Below are positions 1 to 64,000 of a stretch of DNA of 64,000 nucleotides, piece by piece; position 1 is the stretch's first letter; each line of letters opens with the position of its first letter. The DNA lies in the NCBI GenBank assembly GCA_026390115.1, contig JAPLGO010000016.1, positions 1-64,000 on the forward strand, written 5' to 3'. This DNA is from Campylobacterales bacterium (GTDB taxonomy: Bacteria; Campylobacterota; Campylobacteria; Campylobacterales; Sulfurimonadaceae). The notes under the pieces were generated by a model. The model made no database searches. It was not told where the DNA came from and worked only from the letters and a program-made list of their open reading frames with translations. The translations under genes and the position numbers were made by a program.

Positions 1-124
1 GTTATAATGTCCATAAATAATTAATTATATACAGACAAAAAGGAGCCTACATTATTTGTATAGTTACTAATCATGTAGGCTCCTTTTTGTCTGTATATAA
101 TTAATTATTTATGGACATTATAAC
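1..124. repeat. Perfect 52-bp inverted repeat with 20-nt loop
   Basis: Bases 1-52 are the exact reverse complement of bases 73-124, with a 20-nt spacer (53-72). The arms begin GTTATAATGTCC and reach AGGAGCCTACAT at the loop, so the inner part reads as a terminator-like stem with an A/T tract. The arm starts at the first base of the window, so the palindrome may extend further left. It lies just downstream of the integrase gene. It could be a bidirectional terminator or a MITE-like element. Confidence 0.9.
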
Positions 125-133
125 ATAAAATAT

Positions 134-1402
134 CTACTGACTCATCATTTCTATTATTACCTTAATTTGCTCATCTGTTGCATTGGGATACAATTTCTTC
201 AGGATAATATACTCATCATCAATCACATCGACATCAATAATATCATTAGAAGCATCAATAACAGCTGTAAAAGTATTTTGAGCTTCTGCTGCAAGTTCAC
301 TACCACTACCAAGATAACTACCTTCCGTAGTAGATAAATTTTTATGAGATAACATCTTACTTACACTGTAAATATTCGCACCATTTCGTAATGCTGTAAC
401 AGCCACCATAGAACGCAAATCATGCATAACCATTTTATGTACGCCAATAGATATCATTGCTTTTTTAAAGTGATACATTATGCTTTCATGTTTAAATCCA
501 AATATTAATCCCTTCGTTGTTTTTTGAGATTTAATCGCATTTATAAGCAGTGGAGTTAATTGATATTTTACTTCCGTGTGTGCTTTAGTGTTTTCAGCAG
601 GCAATGTAAAAAATCCTTCTACATAATTTATATGCCGATGCTCCATCAGTAGAGTTTCTCCAATCCTTCTTCCTGATAGCAAAAAAGCGAAAACGCCTCT
701 TGCAACTGAATGCGGATATTCTAACAGAGTTTTAGCAATCAACTTAGCTTCATTATCTGTTCCACTAAATTTATCTTTTGCTATAACTTTTGGTAATACT
801 ATCTTCTTCCAGTTTAATTGGACATCATTTATATCTAAAACATTTTTAATCACTATCTTTAAGAGAGTTATTGTTTTTGGTTTCATTCCCTTGTTAATAA
901 GTTTGTTAATCAGGTTCTGTATGTCATCTACTGTAAAATCATCTACCACTGTATTGTCAAGCTTAGAACCCTCGATAAACGAATTATACGATCCATTGTA
1001 TGCACGAACAGTATTTTTAGCAGTAGTTATCTTTTTATTATTTATCCAAGCATTGTAGAGTGATTTGAATTTTCTATCTTTAGTATCTATCTTTTCAAAT
1101 ACTACTTTTTCAATTTTTAATGAGCCTTTAGATCTAAGAATCTCTTTCATCTCCTCTTTCTTTCCAAGTAGAGACGAAACAGCTTTAGAGATTGATGTAC
1201 CCATAACAATAGAGTAGGTACTTTTACCTCTACATCTTTTATTGTTATGCATAGCTTCAACTGCTACCTCTATCTTATAAGCTCTATTTGGTGGTTTGGT
1301 TTCGTTATCTTTCGTATATCTGATTTCATCTTTTGTAAGTAAAATATACATCCCACTTGCTGTGCCGTTGTTAAGATTGATTTTTACGGGTTTAAGTACC
1401 AT
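134..1402 (-). CDS. Tyrosine recombinase / phage-type integrase
   Basis: Site-specific recombinase that would catalyse integration or excision of a mobile element. Counting from the ATG at 1402 (422 aa), the catalytic set is visible: Arg about 246 in SGRRIGE, HxxR as HDLR about 327-330, His about 353 in LSHKN, and the nucleophilic Tyr about 363 in EGSYLG. An N-terminal arm-type domain and a SAM-like core-binding region precede it. A longer frame starts at a TTG at 1423, but the ATG at 1402 has AAAGG about 10 nt upstream and is preferred. The gene reads toward the perfect palindrome at 1-124. No tRNA target or att site can be seen in the window, so the element it belongs to lies to the left or has been lost. 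Confidence 0.9.
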   Translation of the reverse strand: MVLKPVKINLNNGTASGMYILLTKDEIRYTKDNETKPPNRAYKIEVAVEAMHNNKRCRGKSTYSIVMGTSISKAVSSLLGKKEEMKEILRSKGSLKIEKVVFEKIDTKDRKFKSLYNAWINNKKITTAKNTVRAYNGSYNSFIEGSKLDNTVVDDFTVDDIQNLINKLINKGMKPKTITLLKIVIKNVLDINDVQLNWKKIVLPKVIAKDKFSGTDNEAKLIAKTLLEYPHSVARGVFAFLLSGRRIGETLLMEHRHINYVEGFFTLPAENTKAHTEVKYQLTPLLINAIKSQKTTKGLIFGFKHESIMYHFKKAMISIGVHKMVMHDLRSMVAVTALRNGANIYSVSKMLSHKNLSTTEGSYLGSGSELAAEAQNTFTAVIDASNDIIDVDVIDDEYIILKKLYPNATDEQIKVIIEMMSQ

Positions 1403-1605
1403 GATTACTGCCTTTAGCCACAATCCCTACTTTAGAAAAAAATAACTCTATTTAGTAGGGATAACTGTATTAATTAGTAGATAATTATATCAACTTGTAG
1501 TTAAGTTGTTTCTTATAGAAGCACTAAACTAGGGGTTTTGTAGTAGCTTATAGTAAGTTGTAGTTATACTTTAGATATAACTTTACATAGTTACAAAAGA
1601 GTAAC

Positions 1606-1839
1606 TTAGTAAGCTTTTTCAAGAAGTTTTATTCCCGAAGAGTTCACCTCTTCAATATTTTTCATAGGTTTGTTGGCGTATGAAACCTCGTTCACGCTTG
1701 TGTCAAAAACCTTTTTATCTACACTCTCTACTTCATTAAAAAGCGTAGTCGCTATGAAAAAAAGCACCATAATAACTACTACGCTTACATACAAAAGTAT
1801 ATAGTTCTTAATGTGACCTGATTCGAAAGGATTTTCCAT
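1606..1839 (-). CDS. Small single-span membrane protein, function unknown
   Basis: A 77-residue protein with a short polar N-terminus, one strong hydrophobic segment at about residues 13-33 (ILLYVSVVVIMVLFFIATTL) and a polar tail that should face the periplasm. It has no recognised catalytic motif. It is transcribed divergently from tpx, with about 110 bp between the starts, so the two may share a control region. A short stem (AGTTAC/GTAACT) lies just past its stop. Small proteins of this shape often serve as accessory subunits of membrane complexes, but nothing here shows a partner. Confidence 0.6.
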   Translation of the reverse strand: MENPFESGHIKNYILLYVSVVVIMVLFFIATTLFNEVESVDKKVFDTSVNEVSYANKPMKNIEEVNSSGIKLLEKAY

Positions 1840-1947
1840 TTGAGCTCTTTGTATTTTTAAAAGATTATATAGGAAGATAACAGTAAATAAGATAAATTAC
1901 ACTCTTTTTATGCTAACATAAGCACAAAATTTTTTAAGGAAACTTTT

Positions 1948-2457
1948 ATACAAACAACGATGTTTAAGGGAACAGCTGTAAATTTGGCAGGCAATGCCGT
2001 TAATGTAGGAGACAAAGCTCCAGTTGTGTCCGCTATCGGAATTGACCTAAATGATGTAGAGATTGGCGGGGCTAAAGATAAAATACAGTTAATTGTAACG
2101 GTTCCTTCATTAGAGACCAAAACATGTGCTGCCGAAACAAGAAGATTTAATGAAGATGTAAATAACCTTGATATTTGTGAGACAACCGTAATTTCCATGG
2201 ATTTACCTTTTGCATCGGAAAGATTTTGTACCACAGAGGGTATAGAAAACTTAACTGTCGCTTCAGATTACATTGATAAGGCCGTAAGCAGAGCCTATGG
2301 CGTACTTATGAATGATAATAAATTAAAAGGGTTAAGTGCAAGAGCTGTTTTTGTTATTGACAGAAGCGGACATGTGGTTTATAAAGAGATAGTTTCTGAG
2401 GTAACGGATGAGCCAAATTACACGGCAGCTCTCGATGCTATAAAAGAGGCTAGATAA
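1948..2457 (+). CDS. tpx: Thiol peroxidase (Tpx, 2-Cys peroxiredoxin)
   Basis: Periplasmic or cytosolic thiol peroxidase that reduces peroxides with electrons from thioredoxin. The peroxidatic Cys sits in PSLETKTCAAETRRFNE and the resolving Cys in ERFCTTEGI, about 34 residues apart as in known Tpx. The C-terminus has the usual KGLSARAVFVID stretch. The first ATG is at 1960, but AAGGA (1936-1940) is 19 nt from it. Counting from an in-frame ATA at 1948, the N-terminus reads (M)QTTMFKGTAV, which matches the family, with 7 nt spacing from AAGGA. The start at 1948 is therefore proposed; the conservative start is 1960. Total length is about 166-170 aa, normal for Tpx. Confidence 0.9.
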   Translation: MQTTMFKGTAVNLAGNAVNVGDKAPVVSAIGIDLNDVEIGGAKDKIQLIVTVPSLETKTCAAETRRFNEDVNNLDICETTVISMDLPFASERFCTTEGIENLTVASDYIDKAVSRAYGVLMNDNKLKGLSARAVFVIDRSGHVVYKEIVSEVTDEPNYTAALDAIKEAR

Positions 2458-2460
2458 TTT

Positions 2461-4317
2461 TTACGACTTCTTCACGATTGGAATCGTAATAATAAACTCT
2501 GCACCTTTAAGAGTATGTCCCATATATTCATACTCTGCATTGTTTACTGATATTGTGCCATTAAACTGCCCTGTTATAATTCCATAAGTAATATACATGC
2601 CTAAGCCGGTTCCTTTGGATTTGTGCTTTGTGGTGTAGTATGGCTCAAAAATTTTCAATATACTCTCTTCATTAATTCCGCCACCAGAGTCTTTTAGTGT
2701 TATTATTGCGCCGTTGGCATCACACTTGGCATCAACAAAAAAGTATCTATAGGGTACTTCTTTTTCTATAATTGCTTGTATTGCATTATTGTAAATATTT
2801 AGCAGAGCTTGAATGAAGAGACTCTCATTTTGAGCAAGTGTGCAATCATCGACCCTTACAACAATATCAATATGGCTATTATTGAATGTATCTTTGGTCA
2901 GTTTATTTAGTTTTTGAATTGCATCTCCTAGATTAAAGGGTGTCAAGCCATCAACATTTGAGTTGAAGTAGTTTTTAAAATCTTCGATTGTCTGAGACAG
3001 ATATTGGGATTGTCGATTAATTTCACCTGTGATTTCAAACAAATCTTCATTTGTCATCTTATTTCCCAGCAATATGGAAGTTTCAATTTTAACAGTGTTA
3101 AGAGAGATGATATTTAAAGGTTGTCTCCACTGATGAGCAATGTTGCTTAGCATTTCTCCTATTGCCGCCATTCTTGATTGCAACAAAATAAGTTTGTTTT
3201 GTTTCTCTATTTCCTCTTTTTGATTGGCTATCTCTTTTTTGAGATCACCTTGTGTATGAAGCCAATGTTTTTGAAAACTAATGAAGAGCATGCCAAAAGT
3301 AAGAATTATCAAAAAAATAATAACCCAAAAAGCAATATGAAAAATTTCATCATAACTAAGTTTGAATATAAGCTCTTTAGGATGATTATACTCATAAATA
3401 AAACTACCTAAATCAACATCCGATGAAGCAAGCCCCAATACTTTGTAAACTTTCATTATATCGTTCAGTCGGTCTATATCTAAATAACCAATAGTTCCTT
3501 TTTTACTATACGCTAATCGTTTGAGAATTTCACCCTCTTTGATGAACTGTATCAGAGTTTTATCTTGCGTATTATAGTGCTTATAAATAATTTCGGCCGT
3601 ATTAGAAATATTTTCAAAAGCGTATTCCCAGCCTTTAATAGATGCTTCATAAAAATCTTTTGTCAATTTAGGATTCTTTTTTATAAAATCTGAAGAGGTG
3701 AAAAGAATATCACTATAGAACTGAAATCCATAATCTTTTGGGTGAAAAATCTTATATCCTATCCCCTTCTCTTCCATCACTATTGGCTCATTGGAGATAT
3801 AGCTTGCTACCGCGTCAACCTTCCCTTTAATAAGGTCATCTAAATTAAAACTGTGTGGAATTATTTCTATATCTTTTTGAGTTATGCCACTTGAAGAGAG
3901 CATAGCCATAATGGATGCTGTACCCTTCGCATCATCTGTAAGCATAATCCGTTTGTTTTTTAAATCACTAAGTGAGCTTATATTGCTGTCATCATTGACT
4001 ATCAGCATTAACGGGTCTTTCTGCAGAATAGCTCCCAATGCAACAACATCTTTGCCGTTTATCTTATCTATCAACAAAGAGGAACGACCAACTGCAAAGT
4101 CGGCTTCACCTTTTTCAATGACTGTAGATAAATCTATCTGATTATTAAACTCTTTAATCTCAACATCAATTCCAACCTCTTTATAGTATCCCATCTCTTG
4201 TGCAACATAATATCCAGCGAACTGAAATTGATTGAGCCAGTCGAGTTGCAACACAACTTTTTGAACTGCAAACAGAGATGTTGATAATAAAAACAGTATT
4301 AAAATAAATTTTTTCAT
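2461..4317 (-). CDS. Sensor histidine kinase with NMT1/THI5-like periplasmic sensor
   Basis: 618-aa hybrid of a substrate-binding protein and a kinase. A signal peptide (about 1-18) precedes an NMT1/THI5-like ligand-binding domain (about 20-240, starting with KVVLQLDWLNQFQFAGYY). A membrane span lies at about 326-348, followed by a coiled coil, a HisKA phospho-acceptor (His395 in IAHQWRQPL) and a HATPase with an N box (NNAIQAI), DSGGGI and GTGLGMY. The sensor probably binds a thiamine-pyrimidine-like or other small nutrient in the periplasm and signals to an unlinked response regulator, since none is adjacent. It starts 1 nt after the DUF1003 gene, so the two are probably co-transcribed. Confidence 0.88.
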   Translation of the reverse strand: MKKFILILFLLSTSLFAVQKVVLQLDWLNQFQFAGYYVAQEMGYYKEVGIDVEIKEFNNQIDLSTVIEKGEADFAVGRSSLLIDKINGKDVVALGAILQKDPLMLIVNDDSNISSLSDLKNKRIMLTDDAKGTASIMAMLSSSGITQKDIEIIPHSFNLDDLIKGKVDAVASYISNEPIVMEEKGIGYKIFHPKDYGFQFYSDILFTSSDFIKKNPKLTKDFYEASIKGWEYAFENISNTAEIIYKHYNTQDKTLIQFIKEGEILKRLAYSKKGTIGYLDIDRLNDIMKVYKVLGLASSDVDLGSFIYEYNHPKELIFKLSYDEIFHIAFWVIIFLIILTFGMLFISFQKHWLHTQGDLKKEIANQKEEIEKQNKLILLQSRMAAIGEMLSNIAHQWRQPLNIISLNTVKIETSILLGNKMTNEDLFEITGEINRQSQYLSQTIEDFKNYFNSNVDGLTPFNLGDAIQKLNKLTKDTFNNSHIDIVVRVDDCTLAQNESLFIQALLNIYNNAIQAIIEKEVPYRYFFVDAKCDANGAIITLKDSGGGINEESILKIFEPYYTTKHKSKGTGLGMYITYGIITGQFNGTISVNNAEYEYMGHTLKGAEFIITIPIVKKS

Positions 4318-4318
4318 A

Positions 4319-5044
4319 TTATTGTTCTACCATGTTCGCTCTGTTTTTTTGCATGTTGCTCATCTCTGAAAGTTGTTCAATCTGAATCTCTTGTATCTGC
4401 ATAAGTCTCTCCCACTGCTTAGACAAAAGGTGATCCAGTTTTTCATGAATTTGTCTAATCTCTAACTCTGCTTTAAGATTTACTTTATAATCATGCTCAG
4501 ATCTGATTCTATCCTTTGCTTCTTGGCGATTTTGACTCATCATAATTATAGGTGCCTGAATGGCAGCTATACAGGAGAGTATTAAATTTAAAAAGATAAA
4601 TGGATAGGGGTCAAAGGGCGGATGAAGCAATAAAATAAATGTGTTTATTGCTATCCAGATAAACAAAAACAGAGCAAAAATGATAAGAAAAGACCAGCTT
4701 CCTCCAAACGATGCAATTTTATCTGCCAGTCTTTCGCCGAATGTCCACTCTTGGTTAAATTCACTCTCCAAATTTTCTGAAATAAGTTCATGTTTTTCTA
4801 AGCTTTCCAATACTTCTTTATCGAGGCTTGAAAGTTCTCCTTTTTCGGATTCTAGGATGGAATGAACATATTTGTTGCGGTAGACAGATAAGTCTGGGTG
4901 GCAGATATAACTCTCGTCCGACCACCCAGGATAATCATGTTTGATAAGTTCATACAAAGGTTCTCGCAACAGGTGAGCAGAAACAACATCGGATATACCG
5001 AACGTTTTTTTGCAAACACCGCACTCATGTCTGTTTTTTTTCAT
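4319..5044 (-). CDS. DUF1003 family membrane protein
   Basis: 241-aa cytoplasmic-membrane protein. The N-terminal part has a CxxC pair (HECGVCKKTFG), which may bind zinc. Two membrane spans lie at about 115-160, around the family-typical FDPYPFIFLNLILSCIAA and MMSQNRQ. The C-terminal coiled region follows (DYKVNLKAELEIRQIHEKLDHL). This pattern defines DUF1003, whose function is not known. It sits directly upstream of the NMT1-type kinase and likely shares its transcript. The start ATG at 5044 is followed by Lys-Lys-Asn. Confidence 0.85.
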   Translation of the reverse strand: MKKNRHECGVCKKTFGISDVVSAHLLREPLYELIKHDYPGWSDESYICHPDLSVYRNKYVHSILESEKGELSSLDKEVLESLEKHELISENLESEFNQEWTFGERLADKIASFGGSWSFLIIFALFLFIWIAINTFILLLHPPFDPYPFIFLNLILSCIAAIQAPIIMMSQNRQEAKDRIRSEHDYKVNLKAELEIRQIHEKLDHLLSKQWERLMQIQEIQIEQLSEMSNMQKNRANMVEQ

Positions 5045-5139
5045 ATATAAACTCCAACTTTTATAATTGTTTATGCGAGAAAAATAACGGCCTCCTATGA
5101 ACTTTTAGAAGAACAGCAGTAAGTATACTACCAATGAAT

Positions 5140-5172
5140 ATTTCACATGCAAAGTTGTTTGACATGTGAAAT
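5140..5172 (+). terminator. Hairpin: inverted ATTTCACATG / CATGTGAAAT pair
   Basis: Perfect 10-bp arms (5140-5149 and 5163-5172) around a 13-nt loop, followed on the plus strand by GCTTTTTATTT. It lies between the 3' end of the GGDEF gene and the DUF1003 gene. The arms resemble the dispersed GGCATGTGGAA word found elsewhere in the window. It may stop transcription in either direction. Confidence 0.6.
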
Positions 5173-5181
5173 GCTTTTTAT

Positions 5182-7029
5182 TTATCGTACATGCTCGTCT
5201 TCGGACATCTCTTGCGCATAGACAACTATCTTATTTCTGCCCGTTGTTTTGGCCTTGTAGAGAGCCGTATCTGCAAACTTGATGCATTTCCATATAGAGT
5301 CCCCATCCACAGGGAATTTAGATATACCGATACTCATAGTTTTTTGCATTTTTTCTCCGCTGCCTACATCAAAAACAAGAGATGCAAAGCTAGAGTGAAT
5401 TTTTTGGGCAACTTCCATGGCCCCTTCATTTGTCGCATTGTGAAGCATCACAACAAATTCTTCCCCTCCATATCGAATAGCAAGATCTGAATTGCGGATA
5501 TTATCTTTGAGAACATTTCCAATTGCAATGATTACTTTATCCCCCACATCATGCCCATAGGTGTCATTAACTTTTTTAAAGAAGTCAACATCAAGCATCA
5601 TGACACTGTAGGTCTCATTTCCTCTTTGTGCCTGATTCATAATTTTGTCTATAAACTCTTCCAAAAATCTTCTGTTGTAAAGTCCCGTCATTCCGTCTCG
5701 AAGAGAAGTGTCGCGAAGCTTATCCATAAGTATTTTGCTCTCAATTACAGGTTTTGCCGCTTCGAGATAGTTTTTAATACTGAGAGAATGCGAGTTAATT
5801 CTGCTTAACTCCTCTTCATTTCTTGCAGTCATAGAGATAATAAGAGAGTTATCAGCATTTATTGTAAATGGAATACAGGTATATTTCAGTTTGTCAGCAT
5901 TGCATGTTTGACATAGATTTATAAACTCCGTAGATATAACATCTGTTTTTGTTCTATGTGCTCTGCACTCTAGGGCACTTTTGTCAATTGAATGAAAACA
6001 GATGCTGTGACCTTCACTGATATATACCAATTTTCTTTCATTGATGAGGTTGTTGACTTCATAAAAGGCAAAATGAGTAATTTCAAATTTTGTTTTTAAG
6101 ATATCTGTTATTCTTACATAAACCATATCTTTTGAAGAGTCCAGCTCTATAGTTTTTTTGAATTTATAAATGTCTGAAAGCTCACCAATGATGGTTTTAG
6201 CTTCATGGAGAGGGTCAGTTGAGGAGACGCATCCATCGGGAATAAATGTAGCCAGATTATATTTTATATCACCAAAAGTCTCCTGCATTTTTCCAAAGAG
6301 TGTATTCATCTGGCTGATTATAAGTTTAGCATCACCGCCGACAGTAGTAGAAAATTTATGGGTAAAATCACCGCTGTGAGCTTTTTTTATTCCCATTCGC
6401 AGATTAGTAAATAGTTTTGTATAGGGGGTTATGTAGTGATTTAACAAGAAAAGAACCACAATAATAAAACCTAGATTGATACCCAAGATTTTCAGAATTG
6501 TAATTAACCCGCTATTTCTAACGGCGCTTACATCAAATTCCATGCTAATAGCACCAAGAGTCTCCTCTCTTTGTACATTATGGCAACTTAGACAGTTAGG
6601 ATTGCCGCCGTTTGATTCTGCTTTATAGGGAATAGTGATTCTTAAAAGAATCTGTTCTGCGTTCTCTTGTACCTCTTTTACTGTCTCTCCGCTACTTAAA
6701 ACTTTTGCATCAATGGCATCTCTGGCAGACTCACTATGCAATCCTTCTCCAAACTGTTTTGTAACATTCTCTGAACGCACAACCCATAATGCTTTGACGC
6801 CGTCATTTACAGAGACTTTATTCATAAAGTACTCTCTTTTCTCCATAATGCCATTGACCATGTGGGCAGTAAGACCATCTTTTACAATGGTAGCAGTCAT
6901 TTTAGCTTTATCTATAGCGCTGTTAATACTGTATTCTCTGAAATTTAGAGATATGTTTACGATAGTTGCCATCGTTATACCTAAAAGCATAACAGCAACT
7001 ATAATGAGAAGCTTTGACTTAGTATTCAT
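5182..7029 (-). CDS. Diguanylate cyclase with periplasmic c-type haem motif
   Basis: 615-aa membrane signalling protein that would make cyclic-di-GMP. The order is: N-terminal span (about 7-27); a periplasmic region with a CxxCH haem-attachment motif (CLSCH, 146-150) typical of DUF3365/Tll0287-like sensors; a second span (about 178-200); a HAMP-like linker; a middle region with several Cys including CQTC; and a GGDEF domain with active-site GGEEF (about 521-525). An RxxD inhibitory site sits five residues before it (RNSD). The intact GGEEF and I-site suggest an active, product-inhibited enzyme. The haem motif suggests redox or gas sensing. It is a single gene bounded by a hairpin at its 3' side. 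Confidence 0.9.
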   Translation of the reverse strand: MNTKSKLLIIVAVMLLGITMATIVNISLNFREYSINSAIDKAKMTATIVKDGLTAHMVNGIMEKREYFMNKVSVNDGVKALWVVRSENVTKQFGEGLHSESARDAIDAKVLSSGETVKEVQENAEQILLRITIPYKAESNGGNPNCLSCHNVQREETLGAISMEFDVSAVRNSGLITILKILGINLGFIIVVLFLLNHYITPYTKLFTNLRMGIKKAHSGDFTHKFSTTVGGDAKLIISQMNTLFGKMQETFGDIKYNLATFIPDGCVSSTDPLHEAKTIIGELSDIYKFKKTIELDSSKDMVYVRITDILKTKFEITHFAFYEVNNLINERKLVYISEGHSICFHSIDKSALECRAHRTKTDVISTEFINLCQTCNADKLKYTCIPFTINADNSLIISMTARNEEELSRINSHSLSIKNYLEAAKPVIESKILMDKLRDTSLRDGMTGLYNRRFLEEFIDKIMNQAQRGNETYSVMMLDVDFFKKVNDTYGHDVGDKVIIAIGNVLKDNIRNSDLAIRYGGEEFVVMLHNATNEGAMEVAQKIHSSFASLVFDVGSGEKMQKTMSIGISKFPVDGDSIWKCIKFADTALYKAKTTGRNKIVVYAQEMSEDEHVR

Positions 7030-7102
7030 TTAAACCCACTTTTAAATTTTAATTAACGATAATATCTAATAATAAATAAATATAAAGTGAAATTAGAAAA
7101 GA

Positions 7103-8917
7103 TTATTCTACTGTAACACTTTTTGCTAAATTTCGCGGCATGTCAACATCGTTGCCGAGTCTAATAGAAATTTCAAGTGAAAGAAGCTGAACAACAACCA
7201 TCATTTCAAAAAATTCTAACATATAATCTCGGCATGCAGAGATTTGAATAAAGTCATCTGCTTTATCAAATTCAATTGCACTGATAACGCATATCGTAGA
7301 ATCTCTAGCACTCAGTTCTTCTACATTGCTTTTTGCCTTTTCATAGAGTAAATATTGCGGAAGCAGGGCAATAGTGAAAAGTTCAGGGTCGGCGAGTGCG
7401 ATAGGTCCGTGCTTCATCTCGCCGCTAGGGTACCCCTCTGCATGGAGGTAGGAAATCTCTTTAAGTTTTAACGCACCCTCCAGGGCAAGCGGATAGAATA
7501 TATCTCTTCCGATAAAGAAAAAGCCATGCCCGTGAAGGTATCTTTTAGAGAGCCGTTTAATTTTCTCATGCATGGAGTCCGTTACTTTTACAGAAGAGGG
7601 TATTTCTCGAAGAAGTGCAATCTGTCTTGCAATTTCACCGCTTGCAAGTGAATTTTTTAGTTTTGCAACAAAGAGGGTAAGCATCCAAAAAACAGTAACC
7701 TGTGTTGCAAAAGCTTTTGTTGAGGCAACCCCTTTTTCTATTCCGGCTCTTGTTAAGATGCTCGCATCGGCTAGTCGAACCATAGAAGAGTTGTCAACAT
7801 TACAGATTACCAGCGTTTTAAGTCCTGCTTCTTTTGCCATTTTGAGCGTCTCTAGGGTGTCTGCCGTTTCACCGCTTTGGGAGATTACTACAAAAAGAGT
7901 ATCTTTTGTCATGATGGGTTGGCGATACCTGAACTCACTCGCCACTTCAACGGAAGTTTTAATTTTTGCATATCTTTCAAAAAGGTAGGATGCACTCAGA
8001 GCAGAGTGGTACGAAGTTCCGCATGCGCAAAGTTTTATCTCGTTAATGCCATTAAACAGGGATGTGTCTAGCTCATCAAACAGAACCGCGCTCTCGCTGA
8101 GTCTTCCCATGAGAGTATCGGCAATTACGACGCTCTGCTCATAAATCTCCTTTTCCATAAAAAATCTGAAGCCATCTTTTTGGGCGGAGAGTTTATTTGT
8201 GGAGAGTTTAGAAAAATGTGGCTGTTTTTTGCTTCCCTCTTTGTCAACAATCACAATCTCACTAAGATTTACATACCCAAAATCGCCGTCTTCAAAGTAG
8301 TTCACATCACTGCAATGACCGATAAGCGGAGTGTCTGAGGAGGCAAAATATTTTTCGTTTTCGCTGTTTTTTCCAATAATCATCGGAGAACCATGCTTTG
8401 CAAAAAAGATAGAATCCGACTTCGATTTTGTAACTAAAAGAATGGCGTAAGCACCTTTAAGCTCTTTAATGGTTTGGCTGAAAGCTTCAAAGGGAGTTGC
8501 ATGCGTTTTGAGATTTTTTTCAAATTGATGCACTATGACTTCTGTGTCTGTCTGGCTCAAAAATGTCACACCCTCACGCATCAGCTCTTTTTTTAACTCT
8601 GCATAATTTTCTATAATACCGTTGTGCACCACATAGGAACTCTCACCCAGATGCGGATGCGCATTGAGCTCCGTCGGTTTTCCATGCGTCGCCCATCTTG
8701 TATGACCGATGCCTACAGCAAAATTCTGCGTGACAAAATTTTTTGTCTTCTCTTCTAGGTTTACAAGTTTTCCGACAGCTTTGAAGCTCTCGAAATTCTC
8801 ACCCTGAAGCACCGCAATGCCTGCAGAGTCATAACCTCTGTACTCTAACTCTTTAAGACCCTCAAGCAGAATCTCTTTTGTATTTTTATTTCCGATGTAT
8901 CCGACGATTCCGCACAT
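7103..8917 (-). CDS. glmS: Glutamine-fructose-6-phosphate aminotransferase
   Basis: Makes glucosamine-6-phosphate from fructose-6-phosphate and glutamine, the entry step to UDP-GlcNAc for peptidoglycan, lipid A and (here) N-glycans. The sequence begins MCGIVGYIG, so Cys2 becomes the N-terminal nucleophile after Met removal. GHTRWATHG and the NGIIENY segment follow in the glutaminase half. Two SIS sugar-isomerase domains follow (CGTSYHSA, SQSGETADT). The C-terminus is DVDMPRNLAKSVTVE. At 604 aa it has the standard length. No glmS ribozyme is seen upstream. glnD lies just upstream on the same strand with a 23-bp gap, linking nitrogen control and glutamine use. Confidence 0.97.
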   Translation of the reverse strand: MCGIVGYIGNKNTKEILLEGLKELEYRGYDSAGIAVLQGENFESFKAVGKLVNLEEKTKNFVTQNFAVGIGHTRWATHGKPTELNAHPHLGESSYVVHNGIIENYAELKKELMREGVTFLSQTDTEVIVHQFEKNLKTHATPFEAFSQTIKELKGAYAILLVTKSKSDSIFFAKHGSPMIIGKNSENEKYFASSDTPLIGHCSDVNYFEDGDFGYVNLSEIVIVDKEGSKKQPHFSKLSTNKLSAQKDGFRFFMEKEIYEQSVVIADTLMGRLSESAVLFDELDTSLFNGINEIKLCACGTSYHSALSASYLFERYAKIKTSVEVASEFRYRQPIMTKDTLFVVISQSGETADTLETLKMAKEAGLKTLVICNVDNSSMVRLADASILTRAGIEKGVASTKAFATQVTVFWMLTLFVAKLKNSLASGEIARQIALLREIPSSVKVTDSMHEKIKRLSKRYLHGHGFFFIGRDIFYPLALEGALKLKEISYLHAEGYPSGEMKHGPIALADPELFTIALLPQYLLYEKAKSNVEELSARDSTICVISAIEFDKADDFIQISACRDYMLEFFEMMVVVQLLSLEISIRLGNDVDMPRNLAKSVTVE

Positions 8918-8940
8918 GCTTACAGCCTTTTTGAAAAGTG

Positions 8941-11445
8941 TTAATTTGTTAATAATTTATAAATTTGCTCGACATTATTACATATATCGTTTTGTTTCTC
9001 CATTAAAAAACTGTCTCTGACTCTGTTTTTTGTGGTGTGAATTTTGGCGGTTACTATGTTGATTTTAAGATCCTCAAAACAGTTCATAATGTACGCTAAC
9101 AATCCCCTTTGATTTGCTGTATGGACGGTTAGTTCGGCATGCGTGAGTGAATGTTCGCAATCTATATGTATCTCTTTTCTTGTTATTTTAATATTTTTCA
9201 GCTCCACATGCAAAGACATGTCGAAGGCTTTTTCTATTATATCTTCAACCTCTAAAAGCTCATCCCCTTCAACATTCTTAACAAATTCAATTTTAAAATA
9301 TTTCACATTGTCAAAGAGGGTGATAATCTCCATGGAGCCGACATCAAGATGTGCGAGCGTTGCTAGCAGATACCCTATGTTGAGAGGAATTTTTCTGTAA
9401 ATCTCTATGGTGAGGGAGTCAACAGCTTTGATGCTGTAGCTGTACTCCTTGGTCTCATTGGCTTTGGTCGCTATGCAGATTATGTCGGGAATGGAGTGTT
9501 TAAAAAAGAAAAGATTTGATTCTATGTGTAAAACTTTAGTCTGTAAAAGTTTAGGCAGGGCTTTAAACTCCTCTTGGTTTTGAACCTTTTTTTCTATATT
9601 CAATCTTTTTGCAGCGTCCGTAATCCTGTCACTGTTTTGTGAAACTTCCAAGGCACTCTTGTACAAATCAAAAAGCAGTTTGGAGTTAAAAGAGTTATAT
9701 GTTTCCCCGGCTACCCCATTTATATCGGCATAGGTAAGTATGTAGAGAAGTTTCAGATTCTTGTCATCATGAATATTGGACATGAAGTTATAGAGTGTAT
9801 TTTCATTGTGGATGTTTTCTTTAAAAGCGACACTGCTCATAAGAACATGCTGTTTTACAAGGATAACAGCTCTTTCAATCGACTCCGGTTTGAACTTTAA
9901 ATGTTTTGCGAAAGGAACAATGAGCTTCGCTCCTACTTCGCTGTGGTCTTGCTTGCGACCTTTTCCTGAGTCATGCAGCAGCACAGCCACTTTTAAAAGC
10001 AGTTTCTCCTCTTCGTTCAGCTCGTCATAAAGTTTTTGAATGAAAGGCTCTTTTATATTTTCAAGAGCTTCTACACACTTTATGGAGTGAATATCCACGG
10101 GGTAGGTGTGGTAGCCGTCAAACTGCGGCAGGTGCATCACTTTTCTAAAACTTGAAAATATCTCATGCAGTATGCCGGCATCATAAAAGAGTTTCAAAAA
10201 GCAGTACATGTTTTTTCTCTTAAGCAGCTCTTTTATAAGGGTATAAGTTCTCTGATTGAGAGGATGAGAAATTTTTGTGTAGGTAAACTGGTTTAAAAAA
10301 CCTGCATCAAAGTGGTACTCTTTGTCGGGGAGCGAAACCAACAGCTCCAAAAGGGAGTTTATGGGTTGAATTTTGAGATTAAAAGAGGCGAAGAGTCTTG
10401 AATCATATTCATAAATCCCCCTTCTCAGGCGGTGTGACTTAAATTTACCGATATTTTGTTTTTCTATTATAAAAGGTCTCACCATCTTCTTCACAAATAT
10501 CTGCGTAAAGTTGCTTATGCGCCACTGTGCTTCAAGCACTTTGGACGCCATTTTCCTTTCATCCCTAAAGCCTAGCATGACACTTACTTGCGGCATCAGC
10601 TCAAAGAGAAGTCTATCCTCCTGCCTGTTCGTGATGAGGTGCAGAGCGCTCCGAACGCGGTAGAGAAGTTCCAGAGCAACGCGGTACTCCTTGTACTCCT
10701 CATCGCTGAAGAGAATCTGGCTCAACTCTCTCAGCTTTGAAACCCCGTAAATTGTCTGTGCTACCCAAAAGAGAAGCTGCGTATCGCGAAGTCCGCCCAC
10801 GCTTTCTTTTATATTCGGCTGCATGGAGGTCGGGTATTTTTTTCTTCTAATCTGCGCTTCTTCTATTTTGGCGAGAATAAACTCTTTTTGTTTGTAGAGA
10901 CGAATTTTATTGAGTTGTTTCTGCGTTCCATGCCAAGTATAGGGCGAACCTGTGATGAGTCTTGACTCCATCAGAGAGGTGCGGATGGTTATATCCTCAT
11001 CGCTCGCTTTGAACAAATCGTTTGTTTCATGCACTCTATGACCTAGTTTCAGTCCCGCATCCAGAGCCAAATAGAAAAGTTTTTCTATAATTAATTGCGT
11101 ATTGTAGCCATCCACTTTTTCATAAACTATGAGTAAATCTATGTCGCTGTGAACACACAGCTGCTCCCGTCCATAGCTTCCGAGCGCCACGATGGCGATA
11201 GGAATCGAACTGCTCATGGGAATGTAGTTTCCAAAAACTCTTCTGAGCGTTACCTTATACATCAAAGAGAGTATGGAATCCAGCTTTTTGGTGTGTTTTA
11301 CCAAAAAATCTTTCCCTTGAGAGCTTTCAAAAAGCTTTGGAAGTGAAGTTTTGTACTCATTTATGTAGGCTTTAAAAAGCTTAGAGAGCTCAAAATCAGA
11401 GCCGTTTTTTTCTATGATATCTTCTATCTGCAGCAATAAATCCAT
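8941..11445 (-). CDS. glnD: [Protein-PII] uridylyltransferase / uridylyl-removing enzyme
   Basis: Bifunctional nitrogen sensor that adds or removes UMP on PII proteins. The nucleotidyltransferase motif GSYGREQLCVHSDIDLL is near the N-terminus. An HD phosphohydrolase domain (LLHDSGKGRKQDHSEVG) lies in the middle, and ACT-type glutamine-binding repeats lie at the C-terminus (ELTVHTANQRGLLAYIMNCF). The frame is open to a TTG at 11508, but the extra 21 residues look unlike the family. The ATG at 11445 (MDLLLQIEDII) gives an 834-aa protein close to the usual length. It is divergent from the LsrG-like gene with about 95 bp between them. Confidence 0.93.
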   Translation of the reverse strand: MDLLLQIEDIIEKNGSDFELSKLFKAYINEYKTSLPKLFESSQGKDFLVKHTKKLDSILSLMYKVTLRRVFGNYIPMSSSIPIAIVALGSYGREQLCVHSDIDLLIVYEKVDGYNTQLIIEKLFYLALDAGLKLGHRVHETNDLFKASDEDITIRTSLMESRLITGSPYTWHGTQKQLNKIRLYKQKEFILAKIEEAQIRRKKYPTSMQPNIKESVGGLRDTQLLFWVAQTIYGVSKLRELSQILFSDEEYKEYRVALELLYRVRSALHLITNRQEDRLLFELMPQVSVMLGFRDERKMASKVLEAQWRISNFTQIFVKKMVRPFIIEKQNIGKFKSHRLRRGIYEYDSRLFASFNLKIQPINSLLELLVSLPDKEYHFDAGFLNQFTYTKISHPLNQRTYTLIKELLKRKNMYCFLKLFYDAGILHEIFSSFRKVMHLPQFDGYHTYPVDIHSIKCVEALENIKEPFIQKLYDELNEEEKLLLKVAVLLHDSGKGRKQDHSEVGAKLIVPFAKHLKFKPESIERAVILVKQHVLMSSVAFKENIHNENTLYNFMSNIHDDKNLKLLYILTYADINGVAGETYNSFNSKLLFDLYKSALEVSQNSDRITDAAKRLNIEKKVQNQEEFKALPKLLQTKVLHIESNLFFFKHSIPDIICIATKANETKEYSYSIKAVDSLTIEIYRKIPLNIGYLLATLAHLDVGSMEIITLFDNVKYFKIEFVKNVEGDELLEVEDIIEKAFDMSLHVELKNIKITRKEIHIDCEHSLTHAELTVHTANQRGLLAYIMNCFEDLKINIVTAKIHTTKNRVRDSFLMEKQNDICNNVEQIYKLLTN

Positions 11446-11540
11446 AATCTCAATCTTGTAATAATTTTCACCATTATAGTGTAAGTGAAGAAATTTGCTA
11501 TAATCCAAAAGATGAAAAATTGAACAATTTAGGAATGAAA

Positions 11541-11828
11541 ATGGCGATTACAAAAAGAGTGACTTTTATAGCAAAACCGGATGGAATCCAGATGATGAAA
11601 GAGCTTCTGAGTGCGATGGTAGAACCAAGCAAGGCGGAAGATGGCTGTATCTTTTACGAAATTTTTCAGTATGAGAATAAGCCGCAAAAATTTATGGCAT
11701 ATGAGAGTTGGAGAGATGAAAAAGCTCTCGATGGACATAAAGCCTCAGCACATTATGGAGTCTATAAGTCGAGTTACGAGCCTTACTGTTTAGAAAAATA
11801 TACAGATGAACTTGAAGTTTTAGGATAA
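11541..11828 (+). CDS. ABM/LsrG-like small monooxygenase-fold protein
   Basis: About 95-aa protein of the antibiotic-biosynthesis-monooxygenase (dimeric alpha+beta barrel) fold, the family that holds LsrG and YgiN. Typical features are a first strand with KRVTFIAKPDG, EPSKAEDGCIFYEI, and a YESWRDEKALDGHKAS helix. LsrG isomerises phospho-AI-2. The gene is first in a tight plus-strand group with a class II aldolase and an LsrK-like kinase, which favours an LsrG-type isomerase over a quinol monooxygenase. AGGA lies 6 nt before the ATG at 11541, so that start is chosen over the TTG at 11520. A TATAAT box near 11499 could be its promoter. Confidence 0.75.
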   Translation: MAITKRVTFIAKPDGIQMMKELLSAMVEPSKAEDGCIFYEIFQYENKPQKFMAYESWRDEKALDGHKASAHYGVYKSSYEPYCLEKYTDELEVLG

Positions 11829-11832
11829 GTTG

Positions 11833-13011
11833 TTGAAAAATTTATGGTCATATGAAGAAGCAAAGAGTTTTAAAACTGATTTGGAGTTACGGGTTTATAC
11901 CTCCAATCTGCTTGGAAAAAGCGATGAACTCGTACTTCATGGCGGCGGAAATACCTCTGTAAAAACTGTAATAGTGGGTGAAGAGATACTCTTTGTGAAG
12001 GGAAGCGGCTGGGATTTGGTAAGTATAAAAGCGGAGGGTTTTTCGCCCGTAAGGATGAAAACGCTCTTGGAAATGGCAGAGTTAAATGAGCTTAGTGACA
12101 GCGACATGGTAAGAGGACAGAAAGATGCCATGACAGATAAATCTGCTCCAAATCCATCTGTTGAGGCAATTCTCCATGCGCTCATCCCCTACAAATTTGT
12201 TGACCATACACATGCCGATGCAGTCGTAACCATCTCAAACTCGGTGAATGGATTTGAAAATATAAAAATGCTCTTTCCAAACTTTTTGATAGTTCCCTAT
12301 GTGATGCCCGGATTTATCCTTGCACGAACGATTTATAAGATGACGCAAGGGCTCGATTGGAACATAATCGATGGAATAATTCTGCACAATCACGGTATCT
12401 TCACCTTCGATAATGACGTAAAAAAATCGTATGAAAAGATGATAAAAGCCGTTACACATGCCGAAGAGTTTTTGGAAAAAAATGCGAAAGTTGAGCTTAC
12501 AGTTGTATCTACCACAAAAAATGAGTTTGATGTTGAAAAACTCCGACAACTCCTCTCCGAGGAGAAAGGGTATGAAGTTTTTATCAAAGAAAACAGAAGT
12601 GACCTGGCAAAAACATACTCCTCAAAAGAAAATCTCAGAGAGTTTGCTTCAAGAGGTGTTCTGACTCCTGAACACATCATAAGAACTAAAAGAGCTCCTC
12701 TGATTTTAGAAGATGAGAACATCGAAGAAGTACTTGAAAACTATAAAAAAGAGTACATAAACTATTTTGAACAGTTTAAAAATGATGAAATTTGCCTCAA
12801 TCCTGCACCGAATTACATAGTCGTAAAAAATTACGGAATTGTGGCATGCGGAAAATCTGAGCAAGAGGCAAACATCATAAACGATATTGTAGAACACACC
12901 ATGATGGCAGTACTTCGAGCCGATAAACTAGGCGGATATAAAAGCATAAGTTTGAAAGATAGTTTTGAGATGGAATATTGGGAATTGGAACAGGCGAAGT
13001 TGAAAAAATGA
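11833..13011 (+). CDS. Class II aldolase (adducin-fold), stand-alone
   Basis: About 392-aa zinc aldolase. It matches the N-terminal half of the bifunctional aldolase/dehydrogenase family (RhaD/YuxG type), with no dehydrogenase part. Visible motifs are HGGGNTSVK (substrate-phosphate loop), FVDHTHADAV and LHNHGIF, which carry the metal-binding histidines. Enzymes of this class cleave deoxysugar-1-phosphates to DHAP plus an aldehyde. Between an LsrG-like and an LsrK-like gene, it could do the carbon-carbon cleavage that LsrF does in enteric bacteria. It starts at TTG 11833 (or TTG 11830) behind AGGA, 4-7 nt away, right after the previous stop. It overlaps the kinase gene by 4 bp (ATGA), indicating translational coupling. 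Confidence 0.85.
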   Translation: MKNLWSYEEAKSFKTDLELRVYTSNLLGKSDELVLHGGGNTSVKTVIVGEEILFVKGSGWDLVSIKAEGFSPVRMKTLLEMAELNELSDSDMVRGQKDAMTDKSAPNPSVEAILHALIPYKFVDHTHADAVVTISNSVNGFENIKMLFPNFLIVPYVMPGFILARTIYKMTQGLDWNIIDGIILHNHGIFTFDNDVKKSYEKMIKAVTHAEEFLEKNAKVELTVVSTTKNEFDVEKLRQLLSEEKGYEVFIKENRSDLAKTYSSKENLREFASRGVLTPEHIIRTKRAPLILEDENIEEVLENYKKEYINYFEQFKNDEICLNPAPNYIVVKNYGIVACGKSEQEANIINDIVEHTMMAVLRADKLGGYKSISLKDSFEMEYWELEQAKLKK

Positions 13012-14573
13012 AACAATATTTAATGGCGATAGATGCAGGAACGGGAAGTATCCGTGCGGTGATTTTTGATACAAAAGGGAATCAAATATCCGTGGCTCAA
13101 AAAGAGTGGACGCATTTGGAAGAGGTCGGTGTGGCGAATTCTATGAGTTTTAATTGTGAAGCAAATTGGGCTTTGACATGTGAATGCATTAGAGAATCTC
13201 TGCAAAAAGCAAAGCTTCAAGGCGAAAATATTCTCGCTCTCAGTGCGACAAGCATGCGTGAGGGAATTGTGCTTTACGATGCCGATGGCATAGAACTTTG
13301 GGCGGTTGCAAATGTGGATGCGAGAGCCTCTGCCGAAGTGAAATATCTCAAAGAAAATTTTGCCGGGATTGAGGAGGAATTTTATGCACTCTCGGGGCAG
13401 ACCTTTGCTTTGGGTGCGATTCCTCGAATTTTATGGCTCAAAAAGAACAAGCCTGAAATTTACGAGAGAGTGGCAAAAATCTCCATGATAGGGGATTGGA
13501 TTTTGGCTCGTCTTTGCGGTGTGATTGCGACAGACCCCAGCAACGGCGGAACAACGGGAATTTTTTCTTTAAAAAATCGAGATTGGAATGCGGAGATGTG
13601 TGCAAGAGTTGGGTTAAAAGATGATATTTTCCCCTCTTGTCATGAGGTTGGAACCGTTTTAGGACTGGTAACTTCAGAGGCTTCGGTTGAAACAGGACTT
13701 TCAACGTATACAAAAGTAGTTACAGGAGGAGGTGATGTTCAACTTGGAAGTGCCGGACTTGGTGTTGTTGAGCTTGGACAAGTAGCTATTTTAGGCGGTT
13801 CATTTTGGCAGCAGATTGTAAATATTTCGAGCGACATTTTACCGCCAAAAGATATGGGAATTCGTGTAAATCCTCATGTGATTTTCGAGCTCTCACAAGC
13901 AGAGGGAATCACCTTTTTTAGCGGTTTGGTTATGCGTTGGTTTCGGGATGCTTTTTGTGAAATAGAGAAGCTTGAGGCAAAAAAAAAGGGCATCGACACT
14001 TACGAAATTTTGGAAGAGAAAGCTTCTAAAATACCCGTTGGCTCCCATGGAATTATTCCTATTTTTTCAGACTCCATGAAGTACGGCAAGTGGTACCATG
14101 CAGCCCCTAGTTTTTTGAACCTTTCTCTCGACCCTAAAATCTGCAACCGTGCTTCAATGTTTAGAAGCCTTCAAGAAAATGCATGTATTGTTTCGTGTAT
14201 CAATCTTGAAAAAATCAGAGAGTTTACGGGTGTGGCAACAGAGGAGATAGTTTTTGCCGGAGGTGCGAGCCGCGGTAAGCTCTGGTCGCAAATCTTGGCG
14301 GATGTAACCGGATGCAGGGTTAAAATTCCTCGTGTTACCGAAGCAACTGCATTGGGAGCTGCAATAGCGGCTGGAGTGGGCGCAGGGGTTTACTGCTCTA
14401 TAAAAAATGCAGCAAAAGAGCTGGTAGTCTGGGAAAAAGAGTATGTACCGAACATGGAAAATTTTGTGAAATATCAAGAGATAAAAGAGCGTTGGCAAAA
14501 AGCCTATGAAGTGCAATTAAAGTTGGTAGATGATAATATCACGACTTCAATGTGGAAAGCACCGGGACTTTAA
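13008..14573 (+). CDS. lsrK: FGGY-family kinase, autoinducer-2 kinase (LsrK)-like
   Basis: 521-aa sugar kinase. The N-terminal phosphate-binding motif is MAIDAGTGSIRAVIFDTKGN. Further blocks are SMREGIVLYDADG, DPSNGGTTGIF, GGGDVQLGSAGLGVV, MRWFRDAFC, PIFSDSMKYGKWYHAAPSF and FAGGASRGKLWSQILADV, and the end is TTSMWKAPGL. From memory these match E. coli LsrK closely, better than xylulose, glycerol or ribulose kinases. LsrK phosphorylates AI-2 (DPD) at C5. No LsrABCD transporter or LsrR is nearby, so the substrate could be internal DPD or a related pentose such as 5-deoxyribose. The ATG at 13008 overlaps the aldolase stop. Confidence 0.85.
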   Translation: MKQYLMAIDAGTGSIRAVIFDTKGNQISVAQKEWTHLEEVGVANSMSFNCEANWALTCECIRESLQKAKLQGENILALSATSMREGIVLYDADGIELWAVANVDARASAEVKYLKENFAGIEEEFYALSGQTFALGAIPRILWLKKNKPEIYERVAKISMIGDWILARLCGVIATDPSNGGTTGIFSLKNRDWNAEMCARVGLKDDIFPSCHEVGTVLGLVTSEASVETGLSTYTKVVTGGGDVQLGSAGLGVVELGQVAILGGSFWQQIVNISSDILPPKDMGIRVNPHVIFELSQAEGITFFSGLVMRWFRDAFCEIEKLEAKKKGIDTYEILEEKASKIPVGSHGIIPIFSDSMKYGKWYHAAPSFLNLSLDPKICNRASMFRSLQENACIVSCINLEKIREFTGVATEEIVFAGGASRGKLWSQILADVTGCRVKIPRVTEATALGAAIAAGVGAGVYCSIKNAAKELVVWEKEYVPNMENFVKYQEIKERWQKAYEVQLKLVDDNITTSMWKAPGL

Positions 14574-14597
14574 AATAAAGATAAATAGCGAGATTAA

Positions 14598-15659
14598 ATG
14601 AATTTGAATGAGAAAATAGCATCAGGAAACAGAATAAATTTTGAAGAGGCGCTTGCTCTTTATGAGATGGATTTCTTTGAACTTGGCGGGCTGGCAGATG
14701 CAAAAAGAAAAGCATTGCATGGCAAAAAAACATACTTTAATATTAATCGCCATATCAATCCGACAAATGTGTGTGCAGATGTATGTAAATTTTGTGCCTA
14801 TTCCGCAAATAGAAAAAATCCAAACCCCTATACAATGAGCCATGAACAGATTATGGAGATTGTCAAAGACATCGAGAGCCGCGGGATTAAAGAGGTGCAT
14901 ATCGTCTCTGCGCATAATCCTGATACGGGGCTTGAGTGGTATTTGGAAATATTTAAAAAGATTAAAACCGCTTATCCGCATCTGCATGTAAAAGCTCTAA
15001 CTGCGGCTGAGGTGGATTTTTTGGCACGCCATTACGGCAAAAGTTATGATGAGATACTTGATTTGATGGTTGAAAACGGGGTGGATTCCATGCCGGGGGG
15101 CGGTGCTGAGATTTTTGATGAAACAGTGCGAGACTACATCTGCAAGGGTAAAGTTACCTCAGAGCAGTGGCTTGAGATTCATCAAAAGTGGCATGAGAGA
15201 GGCAAAAAGAGTAATGTGACAATGCTTTTTGGGCATGTGGAGAGCAGAGCAAACCGTATCGACCACATGATGCGAATTCGTGAACTTCAGGATAAAACGG
15301 GCGGTTTTAACTGCTTTATTCCGCTTGTCTATCAGACAGAGAATAATTACCTAAAAATAGAGGCTCCAATCACGGCAAATGAGATTCTAAAAACTATGGC
15401 GGTGAGCCGCATAGTGCTTGATAATGTTCCACATTTAAAAGCATACTGGGTAACTTCTACAGTAAATCTTGCTTTAGTCGCCCAAGAATTTGGGGCAAAT
15501 GATTTGGACGGAACGATAGAAAAAGAGTCCATAAACTCCGCTGCAGGTGCGAAGAGTGCCAATGGGGTGAACGTTGAAGAGTTTGTCGGACTTATAAAAA
15601 ACAGTGGATTTACGCCTGTCGAGAGAGACAGTATTTACAACGAAATTAAGGTGTGGTAG
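14598..15659 (+). CDS. mqnE: Aminofutalosine synthase (radical SAM)
   Basis: Radical-SAM enzyme of the futalosine menaquinone pathway that joins the adenosyl radical of SAM to 3-[(1-carboxyvinyl)oxy]benzoate, giving aminofutalosine. The [4Fe-4S] site is CADVCKFCAY (Cx3Cx2C) at about residues 59-66. It is followed by the family-typical HIVSAHNPDTGLEWYLE, DSMPGGGAEIF and MLFGHVESRANRIDHM. Length is 353 aa, normal. It starts 24 bp after the kinase gene and 3 bp before a glycosyltransferase, so it lies within a long plus-strand run. MTAN, which cleaves aminofutalosine, also feeds AI-2 and 5-deoxyribose formation, which may explain the kinase and aldolase next door. Confidence 0.95.
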   Translation: MNLNEKIASGNRINFEEALALYEMDFFELGGLADAKRKALHGKKTYFNINRHINPTNVCADVCKFCAYSANRKNPNPYTMSHEQIMEIVKDIESRGIKEVHIVSAHNPDTGLEWYLEIFKKIKTAYPHLHVKALTAAEVDFLARHYGKSYDEILDLMVENGVDSMPGGGAEIFDETVRDYICKGKVTSEQWLEIHQKWHERGKKSNVTMLFGHVESRANRIDHMMRIRELQDKTGGFNCFIPLVYQTENNYLKIEAPITANEILKTMAVSRIVLDNVPHLKAYWVTSTVNLALVAQEFGANDLDGTIEKESINSAAGAKSANGVNVEEFVGLIKNSGFTPVERDSIYNEIKVW

Positions 15660-15662
15660 CAG

Positions 15663-16481
15663 ATGGATATAACGGTTGTAATCCCGACTTATAACCGTTA
15701 TGAAGTTTTACAAAGAGCTTTAATCTCGGTTTACTCACAATCCCACATGCCGAAGGAAGTTATCATTATCGATGACGGCTCTACCGATAATACTTCACAA
15801 ATAACAAAACAATTTCCGTATGCCAAATATATTTATCAAAAAAATGCAGGTGTTTCAAGTGCAAGAAATTTAGGCATAAAAAATTCCACATGCCAGTGGA
15901 TTGCATTTTTGGATTCTGATGATGCGTGGCATGCGGATAAACTCAAAAAACAAGTGGAATTTCATGAGCAAAATCCAGGATGCCTTATGAGTTACACGGA
16001 TGAGAAGTGGATAAGAGATGGCATCGAGGTGAAGATGGCTAAGAAATTCCACAAGGTGGGCGGTGCTATTTTTGCTGAGTGCCTCTCTCACTGCATTATT
16101 GCTCCATCTTCTGCCTTAGTTCATAAAAAATTATTGGATGAAGTGGGGCTTTTTGATGAGGGCTTAGAAGTGTGTGAAGATTATGATTTGTGGCTGAGAG
16201 TGGCATGTACAAATTCAATCGGGCTGATTGATGAAAAACTTATTACTAAATATGGCGGAAATAATGATCAGCTAAGTGTTAAATATTGGGGTATGGACAG
16301 GTTTAGAGTTGTTGCTTTGGAGAAGCTGTTAAAGTTTGAAGTTACAAAGCAAGAGTTAATTATTGAAACTCTTTTACACAAATATAAATTACTTCTCAAA
16401 GGTGCTATCAAGTATGATAGGGTTTCAGAGATAAGTGAATATAATCAAAAAATAAAATTTTATGAAGCATCAAAGGATTAA
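15663..16481 (+). CDS. Family 2 glycosyltransferase
   Basis: 272-aa GT-A-fold transferase. It begins with DITVVIPTYNR, has DDGSTDNT for nucleotide binding and DSDDAWH as the metal-binding DxD, plus ED in CEDYDLWLRVA as the likely catalytic base. It has no membrane span. Placed directly before pglB (3 bp gap), it most likely adds a sugar to the lipid-linked oligosaccharide that PglB transfers. Donor and acceptor cannot be read from the sequence. Confidence 0.9.
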   Translation: MDITVVIPTYNRYEVLQRALISVYSQSHMPKEVIIIDDGSTDNTSQITKQFPYAKYIYQKNAGVSSARNLGIKNSTCQWIAFLDSDDAWHADKLKKQVEFHEQNPGCLMSYTDEKWIRDGIEVKMAKKFHKVGGAIFAECLSHCIIAPSSALVHKKLLDEVGLFDEGLEVCEDYDLWLRVACTNSIGLIDEKLITKYGGNNDQLSVKYWGMDRFRVVALEKLLKFEVTKQELIIETLLHKYKLLLKGAIKYDRVSEISEYNQKIKFYEASKD

Positions 16482-16484
16482 AAG

Positions 16485-18602
16485 TTGAATAGTATAAGAA
16501 ATGAGACAAAACTCACACTCGTTTATATATTTATCGCATTTCTGTTTTCAGTTGCGGTTCGTATGATTTGGGCGTACCAGTTTGCCGATGTGGAAGCCTT
16601 TAAATTTAATGGGCAGTTTATGATTAACACAAATGACGGCTATTATTTTGCTGAGGGTGCCAGAGATATTCTCAGCGGAATGCACCAAGTAAATGACCTT
16701 TCGCCTATTGATAATGCAACTTCCATTCTTACTGCTTTTTTTGCGAAGATTTTGCCATTCTCTTTTGAGACAATTATCTTTTTCATGCCGATCTTTTTAA
16801 GCTCTTTAATAGTTATCCCAGTTATCTTGATTGCTAAAAGCATCGATAATTTAGAGATGGGTTTTATTGCAGCACTTCTCGCCTCTATCGCTAACAGCTA
16901 CTACAACCGTACCATGATTGGCTACTATGATACCGACATGCTTAACATTGTTTTGCCGATGTTTTTGCTCTGGTCAATTATCTGGGCTATAAAAACGAAT
17001 GAAGATAAATATCTGTTTATCACGGCGATTGACATTTTGGCTTATAGATGGTGGTATGCTCAAAGTTACTCTTTGGAATTTTCATTTTTTGGTTTGATAC
17101 TATTGTTTACTTTAGTGTATGCCAGAAAAAATTTGTACAACTATAAACTTTTGGCAATTATGATGTTTGCGATGATAAATTTGGATATTTTTATTAGATT
17201 TCCTCTTGTTTTAGCAGCTTTTTTCCTATTTAAAGAGGAAAAGTTTCAAAAATATATCTATCATCTTTTAGCTATTTCAGTTCTAGCGTTTTTTGCAACT
17301 GGTGGATTTGACCCTATTTGGTCTCAGTTAAAAGGGTATGTTTTTAAGGATGCGGTGAGCATTGCTGATGCGGGACTTAAACTTCACTTTTTCTCTGTTA
17401 TGCAGACAGTTCGTGAAGCAGGACAGATTCCGTTTAGTACGTTTGCGGATCGAATAAGCGGGCATATGATAACGTTTATTTTATCACTTCTTGGTTTTGC
17501 TTATTTGGCTTATAGACATAAAATTATGCTTTTTGCGCTTCCGATGATAGGACTTGGATTTTTGGCAAGTGTGGGAGGGCTGAGATTTACTGTTTATGCG
17601 GTTCCTGTTTTGGCTTTCGGAGTTGCATTCCTTATCACTGAACTCGGGGCTAAAATACCCAATGCAAAACTGAAATATCTTAGCATGATAGTTTTTACAC
17701 TTGCTGTTTTATACCCGAATATTGACCATGTACTATCTTATAAGGTTCCGACCGTGTTTAATTCAGATGAAGTGCAAATCCTAGATAAACTAAAAACGAA
17801 GCTTGATAGAGAAGATTATATAATTTCTTGGTGGGATTATGGTTATCCTTTACGATACTACTCGGATATTAAAACACTTATTGACGGCGGAAAACATGGA
17901 GGTGAAGTAAATTTTCCAGTTAGTTTTATGCTCTCTAACCCTCAGCAAATTTCAGCAAAAATGGCAAGACTTGATGTTGAATATACAGAAAAAACATTCA
18001 AACAAGCAGAAGAGGCTAAAGATAAGAATCTGACAACATTCACAAACATTGAGCAGATGACAAAAGAGTATGGATTTAAAGACACGAATGATTTTTTAGC
18101 TTCACTTGCCACAGATATTCATTTGCCGGAGAAAACGCATGATATCTACTTCTATTTGCCATACAGAATGTTAGATATTTACCCGACTGTAACAGCTTTT
18201 TCGTATATAAATTTGATGAATGGAGAAAAGCAGGCAGCACCCTTTTTCTTTATAAGCAGAGGATTTTCGGAAACACAAAATGCAATAGAGTTAGGAAGTG
18301 GAATATCTCTTAGTAAAAAAGAGTCGAGCATAAAAATTGGAAACAAAAGCGTTCCGGTAAAAAGGTTCGTAAAAACTTCTTATGGTGCGAATATGGAGCT
18401 TCAAAAAACAGTTCAAATGTTAGACTATAATGGATATTTGAATGTAATTTACATGACAGATTACAAAACTTTTTTAGTAATAGATGATAAAACATACAAC
18501 TCTCTTTACATACAGCTGATGGTCTTAGAAGAGTATGATAAAACACTTTTTGAAAAGGTTATAGCAACTCCGCATGCCAAGGTGTACAAACTCAAGATAT
18601 AA
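16485..18602 (+). CDS. pglB: Oligosaccharyltransferase, STT3/PglB family
   Basis: 705-aa membrane enzyme that moves a lipid-linked glycan to Asn in N-X-S/T sequons in the periplasm. About a dozen membrane spans fill residues 10-430. The metal and acceptor sites are visible as TNDGYYFAEGARD (first loop) and RTMIGYYDTDML (DxD-like). The soluble C-terminal domain opens with the WWDYG signature (SWWDYGYPLRYYSDI). The start is TTG at 16485 with AAGGA about 7 nt upstream. Neighbours (GT2, galU, pgi, pglF) supply sugars, so this is an N-glycosylation cluster without the complete pgl set. Confidence 0.95.
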   Translation: MNSIRNETKLTLVYIFIAFLFSVAVRMIWAYQFADVEAFKFNGQFMINTNDGYYFAEGARDILSGMHQVNDLSPIDNATSILTAFFAKILPFSFETIIFFMPIFLSSLIVIPVILIAKSIDNLEMGFIAALLASIANSYYNRTMIGYYDTDMLNIVLPMFLLWSIIWAIKTNEDKYLFITAIDILAYRWWYAQSYSLEFSFFGLILLFTLVYARKNLYNYKLLAIMMFAMINLDIFIRFPLVLAAFFLFKEEKFQKYIYHLLAISVLAFFATGGFDPIWSQLKGYVFKDAVSIADAGLKLHFFSVMQTVREAGQIPFSTFADRISGHMITFILSLLGFAYLAYRHKIMLFALPMIGLGFLASVGGLRFTVYAVPVLAFGVAFLITELGAKIPNAKLKYLSMIVFTLAVLYPNIDHVLSYKVPTVFNSDEVQILDKLKTKLDREDYIISWWDYGYPLRYYSDIKTLIDGGKHGGEVNFPVSFMLSNPQQISAKMARLDVEYTEKTFKQAEEAKDKNLTTFTNIEQMTKEYGFKDTNDFLASLATDIHLPEKTHDIYFYLPYRMLDIYPTVTAFSYINLMNGEKQAAPFFFISRGFSETQNAIELGSGISLSKKESSIKIGNKSVPVKRFVKTSYGANMELQKTVQMLDYNGYLNVIYMTDYKTFLVIDDKTYNSLYIQLMVLEEYDKTLFEKVIATPHAKVYKLKI

Positions 18603-18653
18603 TAATTAAGGTATAATAATAAACAGAATAATTTTAACAATTAAGGATAAATA

Positions 18654-19493
18654 ATGTCAAAAGATACAAAAATAATTAAAAAATGTCTTTTCCCGGCTGC
18701 AGGCTATGGAACAAGATTTTTACCGGCTACCAAAGCAATTCCTAAGGAAATGCTGCCGGTTCTTACAAAACCACTTTTGCAGTATGGCGTTGAAGAGGCG
18801 ATTAGTGCCGGACTAGACACAATGGCAATAGTAACTGGTCGCGGTAAAAGAGCAATTGAAGATCATTTTGACATCTCTTATGAACTTGAGCATCAGATTA
18901 AAGGGACTTCAAAAGAGCATTATCTGACAGAAATAAGAAAAGTTATAACAAGTTGCACTTTTTCATACACTAGACAGATAGAGATGAAGGGACTGGGTCA
19001 TGCTATACTTTGCGGAGAGACACTTATTGGAAATGAACCGTTTGCCGTTATTTTGGCAGACGATTTGTGTGACAATGAGGGCGGTGACTCAGTCTTGGCT
19101 CAAATGGCTGAGTTGTACGAAAAATATAAATGTTCAATCGTAGCAGTTGAAGAGATACCGATGCAAGACAGTAATAAGTACGGCGTAATTGCAGGAGAAG
19201 AGATAGAAAAAGGAATTGTGAGAGTAACCGACATGGTAGAAAAACCAGAACCTGCAGATGCTCCTTCAAACCTAGCTATCATTGGAAGATATATTTTAAC
19301 TCCTGACATATTTGACATCATTAGGGAGACAAAACCTGGTAAAGGTGGAGAGATTCAGATAACAGATGCTCTTCTTGCTCAGGCAAAAAAGGGTAAAGTA
19401 ATAGCTTATAAATTTAACGGTAAAAGATTCGACTGTGGAAGCGTAGATGGCTTTGTAGAGGCTACAAACTACTTTTATAATAAAGCAAAATAA
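18654..19493 (+). CDS. galU: UTP-glucose-1-phosphate uridylyltransferase
   Basis: Makes UDP-glucose from UTP and glucose-1-phosphate for glycans and lipooligosaccharide. The nucleotidyl-transferase signature is PAAGYGTRFLPATKAIPKEM at residues 14-33. Further family blocks are GLGHAILCGE, FAVILADDLCD, VEEIPMQDSNKYGVI and GKRFDCGSVDGFVEA. At 279 aa the length is standard. AAGGA is 7 nt before the ATG, and a TATAAT-like box near 18611 could be its own promoter. It feeds the adjacent glycan genes and pgi. Confidence 0.95.
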   Translation: MSKDTKIIKKCLFPAAGYGTRFLPATKAIPKEMLPVLTKPLLQYGVEEAISAGLDTMAIVTGRGKRAIEDHFDISYELEHQIKGTSKEHYLTEIRKVITSCTFSYTRQIEMKGLGHAILCGETLIGNEPFAVILADDLCDNEGGDSVLAQMAELYEKYKCSIVAVEEIPMQDSNKYGVIAGEEIEKGIVRVTDMVEKPEPADAPSNLAIIGRYILTPDIFDIIRETKPGKGGEIQITDALLAQAKKGKVIAYKFNGKRFDCGSVDGFVEATNYFYNKAK

Positions 19494-19534
19494 ATGTTTT
19501 TAATTTTTGCATATGCTAAAACTAAGGAGAATAC

Positions 19535-20740
19535 ATGAACTATCAACATAATTTTAACCCGACTATATCAGACACACACCTCTTTGATGAGATAACAAAA
19601 GAGAAGGAAGAGATTGGTTATTACAACCTTGTTCATCAAGATACAACCGAATTTAAAGCGTATGCAAAAACAGTAAAACAAAAAAATATTGTAGTAATCG
19701 GCATAGGCGGAAGTACTCTGGGAACTTATGCTATATATAAATTTCTAAAACACTCAAAACCGCTCTTTAAAAAACTTTATTTTTTAGAGACTACAGACCC
19801 GATTGATATAAAAGCAAAGATTAGTAATATTGACTTAGAAGATACTCTTTTTGTAGTTATCTCAAAATCAGGCACTACGATAGAGACAGTTTCTATATTT
19901 AAATACATCCACTCGCTTGTGAAGTGTGATAAAAATAATACTTTAGTAATAACAGAGAGCGACTCAAAGTTAAATGAGTATGCACAAACCAACGGTATAA
20001 AAAGTTTTGAAGTTCCAAAAAATGTGGGTGGAAGATTTTCTGTTTTCAGTGCCGTTGGGCTCCTTCCTCTTGCAATAGTCGGGCTAAATATTGATGAGCT
20101 TTTAAGAGGTACTCAAGAGATTCATGACTCATTTTTTAACAAAGGGGTGGAGTATGAAAGAGTATTTCAAAAGGCAAGATTTTTTACAGAGTATAAAAGC
20201 GTATTCAATATAAATGTTGTTTTTTCATACTCATCAAGATTAGAGGGATTTAACAAGTGGTATGTCCAACTATGGGGAGAGTCTCTCGGTAAGATAGACA
20301 TAAAAAAAACGAGACAGGGGCTTACTCCAATCGGTATTATCGGACCAATAGACCAACACTCTTTTTTACAGCTTGTTGTTGAGGGAAGAAGAGATAAAAC
20401 TGTAACGGTTGTAAAAGTGAATGATTTTCATAGCAAGCTTGCCATTCCGCATGTCAAACTAGAGGGTTTAGAAGAGCTTGATTATATTGACGGGTTAGAG
20501 TTCTCAACACTCATTAACATGCAAGCAGATGCCACAATAGAATCTTTAAATAATCTAGGTGATATTCCATGTGATGTTATAACAATAGACGGTGTGAGTG
20601 AAAGCAGTATAGCAAGTTTGATGTACGAATATGAACTTTTAACATCTGTTTGCGCAAAGCTTATGTATATAAATGCATACGACCAGCCGGGCGTAGAAGC
20701 TGGAAAAATTATCTTAAAAAGCAAGTTGAAAAATAAATAA
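19535..20740 (+). CDS. pgi: Glucose-6-phosphate isomerase (short form)
   Basis: Interconverts glucose-6-phosphate and fructose-6-phosphate, linking glmS substrate and galU product. The SIS fold is shown by VIGIGGSTLGTYAIYKFL and VVISKSGTTIETVS, with GGRFSVFSAVGLLPL and a C-terminal YDQPGVEAGK containing the base region. At 401 aa it is of the short epsilonproteobacterial type rather than the 550-aa form. AAGGAG sits 7 nt before the ATG. Gluconeogenic carbon would flow through it to cell-envelope sugars. Confidence 0.94.
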   Translation: MNYQHNFNPTISDTHLFDEITKEKEEIGYYNLVHQDTTEFKAYAKTVKQKNIVVIGIGGSTLGTYAIYKFLKHSKPLFKKLYFLETTDPIDIKAKISNIDLEDTLFVVISKSGTTIETVSIFKYIHSLVKCDKNNTLVITESDSKLNEYAQTNGIKSFEVPKNVGGRFSVFSAVGLLPLAIVGLNIDELLRGTQEIHDSFFNKGVEYERVFQKARFFTEYKSVFNINVVFSYSSRLEGFNKWYVQLWGESLGKIDIKKTRQGLTPIGIIGPIDQHSFLQLVVEGRRDKTVTVVKVNDFHSKLAIPHVKLEGLEELDYIDGLEFSTLINMQADATIESLNNLGDIPCDVITIDGVSESSIASLMYEYELLTSVCAKLMYINAYDQPGVEAGKIILKSKLKNK

Positions 20741-20782
20741 ATTTATGGATGCAAGCCCTAAACTGCTTCAAGAGGATAGAGT

Positions 20783-22516
20783 ATGAATATAGATAAAAGA
20801 GTTTTAAACTTTTTGGTAATTATACTCCTCTCTTTTGCAACATTTTGGTGGACTTTCTTTATCTTTCACCTCTCATTCGATTTAACAATAGTTGCGACTA
20901 TTATACTTATTCGTATTGCCTCTTCATATCTTTTATTTCAAGACTACTCACTCTCATGGTCAAAAGCATCCCCAAAAACATTTCTTATAAAAAGTTTTGT
21001 TTATATAACCGCCTTTTTTGTATATGCACCAATATTTTATGGTAAAGTCTGGCTCTTCTTTTTAGCCTCGGAGCTGTTTTTATACATCTTTTCTATAAAT
21101 TTTGCCATGTATTTTTACTACTATTTAATTAACAGAAGCAAAGTTGTGAAAACAAAATCAATAGTGATTTATGGCGCAGGAAAAGCCGGGATAAAGCTTG
21201 AATCCGAGTTTTCCAACAGTGAATATAGAGTGAAATATTACATTGATGACGATAAAATCATACAAAACCGCTCCATCGACTCTATAAAAGTTATATCGCA
21301 AGAGAAGTTAAAAGAGAATATCGGAGAGCATAAATTTGACCTGCTTGTTATAGCAATGCCATCCGCTCCAAAAACCAGAATAAAAGAGATTTATAATAGT
21401 TTAAACGAATATTTTAAAGAGATACAGATATTGCCCTCAATAGATGATATTTTAAGCGATAGGGATTTCTCGGCTCAGCTAAAAGATGTTTCTCTGGAAG
21501 ATTTACTTGCGCGCAATCCGCAAGATTTGGACAAAGAGAAAATAAAAGAGTTTATAAAAGATAAAACTATTTTAATAACGGGGGCAGGTGGAAGCATAGG
21601 GAGCGAGATATGCAGACAGTGCGAAAAGTTCGGTGCCAAGAAGCTGATTCTTTTGGACCACAGTGAATATAACCTGTACACGATTAATGAAGAGCTTAAG
21701 GGTGTAGCGACTGTTTTGGTGATGCAGAGCGTTGTTGAAAAAGATTTACTGGATATTACATTTAAAATACACATGCCGGATATTGTTATTCATGCAGCGG
21801 CTTATAAACATGTGCCTCTGGTTGAAGCAAATATAAGTGAAACAATTGTTAATAATATTATTGGTACGAAAAATGTGATAGACACCTCTATAAAATATGG
21901 TGTTGAGAAGTTTGTTATGATTTCAACCGATAAAGCTGTTAGACCGACAAATGTCATGGGGACAACAAAAAGAATCTGTGAACTTTATGCGCAGAATATT
22001 GCGTCAGATAAGACTGAAATTGTAGCTGTAAGATTTGGCAATGTCCTTGGAAGCAGCGGAAGCGTTATTCCTAAGTTTAGAACACAAATTGAAAATGGAC
22101 AAAATCTTACTGTTACTCATCCTGATATCACAAGATATTTTATGCTTATTCCCGAGGCATGTGAGCTTGTTCTCCAAGCCGGAGCAATTGGGAGCGGCGG
22201 TGAAATATTTATACTAGATATGGGCGAGCCTATAAAAATAGTTGATTTGGCAAGAAAAATGATAGAACTAAGCAATAGAGATGATATAGGAATAGAGTTT
22301 ACAGGTCTTCGCATAGGCGAAAAACTTTACGAGGAACTGCTTATAGATGATAATGATGCAAAAACAGATTATGATTCAATAACTGTAGCTTCGCCGACAT
22401 ACTATGACATAGAAAAATTAAACAGAGATATAGAAGAGCTATTGGTATGCGAAGACAAGCTTGCAAAACTAAAAGCAATCGTTCCTGAGTTTAATCATCA
22501 ATTGAATTTAAACTAA
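20783..22516 (+). CDS. pglF: Membrane NDP-sugar 4,6-dehydratase, PglF/WbpM type
   Basis: 577-aa polysaccharide-biosynthesis dehydratase that would convert UDP-GlcNAc to the 4-keto-6-deoxy sugar, first step to bacillosamine-type sugars. Four N-terminal membrane spans (about 7-115) are followed by a degenerate Rossmann unit (VIYGAGKAGIKLESEF) and the active Rossmann domain (ILITGAGGSIGSEICRQ at about 256). The catalytic region is MISTDKAVRPTNVMGTTKR, where Thr/Asp/Lys replace the usual Tyr-x-x-x-Lys. The 3' end overlaps by 9 bp the opposing glutathionylspermidine-synthase-like gene. It probably supplies the reducing-end sugar for PglB glycans. Aminotransferase and acetyltransferase partners are not in the window. 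Confidence 0.92.
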   Translation: MNIDKRVLNFLVIILLSFATFWWTFFIFHLSFDLTIVATIILIRIASSYLLFQDYSLSWSKASPKTFLIKSFVYITAFFVYAPIFYGKVWLFFLASELFLYIFSINFAMYFYYYLINRSKVVKTKSIVIYGAGKAGIKLESEFSNSEYRVKYYIDDDKIIQNRSIDSIKVISQEKLKENIGEHKFDLLVIAMPSAPKTRIKEIYNSLNEYFKEIQILPSIDDILSDRDFSAQLKDVSLEDLLARNPQDLDKEKIKEFIKDKTILITGAGGSIGSEICRQCEKFGAKKLILLDHSEYNLYTINEELKGVATVLVMQSVVEKDLLDITFKIHMPDIVIHAAAYKHVPLVEANISETIVNNIIGTKNVIDTSIKYGVEKFVMISTDKAVRPTNVMGTTKRICELYAQNIASDKTEIVAVRFGNVLGSSGSVIPKFRTQIENGQNLTVTHPDITRYFMLIPEACELVLQAGAIGSGGEIFILDMGEPIKIVDLARKMIELSNRDDIGIEFTGLRIGEKLYEELLIDDNDAKTDYDSITVASPTYYDIEKLNRDIEELLVCEDKLAKLKAIVPEFNHQLNLN

Positions 22517-23686
22517 TACATGTCCCACAAATTTACTCATATTATTCATGATTTCTGAGCCTTTTCTAAAACTCATTCCACATGCCTCATAGGCAAAGAA
22601 AACACCTGCTTGATATTTTGCTCCGTTGGCATCTTTTGGAAACTCAACATATTCTTGATATACTTTTTTGTAGTTGCCGTAGGGTCCATCAAGTTCTTCT
22701 AAAACAAAACCGTTTGCATCTATGATTTTAGTATTTGCACCCTCTCTACCAAAGACCGTTTTTTCTACATATTTGATGCCCTTTAATGGCTCAAAAGAGG
22801 TTTTTAAAAGATAGGGTGAATCAGGAAAAAGGTCGCATAAAATTTTCATTATTCCCTTTGATTGAAAGAGTAGGGTGTATGCCGGATTAATTATAATCGC
22901 CTTTTGATTTTTCATAATATTTGTGAGAGTCATTGCCAGTTCGGGTTCATCAGTCGCAATATCTTCCCATGGATAAAGTTTAAACCAATACTCATATTCA
23001 TACCCATCCGCATCAAATATTCCGTCTTCACTAAACTTCACATTTTGGAGATATTCAAATCCTGTATTAAAACCTGCATCCGTTGCCATCTGCTGAAGAA
23101 GCTTTGTTGTCGTCTCTTCTTCATCGTTACCTTCAACGGATGAGAAAAGTATCTTCCAGCCATTATATCTCTCATCAAAAGTATCGGTTTCATCAAAGAG
23201 AGTAAGAAGTCTTTTAAAATTGTCGCTAATTGCGTCATATACATTGTTAAACTGCTTCTCTTCATCCATTTTGTTATGCTTGAGCATTCCCCATTGAAGC
23301 AGGGCGGTTTCAAAAAGTGCAGTTGGAGTGTCCGCATTGAATTCTATAAGTTTTATAGGCTGATTGTCCACTCCGCCTGCTAAATCAAAACGACCATAGA
23401 GATGCCAATGGACATCATTTTCCCAACTTTTTTTGATGGCTTCAATAAGATTAAAAGGGATACCCAAATCAAAAAAGAGGTTATTCTCTATAACATAACC
23501 TGCCGCTTCAGCGTACATGTCATATATCTCATTTACAGCCTCATAGTAGGCTTCTGCCTCTTGCGTAGTTACTTTAACCAGTGCATCACTTATATATTTT
23601 GTTCCGTCTTTATCTGTATGCCAGCTAAAACCCAGCGCATCAAGTGATTTATCATCGAGTGGATTAATTTTTTGTAGTGATACCAT
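22508..23686 (-). CDS. Glutathionylspermidine-synthase-like ATP-grasp protein (YgiC type)
   Basis: 392-aa carbon-nitrogen ligase-like protein. It shows the family blocks HWHLYGRFDLAGG, IKLIEFNADTPTALFE, FKLYPWED, FGREGANTKIID and FFAYEACGMSFRKG, and ends in a possible metal-binding tail. The YgiC/YjfC group is related to the synthetase half of Gsp but lacks the amidase; its substrates are not known. It lies 3 bp after the UPF0323 lipoprotein gene. YgiB-like lipoprotein plus YgiC is a recurrent pair, so both probably act on the same envelope or peptide target. Confidence 0.88.
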   Translation of the reverse strand: MVSLQKINPLDDKSLDALGFSWHTDKDGTKYISDALVKVTTQEAEAYYEAVNEIYDMYAEAAGYVIENNLFFDLGIPFNLIEAIKKSWENDVHWHLYGRFDLAGGVDNQPIKLIEFNADTPTALFETALLQWGMLKHNKMDEEKQFNNVYDAISDNFKRLLTLFDETDTFDERYNGWKILFSSVEGNDEEETTTKLLQQMATDAGFNTGFEYLQNVKFSEDGIFDADGYEYEYWFKLYPWEDIATDEPELAMTLTNIMKNQKAIIINPAYTLLFQSKGIMKILCDLFPDSPYLLKTSFEPLKGIKYVEKTVFGREGANTKIIDANGFVLEELDGPYGNYKKVYQEYVEFPKDANGAKYQAGVFFAYEACGMSFRKGSEIMNNMSKFVGHVLV

Positions 23687-23689
23687 AGT

Positions 23690-24304
23690 TTAACTCCCGT
23701 AACTTGAACTGGATGTGCTGCTCGTGCCAGCACTTGATGTACTGCCGCTAGATGAACCAAAAAAACTTTTTTTAGGTGCAGTTGAAGTGCTTGCTGCTGA
23801 AGCTCCTCCGGTAGAAGTACCCCCTGCAGATGGGGCGGAACGGCTATAGGCACTCTGGTTTGCTGAGGCGGCATTTCTTGAAAAGTTTTTATTATTCATC
23901 AATGAATTTGCAATCATATTCCCCATGAGAGCCCCACCCGCAGCTGCAAGTATGGTTCCTGCTAAGCCCATTCCTCCGCCGCTTTGATTGTTTGAAACAG
24001 TTTCAGATGTTCCATTTTCAACTTTTTTGTACTCCTCACTTGCAAGAGCTTTCATCTCTTCTTCGTTTAAAATTCTCTCGGTAACTTTTCCATCGGCATC
24101 TTTTTCGCGGATAATAGCACGGCTGGGACCATCTGTTGGCATCTCTTCAACTATTATATATTTGTCATTTGTCAGTTTTTCTATAATTAAAAATTTATTG
24201 TGTTGCTTTTGTTCTTGAGTTTCACAGCCACTTATAAGGCTCATCATAATCAGACCTGCACTTCCTAGCGCTACGCCGCCGGATATTGAAGAAATATGTT
24301 TCAT
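23690..24304 (-). CDS. UPF0323-type lipoprotein
   Basis: 204-aa lipoprotein with a lipobox LISGC (Cys27) after a hydrophobic leader. A folded middle follows (KFLIIEKLTNDKYIIVEEMP, RAIIREKDADGKVTERIL), then a glycine-rich hydrophobic patch (GGGMGLAGTILAAAGGALMG) and a very Ser/Gly/Thr-rich tail. This architecture matches the UPF0323 lipoproteins of Campylobacter and Helicobacter, as I recall them. The function is unknown. It overlaps the YrdC-like gene by 4 bp and precedes the YgiC-like gene by 3 bp, giving a coupled set. Confidence 0.85.
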   Translation of the reverse strand: MKHISSISGGVALGSAGLIMMSLISGCETQEQKQHNKFLIIEKLTNDKYIIVEEMPTDGPSRAIIREKDADGKVTERILNEEEMKALASEEYKKVENGTSETVSNNQSGGGMGLAGTILAAAGGALMGNMIANSLMNNKNFSRNAASANQSAYSRSAPSAGGTSTGGASAASTSTAPKKSFFGSSSGSTSSAGTSSTSSSSYGS

Positions 24305-24735
24305 CGTATCTTTTTCCTTTTAACATGGTTTATTTTAATAAGGTTTGAAGAACCACTCTCATACAAGCCATTTTTATCTTCTATGATAATATCTGCTTTA
24401 CTCTCACAAAACTCTCTGTCAAACTCTCTATTGGATTCATTGGCTGAGGTTGAAAAGTGCCATGTGGAGTTTCGAAGTATATTCGAATCAAGTAAACTTT
24501 TAGTAACTCTAAAGGCCTTGTTTTTTACAATATATGTTGTTTTCTTGGAGTGGCGAACTCTATTCTTTTGTTTTGAGGGGACTCTATTCCCTTCAATTAA
24601 TAAATCTTTAAAACTAGAGTAAACTTTTATGAAGGGTTTTGATTTTATTCTAGACTTTATCTCATAAAGCCTAGCTGTATCTTGAGAAAGAAAACCGACG
24701 GTAGTGTCGGTTTGCATAAGGATTACAGGCAGCAT
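24301..24735 (-). CDS. Short Sua5/YciO/YrdC-like protein
   Basis: 144-aa protein. The N-terminal MQTDTTVGFLSQDTARLYEIKSR matches the start of the YrdC fold, where TsaC/Sua5 use a similar stretch to bind ATP and threonine for tRNA t6A. It is shorter than full TsaC and rich in Lys/Arg at the C-terminus, so an RNA-binding but altered role is possible. Its ATG follows the carB stop by 2 nt and its end overlaps the lipoprotein gene by 4 bp. A full-length Sua5/TsaC would be expected elsewhere in the genome. Confidence 0.75.
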   Translation of the reverse strand: MLPVILMQTDTTVGFLSQDTARLYEIKSRIKSKPFIKVYSSFKDLLIEGNRVPSKQKNRVRHSKKTTYIVKNKAFRVTKSLLDSNILRNSTWHFSTSANESNREFDREFCESKADIIIEDKNGLYESGSSNLIKINHVKRKKIR

Positions 24736-24736
24736 C

Positions 24737-27700
24737 TCAAGCTAAAAAATCTTGGAGTGCTTGTACATCGGACCATGAATCATCGCCCATCTCATCGAGA
24801 GCTAGAATCACTGCTCTTGCAGCACTTAAAGTTGTGAAATAGGGTATGTTTTTTCTAAGTACTTCTTGACGAATAACAACTGCATCTTTTTTAGATGTGT
24901 TGTTGTCTGAAGTATTTATCGCCATGTGGATTTCATCATTTTTCATACTGTCTTCTATGTTTGGACGACCTTCAGAGATTTTAAGCACTCTCTCGCATGG
25001 AACTCCGGCTGCCTCGATAATTGCTTGCGTGCCTTTTGTTGCTAGAAGTTTAAAGCCATGTCTATGAAGACCTTTTGCAATCTCTGGAGCATGCATTTTA
25101 TCTGTATCGATAAAAGAGAGGAAACATGTACCGCTTGTTGGAATTTTATTTCCGGCAGAGATTTGAGCTTTTGCAAAACTGATACCAAAGTTGGAGCTAA
25201 TGCCCATAACTTCGCCCGTTGATTTCATCTCAGGACTGAGAGTTAAATCTGCACCATAAAGTTTATGGAATGGAAAAACAGCTTCTTTTACTGAAACATG
25301 GTCTTTAAGCTGTGGTTTTAAAAGTCCATTTTCCTCTGTTACAATTTTATAGTGATCATAATACTCTAAAGCACTTCTAAGTGTTTCACCCACCATAACG
25401 CGCGTTGCAACTTTTGCTAATGGCATTCCAGTTGCTTTACTTACAAAAGGGACAGTTCTACTTGCTCTTGGATTTACTTCTATAAGGTAAATCTCATTTT
25501 TAAAAATAGCATATTGAACATTCATAAGCCCAATTACGCCAAGACCAAGGGCTATAGTTTTAGTCTGCTGCTCAACATTTGCAATCATCTCTTTTGAAAG
25601 ATTTACAGGAGGAAGAGAACATGCGCTGTCGCCTGAGTGAATTCCCGCCTCTTCAATATGCTGCATAACGGAGCCGATATAAACATCTACCCCGTCACAA
25701 ATCGCATCTACATCCAGCTCTATTGCCTGATCCAAAAATTTGTCGATGAGAACAGGCGCATCGTTACTTACTGAAATCGCTAAATCCATATACTGCTTGA
25801 GCTCACTTTCTGAGTAAACGATGCGCATACCTCTACCGCCGAGAACGAAGGATGGGCGAACAAGTACAGGATAGCCTAATCTTTCAGCTATAATATAGGA
25901 CTCCTCTTTTGTTCTTGCAAGTCCATTTTCCGGTTGTTTCAGTCCATGTGCAATAACAAAGTCAGAAAATTTTTCTCTATCTTCTGCTAAGTCAATTACA
26001 GCAGAAGGAGTGCCTGAAATTTTCGCACCAATCTCTGTTAAAGCATTTGCAAGTTTGAGTGGAGTTTGCCCGCCAAAGTGAACGATAATCCCATCCGGAT
26101 TTTCATTCTCAATTACTGCTCTTACATGTTCAAAGTCTATCGGCTCAAAGTAAAGAACATCGGAAGTGTCGTAGTCTGTTGAGACTGTTTCAGGGTTACA
26201 GTTGTACATAATTGTCTCAATGTCCATCTCTTTGAGTGCAAAAGCGGCATGAACACAGCAGTAGTCAAACTCTATACCTTGCCCAATTCTGTTTGGACCA
26301 CCGCCTAAAATAAGAACTTTTTTCTTATCGCTTATACGGTTTTTTACATTTGGCAATTTTGTTATATTTGTTGTTGAATAAAGGTAGGGAGTAAGTGCTT
26401 CAAACTCTGCGGAACATGTATCCACTTCATTATATTCAAAATTTACACCTAGCTCTTTTCTAGCTTTGTAAACATCATTTTCACTTACTTTGACACTTGA
26501 ATTTTTAGTGATGAGTTGAGAGATGCGTTTGTCAGAAAAACCATCCACTTTCAGACTTCTTATGCACTCTTCATCTGTTAAAACTTTATCTGTGATTGTA
26601 CTTTCAGATTTTATAATCTCTTCTAGCTGGTATAAAAACCAAGGGTCAATCTGGCATGTGGAGAACATCTCTTCTACACTCATACCGCGGCGAAAGCCCT
26701 CAGCCACATACAGGATACGGTCTGCATTTGGACGGCGAATCTCATGCTGCACAAATTCCGTTTCCACATCTATTTCATCGAAACCGCACAATCCTGTCTC
26801 TAATGAGCAGAGAGCTTTTTGAATAGACTCTTTAAAAGTTCGACCTATTGCCATTACTTCACCGACTGATTTCATACTTGTGCTGAGTGTATTTTCGGCT
26901 TCCGGAAATTTCTCAAATGTAAAGCGAGGAATTTTTGTAACAATATAATCTATAACCGGTTCAAAAGAAGCAGGTGTTCCCGTAATGTCGTTCGTAATCT
27001 CATCAAGAGTAAAACCAACGGCCAAAAGTGTTGCAACTTTTGCAATTGGGTAACCTGTAGCTTTAGATGCAAGAGCAGAAGAGCGGCTTACACGAGGATT
27101 CATCTCGATAACAATCATTCTTCCTGTTTTTGGGTCGATTGAGAACTGAACATTGCTCCCTCCCGTGTCGACACCGATTTCTCTTAAAATGTCAAAAGAG
27201 GCGTTACGCATTCTCTGATATTCTTTATCGGTTAAAGTAAGGGCAGGGGCGACAGTAATGCTGTCTCCTGTATGAACGCCCATAGGATCGAAGTTTTCTA
27301 TCGCACATACAATGATGCAGTTATCCGCTTTGTCACGAATAACCTCCATCTCATACTCTTTCCACCCAAGAAGAGATTCTTCAATTAGGATTTCACTTAC
27401 AGGTGATTCATCTAATCCTCGAGCTGCGAGTTTCTTGAATTCATCCATGTTGTACGCAACACCGCTTCCGCCGCCTGCAAGGGTAAACGAAGCTCTAATT
27501 ATGATAGGGAAACCTATCTCATTCGCGGCTTCGAGTGCATCATCCATATTGTAGGCATATTTTGAAAATGGCAAATCCATACCGATTTTTATCATGGCAT
27601 CTTTGAATGCCAGACGGTCTTCGCCTTTATGGATAGCTTCAGGAGTTGCACCCAAAAATTCTATCCCTTCAAGCATCCCTTTGTTATACATGCTCGTTGC

Positions 27701-27994
27701 TACATTAAGTGCAGTTTGCCCACCCATTGTAGGTAAAATTGCATCAACATTCTCTTTTTTTATAATTTTCGCAATTACATCTTCTTTGATTGGTTCTATA
27801 TAGGTTCTATCGGCAAATTCTGGGTCTGTCATGATAGTTGCGGGATTTGAGTTTATGAGAACTACACGATATCCCAACTCTTTTAATGTCTTAACTGCTT
27901 GTGTTCCTGAGTAGTCAAACTCACATGCTTGCCCAATGATAATTGGACCGGAGCCAATGAGTAAAATCGTCTTAATATCGGTGCGTTTTGGCAT
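24737..27994 (-). CDS. carB: Carbamoyl-phosphate synthase large subunit
   Basis: Makes carbamoyl phosphate for arginine and pyrimidines together with CarA. The 1085-aa chain has two ATP-grasp halves. Both carry the [19 protein letters not shown] / [17 protein letters not shown] repeat and an EVNPRASRT / [10 protein letters not shown] metal-binding segment. A C-terminal methylglyoxal-synthase-like allosteric domain follows (about 940-1070). Length is normal. carA is not adjacent. The gene leads a tightly packed minus-strand group with the YrdC-like, UPF0323 and YgiC-like genes. Confidence 0.97.
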
Positions 27995-28079
27995 TTTTTA
28001 CCTTTTAAATATATATAAAAAAATTTGTTTATTATAGGTAAAAGGCACTTAAAATTTGATGAGTTTTTATCTTTTTTTT

Positions 28080-28814
28080 CTAATATTTAAAGGTGTATAT
28101 AAGAGAAACTAATCCTGAATAAATATAATCATCTTCGACTATTGGACTTTTTGTAGCTTGGATAGGAAGTTTTTCGGCTTTAATATTCATAAACGCAGAT
28201 AAGTTACCTACGAGAGGATACTTTATATAAGTTTGCGCGCCATATTGAAAAGCATTTTCTGTGCTATATGCGGGTCTTGATGCTGTAGCCTCGCTAGGTG
28301 TAACTCCATAGTAGTAGTCCATAAAGTTAGATGAATTATATGTTAGTATTAAACTAGGGTAGAAGGTAATATTATTGTGTTCAAATTGATACCCGATTTC
28401 TGATTTTAAAATCCAAGTGTTATGGCGAGATAGCACATCAGTTAATGCCATAACTTCAATATATGCATCATAAAAATTAGCACTGAATGCTGTTCCACCC
28501 TCAACCGAACTAGCTCTATCTTGCATTCCGGTTAAATAAACAGAATCTGTCGCTCTGTATTGATTTACTCTAGGTTCGGCAGTCAAGGAGAATCCCCATC
28601 CGTAATCTTCTCCTTTGTTACCCAAAAAATAGGCTCCGAATCTTGTCCATTTAGCATAAAAAGTTGAGTTATCAAAGAAGATAACAGGGGAGGGAGTTGT
28701 TATTGTACCAACATCCTTGTATGGCTGGGTCTGCATGTACGCGCCTGCGCCCAAGGTTATTTTTTCTGCCATTAAAGTAGAAATTAACGTAACTAAAAAA
28801 ATAATATATCTCAT
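28080..28814 (-). CDS. MipA/OmpV-like outer-membrane protein
   Basis: 244-aa secreted protein with a short signal peptide (about 1-16, cut after LMA). The body is made of alternating aromatic beta-strands ending in the aromatic residue typical of outer-membrane barrels (LVSLIYTFKY). The blocks ITLGAGAYMQTQPY, PSPVIFFDN and YGWGFSLTAEPRVN suggest the MipA/OmpV family. It overlaps mreC by 4 bp and so may be translated with the cell-shape genes, fitting the idea of a murein-machine partner. A diverged solute barrel is the alternative. Confidence 0.7.
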   Translation of the reverse strand: MRYIIFLVTLISTLMAEKITLGAGAYMQTQPYKDVGTITTPSPVIFFDNSTFYAKWTRFGAYFLGNKGEDYGWGFSLTAEPRVNQYRATDSVYLTGMQDRASSVEGGTAFSANFYDAYIEVMALTDVLSRHNTWILKSEIGYQFEHNNITFYPSLILTYNSSNFMDYYYGVTPSEATASRPAYSTENAFQYGAQTYIKYPLVGNLSAFMNIKAEKLPIQATKSPIVEDDYIYSGLVSLIYTFKY

Positions 28815-29572
28815 CGAACACTCCGAATCATGTGAAAATAGTTAGGGTCATTGCCCCCATAATATTGCTGAATAACAGCATCTTGATACCCCTGTGATTT
28901 TGTAACAGAGAGTACTTTGCCAACTTTTAAACCTTTGATAAAGATATTGTCTAATCCTGAGCTGATTACTTCGTCCCCCTTTTTTATATTAAACCATGCA
29001 GGTATAAATTTAACAACCAAAAATTCAGAGTTATTTCCATGCGCAATTCCCGGTGCTAAATTTTCCCCTACAAAAACAGCGTATGAACTTTTTACATCTT
29101 TGTTTAAAAGACCTAAAGGTTTTCCATTCTTAGGCACTACAATTCCCGCGACAAGTTCATTGTGCGTTAATCCGTATATTTTTGAAGGGTCATAATCTTT
29201 TACGTCTAGCCAAACTCTGTTTAAGTCTCCAAACTCTTCATAAGAGAGTGTTCTGACAAGTTCAACTTCTGGGTTGGTTTTTAGCGTTGAATTGTTTTCT
29301 TTGAGCAGATCATTTACCTCAGAAGCTAACTGTTGCATTACGAGATGGTTATTTTCATACTTTTTCAGATTCTTTTCTAGGAGTGCAATTTTTTGAGCTT
29401 GAAAAGTGTGCTTATTGATTTCGTTTTCTATAAACTCTATGGAGTTATGATAGTTTGACTTGAGGTAGTTAAGTGATGCTATAATTGGCGCTTGAATAGT
29501 ATCACCATAATAAAGCGCACCCATAAAGAGAGCACCAAATATAAAAATAAAGCTAAATAGCTTCTTACTCAT
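28811..29572 (-). CDS. mreC: Rod-shape-determining protein MreC
   Basis: 253-aa membrane-anchored periplasmic scaffold of the elongasome. It has one N-terminal span (about 4-22), a coiled coil (about 40-95) and a beta-rich domain with GLTHNELVAGIVVPKNGKPLGLLN and GDEVISSGLDNIFIKGLKVGKV, the typical MreC C-terminal block. It overlaps the mreB end by 8 bp and the OmpV-like gene start by 4 bp. mreD is not found here. Confidence 0.93.
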   Translation of the reverse strand: MSKKLFSFIFIFGALFMGALYYGDTIQAPIIASLNYLKSNYHNSIEFIENEINKHTFQAQKIALLEKNLKKYENNHLVMQQLASEVNDLLKENNSTLKTNPEVELVRTLSYEEFGDLNRVWLDVKDYDPSKIYGLTHNELVAGIVVPKNGKPLGLLNKDVKSSYAVFVGENLAPGIAHGNNSEFLVVKFIPAWFNIKKGDEVISSGLDNIFIKGLKVGKVLSVTKSQGYQDAVIQQYYGGNDPNYFHMIRSVR

Positions 29573-30602
29573 TTTCGAACAGTTCTTGCAGGAGGTCTAT
29601 CTCTTCAAGTGCACGACCGGTTCCTCTCGCTACCGCTAACAGTGGCTCGTCTGCAACATATACCGGAATTTTTACGATATCGGACAGATATTTATCCAGT
29701 TGGCGGATGAGTGCTCCACCGCCAGTCAAGATTATGCCGTGATTTACAATATCTCCAGCCAAGTCAGGGGGCATTTTTTCAAGTACATCTCTTAGTGCTT
29801 CAGCTATCTCTTTGAGGGGTTCAATCATAGCCTCTCTGGCATCTTCACTTGTTAATTCTACAGTGCTAAGTAAGCCTTCTACCTGGTCTCTTCCATTGAC
29901 TACCATTGTGAGCTCTACATCAAGAGTAACAGCAGTGCCTATATTTATCTTAATCTCTTCTGCTACTCGTTCACCGATAAGCAAGTTATACTTTTTTCTT
30001 ACATAGTTGATTATGCCTTGGTCAATTTTATCACCGGCAGTACGAATAGATTTTGAGAGAACAAGTCCCCCGAGAGATACAACCCCAATTTCAGTTGTTC
30101 CGCCACCGATGTCAACAACTAAGTTACCCTGAGGCTCACGAATGTCAATACCTGCACCGATAGCCGCTGCCATTGGCTCTTCAATAAGAAAAACCTCTCT
30201 GGCTCCGGCACTAAGAGCAGATTCACGAACAGCTTTTCGCTCAACCTGCGTCAATCCATAAGGTACACAGATGATAATTCTAGGACTAATAAGGGAGCTT
30301 CTTCCATGTGCTTTTTCGATAAATTTTCTAATCATCTTTTCAGTCATATCAAAGTCGGCAATTACGCCATCTCTCATAGGACGAATAGCTTTTATATTGC
30401 CTGGAGTTTTTCCAACCATGTCTTTTGCTTCTTGTCCAACTGCTAAAACTCTCTGTTGTCCATGCTTTTCAGTTTTAACTGCGACAACAGATGGCTCATT
30501 GATAATGATACCTCTCCCCTTAGCTATAACTATTGTATTTGCAGTTCCTAAATCTATTGATAAATCGTTTGAAAAAAGCCCTATTAATTTATTGAATATC
30601 AT
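29565..30602 (-). CDS. mreB: Rod-shape-determining protein MreB (bacterial actin)
   Basis: 345-aa actin-fold ATPase that orients cell-wall synthesis in rods or spirals. Seen motifs are DLGTANTIVIAKG (phosphate 1), VVDIGGGTTEIGVVSLGG (phosphate 2) and GIILTGGGALIRQLD (adenosine). The length is standard. It is 13 bp downstream of clpX and overlaps mreC, making a clpX-mreB-mreC transcript likely. Confidence 0.97.
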   Translation of the reverse strand: MIFNKLIGLFSNDLSIDLGTANTIVIAKGRGIIINEPSVVAVKTEKHGQQRVLAVGQEAKDMVGKTPGNIKAIRPMRDGVIADFDMTEKMIRKFIEKAHGRSSLISPRIIICVPYGLTQVERKAVRESALSAGAREVFLIEEPMAAAIGAGIDIREPQGNLVVDIGGGTTEIGVVSLGGLVLSKSIRTAGDKIDQGIINYVRKKYNLLIGERVAEEIKINIGTAVTLDVELTMVVNGRDQVEGLLSTVELTSEDAREAMIEPLKEIAEALRDVLEKMPPDLAGDIVNHGIILTGGGALIRQLDKYLSDIVKIPVYVADEPLLAVARGTGRALEEIDLLQELFENE

Positions 30603-30615
30603 CTATTTATCTACC

Positions 30616-31860
30616 TTATGCTATTTTTTTTGTTGATTTTTTAATATATACCGGACTCTCATTGTTTTCAATTACTTCTTTCGTGATTAAAACTTCATAA
30701 CCCTTGTACTCCGGAAGTTCATACATAATATCTATCATATTCTCTTCTAAAATCGCACGAAGTCCACGGGCTCCTGTTTTTCTTTTAATAGCTTTTTTTG
30801 CAATTGCTTTAATTGCGTCCTCTTCAAAGTTTAGCTCAACTTCGTCAATTGAAAATAGTTTTTTATATTGTCTTATTAAGGAATTTTTCGGTTCTGTGAG
30901 TATACGAACCATATCCTCTTCTGTAATCTCATGAAGGGAGGCAATAATTGGTAATCTTCCGACAAGTTCAGGAATAAGTCCAAAACTTACTAAGTCATGA
31001 GGCTCAACCATGTCGTATGTTGTTTTCTGCTCTTCTTTTGTCTTTTTGTCATGACCAAAACCGAGTACATTCTCACCTTGCTTTTTCTTGAGAATTTCAT
31101 CAAGTCCATCAAATGCTCCGCCACAAATAAATAGTATTCCTGTTGTATCGATAGCCGTAAAATCTTGGTTAGGATGTTTTCTTCCGCCTTTTGGAGGAAT
31201 GTTTACGGATGAGCCTTCGATTATTTTTAAGAGTGCTTGTTGCACTCCTTCTCCCGAAACATCACGAGTGATAGAACGATTCTCACTCATTCTTGCAATT
31301 TTATCAACTTCATCTATAAAAACTATTCCTTGTTCAGCTCTTTTTACATCGCCATCCGCTGCTTGAAGAAGTTTTGTAAGAATGTTTTCAACATCTTCTC
31401 CAACATATCCGGCTTCTGTTAAGCTTGTAGCATCCGCTATGGCAATAGGAACATTTAAAACTCTGGCAATTGTTTGTGCCATAAGTGTTTTACCGCTTCC
31501 TGTTGGTCCAATAAGCAAAACATTGGATTTTGCTATTTCTGTATCATCCTCTGCTATATTCTTACCTTTAAAAATTCTTTTATAGTGGTTATAAACAGCT
31601 ACGCTTAAAAGTTTTCTGGCTCTCTCTTGCCCGATTATATAATCACCCAAAAATTTATCTAACTCTTTTGGAGTCATTAACTCATTCACTGCATTAACGA
31701 GATGCTCTTCTTTTGAGTCATGTGCCGTATGTTCATCTCCAAACATAATTTTATATGCTGAAGTTACGCAATTTTTACAGATGTAAACGCCGTTTCCGGC
31801 AATAAGAGGGTTAATCTCACTCTCTCTGGCATCACAAAAGCTACAATGTCTATGTGTCAT
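30616..31860 (-). CDS. clpX: ClpX ATPase subunit of ClpXP protease
   Basis: AAA+ unfoldase that feeds proteins to ClpP. An N-terminal zinc-binding domain has four Cys (CSFCDARE and ICKNCV). Walker A is GPTGSGKT, Walker B is [11 protein letters not shown], the sensor and arginine regions follow, and a pore loop GYVGEDVE is present. Length 414 aa is normal. The ATG overlaps the lpxA stop by 4 bp, giving an fabZ-lpxA-clpX-mreB-mreC order conserved in epsilonproteobacteria. Confidence 0.97.
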
Positions 31861-32645
31861 ATATTTTTCCTCTCATACGGAATTCCGCGTTTTGTTTTTA
31901 GTACGAAGTTACAAAGATTGTGAACTAAATGGTTTTGTGTGTTTTCTAGCAGTTCGTTAGCAATATCTTTAAGCGGTTTGCCAGATTCAAAAAGTTCTCT
32001 GTATGCAACTTTTAATTCATCTATCTCATCTCTTTTTAGGTTTCTTCTAAGCCCCGTTAAGTTTAAACCTCTCAGGTAAGCACGATTCCCTTCTGCCAAA
32101 CAAAAAGGAGGAACATCTTGAGCAAGTGCCGAAGCACCTGCTATCATAGCATAATCACCAATATGGACAAACTGATGAATTGGGGTCATTCCACCGATAA
32201 CAGCGTAATCTCCCATCTCAACATGTCCGGCGAGCGTTGCAGCATTTGCCAAAATACAGTGATTACCTATAATTACATCATGACCGATGTGAACATAACC
32301 CATAAAAAGATTATGAGAGCCGATGATAGTTTTTCCGCCACCGCCTTTTGTTCCGGGGTTAAAAAGTGTAAACTCTCTTATTATGTTGAAATCGCCTATC
32401 ACAAGCTCAACATCTTCGCCTGCAAATTTTAAATCTTGCGGTACGGAACCGATAACGGCATGTGAATATATATGATTATTTTTGCCGATAGTTGTTTTTC
32501 CGTAGATAGCAGTGCTCTGCTCAATTTTGGTTCCATCGCCTATTGTTGTTTGTGATGAGATGAGACAGTATGCTCCAATCTCTACATTTTTTCCGATAAT
32601 AGCACCATCTTCAATGATAGCTAGTGGAGAAATTTTATGACTCAA
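31857..32645 (-). CDS. lpxA: UDP-N-acetylglucosamine acyltransferase
   Basis: First enzyme of lipid A synthesis, adding a 3-hydroxyacyl chain from ACP to UDP-GlcNAc. The 262-aa chain is built of hexapeptide repeats of the left-handed beta-helix ([26 protein letters not shown]). The catalytic His lies in [18 protein letters not shown]-terminal helical domain includes [17 protein letters not shown]. It follows fabZ by 11 bp, sharing substrate supply with it. Confidence 0.96.
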
Positions 32646-32656
32646 TATTTTTCCTT

Positions 32657-33106
32657 TTACTTATCAACTATCATAGCTTTGAGTTCGGCTTGAGAGACCA
32701 AGTTGTCATCTACGAAAGCTTTTCCGTCAAGTACCCAAATAGAGCCTTTGCGCTTTATAACGCTTATTCTGTATTCTAATCTATCGCCCGGTTTTACTGG
32801 GGCACGAAATTTTGCGTTGTCAATACTCATAAAATAGACAACTTTTTTAGCAGCTTCTTCTTCCGTCATGTCATCCATGCTTTTAAATGCCAGAATGCCG
32901 CCAGCCTGAGCCATTCCTTCTAAAATCATAACGCCTGGATAAATTGGGTGTCCCGGAAAATGACCTTGAAATACATTGTCACCGATAGTTACATTTTTAA
33001 AACCTACTAAAGTTTCATTTTTGACAATATCCGTAACTCGGTCTAGAAGTAAAAAAGGATAACGATGAGGTATGATTTTTTGAATTTCGACGACATCCAT
33101 AGTCAT
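32657..33106 (-). CDS. fabZ: 3-hydroxyacyl-ACP dehydratase FabZ
   Basis: 149-aa hot-dog-fold dehydratase of fatty-acid elongation. The active-site His is in the [22 protein letters not shown] block, where the Glu of LEGMAQ is the second catalytic residue. The N-terminal [13 protein letters not shown] is also typical. It heads the fabZ-lpxA-clpX group. Confidence 0.96.
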
Positions 33107-33155
33107 GAGTAAAAGCCTTGTATGATTAATTTCGGCTATTTTACCCGAATTTTCA

Positions 33156-34238
33156 TTATAGAATTATTAGTTTTTCTCTTACATCTTCGTAAGTTTTTGC
33201 ATCAAGCTCAATCGTGAGCTTGACATGTGGAATTTCTGTCGTGATTATAATCGGAGTTAAATCGTAATTTCCACATACCAAGTTATCTCTGAATTTTAGC
33301 TCTTCATTAAAGCTCGGGGGATTGAATATAAGTTCATTTATTCTTTTATACTCAAACCCACATGACAAGTTAAAGTGCGCAAGGGTTATAAATTTTATCT
33401 CTTCACGAGAAAAATAGTGTATATTTTTGTCTTTAAATTCTATTATTCCTTGGGCTTTTTTTCGAGGTAGAGTAGAGTATGAAAGAGCATATGCCGGAAT
33501 GAGTTGATTTTTGTTGTCTACTACTTTGAAGCTGAGTTGGCGGTAATTCAAAAACTTTTCTTTGACTATTTTGTACTTTTTATCTTCATCTTCGAGTTGC
33601 ACTCTTTTTTTGTACATCTCTAACCGCTCTTCAATGGAAGAGGGGAGTGTTGTTTTTGAAAGTGGAGAAAACATCTCATCCATTAAACGATGTTGCTGCT
33701 CTCTTTGCATGGTGAGGCCATAAATACAGCCGCAATAATCTTGACGGTAGAGCTTCTCCTCTTTGGTAACTTTACTTTGAAGCTCTGTCCCGCCGCCGCT
33801 TCTGTAGTCAACGGCTATAAATTTTACACCATGTTTTTTCTCAAATATATCGCCGCTTTTTTTGAGCTGTACTTGCGATTTTAAAGGGCTAACAAGAAGT
33901 GTTGTCGTCATACTTTTTTCACCAAGTTCAAGAGCTTTTTTTGCACTCACTTCAAAGCGTTTATCAAAACAAACTTCGCATCTTGAACCCTTTTCCGGTT
34001 CATTTTCAAGTCCTTTAACGGCTTCCATCCAAGCTTCAAAATCATATTCGCCTTCAATCAAATCGATGTCGAGTTTTTTGCATGAGCGTTGTACATCAAG
34101 AAAACGGAGTTGATACTCTGAATAGGGGTGAATGTTGGGGTCATAAAAAAAACCTGTAAGTTTTTCTTGTGGAAAATCGGTTTGAAGTTTTTGTAAAAAG
34201 AAGTGTGAATCAACACTACAGCAGATGTGGACTAAGAT
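33156..34238 (-). CDS. queH: Epoxyqueuosine reductase QueH
   Basis: Reduces epoxyqueuosine to queuosine in tRNA. The Cys/metal motifs are all seen: HICCS near the N-terminus, [10 protein letters not shown] in the middle and DYCGCIYG. The shorter frame from a TTG at 34061 would lose the essential CC motif. In-frame coding continues upstream without a stop to 34238, where an ATC precedes [19 protein letters not shown] lies 6 nt before that ATC, and an in-frame stop (TAA within TAAGGA) rules out anything further upstream. No ATG, GTG or TTG occurs in between, so an AUC start (or a base error) is proposed. The C-terminal half (about 160-360) is an extension beyond the core. Confidence 0.9.
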
Positions 34239-34252
34239 GTGGAATCCTTACA

Positions 34253-34287
34253 TTTCACATGCCGACATGAAAGTGTGGCATGTGGAA
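34253..34287. terminator. Hairpin from inverted TTTCACATGCC / GGCATGTGGAA words
   Basis: Arms 34253-34263 and 34277-34287 pair at 10 of 11 positions around a 13-nt loop, followed on the plus strand by an A-run. It lies between the 3' end of the cyclophilin gene and the start of queH. The arms are two inverted copies of the dispersed GGCATGTGGAA word. Confidence 0.6.
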
Positions 34288-34297
34288 AAAGAGTGAA

Positions 34298-34801
34298 TTA
34301 TTTGTTCTCTAAAATCTCAATAGTTGTTATTTCATCTTGATTTTTAATACTGTCTAAAACTTTAAAGCTCTCTGCATCATCTTCTTCAATTGCTCCAAAA
34401 ACAGTGTGAACACCATCCAAGTGCGGAGTATTTGCAAAGCAGATAAAAAATTGGCTTCCGCCTGTATTTGGTCCTGCATGTGCCATAGAGAGAGAACCGC
34501 GTCTGTGACGAGATTTATTGAGTGCAGTTTCACATGGAATAGACCAGCCAGGTCCGCCGGTTCCTGTGCCATGCGGACAACCGCCTTGCGCCATAAAACC
34601 TGGGATTACACGGTGAAAACTAAGGTCATTATAAAAACCAGTATTTGCTAAATGTGCAAAGTTTGCAACCGTATTTGGCGTCTCTTCATTAAAAAGTTTA
34701 ATGTAAATCACACCTTTTGGAGTCGTTACCTTCGCCCACTGAATCTTTGCTAACTCCTCTTTGCTTAAATCATAAATTTTTAACTCTTTTTTACCAAACA
34801 T
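34298..34801 (-). CDS. Peptidyl-prolyl cis-trans isomerase (cyclophilin)
   Basis: 167-aa cytoplasmic cyclophilin (PpiB-like). The family signature is spread over FHRVIPGFMAQGGCPHGTGTGGPG and SLSMAHAGPNTGGSQFFICFANTPHLDGVHTVFG, with the catalytic Arg in FHRVI. No signal peptide is present. It speeds prolyl isomerisation in protein folding. The gene stands alone between queH and a divergent kinase gene. Confidence 0.95.
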   Translation of the reverse strand: MFGKKELKIYDLSKEELAKIQWAKVTTPKGVIYIKLFNEETPNTVANFAHLANTGFYNDLSFHRVIPGFMAQGGCPHGTGTGGPGWSIPCETALNKSRHRRGSLSMAHAGPNTGGSQFFICFANTPHLDGVHTVFGAIEEDDAESFKVLDSIKNQDEITTIEILENK

Positions 34802-34912
34802 CGTATTCCTTTTGTGAATAATTTGCGAAATTATAGTTTAAATTTTTTAAATAGAGTAAAATAAAAGAGATATAATCTTTTTTATCTATATTTTTTAAAG
34901 GTTTAATGCAAG

Positions 34913-36193
34913 ATGTCAAGTTTCGTTCATAAAATATACAAATATTTTTTACTTAAAATAAACTCTATCACTATAAATCAAGCAAATATTTTTACTACTT
35001 TTACAATATTTCTGTTCACTATTATATTCGCATATCTTCTTATTAAAGAGAATTATTATGATTATGAGAGAGCTTTGCTAAAAGAGCAACAGAGCCCTGC
35101 TTTGCAAGAGATAACGCAAGAAGAAAAGCATGCGGATAATCAAAAAAAATTAAAAACGCTTCTAATTAAAAATACAATTGCCATAGCAACTTTAGCTTTT
35201 ATTCTTTTTGCCATCGTGCTTGGGCTTTATAAAATTTTTAACACTTTGCTTAAAAGAGATATTGAAGCATTCTTGGGTTTTTTTAGTGAAACTGCACATC
35301 ATGAGAGAGTATTAAATATACAATCCATCTTTTTTAAAGAGTTTAAGGTTATGGCAGGTTACGCCAATAACATGGTGAGCACGATAAGTGAGCAAAAATC
35401 CACACTTAAAGAGTTGAATTTGGGGCTTGAAGACAAGGTTCGATTTAAAACTGAGGCTTTGCAAACTATAAATGAGAATTTAGTGCAAGAAAAAAAATTA
35501 AGAGATGAAATGATACTCTCTCAAAAAGAGTTTTTAAGATATACGGTACATGAGACAAATACTCCTCTGAGCGTTATTTTAACGAGTATAGAACTGTTTG
35601 TTATGAAAAACGGCAAAGATAGACAGCTCTCAAAAATCGAAGCGGCGGTAAAAAATGTTTTTAATATATATGACGATTTGAGTTATTTAGTTAAAAAAGA
35701 TCAAGTCGATTACCCAAAAATAGTAGTTGAAATAGATTTGTTTTTAAAAAGCAGAATAGATTTTTTCAGAGAAGTCGCAGAGATGTCGAAGGTAAGTTTT
35801 GAATATCTCTCTCATGTGCCTGAACGAAGTGACAAATACACTCGGGGTGCAAAGGGAGTATTTATTTATTTTAATGAAACCAAGCTTCAGAGAGTGATAG
35901 ACAACACAATTACTAATGCCATAAAATATACTCTTGCAAACGAGATAATTTTTGTAACTCTAAGTGTGAGCGGAACTTTTGTTGATATTTCAATTGGAAG
36001 TAAATCCAAACAGATAAAAAATACAGATAAAATATTTGAAGCTTTTTACAGAGAAGAAAACAAAGAAAATGGCTTTGGACTTGGACTGAGACTTGTTAAA
36101 AGTATTTGTGATGAAGATGGCGTTTTAATTTCGCTCAGCTCAGATGATGATAAAAACACATTTACATACAGATTTAAAATGATGGGTGAATAA
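34913..36193 (+). CDS. Sensor histidine kinase
   Basis: 426-aa membrane kinase with two spans (about 26-44 and 84-108) flanking a short periplasmic loop of about 40 residues, so it probably senses the membrane or a small signal. The dimerisation helix has His213 in YTVHETNTPLSVIL, an HExxxPL variant of the H box. The ATPase domain is short but keeps NAIKYTL (N box) and FGLGLRLVKS (G2). The stop overlaps the ATG of the response-regulator gene by one base (TAATG), so the two form a pair. Confidence 0.9.
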   Translation: MSSFVHKIYKYFLLKINSITINQANIFTTFTIFLFTIIFAYLLIKENYYDYERALLKEQQSPALQEITQEEKHADNQKKLKTLLIKNTIAIATLAFILFAIVLGLYKIFNTLLKRDIEAFLGFFSETAHHERVLNIQSIFFKEFKVMAGYANNMVSTISEQKSTLKELNLGLEDKVRFKTEALQTINENLVQEKKLRDEMILSQKEFLRYTVHETNTPLSVILTSIELFVMKNGKDRQLSKIEAAVKNVFNIYDDLSYLVKKDQVDYPKIVVEIDLFLKSRIDFFREVAEMSKVSFEYLSHVPERSDKYTRGAKGVFIYFNETKLQRVIDNTITNAIKYTLANEIIFVTLSVSGTFVDISIGSKSKQIKNTDKIFEAFYREENKENGFGLGLRLVKSICDEDGVLISLSSDDDKNTFTYRFKMMGE

Positions 36194-36849
36194 TGAAGAT
36201 ACTTCTACTTGAAGATGAAGTAATGTTAAATGAGTCTATATCGGAGTATTTAGAGGCGAATGGGCATAGAATAGAAGCATTTTTTGATGGAATAGAAGCA
36301 TATAATGCGATGAGAAAGTTTTCTTATGATTTGTTTATTCTTGATATAAATGTTCCAAATATGGATGGACTGACACTTTTAGAAAAAATACATGCACTAA
36401 AAATACACACGCCCACAATTTATATAAGTGCTTTGGTGGATATAGAAGATATTTCACGTGCCTACAACCTCGGCTGTTACGACTACCTGAAAAAGCCGTT
36501 TCATCTTAAAGAACTTTCGCTCAGACTTGACAGGATTATTCTTTCCCATGAAGTGCCGCGGGTGCATTTGAGACTCTCCAAAAATTACAGTTACGACCAA
36601 GAGCATAGCACGCTCTTTTTTACCTCTTTCCCTCAAACTCTCACAAAAAGACAGTCACAGATTATGGATTTACTTGCACGAAACAGAAGTAGAGTAGTAG
36701 ATTTTGAGCAATTTAGAATCTATGTCTGGGATGAGCAGGTTGTTGACAATGCAACAATTCGTGCAGAAATTAACAGACTCAAAAAGTTCTTGCAAGAGGA
36801 CATTATCCAAAATATTCGAGGAATGGGGTATATGATAGAGAAACCTTAA
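36193..36849 (+). CDS. OmpR-type response regulator
   Basis: 218-aa regulator. The receiver domain has the acidic pair LEDE, phospho-acceptor Asp51 in LFILDINVPNMDG, Thr/Ser switch at TIYISA and Lys in YLKKPF. The C-terminal winged helix (about 135-218) shows TKRQSQIMDLLARN and AEINRLKKFLQE. It is co-translated with the preceding kinase. Targets are unknown. Confidence 0.92.
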   Translation: MKILLLEDEVMLNESISEYLEANGHRIEAFFDGIEAYNAMRKFSYDLFILDINVPNMDGLTLLEKIHALKIHTPTIYISALVDIEDISRAYNLGCYDYLKKPFHLKELSLRLDRIILSHEVPRVHLRLSKNYSYDQEHSTLFFTSFPQTLTKRQSQIMDLLARNRSRVVDFEQFRIYVWDEQVVDNATIRAEINRLKKFLQEDIIQNIRGMGYMIEKP

Positions 36850-37053
36850 TGGTTTTTAACACTTGAGGGCAGAATTTTTTATCACTCTGTATTATAGCGA
36901 TAACTATAATAAATAATAAACATTAAAACAATATAAATTTAGTTATTTTTAGGTAATATACATAGAAGTGATTATATTTTTATATAAAAGAAATGTTATG
37001 AAAATTTTCTTTTACAAAAATATAATCATTAAAAAACAAAAGGAGACAAAATT

Positions 37054-37779
37054 ATGAAAAAATGGATACTCATTTCACTCTTCACTCTATCACTTTTTGG
37101 AGATGATTTTAAAGAGGGTGTTTGTGAATACAACAAAGGCAATAAAACCAAAGCGGTGGAACTTTTGAAAAAAGCTTGTGATAATAAAGTTGCTGAGAGT
37201 TGTAATAATCTTGGAAATATCTATGATAATGGAGCGGGTGTTAAACAAGATAAATTTAAAGCAGTAAAATTTTACAAAATAGCTTGTGATGGTGGAATAA
37301 CTAATGGCTGTTCCAATCTTGGACTTATGTATTTCAATGGAGAGGGTGTTAAACAAGATAAAGTTAAATCAGCAGAGCTCTTAAAAAAAGCTTGTGATTG
37401 TGGAAGTGTTGGGAGTTGTGAAAATGTTGGGCTTATGTATGCCAATGGAGACGGAATTGAACAAGATAAAGTTAAAGCGGCAGAACTCCTAGAAAAAGCT
37501 TGTGATAGTGGAATTGAAAATAGTTGTTCTACTCTTGGGCTCATGTATTTCCATGGTGAGGGTGTCAAACAAGATAATAGTAAAGCAGCAGAACTCTTAA
37601 AAATAGCTTGTGATTGTGGAAATACTGGGGGTTGTTTTAACCTTGGATTAATGTACGGCAATGGAGAAGGTGTTAAACAAGATAAAAAGATAGCCAAATA
37701 TTTTTTTGGTGAAGCTTGTTATGCTGGAAGTATTGGGAGTTGTGAAAATTATAAAATCCTAAGTGAGCAAGGATTTTAA
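37054..37779 (+). CDS. Secreted Sel1-repeat, Hcp-like cysteine-rich protein
   Basis: 241-aa protein with a signal peptide (about 1-16, ISLFTLSLFG). Five to six 36-residue Sel1-like repeats follow, of the form CNNLGxxYxNGxGVKQDxxKAxxLLKKACD. Each repeat has a Cys pair 8 residues apart, the pattern of Helicobacter cysteine-rich proteins, where the pairs form disulfides in a helical solenoid. It would be a periplasmic or secreted binding protein. AAGGAG is 7 nt before the ATG, and a TATAAT box lies at about 37020. The repeats are very similar in DNA too, so repeat number could vary by recombination. Confidence 0.92.
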   Translation: MKKWILISLFTLSLFGDDFKEGVCEYNKGNKTKAVELLKKACDNKVAESCNNLGNIYDNGAGVKQDKFKAVKFYKIACDGGITNGCSNLGLMYFNGEGVKQDKVKSAELLKKACDCGSVGSCENVGLMYANGDGIEQDKVKAAELLEKACDSGIENSCSTLGLMYFHGEGVKQDNSKAAELLKIACDCGNTGGCFNLGLMYGNGEGVKQDKKIAKYFFGEACYAGSIGSCENYKILSEQGF

Positions 37780-37949
37780 AGTTTATTGTATTGTTATTTA
37801 ACAATCCTTATTTAGATAATATTTTATAATAGGCTTTCTATCAATATAATTTAAAGCCTTAGATACAATTTTTAAGGCTAATTTTGGGGCACAACTAAAA
37901 TTTTTAAATGTTTTAGTAGTACTAATATTTCATAAGCAGACCAAAAATA

Positions 37950-38310
37950 AGTCTTATAAAAAATGGTCGGATAGACTTAGGGCGTGAAAATTGAAAACAA
38001 ATCTTTTGAAGAGCTCATCCCACTCTATGATAAAGAAGAGACATTTTTTTACATTGACCCTCCCTATGTCTCAACCGAGAGCTACTACAAAAATACAGGT
38101 GGATTTGGAGTAGCGGAACACAAACAGTTGGCAGCGCTTTTGTTTAATGTGAAAGGCAAGTTTTTACTTTCATATAATGACTGTAAACTTGTAAGAGAGC
38201 TATACAAAGAGTTTAATATAAGAGCTACAAAAGAGATTGAATACACGCTTGGAAAAAATGTACATGGGAAGAGTAAGAGTGTGAAAGAGGTATTTATTAC
38301 TAATTATTGA
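37950..38310 (+). pseudogene. Truncated DNA adenine methylase (Dam/D12 class) remnant
   Basis: The readable part from GTG 37984 (108 aa) carries the C-terminal third of a D12-class N6-adenine methyltransferase. It has the catalytic DPPY motif (FYIDPPYVSTESYYK), LLSYNDCKLVRELY and a normal C-terminal end. The N-terminal SAM-binding and target-recognition parts are absent. Just upstream, another frame reads WSDRLRA before a stop, which fits the residues expected there, so a frameshift plus deletion is likely. A remnant of a phage methylase is the simplest view, because the next gene is a phage repressor. Confidence 0.8.
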
Positions 38311-38322
38311 ATATAATTTTGG

Positions 38323-38967
38323 ATGATAAAAATTGATGAAATTATAGAAAAACTAAAGGACATATTATCTCAAGAACTTGGCAATAAAAAGATATTAGAT
38401 AAGGATATTGCTAAAGCTCTTGAGATAGACTATGATAGATTTAGAAAACTAAAGAGTCGCAATGGCTCAGTTCCATACCCAGATATAATGATGTTTTTAG
38501 CAAAAAGAAAAATATCTATCAATTGGTTCTTCTTTAACCAACTTCCAGAAACTCTCATTGAATCCACATCAGATTACATCATACTCAAATATCAAAAATC
38601 AATCATTGCTTCAGCTGGAGGCGGTGCTATAAACTATGATATAGATTTAACCTCATTAGTTGTAGATAAGCAGCTGCTAGATTACATAAATAGCAGCTAT
38701 AAATACACTGAAGTGTTACAGGTGTTTGGTGACTCTATGGAACCTGATATTAAAGATGGAAGTTTAGTGTTTGTGGACAAAAGTGAAGTTGATATAAATA
38801 GACCAGGTGTTTATCTAATTCATACTTCAGATGGCTTACATGTAAAGAGAATAAAAGCTCAAGGTACGCATCATTACATGTCAAGCATGAACGAGAAGTA
38901 TGTTGATGTGAAGTTGGATGAATTTCAAGTGATAGGAGAGGTAAAAGGGCTATTTCAAAAGTTTTAG
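38323..38967 (+). CDS. Phage repressor, HTH + S24 (LexA/CI-like) peptidase
   Basis: 214-aa repressor. The N-terminal part (about 1-70) has a helix-turn-helix region (DKDIAKALEIDYDRFRKLKSR). The S24 domain has the Ala-Gly self-cleavage site in IASAGGGAINYD, the nucleophile Ser in FGDSMEPDIKDGS and the Lys in GLHVKRIK. Damage-triggered self-cleavage would lift repression. It reads toward a cluster of end-like repeats at 39.33-39.40 kb, the mirror image of the repressor/left-end layout of the Mu-like prophage at 44-45.5 kb. Its last 52 codons are duplicated downstream. Confidence 0.88.
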   Translation: MIKIDEIIEKLKDILSQELGNKKILDKDIAKALEIDYDRFRKLKSRNGSVPYPDIMMFLAKRKISINWFFFNQLPETLIESTSDYIILKYQKSIIASAGGGAINYDIDLTSLVVDKQLLDYINSSYKYTEVLQVFGDSMEPDIKDGSLVFVDKSEVDINRPGVYLIHTSDGLHVKRIKAQGTHHYMSSMNEKYVDVKLDEFQVIGEVKGLFQKF

Positions 38968-39329
38968 TTTTGCTTATGAAATGTGAGTGAAATCATTAAA
39001 AAAGAGCCTTTTTCTTTGCGTACTAACATTTCATAAGCAAATAATTAACATTTTAAAAGCGTTTGTACATTTATCTAATTCATACTTCAGATGGCTTACA
39101 TGTAAAGAGAATAAAAGCTCAAGGTACGCATCATTACATGTCAAGCATGAACGAGAAGTATGTTGATGTGAAGTTGGATGAATTTCAAGTGATAGGAGAG
39201 GTAAAAGGGTTGTTTCAAAAGTTTTAGTTTTGCTTGTGAAATGTGAGTGAAATCGTGTAAAAGGAGCTTATTTCTTTGCGTACTAACATTTCATAAGCAA
39301 ATAATTAACATTTTAAAAGCGTTTGTACA
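38810..39329 (+). repeat. 260-bp tandem duplication over the repressor 3' end
   Basis: 38810-39069 and 39070-39329 are two copies with a 260-bp period, no indels and a handful of substitutions. Each copy holds the last 52 codons of the repressor, its stop and the following spacer. Only the first is joined to a start. Each spacer contains 16-nt arms TTTGCTTATGAAATGT / ACATTTCATAAGCAAA around an A5-GAGCC-T5 core in copy 1. Copy 2 has one arm mismatch and an altered core. Confidence 0.92.
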
Positions 39330-39400
39330 GCGTTTGTACAGTTTGTACACTAAAAAAGTAAACTTGGACACAAATGGGCACAATGTGGGCACAGTAAGAG
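39321..39400. repeat. Cluster of short direct repeats, possible transposable-phage end
   Basis: Three GTTTGTACA(G/C) words (39321-39350) are followed by AAAAAGTAAACTTGG and then three TGGG/ACACA words (39364-39392). The AAGTAAAC core also occurs four times at the 44.1-kb prophage end. Read on the minus strand the block starts TGTGCCC. I infer the left end of a second, decayed Mu-like prophage in inverted orientation. Confidence 0.5.
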
Positions 39401-39425
39401 GGATTTATGGTTAAAACACCCGTAT

Positions 39426-39533
39426 TTAAGGGGTTTTAATTGTTGTGGCTCCGAATACTGGATTCGTGAAAAAATCTTTCAAAACACCGTGAATTAGAGC
39501 TTCTAATTGATTGGCTTCGAATTTTTGTATCAC
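39426..39533 (-). CDS. Possible 35-aa small protein
   Basis: A short frame beginning GTG at 39533, with AAGGA 6 nt upstream, reads through QKFEANQLEALIHGV and KDFFTNPVFGATTIK and stops with TAA at 39426-39428. The composition is protein-like, and the ribosome-binding site is better than chance. No family is recognised. It could also be the tail of a lost larger gene. Confidence 0.35.
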   Translation of the reverse strand: MIQKFEANQLEALIHGVLKDFFTNPVFGATTIKTP

Positions 39534-39895
39534 AATTTTTCCTTAAAGTATCATATACCTTTTGAACTCGGGAATTGTACTTTAATTATTATTAATAATT
39601 TATTAATTATGCTTTGAATTTTAATACCTATAAATGAATATATAGAATATATATTTATTTTTCATTGGCTGCCGCCGGCATAAAATAGCCTGAAAGGCTT
39701 TTTTTATTTTAAAATTATTTTTTTATTTTTTATTTTTCTAAATTTCTTTTAGATTTAATTTCTTTTTTGGGGTTTTTATTTTTCAATTACGTTGTAATTT
39801 CAAACTAAAAATTTGTAAAAAATTTTCACTTACGTTCTAATTTTTCACAAACTTCTCATTCTTATTAATTTTTTCTTTAATGGGTTATTTGACAT

Positions 39896-40034
39896 AATGA
39901 TACAATTTAACAAAAATGGAAATAAACTATAACTATATTGTGGATTTAGGCTTCTGAGCATAGATAGCCCTACAACAATTTCTTAAATTGTTGTAAGATG
40001 GTATCTATACTATACTAAATGATATTGTATCATT
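39896..40034. ncRNA. Nested inverted repeat, possible RNA or replication structure
   Basis: Outer arms AATGATACAAT (39896-39906) and ATTGTATCATT (40024-40034) match perfectly. Inside, 39961-40007 folds into one long hairpin: TAGATA/TATCTA, CC/GG, a short internal bulge, then TACAACAATTT/AAATTGTTGTA around a 3-nt loop. There is no open frame through it. Confidence 0.5.
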
Positions 40035-40395
40035 GAGTATTCGTCACATATATTCTTTTTTTTCAAGCGTGTGTTTTATACATAAAAATATAAAATACAA
40101 GAATAATATTTGAGTAATCTTAAAAAATTGTTTTAGTGATTTTGATTTTGTGGGATTTTTATCTGCGGATAGTCTTTCGCCGATTTTTGTATTATTTCTA
40201 ACTCAAACAAGATAGCCTAAACCCCCTCACATTAATAAATTAATGAGGTTGGGACAGGGGATTTAACTAAGGGTCTCTTGTCCTTGCTAAGTCTTTTTCT
40301 AAACCATTGGTTTGCTCTTACCTTGCTAATAAATTAGTTTAGGTAAGGTTTAGACGCTCATACTTTCGTATAAGGTGTTTTTTTTAGTTTTTCGT

Positions 40396-40480
40396 GAGAT
40401 TTTACGACGACATTGATAAGGGAAACCCTTACCAAGACGTCCCAACGTCCTCTAATAAAGATTCAATTTTGTAAAATCTC
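40396..40480. ncRNA. Large branched stem-loop
   Basis: Outer perfect stem GAGATTTTAC (40396-40405) / GTAAAATCTC (40471-40480). Inside, 40406-40441 forms GACG...AAGGG / CCCTT...CGTC around a GAAA-like loop, with a few mismatches. Flanking T- and A-rich tracts (near GTGTTTTTT and GAAAAAACAC) can extend the outer stem. The pairing is far beyond what AT-rich sequence alone gives. It may be an RNA or a single-strand origin. Confidence 0.5.
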
Positions 40481-40745
40481 AAACTTCCAATTGTAGAAAA
40501 AACACGAAAAGGTTACTTAAAGTTAATTTATTAAGAAGTATAAATATTTCTTAACTTAATCTAATTATAGACTAAAAAAATAATTATTTTTTTATTTTGG
40601 TGTTTTTTTCAATTTTTTTTCTTAAATTTATATATTTTCTTAAATAATTTTTAGATACAATCAAAATCCAATACATATTTAAATTGTCTCTTTTCGCTGT
40701 GGTTTGCTTTTAATTAAGTGGTGGGATTAGTGAGGCTAGCGTGGT

Positions 40746-40870
40746 ATCTCCTCTTTCTGTAAGAAGAAGAAGGAGACGATTTGAAAATATTTCTTATAAT
40801 TGTGGTTTTGATGGTACTTGCGATACCGTTGCATTAAAGAATAGGGGTTTCCCCTGTTCCACAATTATAA
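40746..40870. ncRNA. Hairpin plus three-way-junction-like structure
   Basis: A hairpin at 40747-40776 pairs TCTCCT with AGGAGA. It is followed by a perfect 12-bp outer stem TTATAATTGTGG (40794-40805) / CCACAATTATAA (40859-40870). Two inner stems sit within it: GGTA/TACC (40813-40827) and AGGGG/CCCCT (40843-40855). The result is a compact three-way junction just downstream of the relaxase stop. Confidence 0.5.
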
Positions 40871-40907
40871 TTGTATCGGTATTATATCATAATAATTGTA
40901 AAAAAAA

Positions 40908-42071
40908 TTATCTATCAATATTATTTGAATTTGAAACACCAAAATTTTGGTTTTTGGTTAATTTGCTATTGTAAACAGAACTTTTTTCAATTTCATTTTT
41001 AGTTTCATTTTCTTTTTCAAGTTCAAGTTTAATTTCTTCATTAGTTTTGTATTTATTATAAATTGAATACAATAACGCATTATTTTCTTTCAATTTTTCA
41101 TTTTCTTTTTTTAATTCAATATTTTCTTTTTCAAATATTTCATTTTCTTTTTCAAGATTTTGAAAAAATTTAGGAATATTGGCTAATTCAATACTTTTAG
41201 TTGTTTCATTTATTAGTGCTATTTGTAATTTTTCAATTATTTTGTTTTTATCAATACTAAATATTTTTTTATTTTCTAACTTTAATTTATCAATATATAC
41301 ATTAACAGCTTTTGTTGCTTGTTTATTTGCTCTATCTTGTAATAATTTATAGTTTTTTGCGGGGATATAATTCTTTTTGCCTTCTTCATTAATTTTTTTT
41401 AATTTCAAATTATATTTTTTTAATAAAATATGTTCGCTAACAAATTTATGAAAATCCTTTTGCATCTTCAAATAATGGGGACTTTCGCCAAAACTATTAT
41501 TTAAGTCATTTGTTAAACTATTATCTCCAACATACACCAAATTAATATGAGCATGTGGATTTGCTTGATCTAAATGGCCAACTAAACCAATAATTTTTGC
41601 ATTTGGCAATTTTGTTTTTAACCATTGTTCATAAATTTCTAATTGCGCACCCATAAATTCTTTACTTCGTAATAATACATTTTCTGTAATACTTGTTAAG
41701 CTCATATCTAATTCATAAAAAACATGTTGACCTGGTGAATTAGATAATGCTTTTGTATTATCTCGTTGTTCTTTCAGTTCATTGATTTCTTTCAATAATT
41801 TTTCTTTTGTTGTTTCTTTTGTAGCATTATCCATTCTAAATTTTTTCTTGGCGATTAATTTACTTAATGCAGATTTTGTAATATTAGGTTTTATATTTAT
41901 ATCTAAATATTTTTTTAAATTTTCTCGATCATCTATTGAAATAATATTAAGATATTCTTTATCACTTACCGGACCAGTTTTCAAATTTGATTTTCTTAGA
42001 TTGTGCGTTAATCGCATTTTGAAACTTTTTTCATTTTTTGTTTTACGTATATTTAAAAATGTACTACTCAT
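40908..42071 (-). CDS. Mobilisation relaxase, MobV (Pre/Mob) type
   Basis: 387-aa DNA-nicking relaxase-like protein. The metal-binding signature is GHLDQANPHAHINLVYVGD, a variant of the MobV HxDExxPHxH motif, in the middle of the N-terminal catalytic half. The Tyr or His nucleophile region cannot be fixed by eye. The C-terminal third is a Lys/Glu/Asn-rich coiled coil (EKENIELKKENEKLKENN). Codon use is extremely AT-rich, unlike the flanking phage genes. An oriT-like hairpin lies about 100 bp upstream. It would allow mobilisation by a helper conjugation system; no transfer genes are present. Confidence 0.82.
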   Translation of the reverse strand: MSSTFLNIRKTKNEKSFKMRLTHNLRKSNLKTGPVSDKEYLNIISIDDRENLKKYLDINIKPNITKSALSKLIAKKKFRMDNATKETTKEKLLKEINELKEQRDNTKALSNSPGQHVFYELDMSLTSITENVLLRSKEFMGAQLEIYEQWLKTKLPNAKIIGLVGHLDQANPHAHINLVYVGDNSLTNDLNNSFGESPHYLKMQKDFHKFVSEHILLKKYNLKLKKINEEGKKNYIPAKNYKLLQDRANKQATKAVNVYIDKLKLENKKIFSIDKNKIIEKLQIALINETTKSIELANIPKFFQNLEKENEIFEKENIELKKENEKLKENNALLYSIYNKYKTNEEIKLELEKENETKNEIEKSSVYNSKLTKNQNFGVSNSNNIDR

Positions 42072-42172
42072 GTATAAATCCTTTAATTAAATTACATTTA
42101 ATTATAGATTTTTTAAGTTTTTTTTGATTTAATTTTGAATAATTTTTTATTTCTTTTGTCAACTTTGTTCGA

Positions 42173-42237
42173 CAAGGTGATTTGTTATTATCCGCACTTG
42201 TTTTACTACGTAAAAAAGTGGGACAATAACAACCTTG
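42173..42237. other. oriT-like nested hairpin upstream of the relaxase
   Basis: Left arm 42173-42193 (CAAGGT...TGTTATTATCC) pairs with right arm 42221-42237 (GGACAATAACAACCTTG), with a 4-nt bulge and one mismatch. Inside, CACTT-TTTTA / TAAAA-AAGTG (42195-42220) forms a second stem around ctacg. It is followed by CCTTGCCCGCTGG, which superficially recalls the IncP nick context. Position and structure fit an origin of transfer for the adjacent MobV-type protein. Confidence 0.55.
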
Positions 42238-42291
42238 CCCGCTGGGAGCAACTGCGTTGAGCTTAAATGTATAAATTTATATTATATATTT

Positions 42292-42603
42292 TTATTTTTT
42301 TAGAGGATAATCTAATAATAATCTTTTAAATTCTAATATTACTATTTTACTATTTATGAATTTTCTTAAACCCTTTTTATATTCTAATATATCAGTACAA
42401 TCTAAATATTCATAATATTGTGCAACTTTTATTGCATCTAGTTTATACTCAACATTATAATTTTCAATAAAAATTTTTAATAATCTTGCAATACAACCTG
42501 TCATAAAAGGATTTTTTGACATTTCCTCTTCTTTCATTAATTCAAATATATTTTTACTATCTGATTTTTTATATTTTATTAATTTTTTTATTTTTATTTT
42601 CAT
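42292..42603 (-). CDS. Hypothetical protein of the mobile island
   Basis: 103-aa Lys-rich protein, predicted mostly helical, with no recognised motif. The N-terminus is very basic (KIKIKKLIKYKKSDSKN), compatible with nucleic-acid binding. It is transcribed toward the oriT-like hairpin and in the same direction as the relaxase gene. Base composition is as AT-rich as the relaxase gene, so it belongs to the same island. It might be an accessory mobilisation or plasmid-control protein. Confidence 0.55.
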   Translation of the reverse strand: MKIKIKKLIKYKKSDSKNIFELMKEEEMSKNPFMTGCIARLLKIFIENYNVEYKLDAIKVAQYYEYLDCTDILEYKKGLRKFINSKIVILEFKRLLLDYPLKK

Positions 42604-42651
42604 TTCTTTAGTCCTATTATGCTAGTATAATTAAAATAAAAAAGGATAAAA

Positions 42652-42909
42652 ATGATTTTTGAAGACAAGATGAAGACTTTATTTGAAAAATTTAATATAG
42701 ATACAAATATATTTACTATTAATAATGATGAAACAAAAATAGAAGTAGTTCATCAACTTTTAGCACAAGTATTTAATAATCCAGAAATATTAACAAATGA
42801 AGATAAAAAAGATATATGTGAATTTATAAATCATTATCAAGGATATAAAGTTATAAGATCTAAATATTTTGATTATCCATCTATGAAAAATTGTCAAGAA
42901 ATAATTTAA
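42652..42909 (+). CDS. Hypothetical protein, divergent from the 42.3-kb gene
   Basis: 85-aa acidic, mostly helical protein (KMKTLFEKFNIDTNIFTI, INHYQGYKVIRSKYFDYP) with no recognised domain. It has a clear TATAAT at 42626-42631 and AAGGA about 6 nt before its ATG, so it is likely expressed. It is divergent from the basic 103-aa gene with 48 bp between starts. Acid/base pairing of neighbours invites comparison with small antitoxin or inhibitor genes, but nothing else supports that. Confidence 0.6.
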   Translation: MIFEDKMKTLFEKFNIDTNIFTINNDETKIEVVHQLLAQVFNNPEILTNEDKKDICEFINHYQGYKVIRSKYFDYPSMKNCQEII

Positions 42910-42949
42910 TTTTTAATTATTTTAACTTTAATAAATTATAGAAAAAATA

Positions 42950-43815
42950 TTAATAATAACTCACATTATCAATAATATCTTTTAAAATCTTTAAATTAAA
43001 TCCTTTTGCATATCTATCAAGCGTTAAACTCTCTTTTTCATTTTTGGTATGTCCTACTATTTGCTGGACCATTAAAACAATATTTACACTATCAATATTT
43101 TTTTCAATTGTCTTTTCAATAAATGTTCCACGCAATGTATGAAAATTTTTACCCGCACCTTTATCAATAATTTTATACAATTGAACTCTTGCATTTTTAG
43201 AAAATGCATTCTCAGTTCCTGGCATTAATGGAAAATTTGTATTTAGTACAAGTTCTAAAATATCTTTATGAATTGGAATTTTACGAATACCAGCAACAGT
43301 TTTTGAATTTGTAACATTGAAATAATATATATCATTTTCATTTATAATATCTTTGGTAGTTAAATTATAAATTTCTTTTTGACGCATACCTGTATATGCT
43401 GCAATTTTAAAAATTACATTATAAATTGGAATTTTATAATCAAAATTTAAAATATTAATAATCTCTTGATTTGTATAATTTTCTACTGTTTGCCTATATT
43501 CTTGCTCTTGTTTGATTTCATCCAACAAAGTATTCTTGCTCTTGTTTGATTTCATCCAACAAAGTTAAACCTGAAATATTATTTTCATTTATCAATTTAC
43601 GCTCAACAGCAAACTTAATAAAGTTTTTCAAATATTTCAAATGTTTGTTAATTGTCTTGTTTTTATATTTATTTGTTTTTATCAAGGAGGATTTAAAATC
43701 TTCAAAATCTGTTAATTCTATATCGTTTATAGATCTATCATTGAAAAATTTTATTAATAATTTAAAAGTTGATAAATATGCTTCAAGACTATCAGCACTT
43801 GTGAGAGGGTGAAAG
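42950..43815 (-). pseudogene. Tyrosine recombinase split by a 34-bp tandem duplication
   Basis: The catalytic half (42950-43555) shows Arg in AAYTGMRQKEIYNL, HTLRG as HxxR, His in QIVGHTKNEKES and Tyr in TLDRYAKG. Upstream on the same strand another frame (about 43560-43815) encodes a SAM-like core-binding domain (SLEAYLSTFKLLIKFFNDRS, KHLKYLKNFIKFAVERKLI) ending LLDEIKQEQEYFVG then stop. The two halves join in frame if one copy of a 34-bp tandem repeat is removed. No standard start codon remains in the N-terminal frame, so that end may be lost as well. It probably once moved the relaxase island. Confidence 0.85.
43500..43567. repeat. 34-bp tandem duplication inside the integrase
   Basis: TCTTGCTCTTGTTTGATTTC... 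is repeated twice with period 34 (first unit from 43500/43501, second from 43534/43535). Because 34 is not a multiple of three, it shifts the integrase frame. Loss of one unit would restore it. Confidence 0.92.
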
Positions 43816-44076
43816 AAAAGTGAGTGATAATTTCAGAGCTTTTTTTCTGTTTTACTCCGATGTTATGGTCTTTGTGGCGGTTTTAACCTTGGTGTTGTAA
43901 AAAGGTTAGTGAGTAACTTTTTTCACTATTCATCCGCATCTCCGCATCTGCATTAATCTTCCTAAAATACAAGAAAATTCACATTATATAAAGTTGCATT
44001 ATCCACGCTGTTACCGATTGTTTTGAGCATTTTTATATTGGTAAAAGTTTAGGAAAAAACAGTGAGGATTATTAAG
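43816..44076. other. Non-coding spacer between island and Mu-like prophage
   Basis: No gene is seen. Short stems include AACCTT/AAGGTT near 43886-43913 and a GTGAGT/CACT pair following it. It is presumed to be the flank into which the Mu-like prophage inserted. Confidence 0.5.
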
Positions 44077-44146
44077 TGTGAAGTTGTTGTAAAGTTGTGC
44101 AAGTAAACCATAGTAAGTAAACCAAGTAAACTTTTGTAAGTAAACC
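44077..44146. repeat. Probable left end of Mu-like prophage with transposase boxes
   Basis: The sequence turns into TGTGAAGTTGTTG at 44077, fitting the 5'-TG of transposable phages. AAGTAAAC(C) then occurs at 44101, 44115, 44124 and 44138 (spacing 14, 9, 14). Repeated boxes just inside the end are where a MuA-type transposase binds. The exact terminus cannot be proved without the right end. Confidence 0.55.
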
Positions 44147-44193
44147 TAATTATGCAAAAGTTACTAACATTTTAAGCGCAAATAATTTATAGT

Positions 44194-44850
44194 TTAGTTT
44201 AATGAAGTATCTAAATCTTTGATGATATATTCACAAATATTAAAATCATAGTCTTTATGTAATTTAAAATTTATATTTTGCATGTCTAAATTTTCAATAC
44301 CATATTTTTTTAACTGAGATTTTCTAATGAATAGAATATGAGATTTATCATTAGGATAGTTTGGTGGAAATATATTGTTATATCTATCATCATTTTTATG
44401 AAAAATAAATCCATGTAAATTAACTTCAATATCTGAGGGATTGCCAACTAACGGAGAAACAATTCTGATATATGTAGATAAGATTAAATCTTTACCTGTT
44501 AAGTGCTCCATTAAATTATGAAGTATTGTATTATTATTGGTAATCAATAAAGGTATGTCTTTTAAATATATATTTAAAGCTTTAATTTTAGCTTTTATAC
44601 TTTTATCTAGTATTCCTTTTGTATAAGGATTATCTGAATTAAAATATGCCTCTCTTACAGCATCTATAATTTCAATATCTTCTATTCCTTCCATAGAAAA
44701 AGCATATATTTTTTCATATTTATTGAGACTTTTATAATTAGACCAAGTAAAAGTATTTACCCTTTTTAAATATAAGTTAAAATAGTCTATGGGCTTAGGC
44801 TCTAGCACTTGTTTTATCTTTACAAAAAATGAATTTAATAGTTTTAACAT
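44194..44850 (-). CDS. Unknown protein between prophage left end and repressor
   Basis: 218-aa protein of unknown function. The N-terminal 16 residues are amphipathic (LKLLNSFFVKIKQVL) and could touch the membrane. The rest mixes helices and a beta-rich C-terminal half (DIEVNLHGFIFHKNDDRYNN, SHILFIRKSQLKKYGI). It is read leftwards, 11 bp after the repressor gene, so it is expressed in the lysogen. Genes in this place in Mu-like phages are often lysogenic-conversion or superinfection-exclusion factors. It is more AT-rich than the lytic genes. Confidence 0.65.
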   Translation of the reverse strand: MLKLLNSFFVKIKQVLEPKPIDYFNLYLKRVNTFTWSNYKSLNKYEKIYAFSMEGIEDIEIIDAVREAYFNSDNPYTKGILDKSIKAKIKALNIYLKDIPLLITNNNTILHNLMEHLTGKDLILSTYIRIVSPLVGNPSDIEVNLHGFIFHKNDDRYNNIFPPNYPNDKSHILFIRKSQLKKYGIENLDMQNINFKLHKDYDFNICEYIIKDLDTSLN

Positions 44851-44861
44851 TTAATATCTAT

Positions 44862-45548
44862 TTAATACAACTTAATCTTGCTTCTCATAATCCCTATAAT
44901 AGTAAGAGCTTCGAGCTTTGCCATAGTATTCAGCTCTATTGGCGAGTACTCGTGGTTTTCGCTCTCTAGTATGAGCCACTTTTCAAATGGAACTTTTTTG
45001 AGGCGTTTGACATAGAGTTCTCCGTCGATGTTTGCTATGACAGTATCGCCGCTTTTAGCTTCGCTGCATCTCTCTACTATGATGAACTCTCCGTCTTTTA
45101 TGTATGGCAACATGCTGTCGCCTGTCACTCGGATAATGTCGAGGTTATCAAATCTTTTTACATTTAAAATCTTTTCTAAAAAGTTTTTATCGAATTCCAT
45201 CACAATTGGCATGTACTCTTCAGCGTATGAGCCAAGCCCAGCCGAGGCATAGATATCTTCATAGTAGTTTATAGATACAAGATTTGTTGCTTTACAATTC
45301 AATGCTTGATTAATAATATTTATATCTTTTAGTAAATTATTTGTTTCTTTTTGCTCTAATTCACTTGGAGCAGTAAAAAATTCACTAAATCTTGTATTAT
45401 ATCTATCAATATATTCATCAGGAATATAACCTTGCTTTTTCCATTTAGTAATATAAGGTTCAGAGGCTGAAAGTGCGTTACTTAAGCCTTTCTGAGTTTT
45501 TAAACCACTTTCTTTTATCATTTTTTTTAGAAGTATATTAACATTCAT
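44862..45548 (-). CDS. Mu-like prophage repressor, HTH + S24 peptidase
   Basis: 228-aa CI/LexA-like repressor. The HTH is at about 15-40 (TQKGLSNALSASEPYITKWKK). The self-cleavage Ala-Gly is in IYASAGLGSYAEE, nucleophile Ser in VTGDSMLPYIKDGEF and Lys in GELYVKRLKK. It is divergent from the early genes across a 280-bp region with repeated ATTCACT words that are likely its operators. Mu itself uses an unrelated c repressor, so this phage is probably SOS-inducible. Confidence 0.92.
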   Translation of the reverse strand: MNVNILLKKMIKESGLKTQKGLSNALSASEPYITKWKKQGYIPDEYIDRYNTRFSEFFTAPSELEQKETNNLLKDINIINQALNCKATNLVSINYYEDIYASAGLGSYAEEYMPIVMEFDKNFLEKILNVKRFDNLDIIRVTGDSMLPYIKDGEFIIVERCSEAKSGDTVIANIDGELYVKRLKKVPFEKWLILESENHEYSPIELNTMAKLEALTIIGIMRSKIKLY

Positions 45549-45675
45549 TTATACAACCCCTTTAATAAATTTACTAGAATTCACTGTTTTCCTTGACAAT
45601 TAATGAAATTATTCACTATAATTCACTTATAATTATTCACGACTTCGAGAATAATTATATCAGAAAGTGTTCATT
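45549..45675 (+). promoter_or_regulatory. Early promoter with overlapping operator repeats
   Basis: TTGACA (45593-45598) and TATAAT (45617-45622) with 18-nt spacing form a near-consensus plus-strand promoter. ATTCAC(T) words occur at about 45579, 45611, 45621 and 45634, overlapping the promoter elements, as expected for repressor operators. Confidence 0.75.
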
Positions 45676-45780
45676 TAATTTACTTCCCCCAATTAAAACC
45701 TCAAATAAGAGAGGGTGCGGGTACATGCAAGTCGTGTACTCAAGGGGTGGCTATTGTTAATTTAAAACTATTTATTGCAA

Positions 45781-45800
45781 AGCCCTATTTATAGGGTTTT
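45781..45800 (+). terminator. Leader hairpin before first early gene
   Basis: AGCCCTATTTATAGGGTTTT: a 6-bp CCCTAT/ATAGGG stem followed by four T. It lies in the roughly 150-nt leader between the early promoter and the first gene, so it may act as an attenuator. Confidence 0.55.
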
Positions 45801-45830
45801 GAGTAGATATTTTTAAAAAAAGGATTTGTT

Positions 45831-46313
45831 ATGAAAAAAAGTGAATACAAAGCGTTGATAGCAGTGTTGTTGGCTGAAAATAGCCGTTTAAAAGAAGCTA
45901 AAAAAGCAGAGGAAAAACCTGTATTTAAAAGCTTCAATGAGCGATTTCTATATGCTTTTAAAGCTCTGAATGAAGCAAAGCAAAGTATCCCCCGTAAGAT
46001 AGGCAAAAAAGGAATATATTATAAAGATAACATTTATACCTTTGATGGCTATGAGGAGTATCAGGGCGAAATAGTGGATGTTGTGGAAGGTGATGGGGTT
46101 TTATTCTTTTATATAAACGATAAGTTTATTAGTTTTAGTCACTTGCAGGCAGAGAATAATTCAAGACATAAAACATTTGCCCAAAAGATACAAGAGAAAG
46201 AAGATTACAGAGACATGCAGGAAGAGAGAAAAAACACAAGAGAATCTAGAAAAAAACTATATGCCTCCGTTGAGGACTTTTTTAAAGCTATGAATAAGGC
46301 GAAGAGCAATTAG
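45831..46313 (+). CDS. First early protein, resembles MuA C-terminal barrel
   Basis: 160-aa protein. After a coiled N-terminus (MKKSEYKALIAVLLAENSRL) comes RKIGKKGIYYKDNIYTFDGY, VDVVEGDGVLFFYINDKFIS and HKTFAQKIQEKE. This is the same order as the C-terminal beta-barrel region of the MuA in this window (RVGKKGISYDGCNYADIELV, LVYNKNMEFVCIAVDEEHRG). No DDE residues are present. A free-standing transposase-barrel-like protein could act on transposase or DNA ends. AAAGGA lies 7-8 nt before the ATG. It ends overlapping a convergent small gene by 4 bp. Confidence 0.7.
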   Translation: MKKSEYKALIAVLLAENSRLKEAKKAEEKPVFKSFNERFLYAFKALNEAKQSIPRKIGKKGIYYKDNIYTFDGYEEYQGEIVDVVEGDGVLFFYINDKFISFSHLQAENNSRHKTFAQKIQEKEDYRDMQEERKNTRESRKKLYASVEDFFKAMNKAKSN

Positions 46314-46594
46314 CTCTTCTCTTCTAGCCTTTTATAGAGCGTTTGAATAAAATCATAATATATTTGATTTGTATCGTATAAAAGATCCATATATCCAATA
46401 ATAGTATCGGTCTCATCGATAGAATCAGCTTTTATTTTAGCTGTATCAGGCTCATCCTCTTCTGTCATATTTAGATGAAAATATGAAATTACAGTTCTTA
46501 AAAACTTTTCATCACCATCTCTAAATGTAGAGTAAGTAGAAATTAACTCTGTTTGCATTTTTTCTATCTCTTCTAGTTGTTGTTTCATATCCAT
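46310..46594 (-). CDS. Small acidic protein, antisense within the early region
   Basis: 94-aa acidic helical protein (KQQLEEIEKMQTELISTYST, TEEDEPDTAKIKADSIDETD). It is the only leftward gene between the early promoter and the late block. It is divergent from the antirepressor gene and convergent with the first early gene. No family is recognised. It may be made in the lysogen, since its promoter would not be under the early operator. Confidence 0.55.
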   Translation of the reverse strand: MDMKQQLEEIEKMQTELISTYSTFRDGDEKFLRTVISYFHLNMTEEDEPDTAKIKADSIDETDTIIGYMDLLYDTNQIYYDFIQTLYKRLEEKS

Positions 46595-46681
46595 CTTTAA
46601 GTCTCCCTATGTTTTTTTGATTTGTTTGCACTTTCATTCTAACACACGGCGACTTAATCGTGAATATTCGGAGGTTTAATC

Positions 46682-47431
46682 GTGAAAAACGAGGTAGTAG
46701 AGTTTTACGGTGAGCAGTTGCTTACCGCCAAAAGTGATGAGGGTGTAGAGTTTGTGGCGATGAAGCCGCTTTGTGAGAATTTGGGCTTGGATTGGTCAGC
46801 ACAACGCCAAAGGTTGCTTAGAGACGAGGTGTTAAAACAAGGCATGGTTATCATAACCACACCTGCAGATAATGGGGGATTAGGTGGTGCTCAAAAGACA
46901 GTTTTCATCCCAACCGAATACCTAAACGGCTGGCTCTTCGGTGTAGATGTCTCACGCCTCAAAGATGAAGCCACAAAAGCGAAGATTATTGTCTATAAAA
47001 AAGAGTGTTATAAGGTGCTCCATAAGCATTGGAACAAAAAAAGCGGTTCACCAAACGAGAGACTTGACAGAGTAGAGTCTATAGTGAGCATGATGAGCGA
47101 GAGTCTTAAACTTCTCTCTGAGAGTGTGAAGATATTGGCAGAGAACCTGAACAGACCTACCAATATTTCGCAGTTTGTGACCATTAACCCACAACTGACA
47201 GATAACAAAAGACGCAAAGAAGAGTTCATTCGATGTGTCATTGACATTCTATCTAATTTTGACGAGGGAATTTCACAAACCGCACTCTTTCACCGCCTAG
47301 AGTTCAGCCAATCAGGGCAAACCAGACGATGGCTTCATGAGGGCGTAGGCACTTGGTGGGATATGTACCAGATTCCGGGAAACGGATACAGATATATCTC
47401 TAAACCAGAAATTGCGGAGATAAACAGCTAA
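46682..47431 (+). CDS. Phage antirepressor, P22_AR/BRO N-terminal domain
   Basis: 249-aa protein. The N-terminal domain carries FVAMKPLCENLGLDWSAQRQRLLRDEVL, the phage P22 antirepressor-N pattern, followed by FIPTEYLNGWLFGVD and VYKKECYKVLHKHW. A coiled middle (about 120-160) and a C-terminal winged-helix-like part (SQTALFHRLEFSQSGQTRRWL) follow. Antirepressors bind or compete with the repressor to favour the lytic cycle. It starts at GTG 46682 with GGAGGT 6 nt upstream. Confidence 0.88.
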   Translation: MKNEVVEFYGEQLLTAKSDEGVEFVAMKPLCENLGLDWSAQRQRLLRDEVLKQGMVIITTPADNGGLGGAQKTVFIPTEYLNGWLFGVDVSRLKDEATKAKIIVYKKECYKVLHKHWNKKSGSPNERLDRVESIVSMMSESLKLLSESVKILAENLNRPTNISQFVTINPQLTDNKRRKEEFIRCVIDILSNFDEGISQTALFHRLEFSQSGQTRRWLHEGVGTWWDMYQIPGNGYRYISKPEIAEINS

Positions 47432-47442
47432 AGGAGAAGCAG

Positions 47443-47544
47443 ATGAATTACAAAGAATATAGATTAATCATAGCCGACTTACTTAAGAAGTACCCGAAGA
47501 TGAGCATCGGATGTTTCGGTAGGCTGCAAAAGGCTTTAAGATGA
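47443..47544 (+). CDS. 33-aa small early protein
   Basis: Starts at ATG 47443 behind AAGGAGAAGC, a strong ribosome-binding site, and ends at TGA 47542-47544, overlapping the next start by 4 bp. The peptide is helical and basic (NYKEYRLIIADLLKKYPKMS). No family is recognised. The tight packing with neighbours supports it as a real gene. Confidence 0.6.
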   Translation: MNYKEYRLIIADLLKKYPKMSIGCFGRLQKALR

Positions 47545-47639
47545 TGGACACGCCACTTTTAGACCTTGCATTTATCACGGTTATGGCGTTTTGCCTTACA
47601 GCAATTGTTTACTCTTTAGATAATCGGGAGGTGTTCTGA
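47541..47639 (+). CDS. 32-aa single-span membrane peptide
   Basis: ATG at 47541 overlaps the previous stop (ATGA). The peptide has one hydrophobic stretch, LLDLAFITVMAFCLTAIVYS, then a charged end DNREVF. Its stop TGA overlaps the next ATG by one base. It is a tiny phage membrane protein of unknown role. Confidence 0.6.
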   Translation: MMDTPLLDLAFITVMAFCLTAIVYSLDNREVF

Positions 47640-47800
47640 TGAATACAGACACAATTTATACATCGTATGTTAACAAGTGAAAAGAGCTAGGCTTAGAACC
47701 AAACTCAAAACGCAATTTGCTGGCAGAGCATAGAGAGCGACATAATGATCATGTAGATATAGTAACCATAAGCCAAATCAGAAAAAGGAGGAGAGATTGA
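47639..47800 (+). pseudogene. Small early gene interrupted by an in-frame TGA
   Basis: ATG 47639 reads MNTDTIYTSYVNK, then TGA, then continues in the same frame as KELGLEPNSKRNLLAEHRER... to a TGA at 47798. The expected residue at the stop is likely Trp (TGG). It could be a point mutation, sequencing error or readthrough. The downstream part is basic, perhaps DNA-binding. It is translationally linked to both neighbours. Confidence 0.6.
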
Positions 47801-48072
47801 GAGAAGAAATAGTAAAGATAATAGTAGCTGCTTCATGTCTGTCATGTAGGAAGTCAACTCTACATGATTTGGATGATGGCAAGATTTATTGTGAAGTGAG
47901 CGGCGATGAGACCAGTGATGATTTTGACTGTCCGGAGTGGGAGTGTAATTTTGACATATTTAATGTTTGCGGTTTTGAGGTGAGAGGTTTAGAGTTGCCG
48001 TCTTTGCTTGAAGCCAAAACTATTGATGATAAAAATATAAATCTTGCTAAAAATATGGGATATACCAAGTGA
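47797..48072 (+). CDS. Cys-containing early protein, unknown
   Basis: 91-aa acidic protein with Cys at SCLSCRKS, KIYCEV, DFDCPEWECN and NVCGF, which could form a small zinc site. TTG 47797 sits 4-5 nt after AAGGAGGAG and overlaps the previous stop. The 3' end overlaps the next gene by 4 bp. No family is recognised; a zinc-ribbon regulator is possible. Confidence 0.65.
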   Translation: MREEIVKIIVAASCLSCRKSTLHDLDDGKIYCEVSGDETSDDFDCPEWECNFDIFNVCGFEVRGLELPSLLEAKTIDDKNINLAKNMGYTK

Positions 48073-48329
48073 TAGAGCAGCTGCTACAAATAGTCGCTGT
48101 GAGCATTTCGCAGATGGCACTCATATTTTTAAAGCATGTGACGGTTCGTGTGATTGTTGCCCAGCAGGTTAAGAAGGCTATGTTTTTTACACTTCTTATG
48201 CAATTAGCTTGGCTCATCAGCAGTGCTCTTGGCATCAATGCACTTTTAGAACATAACTATACGATTGTTGCAGTCTATTTGGCATCTGGTGTGGTTGGCA
48301 CTTGGTTGAATTTTAAGATAAAGGTTTGA
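48069..48329 (+). CDS. Small polytopic membrane protein
   Basis: 86-aa protein with about three hydrophobic segments (LLQIVAVSISQMALIFLKHV; AMFFTLLMQLAWLISSALG; TIVAVYLASGVVGTWLNFKI). It starts at GTG 48069, overlapping the previous stop. The size and topology resemble phage holins or superinfection-exclusion proteins, but a place among early genes argues against a lysis role. The function is unknown. Confidence 0.65.
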   Translation: MIEQLLQIVAVSISQMALIFLKHVTVRVIVAQQVKKAMFFTLLMQLAWLISSALGINALLEHNYTIVAVYLASGVVGTWLNFKIKV

Positions 48330-48331
48330 GG

Positions 48332-48481
48332 ATGAGTAAAGGAGAATTAACACAAAAATTATTAGATTTAATCTGGGCAATGAGTGAAACAGATACTTGT
48401 GAAAAATCTGGGGATGAATGGATATATGTAACTCTTGATGATGGCTCAGAGTTTACAATAAATATCAATAAAGAAAAGTAA
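48332..48481 (+). CDS. 49-aa small acidic protein
   Basis: ATG 48332 is 2 nt past the previous stop, with AAGG about 9 nt upstream. The peptide SKGELTQKLLDLIWAMSETD... ends in a beta-like stretch EWIYVTLDDGSEFTININ. No family is recognised. It is supported by gene packing and sensible composition. Confidence 0.6.
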   Translation: MSKGELTQKLLDLIWAMSETDTCEKSGDEWIYVTLDDGSEFTININKEK

Positions 48482-48544
48482 ACATTTTAAAGCTCTTTTG
48501 TAAGGGCTTTGACATGGGTATTTGTTACCTATAAAGGAGAGAAG

Positions 48545-48826
48545 ATGAGTAAAAACATAAGAGATATGACACTGAGAGAGAGGTTTGAGAGCAAATTGTT
48601 CGGTATTGTGAAGTATGCGAATGCGCATGGAGTTGACCATTCTATTTTGGCAAAAGTGCTAGATGGAAAACTTGACGGAACAAAGGGTCATAGAGGAGGT
48701 AGCACTCGCCGCATTATCGCCCAGCTCAAAGCAGACAAGATTTGGATAGGAAAGCTTCCTTGGGAGATACCACACTCTAAAGAGGAGGGAGAGGATGGAA
48801 CTGCTAACGAGAAAAAAGCTAGTTGA
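48545..48826 (+). CDS. Small HTH-like early regulator
   Basis: 93-aa basic protein. RERFESKLFGIVKYANAHGV, DHSILAKVLDGKLDGT and GGSTRRIIAQLKADKIWIGK suggest a lambda-repressor-like HTH, comparable in place and size to Mu Ner, which damps early transcription just before muA. The ATG at 48545 has AAAGGAGAG upstream and is preferred to a farther in-frame start. Its end overlaps muA by 32 bp. Confidence 0.65.
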   Translation: MSKNIRDMTLRERFESKLFGIVKYANAHGVDHSILAKVLDGKLDGTKGHRGGSTRRIIAQLKADKIWIGKLPWEIPHSKEEGEDGTANEKKAS

Positions 48827-50897
48827 ACAACTTGGCATCAGTAAAATGGCACTCTCAAAGAGGCTTTCAAATACTCCTTTTACACTCATAGAAGACAAAG
48901 GCTCTACAAAGAAAGTTAAAGCCTATACACCCACAGATTTACCAGCAGATTATCAAGCAAAATTAGGCTTGGAAAATACAAAAGAGAGTAAACCCACTCA
49001 CATATCAGTGGCAAAATTCACAAGCATCTATCTTTTAGCACCTCCTGAGAAGCAAAAAACAGCTATCCAAAAGTGCAAACTCATTGAGTTTTACATGAAA
49101 AAAGATAGTAGTGTAAATACTCAAAGCTGGTTAAATCAAACATTGAAACAATCACTTGATTTTGATGAGCTTGGAAGCATATCTCTCAAGCAGCTCTATG
49201 ATTGGTTCAAAAAGTACAGAGAAGCCAAAGCAAAAGGCGTTAATGTTGTAGAGGCTTTCATAGATACTCGCGGTGCGGTTCGAGGTGTAAAAGCTATGAG
49301 CGAAGAGCAAAAAGAGAGTGCCGTGCGGTACTTTTTACGAGCAAACCGCCCGATGATAAGTGAAGTATATAGAAACATGTGTCACACATTCGGCGATACG
49401 ATGCCCTCGTATGATGTGCTAAACAGCTATTACAACGAGTGGAAGCGACTCAATCCGCTTCTTTATGAGTTTAGCAAATCACCGGACAGTGCAAAAAACA
49501 AATATCTCACCGCCTACGGAAGCGAGAGCGAAAAAGCCGCTTATAAAAACCATTATTGGGAGTTAGACAGCACGCCTGCAGATGTGATATGCAGCGACGG
49601 CAAGCGATACACGATTTTGGCAGCTATTGACATCCATACGAGACGACCTGTTTTGCATGTGAGTGAGTCAAGTAGCAGCTACTCCATATCTCAGCTTCTA
49701 CGCAAAGCAATCATAAAGCTTGGCATTCCTGAGAATGTTGTTATTGACAACGGACGGGATTACACCTCCATCCACTTTGAGAGCATATGTATAAACCTCG
49801 GCATAAACATGGTTATCGTGCCTCCCTTTAGTGGTGAGTGTAAACCGCATGTCGAGAGATTTTTTGGAACACTCTCAAGAGAACTGTTTGAGCAGATGCC
49901 CGGTTACATAGGTCACAATGTAGCTCAAAGAGCCGAGATACAAGCCAGAAAATCATTTGCTCATAAAATAGAGTCACAGACAAAGTGGAGAGAAGAGAAA
50001 AAAGTAAAAACAGACGAAGAGAAGCAAGCTTGGCGAGATGCTTGGAAGATAAAAAAAGAGAACCTAGGACTTGAGCTTAGTCTTGTTATCAGTGCAGATG
50101 AGCTTCAAATGTGGTGCGACAACTGGGTCGATAAGATGTATGAGCAGAGGCGACACGGTGGCTTAGATATGAAGCCGATAGACAAATGGAACGCAAACAC
50201 CTCTCCGGTTCAAACCATCCCCGATATACGGATGCTTGATTTACTTCTTGGTGAGAGTGTCACGCGGCGTGTCGGCAAAAAAGGCATCAGTTATGACGGC
50301 TGTAACTATGCCGACATAGAATTGGTTGAACTTACCGGACAATATGTGCACATCATGGCTCCTGAAGATATGGGGCAAATACTTGTTTATAACAAAAATA
50401 TGGAGTTTGTCTGCATAGCCGTAGATGAAGAGCATCGCGGAGAAAACAGGCATTTGGCTAGAAAAGCCAGAAACAAATCACTCGCTCTTATGAAGCAGCT
50501 TGACAAAATTGTCAAAGAAGCTCAGGCTACAAAAGATGTGACCATTATGGATAGGATAGAAGCCGTAAGTGATGCGCGCTCAAGCAAAACATTTGCAGTT
50601 ACAAAGCACACTGAGGCAGTGGACAGACTCATTCAAACAGGCAAAGAGCTTGAAGCTTTCGATGCCAAAGAGCTTGAGAAATCTATCCGCTACGACTTTA
50701 CACAGAAGGATGAAGAGGGTTTACCTCCTAAAGTCCTTGCAAATGGCAGACCGCCGTTTAAAACTTATATGGAACGCTTTATTTGGGTACTCGAACACGA
50801 CGGCGAGTGGAACGATAAAGATGAAAAATTAAAAGATGATAATCCAGAGATATATGAGATGGCATATAGTGATTTTTTGAGAAGAAAAGCTGGATAA
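48795..50897 (+). CDS. Mu-type DDE transposase (MuA)
   Basis: 700-aa transposase that would cut the phage ends and join them to target DNA. The N-terminal winged-helix/HTH parts (ELLTRKKLVEQLGISKMALS) precede the rve catalytic core. The DDE residues are Asp in ELDSTPADVICSDG, Asp in VVIDNGRDYTS and Glu in KPHVERFFGTLSRE. The C-terminal beta-barrel starts at VGKKGISYDGCNY and is followed by a basic coiled tail that contacts MuB. Length is close to Mu MuA (663 aa). It overlaps the upstream regulator and precedes muB by about 80 bp. Confidence 0.95.
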   Translation: MELLTRKKLVEQLGISKMALSKRLSNTPFTLIEDKGSTKKVKAYTPTDLPADYQAKLGLENTKESKPTHISVAKFTSIYLLAPPEKQKTAIQKCKLIEFYMKKDSSVNTQSWLNQTLKQSLDFDELGSISLKQLYDWFKKYREAKAKGVNVVEAFIDTRGAVRGVKAMSEEQKESAVRYFLRANRPMISEVYRNMCHTFGDTMPSYDVLNSYYNEWKRLNPLLYEFSKSPDSAKNKYLTAYGSESEKAAYKNHYWELDSTPADVICSDGKRYTILAAIDIHTRRPVLHVSESSSSYSISQLLRKAIIKLGIPENVVIDNGRDYTSIHFESICINLGINMVIVPPFSGECKPHVERFFGTLSRELFEQMPGYIGHNVAQRAEIQARKSFAHKIESQTKWREEKKVKTDEEKQAWRDAWKIKKENLGLELSLVISADELQMWCDNWVDKMYEQRRHGGLDMKPIDKWNANTSPVQTIPDIRMLDLLLGESVTRRVGKKGISYDGCNYADIELVELTGQYVHIMAPEDMGQILVYNKNMEFVCIAVDEEHRGENRHLARKARNKSLALMKQLDKIVKEAQATKDVTIMDRIEAVSDARSSKTFAVTKHTEAVDRLIQTGKELEAFDAKELEKSIRYDFTQKDEEGLPPKVLANGRPPFKTYMERFIWVLEHDGEWNDKDEKLKDDNPEIYEMAYSDFLRRKAG

Positions 50898-50905
50898 AGA
50901 TTTAA

Positions 50906-50970
50906 CAGATGAGTAAGAGTTCCTCTTACTTATCGCTTAAGTCTTTGGCAAAAAAGACTAATAAAACTAA
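50906..50970 (+). terminator. Two hairpins between muA and muB
   Basis: GATGAGTAAGAG/CTCTTACTTATC (about 50907-50937) and a second stem CTTAAGTCTTT/AAAAGACTAA (about 50938-50966) lie in the 80-bp gap, just before the muB ribosome-binding site AAGGA. They may set the MuA:MuB ratio by attenuation or mRNA stability. Confidence 0.55.
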
Positions 50971-50979
50971 GGATAAGAG

Positions 50980-51684
50980 ATGAAAGAGGAATTTATTACG
51001 ACTGTGAATTATAGCACAATCTATGAGGCGGTGCAAAGCCTAAAGAGCTTGCCGAGAACCGCACCAAAAATGGGTCTTGGTTTTGGACACTTTGGACTTG
51101 GCAAAACATTTTCACTTGAGACGATAGCAGCTCTTGAAAATGCAATCTTATTAAGAGCTGCTCAGACTTGGACGAAGTCAAGCGTTTTGACAGACCTTTG
51201 TGAAGAGCTTGGAGTTGACACAAACGGACACGGACCAATTAAGTATAAAAGAGTGATTGAAGCACTTGTAAGCGAGCCGAGAGTCATTATTGTCGATGAG
51301 ATAGATGCGCTACTCCGCTCAAGCAAATTTGAAGTGCTTGAGATGTTTAGAGATTTTCACGATGAAACAGGTGTGGTTATCTTTTTTGTAGGAATGGAGG
51401 AGAGTAACCGTAAGCTTAAAAAGCATAAACACTTCTATAGCCGAATCGTTGAGTTTGTGGAATTTCAATCTATACACAAAGCAGATATAGAGAAGTTCTG
51501 TTCACTGAGCGATGTACTCATAAAGCCTGATTTAGTTGATTATTTTTACAGAAAATTTCCAAACTTAAGACAAGTAAAAGTACTCCTTATTCGCCTTGAA
51601 AAATATTGTGCATTAAATGACATTGAAGAGGTTGACCTTAAAACTTTTAAAATGAGTGGAGCGGAATATGGCGACAAAAAATAA
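50980..51684 (+). CDS. MuB-like AAA+ ATPase, target-DNA activator
   Basis: 234-aa ATPase. Walker A is FGHFGLGKTFS, Walker B is RVIIVDEIDALL, and sensor 1 lies in GVVIFFVGMEESN. MuB forms filaments on target DNA and stimulates MuA. It is shorter than Mu MuB (312 aa) and lacks its N-terminal HTH, as in many MuB relatives. It is preceded by AAGGA and overlaps the next gene by 17 bp. Confidence 0.92.
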   Translation: MKEEFITTVNYSTIYEAVQSLKSLPRTAPKMGLGFGHFGLGKTFSLETIAALENAILLRAAQTWTKSSVLTDLCEELGVDTNGHGPIKYKRVIEALVSEPRVIIVDEIDALLRSSKFEVLEMFRDFHDETGVVIFFVGMEESNRKLKKHKHFYSRIVEFVEFQSIHKADIEKFCSLSDVLIKPDLVDYFYRKFPNLRQVKVLLIRLEKYCALNDIEEVDLKTFKMSGAEYGDKK

Positions 51685-52249
51685 GACAAACGAACCACTC
51701 AGATACAAAAGAAATTCAAGTGCTCTCAAAAAAGTATGGGATTACATGCGACGCAACCGCACCTTTAGATTTGGCGATGTTGTAATGATTACAGGTGTCA
51801 CACATAGCTATCTAAAAAACATCATCTGGCATCTCTCAAGAGTTGGTTATGTAGAGATGGTTGAGAAGGTTAAGCCTTACAGTTCTACACATTTTACGCT
51901 TATCAAATACACCGGAGTAAAAAGTCCATCCATTATCAACGGCGTCGTATTTGATTACAACTTAGGCAAAGAGATAAAGATAGAGATTACTCCAACGCTC
52001 ACAAAGCTTTTGGCATGTATGACTGATGCGAAGATGAGCAAACACACGATAGCTACAAATGCAGGGGTGAGTTTTGCAGTAGCGAAGAGGTGGTTCACAA
52101 AGTTGAGTGAACGAGAAATCATAAGCGAAATATATCCCATTGAGAGAGTTGACGGAACAAAAGCATTTGTGATTGATTTGGAAAAAGTGGAGCTGCTTAA
52201 AAATGAGATAGAAGCCGGTACTTTTAAAATCAAAGGTGCTTTGTCATGA
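51668..52249 (+). CDS. Winged-helix DNA-binding phage protein
   Basis: 193-aa basic protein with two winged-helix-like units. About 15-75 reads LKKVWDYMRRNRTFRFGDVV / TGVTHSYLKNIIWHLSRVGY, and about 115-170 reads KHTIATNAGVSFAVAKRWFT / SEREIISEIYPIERV. The ATG at 51668 behind GGAGCGGA is preferred over the earlier frame. It is probably a regulator or target-site factor. It overlaps muB and the next gene. Confidence 0.75.
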   Translation: MATKNKTNEPLRYKRNSSALKKVWDYMRRNRTFRFGDVVMITGVTHSYLKNIIWHLSRVGYVEMVEKVKPYSSTHFTLIKYTGVKSPSIINGVVFDYNLGKEIKIEITPTLTKLLACMTDAKMSKHTIATNAGVSFAVAKRWFTKLSEREIISEIYPIERVDGTKAFVIDLEKVELLKNEIEAGTFKIKGALS

Positions 52250-52563
52250 GTGTAGAGTTACTTAAAAAAGCATGTGAACTCTATAGTCAAAGAGAAGTTG
52301 CAAGACGCATAGGTAAAAGTGCTACAACTGTAAATCATATACTCAAAGGCATCTATCCAAAGCCGGAGCCAATTCTAAAAACAGTGAGTGAAGTGTTTGC
52401 AGATTTGGCAGACGAGGAGATAGTTTGTCCGGTTCTAGGAAAGATACACGGTGATGTCTGCCAAAGATACAAAGAGTGGGCGAAGTTGGACAAAGTGCAT
52501 AAAGACAGACTTTACATGCAAGTAAAAGAGAGTTGCAAAAATTGCACAAGGGGCAAAAGATGA
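52246..52563 (+). CDS. HTH protein with C-terminal Cys cluster
   Basis: 105-aa protein. The N-terminal HTH is YSQREVARRIGKSATTVNHI. The C-terminus carries four Cys in VCPVLGKIHGDVCQRY and KESCKNCTRG, a likely zinc site. It overlaps its neighbours by 4 bp at both ends (ATGA). Its role in the phage is unknown; transcription control is likely. Confidence 0.72.
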   Translation: MSVELLKKACELYSQREVARRIGKSATTVNHILKGIYPKPEPILKTVSEVFADLADEEIVCPVLGKIHGDVCQRYKEWAKLDKVHKDRLYMQVKESCKNCTRGKR

Positions 52564-52673
52564 GCTTAGAGTTCGGAATATTTTTAGCTGTGGCAGGGTT
52601 TATTTTGGGGTGGATAGGTGCTGAGGCATTTAGCTACTACGAAGTGCGTAAACGAAAACGCAGACGATGGTAG
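52560..52673 (+). CDS. 37-aa membrane peptide with basic tail
   Basis: Starts ATG 52560 overlapping the previous stop. One span (FGIFLAVAGFILGWIGAEAF) is followed by a strongly basic tail VRKRKRRRW. Spanin- or holin-like topology is possible, but it lies in the early block. It is too small for family assignment. Confidence 0.6.
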   Translation: MSLEFGIFLAVAGFILGWIGAEAFSYYEVRKRKRRRW

Positions 52674-52676
52674 AAG

Positions 52677-52910
52677 ATGAACGAGCTGTGCGAAACCAGA
52701 GAGATGGTTGAGAGGATAAAAGACATCATCTCTAAACGACTTGGAAACATAAAAGTATTTGACTGGCATGTAGCTGATGAGCTTGGAGTGAGTCAAATGA
52801 ACTTAGCAACAATGATAAAGCGAGACAGCCCACCGTTAAAAGAGATTATGCTCTTTTGCAACAAAAACTGGGTTGACCCACTAAGAGTAGTAATAAAAAA
52901 GCATTCCTAG
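52677..52910 (+). CDS. Small HTH protein
   Basis: 77-aa protein with a helix-turn-helix around DWHVADELGVSQMNLATMIK and a CI-like N-terminal helix (VERIKDIISKRLGNIKVF). It resembles the N-terminal half of the S24 repressors here (KRLGNIKVFD versus QELGNKKILDKDIAKALEID in the 38-kb repressor) but lacks the peptidase. It could therefore bind the same operators, as Cro does. It starts 3 nt after the previous stop. Confidence 0.72.
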   Translation: MNELCETREMVERIKDIISKRLGNIKVFDWHVADELGVSQMNLATMIKRDSPPLKEIMLFCNKNWVDPLRVVIKKHS

Positions 52911-52993
52911 AGTGCATATGCACAATATGCACTTTATGGAGTACTTCCAAATTCCATATGCAACCGACGGGTGGCAAAGTAAAAGGTAAAACC

Positions 52994-53110
52994 ATGGGTA
53001 CAAATAAAAAGTTGGCGTTAAGTGTTGCAGCAGCAGCTGTTATTGCAGAAGATAAAAAAAGACAAAAGGAAGCAAAGAAAAATGCTAAAAGTAAAAATCG
53101 CAAAAAATGA
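52994..53110 (+). CDS. 38-aa Lys-rich peptide overlapping the next gene
   Basis: ATG 52994, ending at TGA 53108. An Ala-rich helix (LALSVAAAAVIAEDKKRQK) is followed by a Lys/Asn/Arg tail. It overlaps the following gene start by 29 bp in another frame. AAAAGG is 7-8 nt upstream. The function is unknown. A hairpin GTGCATA/TATGCAC lies before it at about 52915-52935. Confidence 0.5.
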   Translation: MGTNKKLALSVAAAAVIAEDKKRQKEAKKNAKSKNRKK

Positions 53111-53498
53111 AACAGAAGTAAAAGACCCGTCGGCTGAGTTCGCACTCTCTTCGTTTGTAGAGCTTAAGCTAGAAATAGACCTCATGACAAAACGCATGAA
53201 CGAACATAAGGCGGTGCTGATTGAAAAAGCTAGAACGATACTTGGGGATGATGAAGTCTCTACCATAACTTTCAGAGTCGATACAGAGGCGGTTAAAGTA
53301 AGCTTTGGCTGGGATGTAAAGGTAAGCGATGAAGGAGTACTTCAAGAGCTTTTAGGCGAGAGATTTCAAGACCTTGTGACAACAACGGTCAACTTTAAAC
53401 CGGACGAGAAGCTTCGCAAGATGGCACTCGACGATGACGGACTCAAAGCGTGTTTAAGCATAAAAGAGAAAGCTCCAGCAGTAACGGTGGTCAAATAA
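53082..53498 (+). CDS. Hypothetical early phage protein
   Basis: 139-aa protein starting at the ATG 53082 (MLKVKIAKNETEVKDP). A helical N-terminal half (FVELKLEIDLMTKRMNEHKA) precedes a beta-rich half (STITFRVDTEAVKVSFGWDV, DLVTTTVNFKPDEKL). The place after muB is where Mu keeps gam, but the sequence does not show the Gam pattern, so no name is given. It could be another DNA-protection factor. Confidence 0.65.
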   Translation: MLKVKIAKNETEVKDPSAEFALSSFVELKLEIDLMTKRMNEHKAVLIEKARTILGDDEVSTITFRVDTEAVKVSFGWDVKVSDEGVLQELLGERFQDLVTTTVNFKPDEKLRKMALDDDGLKACLSIKEKAPAVTVVK

Positions 53499-53500
53499 TT

Positions 53501-53869
53501 ATGGATAAAAAGAAATATAGAATAGAGCTTGATTCTGGTTTTGAAATGGAGTTGGAAATCAAACAGGATAAAGAAACCGAAGCCATATTACATGAAATGA
53601 ATAATTTTTGGATGAGCGCAAAAGAAAGGCTCAGAGACTCCAATAATTGCATTGCAACAGTGGTGTGTAAGTTGATTGCAGTCGAAGTTATAAGACTTCA
53701 ATGTAGTAATGCCTTTTATGAGAGCACTAAGAGTGTTATAGATGCCTTTGACAAAGGTATTGAAGGCTTTTATAAATTGAATGGTACTGATGGATTGACA
53801 CTTGTTTCCATTGGATGTCCTTTCGATGCAAGAGATTTAGAGCTTACAGTTGTTGAGACAGATGATTAA
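53501..53869 (+). CDS. Hypothetical early phage protein
   Basis: 122-aa protein from ATG 53501, 2 nt after the previous stop. It starts with a beta hairpin (KKYRIELDSGFEMELEIKQD) and is then mainly helical (NFWMSAKERLRDSNNCIATV). No motif is recognised. Its frame is confirmed by packing with its neighbours and normal composition. Confidence 0.6.
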   Translation: MDKKKYRIELDSGFEMELEIKQDKETEAILHEMNNFWMSAKERLRDSNNCIATVVCKLIAVEVIRLQCSNAFYESTKSVIDAFDKGIEGFYKLNGTDGLTLVSIGCPFDARDLELTVVETDD

Positions 53870-53927
53870 AAATAGTTTCATAGAACTTACTTCGGTAGGT
53901 TCTGTTGAGATTATCAAAAGGAAAATT

Positions 53928-54230
53928 ATGAGTTTATTTACGCCACAAACAGGAAATGAAAAGATGGATAAAGCCTACGCAAATCTCCAAGAGCATGTGG
54001 ACAGATGCAAAACCTTTGATATGTTTTTGCAGCACTTCAACTACATCGTAAAAACGGATGATAAAGAGGTGTTAAATAAGTGGCTTTTAAAAGTGCTGTT
54101 TGTAAACATGAAGCAGAGTAGAGAAAAACATGACTTTGATAAATTGCTTGAGTGTGTGGATGAAGCCAAGAAAATGGAGTTGCAATTGTGGCTCAAAACT
54201 ACATTAGAAAAAAAGGGAGGTAGTCAGTGA
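53928..54230 (+). CDS. Hypothetical helical phage protein
   Basis: 100-aa protein from ATG 53928 with AAAGGA 7 nt upstream; a longer in-frame extension overlaps the previous gene and is rejected. It is all-helical (MDKAYANLQEHVDRCKTFDM, FNYIVKTDDKEVLNKWLLKV). It overlaps the ATPase gene by 4 bp, so a partner role with that ATPase is plausible. Confidence 0.62.
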   Translation: MSLFTPQTGNEKMDKAYANLQEHVDRCKTFDMFLQHFNYIVKTDDKEVLNKWLLKVLFVNMKQSREKHDFDKLLECVDEAKKMELQLWLKTTLEKKGGSQ

Positions 54231-55135
54231 GTTTTAATTTTTTACAAGGGAGTACTCTTGAAACAAAAGATTTTATACTAGATAAGCAGCATGCATATAT
54301 AGAAGATTTTTTGTATTCAAACAGTATCTCTCTTATATACTCTCCTCCAAAGCAGGGTAAAACTTGGCTTGGATATGGAATAAGTACAACCCTTGCCAAG
54401 AGAGACGATATCAAGGGTATTATTTATGTAGATATGGACAATGGACTCAGTTCCCTAAAAGAGAGAGCCATTGATAGTAAATTTATCAATCACCCAAAGA
54501 TAGAATATGTGAGCCGTGCAAAGATTGACTGCAATGCTCTTGAGTATCTAAGAAAAATCAATCAAGAAGCTACGGCAGGCAACTACAAAGATTATACTTT
54601 TGTATTTGAAACTACTAAGGACTTTGTGGATACAGATTCTAAGAGTCAGTCCGAAGAGTTTATGAAAATCATGATGAACATCAGAGATGCAGGCGCAACC
54701 GTCATCATCATGCATCACGCAACCAAAGCTGGGCGAACTATATCCGGAGTTCAAGTGTTCATCAACTCTCCGGACAATGTTTACGAGATGATTCAAAAAG
54801 CTAGAGAAGATAACAAGCTGCACTTCATGCTCAATGTTACACATGCCAGAACACTTGTAAAAGATGTAGGCGTAACTGTAAACACCGACACGCTTGAACT
54901 CACAAAGCTCGATGAAGCGTATGCAACGATGAGCGAGTACGAAGAGGAATTTGTGAGAAAAGGTAAAGAGGCTTTGAAGAAAAATCCATCTGGTTTAGGT
55001 CAAACAGAGCTGCTCTTATGCATAGGATATGAAAAAACAGATAAGACCGCACGAGATACGCTTGAGAAGTTTACTGATAAGTTTTGGAAACGAGACAAAA
55101 TCAATAAACAAAGATTTAACTACACATCTATTTAA
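54227..55135 (+). CDS. RecA-fold ATPase, RepA/AAA_25 helicase-like
   Basis: 302-aa protein. Walker A is YSPPKQGKTWLGYG, Walker B is about GIIYVDMDNG, and the later TVIIMHHATKAG is the conserved block of RepA-like hexameric helicases. A C-terminal winged-helix-like part follows (GLGQTELLLCIGYEKTDKTA). Mu-type phages replicate by transposition with host helicases, so a phage RepA-like ATPase here is unusual. A repeat array of TACAACAC words lies just after its stop. It starts by 4-bp overlap with the helical protein gene. Confidence 0.8.
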   Translation: MSFNFLQGSTLETKDFILDKQHAYIEDFLYSNSISLIYSPPKQGKTWLGYGISTTLAKRDDIKGIIYVDMDNGLSSLKERAIDSKFINHPKIEYVSRAKIDCNALEYLRKINQEATAGNYKDYTFVFETTKDFVDTDSKSQSEEFMKIMMNIRDAGATVIIMHHATKAGRTISGVQVFINSPDNVYEMIQKAREDNKLHFMLNVTHARTLVKDVGVTVNTDTLELTKLDEAYATMSEYEEEFVRKGKEALKKNPSGLGQTELLLCIGYEKTDKTARDTLEKFTDKFWKRDKINKQRFNYTSI

Positions 55136-55140
55136 TTCTT

Positions 55141-55219
55141 TACAACACCTACAACCGCTACAACACCTATAAATAAAGCCCTACAAATAGGTGTTGTAAG
55201 TGTTGTAAGTGTTGTACAA
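55141..55219. repeat. Inverted and direct TACAACAC repeat array
   Basis: TACAACACCTA occurs at 55141 and 55159. Its reverse complement TAGGTGTTGTA lies at 55188, followed by AGTGTTGTA twice and a final TACAACAC. It sits between the ATPase and gemA genes. Iteron-like arrays bind regulators or replication proteins. Confidence 0.8.
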
Positions 55220-55239
55220 CACTATAAGGAAACCCCAAC

Positions 55240-55662
55240 ATGACACCAAAACAGCAAACCCTCCACGGTTCACTCATTAAACAGCTGCATATCTCCAAAC
55301 GCTACAAAGAGTATTACAAAGAAAACAAGGAGGAGTATCAAGAGTTGCTGCAACGCCATTTTGGCATGAACAGCTCCAAAGAACTCAGTATAGACCAGCT
55401 TATCGTGTTTGCAGATTATATGAACTTCAAGCGAGACACACTTCCCGAGTACAAAGCAGAGATTTGCACCAAAGCGCAACTCAGCACAATGCGAGGTTTG
55501 TGGAATAGCTTTGCATCTACGCCAACAGATGAAGCACTTTTGAAGTTTGTCAACCGCAACAGAGGCAAAGAGTATACAGAGTTGCATATGATTAGTAAAA
55601 GCGATGCACAGAAAGTTATACCTGTGCTCAAGACTATGAGTAAAAATATAATTATTTGCTAA
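55240..55662 (+). CDS. GemA / Mu gp16-like protein (DUF1018)
   Basis: 140-aa early protein of the DUF1018 family. The N-terminus has LIKQLHISKRYKEYYKENKEEYQELLQRHFG. The typical C-terminal segment is KAQLSTMRGLWNSFASTPTDEALLKFVNR, close to the GemA consensus on tracking the number of W residues and helix breaks. In Mu, GemA modulates host gene expression and supercoiling. A TTTGCTAATGAAATGTGAGT word overlaps its end, the same as in the 38.9-kb hairpin. Confidence 0.82.
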   Translation: MTPKQQTLHGSLIKQLHISKRYKEYYKENKEEYQELLQRHFGMNSSKELSIDQLIVFADYMNFKRDTLPEYKAEICTKAQLSTMRGLWNSFASTPTDEALLKFVNRNRGKEYTELHMISKSDAQKVIPVLKTMSKNIIIC

Positions 55663-55741
55663 TGAAATGTGAGTAGTTGTACAAGTATTTGCTTGATTTT
55701 AAATAAAGTGTTGTATCATATCGCCAATATTAAATCTTACG

Positions 55742-55972
55742 ATGAAAGATGAAAAGATGACAAAAGATAAATTTTTAGAGATATTTGAAGACAGTAGAAA
55801 GTCGGCTCAGGATAATGAGAAGGCGGAAATCGTATCTAACAATGGTACGAGCGAGAGCGTTCTTAAACATTTGAGAACGCTGAGCGACCCACTAGAAATG
55901 AAAAAAGCAGTTAACGAGTTGTCTGGTGAAATGTATGAGACTTTTAGAGAAGTTCATAAGGGTGATAAATAA
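55742..55972 (+). CDS. Hypothetical small phage protein
   Basis: 76-aa charged helical protein (KDKFLEIFEDSRKSAQDNEK; LKHLRTLSDPLEMKKAVNEL). The start is ATG 55742 or the internal ATG 55757. It precedes the next gene without a gap (TAA then ATG). No family is recognised. It was likely expressed with the following gene from a promoter in the 80-bp gap after gemA. Confidence 0.6.
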   Translation: MKDEKMTKDKFLEIFEDSRKSAQDNEKAEIVSNNGTSESVLKHLRTLSDPLEMKKAVNELSGEMYETFREVHKGDK

Positions 55973-56431
55973 ATGCCAGAGGATGTTTTAAGCGAACTCT
56001 ATAATGCTGTCGAACTACTTAACAACCTTTTGGAAACTCCCAACTTTAAATCTTTTGTCGCCGTTTCGGAACAGACAAAAGAAGACGCTCTCAGTAAAGC
56101 TACTCAACACCTCTTTTTACATAACGATACTTTCGGCATAGAAGCGAAGAGCACAGATGTGTACAAGCTCCTGAGTTGGTACGGTCATTTTCTTTATCAG
56201 CATGCTGATGACCGCAATGCCGTTATTTATCTAGCTACTATGGCAATCTTAAATAAAAAGATTTTAAAGAATGAATTATGCGGTTTGACGCTAGATAAGC
56301 ATACGATTACAGAAATGTATAAGATGTTGGCTAAAGACGGGGAAGACGACCATTTAGCAATTGGCAAAAACGGTTTATATATGGCTTTTAAAACAGCTCA
56401 AAATATCTGTCTTCAAAAAAAATCAGCTTAA
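55973..56431 (+). CDS. Hypothetical phage protein
   Basis: 152-aa mostly helical protein (EDVLSELYNAVELLNNLLET; VYKLLSWYGHFLYQHADDRN; VIYLATMAILNKKILKNELC). No motif is recognised. It starts directly after the previous stop behind AAGGGTG. It is the last early gene before the Mor gene, which has its own promoter. Confidence 0.65.
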   Translation: MPEDVLSELYNAVELLNNLLETPNFKSFVAVSEQTKEDALSKATQHLFLHNDTFGIEAKSTDVYKLLSWYGHFLYQHADDRNAVIYLATMAILNKKILKNELCGLTLDKHTITEMYKMLAKDGEDDHLAIGKNGLYMAFKTAQNICLQKKSA

Positions 56432-56477
56432 AATATTACAAAATAGCAAATTTTTAAAATCTTTGAAATAAGTTGTG

Positions 56478-56509
56478 TATAATCGCCCATCAGACTTTAA
56501 GGATGGGCT
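56478..56509 (+). promoter_or_regulatory. mor promoter and RBS-masking hairpin
   Basis: TATAAT at 56478-56483 is a good -10 box. GCCCAT (56485-56490) pairs with ATGGGC (56503-56508). AAGGA (56499-56503), the only Shine-Dalgarno of mor, is in the loop and stem base, and the ATG follows at 56510. The hairpin could limit translation. Confidence 0.6.
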
Positions 56510-56788
56510 ATGACTGCGAACCTCACTAACTTTGACCTTTTTAAAGAGTTTTACAACTTCGTTACAGACCCTCAAAACGACATCAACGCTACTATCAAAG
56601 AGTTCGGTGGTTCCAGCTTCTACATCCCCTCTCATAAAACAACAATCCGAAATGATGAAATAATTGAACAATATAAACAAAACCTTGGTCAAACAGGCAT
56701 TATCAAAAAACTAGCTCGCGAACATGACCTAAGCGAAGCACAAGTATATGCCATCACTAAAGAAGTAAGAGAGCCTTCACTCTTTTAG
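56510..56788 (+). CDS. Mor-family middle/late transcription activator
   Basis: 92-aa protein of the Mor/C family, which turns on middle and late genes in Mu. A dimerisation part (about 1-45) is followed by NDEIIEQYKQNLGQTGIIKK and AREHDLSEAQVYAITKEVRE, the HTH. It is the last rightward gene and converges with the late block, overlapping its end by 4 bp. So here it would have to act on promoters far to the right. Confidence 0.85.
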   Translation: MTANLTNFDLFKEFYNFVTDPQNDINATIKEFGGSSFYIPSHKTTIRNDEIIEQYKQNLGQTGIIKKLAREHDLSEAQVYAITKEVREPSLF

Positions 56789-57273
56789 CTTCCCTCAGCA
56801 ATCCTAAAATAATCCGCAACAATCTCTTCTAGTTCTCTTTCTGTCTTCTCATATAAACTACCATCTGACTTAATCGGCATAAAAGGACGCGCAACAATAG
56901 TTATATTATTTTTCCGTCCTGCCTTAGTTGTTCCAAACTGGTGCACTAAAGGGTATTGATACCCTCCTTCTGATATTGCGTTTACTCCGACTGTTCCATA
57001 TGTATCATAAACTTTAGGTGTTAATGATTTTTGCATATCCCCATTTTTATAAAGTATTTTATCGGTGCCTAGTCTATAATTTTTATGTGTGCCTTTTTTA
57101 ATTGGACTCCACTTTATGCCATCTGGAGATGCTTGATTCTGAAAGCTCTCTTCAACTGCATTTTTTATATGATTTGTAAGCTCTTCCAATAGCGGTCTTA
57201 CATCGTTTGTCTTTTTGGAAAGTTCACCTAAACTTTTCTTTACCCCGTTTAAGCCGATAACTTCTATTTGCAT
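56785..57273 (-). CDS. Phage virion morphogenesis protein, Mu gpG-like
   Basis: 162-aa tail-completion/virion-morphogenesis protein. It shows ELTNHIKNAVEESFQNQASP and GIKWSPIKKGTHKNYRLGTD, then a DMQKSLTPKVYDTYGTVGVN beta segment, YPLVHQFGTTKAG and VARPFMPIKSDG. This is the usual order of the gpG family. It is the last gene of the leftward late block. A 93-bp gap separates it from the MuF gene. Confidence 0.88.
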   Translation of the reverse strand: MQIEVIGLNGVKKSLGELSKKTNDVRPLLEELTNHIKNAVEESFQNQASPDGIKWSPIKKGTHKNYRLGTDKILYKNGDMQKSLTPKVYDTYGTVGVNAISEGGYQYPLVHQFGTTKAGRKNNITIVARPFMPIKSDGSLYEKTERELEEIVADYFRIAEGS

Positions 57274-57366
57274 TTATTTAGCCTTTGGTGTATAATTTTT
57301 GGCAGAGACATCGGTAAAGGTATTGGTCGCTTGCGCAACGCTCTTGATGCTAGAGTGTTTGAAGCC

Positions 57367-58515
57367 TTACTGCTTGTTTGCATCCGTCTCTCTCGCATAA
57401 ACCAGCTTCATTTTTCTTCTGTCTTCCAATCCTCTTGTCACATGAAACAGCGTAGCACCTTGCGTTTTATCTTTCAAATACCTAAATACTGCCATCACAG
57501 CCTCTTTTTTGCCATCGATATTTATGTATCTAAACATATTTTTTTTCATTCCGCTCTCATCCCACTCTAGGTATATCTCATCGGGTTCTTTGATTACATT
57601 CACTAACTCATCTAAAAGCAGATGCCTATCTTCTTTATTTATTTTGAGCTGCTTCGTTTTTTTATCTAAAAACAGGCTGCTATCTATAATCATCGGGTCG
57701 TTTATTTTATCTATAAAAGTCTCACCCTCTTTTACTCCCAGCTTTTCATAAAATGAGTTTAGGAGTTCTGCTTCGCTCATATTTTCGTATAATTGGTTTT
57801 TTTGAGGTTTTGGCAAATCTGAGAGTGATGTATCTAAATCAACTCTAGAAAGCTTTGCCATATTGCTTCCGGCTCTTGTGTCATACGCAAAATCTTTATC
57901 TGCAATGTCCGGCAGCGTATCTTCGTTTATAGTCCACCCTTTACGCTCTATCTCTCTTTTAGAATATGCCGTTTTTTTGCATTTGCAGTTCCAGCCGTTT
58001 AGCGGTGAGTTTATCTTCCACCATGGGTCATCTTTGTGTTTTATGGTGCCGTGTCTTGCAGCGTGATTATCTCTTGTAGTTGCAAGCAGTACAGATACAT
58101 ATCTTCTGTAAACAGACAGAGGAAGTGCATCCATCTGCTCCTCTCGTGCCACATTATATGCCATGCGCGTATTTGTCTCATAAATGGTTCTGAGTCTGTT
58201 TGCACCAATGTTGATTGTTTTTACTTCGCCGGTTTTTGGGTTTACAATATCTTGCGTACCCCACCAGCCTTTTTTCTCCAGAGTGGGTTGCAGGTTCTTT
58301 TGAAATTCTGCAAAAGAAGTTCCATCTTTGAGTGACTTTGTAATCGCTTCATGTATGTCGTTTAGTAAATCTAATCTTGTAACCTTAGCAACCGTAAAAG
58401 CCTTATGATGCGCCTCATTTTTTAACTCATCATAATTAAAACTGAGTTTAAAACCTTTATTTTTTAAGTAGGCTATGGCTTCATCCGGAGAGAGGTTAAA
58501 GTCAAATTTAACCAT
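57367..58515 (-). CDS. MuF-like head protein with C-terminal PBECR-type nuclease domain
   Basis: 382-aa minor head protein. The N-terminal MuF domain (about 1-210) has LDLLNDIHEAITKSLKDGTS, TIYETNTRMAYNVAREEQMD, ATTRDNHAARHGTIKHKDDP and WWKINSPLNGWNCKCKK. The C-terminal part (about 265-375) reads HLLLDELVNVIKEPDEIYLE, MFRYINIDGKKEAVMAVFRY and KMKLVYARETD, which fits the phage Barnase-EndoU-ColicinE5/D-RelE-like (PBECR2) nuclease family. MuF proteins often carry such toxin tails, thought to be injected with the DNA. It overlaps the portal gene by 8 bp. Confidence 0.85.
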   Translation of the reverse strand: MVKFDFNLSPDEAIAYLKNKGFKLSFNYDELKNEAHHKAFTVAKVTRLDLLNDIHEAITKSLKDGTSFAEFQKNLQPTLEKKGWWGTQDIVNPKTGEVKTINIGANRLRTIYETNTRMAYNVAREEQMDALPLSVYRRYVSVLLATTRDNHAARHGTIKHKDDPWWKINSPLNGWNCKCKKTAYSKREIERKGWTINEDTLPDIADKDFAYDTRAGSNMAKLSRVDLDTSLSDLPKPQKNQLYENMSEAELLNSFYEKLGVKEGETFIDKINDPMIIDSSLFLDKKTKQLKINKEDRHLLLDELVNVIKEPDEIYLEWDESGMKKNMFRYINIDGKKEAVMAVFRYLKDKTQGATLFHVTRGLEDRRKMKLVYARETDANKQ

Positions 58516-59914
58516 TTGGATTTTCGTCCTCTATCTCTGCACGACCCAAAATCTCTGCATTTGCTATATTTCTGTAAAGCAGCTCTTCTAAATCTTTGGT
58601 ATTAACATTTGGATATATTTCTAAAAGTTTCTCAGAAACCTCTTGATACGAACTGCAACTACCCACTATTTTTATTATTTGCTCTTGAAATGTGAGTGGA
58701 TTACTTGTATCTATTTGGTTTGTCTGATACTCCAATTCATCATTTGGCAATGTTGTACTAAAGCGCATCATTTTATTTGGTATGGGTGCGTTTTGAGCTT
58801 GGGAAATCTCATCTACTTGTATATTGTACTTTTGCTCTATGTACTCTTTTTTCGGTTTGTATCCCATCTCGAAGATGACTTTATCTCTGTCTGCCCACTC
58901 TTTGTCCGGGTTATCTTTATCTTTTAAATCAACACTCAACTCCTCTGCATAGCTGTTTAACTCTTTAAAATAGTCCACGGTTGTCTTAATGATGCTTCGC
59001 AATATATTCTCATCCGCTCGTGCAATATCTTCTCTTATATCGTTATGAACTGTTGCTGCAGCTTGAGAACCGCCAGTGACTTGTCCTGTAAGATTGCCGC
59101 CTGTTATAACTTCTCTTATCTGGTTATCAAGGTACTCTATAATTTCTTTGAAGTTTCCGCTTTTGTCTGCCGTTTTTATCTCAAGAGAATCTTCCAGACC
59201 GAGCACTGCACCGTCACCGCCAAGCATATTATATATCTCATCTGCGAGTGCGTTCTTATCTGAATCTGTTTTGGCAATTACCCACGGTGTACCGAATCGC
59301 TCAAGCAAGTCCATCCAGAACTCTAAAGAAGCATTTTTAAACTGTATGAGCCAGAACAAAGTATTGTAAATAGGCTTTCCGTATGGTTTCTTTGGTTTTG
59401 CTTTGTAAGTTGCATAGATAGCTTTATAGGGTGCTATGCTTTGAGGCATTCCACTTGCACTAAACATAAGCTCTCTGTTTTGAAATTTAAAACCTTTATA
59501 CTCACGCTCTACAAGCTCAGGATACCAAAGCAAATCTATTTCATTCCAGTTGACTTCATAGACGCTGAAGCCTTGATACGGTGTATCTAAAATAGCATCA
59601 AGCAAATCATAATGAAATATCTTTTCAATCTCATTTTTAACCTTTTCATCTTTGCAAGTCACGATGATCTCTTTTTTCAAGGTAGCACTCTTGCGGCGAC
59701 CTATGGCTGCAGTGACTGTTGAGTCTCTTTCTATCTTTTCGATAGCATCATCATCCAGCCAGCTGCTATGCACGGGTAAATCAAACAAGCCTTTGAGGAT
59801 ATCTTTTGTTTTACTGTCAATATGTAATGAAGTTCGTGCATTCTCTTTTTTTGCACTTATCAAAGAGCCTTTTGCACCTTTTTCTTTTGATTTTCTTTTA
59901 AATATACTAAACAT
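58508..59914 (-). CDS. Portal protein, DUF935 (Mu gp29-like)
   Basis: 468-aa portal. The DUF935 pattern is seen in PVHSSWLDDDAIEKIERDST, VYEVNWNEIDLLWYPELVER, LFWLIQFKNASLEFWMDLLE, RFGTPWVIAKTDSDKNALAD and GGNLTGQVTGGSQAAATVHN. It forms the ring at the capsid vertex through which DNA is packed. The ATG overlaps the terminase stop by one base. Confidence 0.93.
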   Translation of the reverse strand: MFSIFKRKSKEKGAKGSLISAKKENARTSLHIDSKTKDILKGLFDLPVHSSWLDDDAIEKIERDSTVTAAIGRRKSATLKKEIIVTCKDEKVKNEIEKIFHYDLLDAILDTPYQGFSVYEVNWNEIDLLWYPELVEREYKGFKFQNRELMFSASGMPQSIAPYKAIYATYKAKPKKPYGKPIYNTLFWLIQFKNASLEFWMDLLERFGTPWVIAKTDSDKNALADEIYNMLGGDGAVLGLEDSLEIKTADKSGNFKEIIEYLDNQIREVITGGNLTGQVTGGSQAAATVHNDIREDIARADENILRSIIKTTVDYFKELNSYAEELSVDLKDKDNPDKEWADRDKVIFEMGYKPKKEYIEQKYNIQVDEISQAQNAPIPNKMMRFSTTLPNDELEYQTNQIDTSNPLTFQEQIIKIVGSCSSYQEVSEKLLEIYPNVNTKDLEELLYRNIANAEILGRAEIEDENPNG

Positions 59915-61647
59915 TATCTTCGTCCCCTTTTTCTGCTAAATCTTTTGCTTGAGCCTCGAACATTTGTTCTTGGTGCATCAGTGCCTTTTTTTATCTTTTG
60001 TAATTTTGAAACTTTATAAAGTGTCTGCAATGGGTCATGTAAATCGTCATGGTCTGCTTCTGGAAAATCATCCATCTGGTTAAACAAATCAAAGTGCTCT
60101 CCTACAAAGATGATATCTCCATCGTCAATCGGGAACTCTAACTCACCCATGCGGTCTTCTTTATTTTGTGTATGATTTATGAACTTTGTAATAGGCATAG
60201 GAATACCGGCAGCAAACGCTGCAGATTTGAGCCAATCTCTTAGCATGTAAAAACCGCCGTTTGCGTCTCCGCTGATTAGGTCAGGTTTATAGAGCTTGAT
60301 AAGTCTAAGCGTCTCTGTTACTACCGGAAGCCCTTTGATACGAATCATCTTTGAGTAAAAGACATAGAGTTTCAGGTCGGCATTACAAATACCGCCGCCT
60401 ATGAATCCACAATAGTCACCCGTATCGCTGTCTCCTTTTGCATCGACTATCAAGAATTTTCTGTCAAGTTTTGGCATCTGTGTCAGCGAGATTTTTATAA
60501 ATTTGGATGAGTTGAATTTCTGGTTTTCTGAGTTTGGATTGTTCTGCTGCTCTTTCTCAAAAGCTCTTGGATTACCTGCACGCTTGCGCATCAAGAACTC
60601 TAAGCTCACACTATCCCAAAGAAGCTCCACACCTTCATGCATCTTTGCTTTGTTTATGCGGTAGTAGTTTGTAGCAGCTTCAACGCTCTCATGTTTGTAG
60701 AGGTTTGTGTACTCTTCCCACATGTCCATATTGAGAGGGTAGGTTATTAATGCCCTGAATGTCTTAGGGTTCCAATATTTGAGCTTGAGCTTTCTTGAGA
60801 GAACGGAATCACGGTGTAGAATAGTTCCGATATAGATGATATCCATAGAACCATCAACCGAACCTAGATTCTCAATAGCTTCATCTTGCCAATCCTCAAG
60901 CTTATCTCTTTGTTTACGGGATTTTACATTTGTATCATTCTCTAAATCATCAATCAGTGCAAGGTCAACTCTGTAAGTGCCGTGCTTAATACCACGGACT
61001 CTCTTGCCGCTACCAAAACCTTTAACCTTGATATTATTACGAGTGACAAGCTCTCCAACTTTCCATATCTTGCCAATTCCACAAGCTTTTGGAAAATCGG
61101 CTTTTAGTCTCTCATTCTCTTCTAATTCTGCTTTTATTGCTTCTATCAAAGTCTCTGTAAGCTCAATGGCATCGGAGAAAAGAGTAATGAAATGTTTTAG
61201 ATCATACACGATGCAGTAAATTGCAAATACAACAGATACATCAGTACTCTTACCAAATCCACGAGGAGCAGCAATAGCAAACCTTTCACCAAGAGCTGCT
61301 GTCGTTGCACGAGATATACTTTTAGTTTTGATTCTTTTAAAAACACTCTCAAGATGTTCTTGCAGACCGCTTTTACCTGCTAAAGTATAGTAGTGAGGAA
61401 AGTATGTATTTCTGAAATAATGGAAGTCATCAAATGCTTTTGAAGTTCTATCTTCTTTTAGATTTGGGTCTAAAATGTTAGTGACTTTGATTTGGTCTTT
61501 TAAACCGATTGTAAAATCATCTATCCACTCAAGGAACTTTTTGCGCGTGTACTTTTTGGCTTTTGACTTTGTGAGACCTTTGAGTTTTGCTTCCTCATCC
61601 GCTTCATTTAAAAGCTCATTTAGCTCTTCTTTACTAAATAGAGACAT
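59914..61647 (-). CDS. Terminase large subunit, Mu gp28-like
   Basis: 577-aa packaging ATPase and nuclease. The Walker A-like motif is AIAAPRGFGKSTDVSVVFA, Walker B is VDLALIDDLEND, and the nuclease acidic residues are in FLIVDAKGDSDTGDYCGF and LISGDANGGFYMLRDW. The C-terminus is very basic. The length is usual. It overlaps the small subunit by 14 bp and the portal by one base. Confidence 0.93.
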   Translation of the reverse strand: MSLFSKEELNELLNEADEEAKLKGLTKSKAKKYTRKKFLEWIDDFTIGLKDQIKVTNILDPNLKEDRTSKAFDDFHYFRNTYFPHYYTLAGKSGLQEHLESVFKRIKTKSISRATTAALGERFAIAAPRGFGKSTDVSVVFAIYCIVYDLKHFITLFSDAIELTETLIEAIKAELEENERLKADFPKACGIGKIWKVGELVTRNNIKVKGFGSGKRVRGIKHGTYRVDLALIDDLENDTNVKSRKQRDKLEDWQDEAIENLGSVDGSMDIIYIGTILHRDSVLSRKLKLKYWNPKTFRALITYPLNMDMWEEYTNLYKHESVEAATNYYRINKAKMHEGVELLWDSVSLEFLMRKRAGNPRAFEKEQQNNPNSENQKFNSSKFIKISLTQMPKLDRKFLIVDAKGDSDTGDYCGFIGGGICNADLKLYVFYSKMIRIKGLPVVTETLRLIKLYKPDLISGDANGGFYMLRDWLKSAAFAAGIPMPITKFINHTQNKEDRMGELEFPIDDGDIIFVGEHFDLFNQMDDFPEADHDDLHDPLQTLYKVSKLQKIKKGTDAPRTNVRGSSKRFSRKRGRR

Positions 61648-62137
61648 CAGCCAGCTCTTCTTGTTTTTCGTTAATGCAATCTATGATAATCTCTAAACAC
61701 TCTTTGTCTATATTGTCTTTGATTATCTCAAGCAATGTTTTTATTGTGTGTTTGATGATGCCTAGCTTGTATGCTTCTGGGTCTTCATGTGCTGCTACTT
61801 TTCGCATCTTTGAAAAACCATCTGCAACTGAAGTTATCTTATCTGCTTTTTGGCTTGAGCTTAGATTTTCATCTTCTCGAATCTCTTTGAGTGTTGCATA
61901 CATGTAGCCTACAAACTCGCCGAACATATTTTGCTTTTCTTCTTGAGAGCTTAGAATATGTTTGGAAGCTTTGAGTGTGAGCCAGTCATTTCCCTCATTT
62001 TTATCTTTTGTTTGGTAGTTTGAAACAGTTTTGTCGCTTACGCCCAGAGTCTCTGCTATCTGTTTTATATTTTTATCTGCATCTACATAGAGACTTCTTG
62101 CCAGAATTCTATTGCGGTCTGCATTACTGAGTATCAT
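61634..62137 (-). CDS. Small terminase-like DUF1804 protein
   Basis: 167-aa protein with an N-terminal HTH (LYVDADKNIKQIAETLGVSD, KTVSNYQTKDKN) and a long helical C-terminus, the pattern of DUF1804 (Mu gp27). It recognises phage DNA and recruits the large subunit. It overlaps gp36 by 4 bp and the large terminase by 14 bp. Confidence 0.88.
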   Translation of the reverse strand: MILSNADRNRILARSLYVDADKNIKQIAETLGVSDKTVSNYQTKDKNEGNDWLTLKASKHILSSQEEKQNMFGEFVGYMYATLKEIREDENLSSSQKADKITSVADGFSKMRKVAAHEDPEAYKLGIIKHTIKTLLEIIKDNIDKECLEIIIDCINEKQEELADVSI

Positions 62138-62544
62138 CGAAAACCTCTCATACTAACTCTTTTTCTCTTTCCATGGGCAAAAGCAAACGGTTTTGTAGTT
62201 ACATCGACTGAAGCTGTAGAACTGCTCGTTACCTCTGTTCTTAATCTTCCGTTGCTCATCTTTGAGAGATACGCTTCGTTCTCTTTTTTGAGTTCTTTGT
62301 CACTTTCGCTTACAAGTCCATTCTTGCGGCGAAGCTCATAGATAGTTAGGTCAACTGTTATTTTCTTTAGAAGCGGAGTAGGATTCTCAGGAAGGATGAT
62401 AAAAGATTCGATAAAAGAGATGGCATCATTGAGCGCATCATCAATTACACTTTGGTCTGTTGCACCTGTTGCATTTATATCGCTGAGTTGTGTGAGTTCA
62501 CGCTCACTTATCTCTTTTAGTAAATCTTCATTTGTAATCATCAT
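62134..62544 (-). CDS. Mu gp36-like DUF1320 protein
   Basis: 136-aa protein starting at ATG 62544 behind GAGG; an upstream in-frame TTG at 62556 is rejected. The N-terminal half is helical (TNEDLLKEISERELTQLSDI; VIDDALNDAISFIESFIILP) and TVDLTIYELRRKNG is typical of DUF1320. It is likely a head-tail connector. In Mu this gene lies after the capsid gene, as it does here in the leftward order. Confidence 0.85.
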   Translation of the reverse strand: MMITNEDLLKEISERELTQLSDINATGATDQSVIDDALNDAISFIESFIILPENPTPLLKKITVDLTIYELRRKNGLVSESDKELKKENEAYLSKMSNGRLRTEVTSSSTASVDVTTKPFAFAHGKRKRVSMRGFR

Positions 62545-62623
62545 GTTATACCTCAAAATTACCGTTTAAAACCCGTTTAAAAATCAAAAACTCTTTTAAC
62601 TCGATACATTTATCGAATTAGTC

Positions 62624-62648
62624 AATAAAGAGCGTTAAAGCTCTTTAT
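62624..62648 (-). terminator. Terminator-like stem after the capsid gene
   Basis: AAAGAGC/GCTCTTT arms (about 62627-62646) with a 6-nt loop lie just beyond the capsid stop. In the leftward direction a T-rich stretch follows. It could lower expression of the downstream connector and terminase genes relative to the capsid. Confidence 0.6.
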
Positions 62649-62650
62649 AT

Positions 62651-63640
62651 TTACGCACTAAATTTTAGTTTAATCAGTGCACCCGGTCTGACACAATATG
62701 GAATTGCTTTCATCTCTGTCTCAAATCCCCACCCTTTACCTTTATTAAGTGGTTCCGGAGTTGATGCAAAGAACAACTGAGGAGCAACTTTGAGGGCTTC
62801 TGTATGATCCGCTCTTCCGTACACATGTCTAAATACATCAGAACTTAAAGGTATAACAACTGCTTCAGCCTCTGCTATGAATGGTTGTGTAACACCATTT
62901 GCATCTTTCCATGTTGCACGAAACGGGATATATCTTTTTGAGTTATAAACAAGTACTCTCACCCCATTTTCATCAGCCCAAGAAGCTTGACCTCCAATTC
63001 CAAACTCACCTTCAGCTTTTGCAGCAGCAGCGAGTCTTGTGATAAATAGCGGATGCGCAAGAATCTCATAAGGCGTAACTATCCCTATCTCTTCAGAAAT
63101 AGCATTATCTATCTCATCAAGTAGCTCTATATGCTCTTTTGCTTTATAGTCAATTGGATCTGTATCTGTTGTAAATTCAAAGAGTACTGTTCCCTCTCCA
63201 TCCACTACTTTGCCAAACAATGCACCTGTAGACATAAACTCCAAAGTTGTAGCATACTCATCTGTATGCTCTTGCATAAGTGTTGCAATTTTCTGAGATA
63301 CTGCCTGAACTTGTGCCTCACCTTCAAGTGTTTCAAACTGATTCATCTCATGGGCTAAAATCTGGGCACTGAGACCAAATCTTGGGATTTCGATAGTAAT
63401 CTCATATATATCACCATTATCTTTTACAAGACGGTCTGCACCTGGAGCCAGTGCTTTTAAAACTATTGAAGCACCTTTTCTGATACGAAGTTTTGCAGTA
63501 TTTCCAAGCACTGGTTCACCCTTGCTTTTAAAATATTTGTCAAATACATAAGTACCACTTGTTTTGATTTGGTTGATTGCCGTCATCATCTTCACTAAAG
63601 TCCATAGCGTCATTACATACGCAAAAGTTATCGTAGCCAT
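62651..63640 (-). CDS. Major capsid protein, gpE-type
   Basis: 329-aa coat protein. MTAINQIKTSGTYVFDKYFK, RGL-like beta stretches, IPRFGLSAQILAHEMNQFET, EILAHPLFITRLAAAAKAEG, ADENGVRVLVYNSKRYIPF and a closing FETEMKAIPYCVRPGALIKL are the order of the lambda gpE-type capsid family. This differs from the Mu gpT type. AGAGAGG is 7 nt before the ATG. A terminator-like stem follows the gene. Confidence 0.85.
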   Translation of the reverse strand: MATITFAYVMTLWTLVKMMTAINQIKTSGTYVFDKYFKSKGEPVLGNTAKLRIRKGASIVLKALAPGADRLVKDNGDIYEITIEIPRFGLSAQILAHEMNQFETLEGEAQVQAVSQKIATLMQEHTDEYATTLEFMSTGALFGKVVDGEGTVLFEFTTDTDPIDYKAKEHIELLDEIDNAISEEIGIVTPYEILAHPLFITRLAAAAKAEGEFGIGGQASWADENGVRVLVYNSKRYIPFRATWKDANGVTQPFIAEAEAVVIPLSSDVFRHVYGRADHTEALKVAPQLFFASTPEPLNKGKGWGFETEMKAIPYCVRPGALIKLKFSA

Positions 63641-63654
63641 TTATATACCTCTCT

Positions 63655-63996
63655 TTATTTTGTAATAATTTTATTTTTAAATAAAATGACATTTAAAAAG
63701 TCATCTAAGCCTATGATATGTTTTGAAATAACATCGCCTGTAACAACAACAGTAGTTTTTTTGCTCTCAAATATATCATTGTAAAGAACACCGTTTGCGT
63801 TCCATTCGCCGAGATTTTCCCAGCTGTCTGTATCTGTCAAAGCTGCACTATTGGATGCACCTAAACTTTTAAAAGTACTGCCTTGGTAATATACCTCTGC
63901 ATCTGCAGCGAATGGAGCATCTGCTACATCATAAGCTTGAGTCTCAAGTGATTTCCAAGTCTTACCGCCATCTGAACTCGTCAACAATGTTCCCAT
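63655..63996 (-). CDS. Head-decoration-like protein, possibly truncated by the window edge
   Basis: At least 113 aa. The pattern TLLTSSDGGKTWKSLETQAY, ESKKTTVVVTGDVISKHIIG and LDDFLNVILFKNKIITK resembles phage head-decoration or capsid-accessory proteins, and it precedes the major capsid gene as such genes usually do. An ATG at 63996 could be the true start, but the frame stays open to the edge. The N-terminus shows a sialidase-like SSDGGKTW motif. Confidence 0.6.
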   Translation of the reverse strand: MGTLLTSSDGGKTWKSLETQAYDVADAPFAADAEVYYQGSTFKSLGASNSAALTDTDSWENLGEWNANGVLYNDIFESKKTTVVVTGDVISKHIIGLDDFLNVILFKNKIITK

Positions 63997-64000
63997 TCTT

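Follow-up and report, generated by a model that had tools for sequence, protein, structure and literature searches.

By their character, the nearest known kinds to the RNA proposed here appear to be GOLLD, ROOL and the transcripts of a Vibrio satellite and its phage. ROOL is a large structured RNA of phages and prophages, and the large structured RNAs borne by phages are described as having no known function (PMC12286853). A GOLLD RNA is reported to be dispensable for phage production (PMC7567579). The same source, on the satellite PLE and phage ICP1, describes the inter-inverted-repeat transcript of the former and a transcript of the latter (about 800 nt) as non-coding and each the most abundant of its genome; the PLE transcript takes its name from the inverted repeats on either side of it and matches gene leaders in antisense orientation (PMC7567579).

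Here we analyse a folded block of DNA in a Campylobacterales genome. The window, that is the whole stretch of 64,000 nucleotides analysed, is on contig C33 of its genome, and the features discussed are collected in Table 1. The block is like GOLLD and ROOL in having the character of a large folded RNA, not in sequence. It differs from both in having no Rfam match, and from GOLLD also in its setting, since it is found in integrative elements (one with a relaxase) and not in a phage. Its resemblance to the PLE and ICP1 transcripts, which are non-coding and come from a satellite and a phage, is again one of character. The PLE transcript has antisense matches to gene leaders, whereas complementarity of the block to element or prophage genes was nowhere above control: conserved 14-mers, examined for an antisense role, gave 3 complementary matches in C33:1-100000 and L004 taken together and 3 in the reversed control.

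We consider it somewhat more probable than the opposite that the block encodes a large structured non-coding RNA, some 880 nt long and probably on the minus strand, and that small tRNA-targeting integrative elements carry this gene. Our confidence is moderate for its being an RNA gene and low for its role.

Table 1. Coordinates of the features of the window element, from left to right
Feature	Position	Strand	Evidence
att remnant	39447..39466	+	20 bp identical to tRNA-Asn 3' end; exact match at C33:39447, 79708, 79815; alignable arm DNA in G009 sibling
Conserved structured block	39648..40609	-	83% identity to C16:188023-188952; no further blastn match between the two elements
Proposed large non-coding RNA, about 880 nt	39680..40558	- (strand and ends predicted)	z -9.3; C16 copy -8.6; 10/11 double changes compensatory; without coding capacity
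Terminator-like hairpin, putative 3' end of proposed RNA	39687..39699	-	reads as terminator on both strands
17-pair hairpin	40423..40464	-	6 changed pairs; all pair as minus-strand RNA if G-U counts
5' hairpin	40531..40554	-	directly after -10 box; 4 compensatory changes in 7 pairs
TATAAT -10 box	40564..40569 (L004 8063-8068 in C16 copy)	-	both copies have it inside diverged DNA
18-residue hydrophobic peptide ORF, TTG start, type I toxin-like	40781..40837	+	homologous DNA in 18/228 family genomes; peptide in 16/20 loci
Terminator-like hairpin opposite peptide ORF, possible antitoxin RNA	40843..40855	-	terminator scan
Divergent MobV-type relaxase	40908..42071	-	387 aa; Mob_Pre / MobV sub-cut-off matches; motif
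Nested hairpin, candidate oriT	42166..42240		folded as DNA, z -5.9; 0/200 shuffles as good
ORF 103 aa	42292..42603	-	no family
ORF 85 aa	42652..42909	+	no family above cut-off
Tyrosine integrase remains	42950..43790	-	two frames, 34-bp duplication; N-terminal part absent here; PF00589 E 1.4e-7

Conservation and folding of the block

When the window's own genome was searched with 39400-42300, the query returned the locus itself, a 43-bp match at tRNA-Asn and one further copy of the block, on contig C16 (Table 1), so that the evidence on the block comes from two sequences, both from one genome. The initial annotation had described this region as 1.4 kb of non-coding DNA rich in stems. The stretch 39534-40907 is indeed non-coding and strongly folded, but it is made of several units and is not one block: it holds the RNA-like unit 39648-40609 and a separate toxin-like peptide locus at about 40740-40875, and the tRNA-Asn att remnant is just outside its left end.

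The two copies form a mosaic of identical and diverged stretches. Five of the 20 fifty-column windows of their alignment are 94-100% identical and the others far lower, and the longest identical runs are of 73, 52, 46, 42 and 36 bases. Most gaps have a length that is not a multiple of three. The longest run without a stop is 52 codons in the window core and 45 in the C16 copy, below the average of 60.6 that 100 shuffles gave for the window copy. Given this identity pattern, the gap lengths and the short stop-free runs, the block is conserved, though not as protein. For comparison, the integrases of the two elements are 43-49% identical (three aligned pieces), while the block retains identical runs of up to 73 bases.

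What is conserved in the block is a fold. For its 879-nt core, 39680-40558, the z-score is -9.3 on the minus strand and -5.5 on the plus strand (60 dinucleotide shuffles), and the C16 copy has -8.6 and -8.2 respectively (60 shuffles each). With 20 shuffles the minus-strand core gives -7.6, and a wider stretch, 39660-40620, gives -5.5 on minus and -8.0 on plus (20 shuffles only). For the neighbouring 40560-40905 the minus-strand value is -3.8 (100 shuffles).

Compensation was examined by predicting the structure from one copy alone and then checking its pairs in the other. On the minus strand, from window to C16, 233 pairs have a probability above 0.5, and 56 of them are changed; 10 of the 11 double-changed pairs still pair (null mean 2.8, maximum 8 in 2000). 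In the reverse direction, with the C16 structure applied to the window, 11 of 16 double changes pair. The predicted fold is right only in part, and some of its parts are wrong or variable, because 33 of the 56 changed pairs are lost while 23 still pair. On two sequences, then, the block has the conserved fold with compensatory changes and the lack of coding capacity that mark a large structured RNA.

Folding by itself does not tell the two strands apart, since the plus strand passes the double-change test as well (8/12 and 12/14), RNAalifold favours plus slightly (15 double-changed pairs against 12 on minus, and 10 one-sided kept changes against 6) and the wider stretch folds better on plus. 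If the block is transcribed, the minus strand is nevertheless the likelier one because of the kept -10 box, the 5' hairpin that follows it and the 17-pair hairpin that depends on G-U pairs (Table 1). Further, both copies of the block contain a terminator-like hairpin on the plus strand (window 40165-40180; C16 L004 8459-8444); it would shorten a long plus transcript, which also favours minus. The hairpin 39687-39699 has its longer T run on plus, i.e. it is stronger there, and its counterpart was not reported by the terminator scan of the C16 copy.

Searches for further copies of the block were made at several levels. No Rfam match at gathering score was found in the window, and a relaxed scan of 39200-42700 gave 4 chance-level matches up to E 5, none of them to GOLLD. 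For the C16 copy the relaxed scan, run up to E 5, gave 10 matches; none reached the gathering score and none was to GOLLD, the best being a plastid 3' UTR model on the 5' hairpin (41.4 bits). No match to the block was found in plasmids and phages. With blastn, 39640-40960 matched 60 of 149 related genomes at E ≤0.001. Outside the genome's own copies these matches were rejected as RNA homologues: the best listed (68 bits) is the separate peptide locus, and the others, of at most 51 bits, are short and AT-rich.

Two covariance models, R1 (40146-40294) and R2 (39884-40050), were run on four overlapping sets of 228-398 genomes each and gave no convincing match besides the two copies in the window's genome. 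Model R2 found the window's genome only, in 398 genomes of the order (E 0.01) and in 346 of the phylum (E 0.001), and R1 likewise among 228 family genomes at E 0.01. Among 397 phylum genomes R1 gave 13 with E up to 0.1, of which 12 are not the own genome (21-26 bits, E 0.006-0.065). The best of these (25.9 bits) was discarded as it sits inside a 606-aa ORF, and the loci of the other 11 had no significant match to the whole-block profile. Exact scans, which miss diverged copies and whose records may omit those near the window's genome, found a 21-mer of the block at 0 places in genome contigs and a 17-mer at 44, where the best whole-block profile match (10.8 bits) was taken as chance. Exact-pattern scans of viral contigs gave 5 places in total, none of which extends; the best (L136, 9.0 bits) is inside an ORF of at least 1271 aa and was rejected. 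In the literature nothing judged relevant on Sulfurimonas RNA was among the matches listed, from which we claim no absence from print. As far as these searches reach, either the predicted RNA occurs rarely or its relatives lie outside the sampled genomes.

Relaxase, candidate oriT and peptide locus

The initial annotation had named a MobV-type relaxase with a nested hairpin upstream. The HxDxxxPHxH metal motif defines the MobV family, and the window protein has it: GHLDQANPHAHIN aligns with HLDEANPHLHIN of the plasmid MobV-type protein of pTVTCOM3. The relaxase-like ORF and its motif stand, but the scores are below the curated cut-offs, just under for Pfam Mob_Pre (E 6.3e-5, 23.3 bits; cut-off 25.5) and far under for NCBIfam MobV (E 0.0022, 18.1 bits; cut-off 100), and we hence call the protein MobV-type and do not file it as a member. 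It is like the MobM-type MobV relaxases of pMV158 in that its HLDxANPHxHIN motif aligns with a plasmid MobV-type protein and inverted repeats are found upstream, and differs from them in its scores and in a best plasmid match of only E 0.02. No relative was found in 148 other related genomes or in viral contigs, and no sequence match in the PDB. A single-sequence structure model (pLDDT 45.7) was too poor for a structure search. The upstream hairpin is borne out as a DNA fold, with z -5.9 against 200 shuffles, and is a plausible oriT.

The peptide locus sits between the relaxase and the proposed RNA, in folded DNA that is absent from C16. Homologous DNA is present in 18 of 228 family genomes, the own genome included, at 22 places, twice in four genomes. 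Of 20 loci examined, 16 yielded the 18-residue peptide, whose core is VVLMVLA or close to it. Its letters presumably resemble toxins of the Ibs kind. The likeness to the Ibs-Sib type I toxin-antitoxin system lies in a very short hydrophobic peptide (18 aa, against 19 aa for IbsC; PMC8309996) with a possible antisense RNA; it is taken as one of size and character, and the peptide stretch has no Rfam match at gathering score. The peptide is thus possibly type I toxin-like, with a possible antisense antitoxin RNA, and its locus may explain why about 40740-40900 is folded, separately from the large RNA.

The elements that carry the block

The window element has a site-specific integrase, now broken, and an att repeat of a tRNA gene, as integrative mobilisable elements do. 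The only other copies of the 20-bp att sequence are within two tRNA-Asn genes (C33:79708 and 79815), and other DNA now separates the remnant at 39447 from the intact tRNA-Asn at 79708. Within the integrase remains, a 34-bp perfect tandem duplication at 43497-43564 shifts the frame. An apparent Mu-like prophage, from about 44000-64000 of the window on to about C33:79.6 kb, separates the element from tRNA-Asn; its genes include an S24 repressor (44862-45548), a transposase (48795-50897), a TniB-like ATPase (50980-51684) and, at C33 77.4-79.5 kb, Dam-like and S24-like genes. Because the integrase is broken and this apparent prophage lies between the element and the intact tRNA, the element now looks stuck.

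On the other side of the element, the stretch 37947-39341 is 89-91% identical to C33:77.8-79.6 kb (a Dam-like fragment and the S24 gene) and contains a 260-bp tandem duplication at 38810-39329. It looks like the remnant of a second Mu-like right end.

The C16 copy of the block lies in an element of 5.1 kb integrated at tRNA-Ser (L004 3951-4038), with a 20-bp direct repeat of the tRNA end at L004 9116-9135. Besides the block this element contains a frameshifted tyrosine integrase, 288-aa and 94-aa ORFs without family, and a DUF535 gene (L004 6824-7771), which is cargo. The 288-aa protein has no plasmid match, and its structure model was too poor for a structure search. In both elements a distance of about 160-180 bp separates the block from the att repeat at the end away from the integrase. 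A blastn comparison of the whole window element with the C16 element found no similarity outside the block, and in a three-way alignment their att arms are weakly alike.

The window relaxase has no second match in its own genome, so the C16 element is without such a relaxase. That the folded block belongs to a MobV backbone, as initially proposed, is not supported, since the only other copy found sits in an element lacking the relaxase; the block looks like an RNA gene separate from that backbone. The annotation had taken the locus for a small mobilisable replicon or satellite fixed in the chromosome, and a mobilisable element fixed there is supported: there is a relaxase-like protein, there are tyrosine-integrase remains, and there are 20 bp of the tRNA-Asn 3' end. 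It had also named, as signs against itself, absence of the block from all other MobV loci together with a lack of covariation. The searches turned up no further MobV locus that has the block, yet compensatory changes are present (10/11).

With the C16 integrase as query, two others among 99 related genomes match at 1e-15, G009 and G108. In G108 no second repeat of the tRNA end was found within the stretch examined. The G009 sibling element (L106 5951-10721, about 4.75 kb), in a different genome of the same genus, is at tRNA-Asn with a 23-bp repeat, and has an integrase related to that of C16, a RepL gene and att-arm DNA alignable with that of the window. It also codes for a 286-aa protein resembling a second recombinase (no family found) and has a Sel1-type repeat gene. 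When the proteins of the three elements were compared with each other, none matched below E 0.1 except Sel1-repeat proteins, and the Sel1 protein of the window is outside its element. A whole-block profile search covering the G009 locus gave no match, i.e. the sibling is without the RNA. A gap in the sibling, L106 8235-8966 (0.7 kb), is well folded (z -6.0, 20 shuffles), and a short hydrophobic ORF was seen there by eye; this is perhaps another type I toxin locus.

Judged by gene content, the plasmid link of the element family is real, because the sibling bears a RepL plasmid replication gene. By the same comparison the family swaps modules, the predicted RNA being one of them, since the related sibling has RepL but not the RNA.

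What the block may be

If the block is an RNA gene, transcription would start at a promoter of its own (-10 box at 40569-40564) and run to the hairpin near 39687, the transcript, its strand and its ends all being predicted. The gene's carriers would be small integrative elements, of about 5 kb, that target tRNA genes. The window host would be an integrative mobilisable element whose integrase moved it into and out of tRNA-Asn, and whose MobV-type relaxase would nick the upstream hairpin as oriT and use a helper conjugation system. The RNA itself would, most likely but with low confidence, act in trans as a stable folded molecule during the mobile phase of the element. This role is suggested by the analogy to GOLLD and ROOL, which phages carry; the reported dispensability of a GOLLD RNA weakens this analogy as a functional guide.

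Three other explanations bear on the same observations, the main rivals being an origin at the DNA level and an RNA-primed one. The block could act as DNA, either as a replication origin or in recombination, with hairpins that form when the DNA is single-stranded and with incidental transcription. This would agree with the strong folding of both strands in both copies, with changes that are compensatory on either strand and with the position near the att end; however, some changed pairs hold only via G-U on one strand, and at one edge there is a -10 box that both copies keep, with a covarying hairpin directly after it. Moreover, 0.9 kb is long for a replication origin, and we regard action as DNA as unlikely. 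A non-functional repeat present in two places, such as a duplication or a transposable repeat, seems very improbable: it is true that there are two copies, found only in this genome, but the mosaic of identical and diverged stretches together with the compensatory changes implies selection, and blastn finds no similarity beyond the block.

The block might also be an RNA-primed replication origin like that of ColE1 RNA II, in which a long folded transcript would prime the excised circle and replace Rep. No antisense gene like RNA I was identified, and since neither the 288-aa ORF of C16 nor the small ORFs could be assigned to a family, one of them may be a Rep of a new type; we think an RNA-primed origin unlikely. 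In its favour, neither of the two elements with the block has a recognisable Rep gene, which for the window agrees with what was annotated initially, and RepL was not found in the window's genome, while the sibling that lacks the RNA has RepL. The size of the element and its mobilisation gene fit ColE1-type plasmids, and the 5' hairpin differs between the coexisting copies, as incompatibility would favour.

Returning to the large non-coding RNA, its widest form would be an undescribed class of giant structured RNA without Rfam kin, carried on integrative mobilisable elements, needed for their mobile phase and possibly replacing a replication protein; we would put the chances of this at about even. 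The sibling with a related integrase has no such RNA, so it would not be essential to the element family. Bacterial RNA classes this large and folded are few. If the proposal is true, an RNA on an element of about 5 kb, with few genes and in two cargo contexts, would offer a tractable setting for the function of large RNAs.
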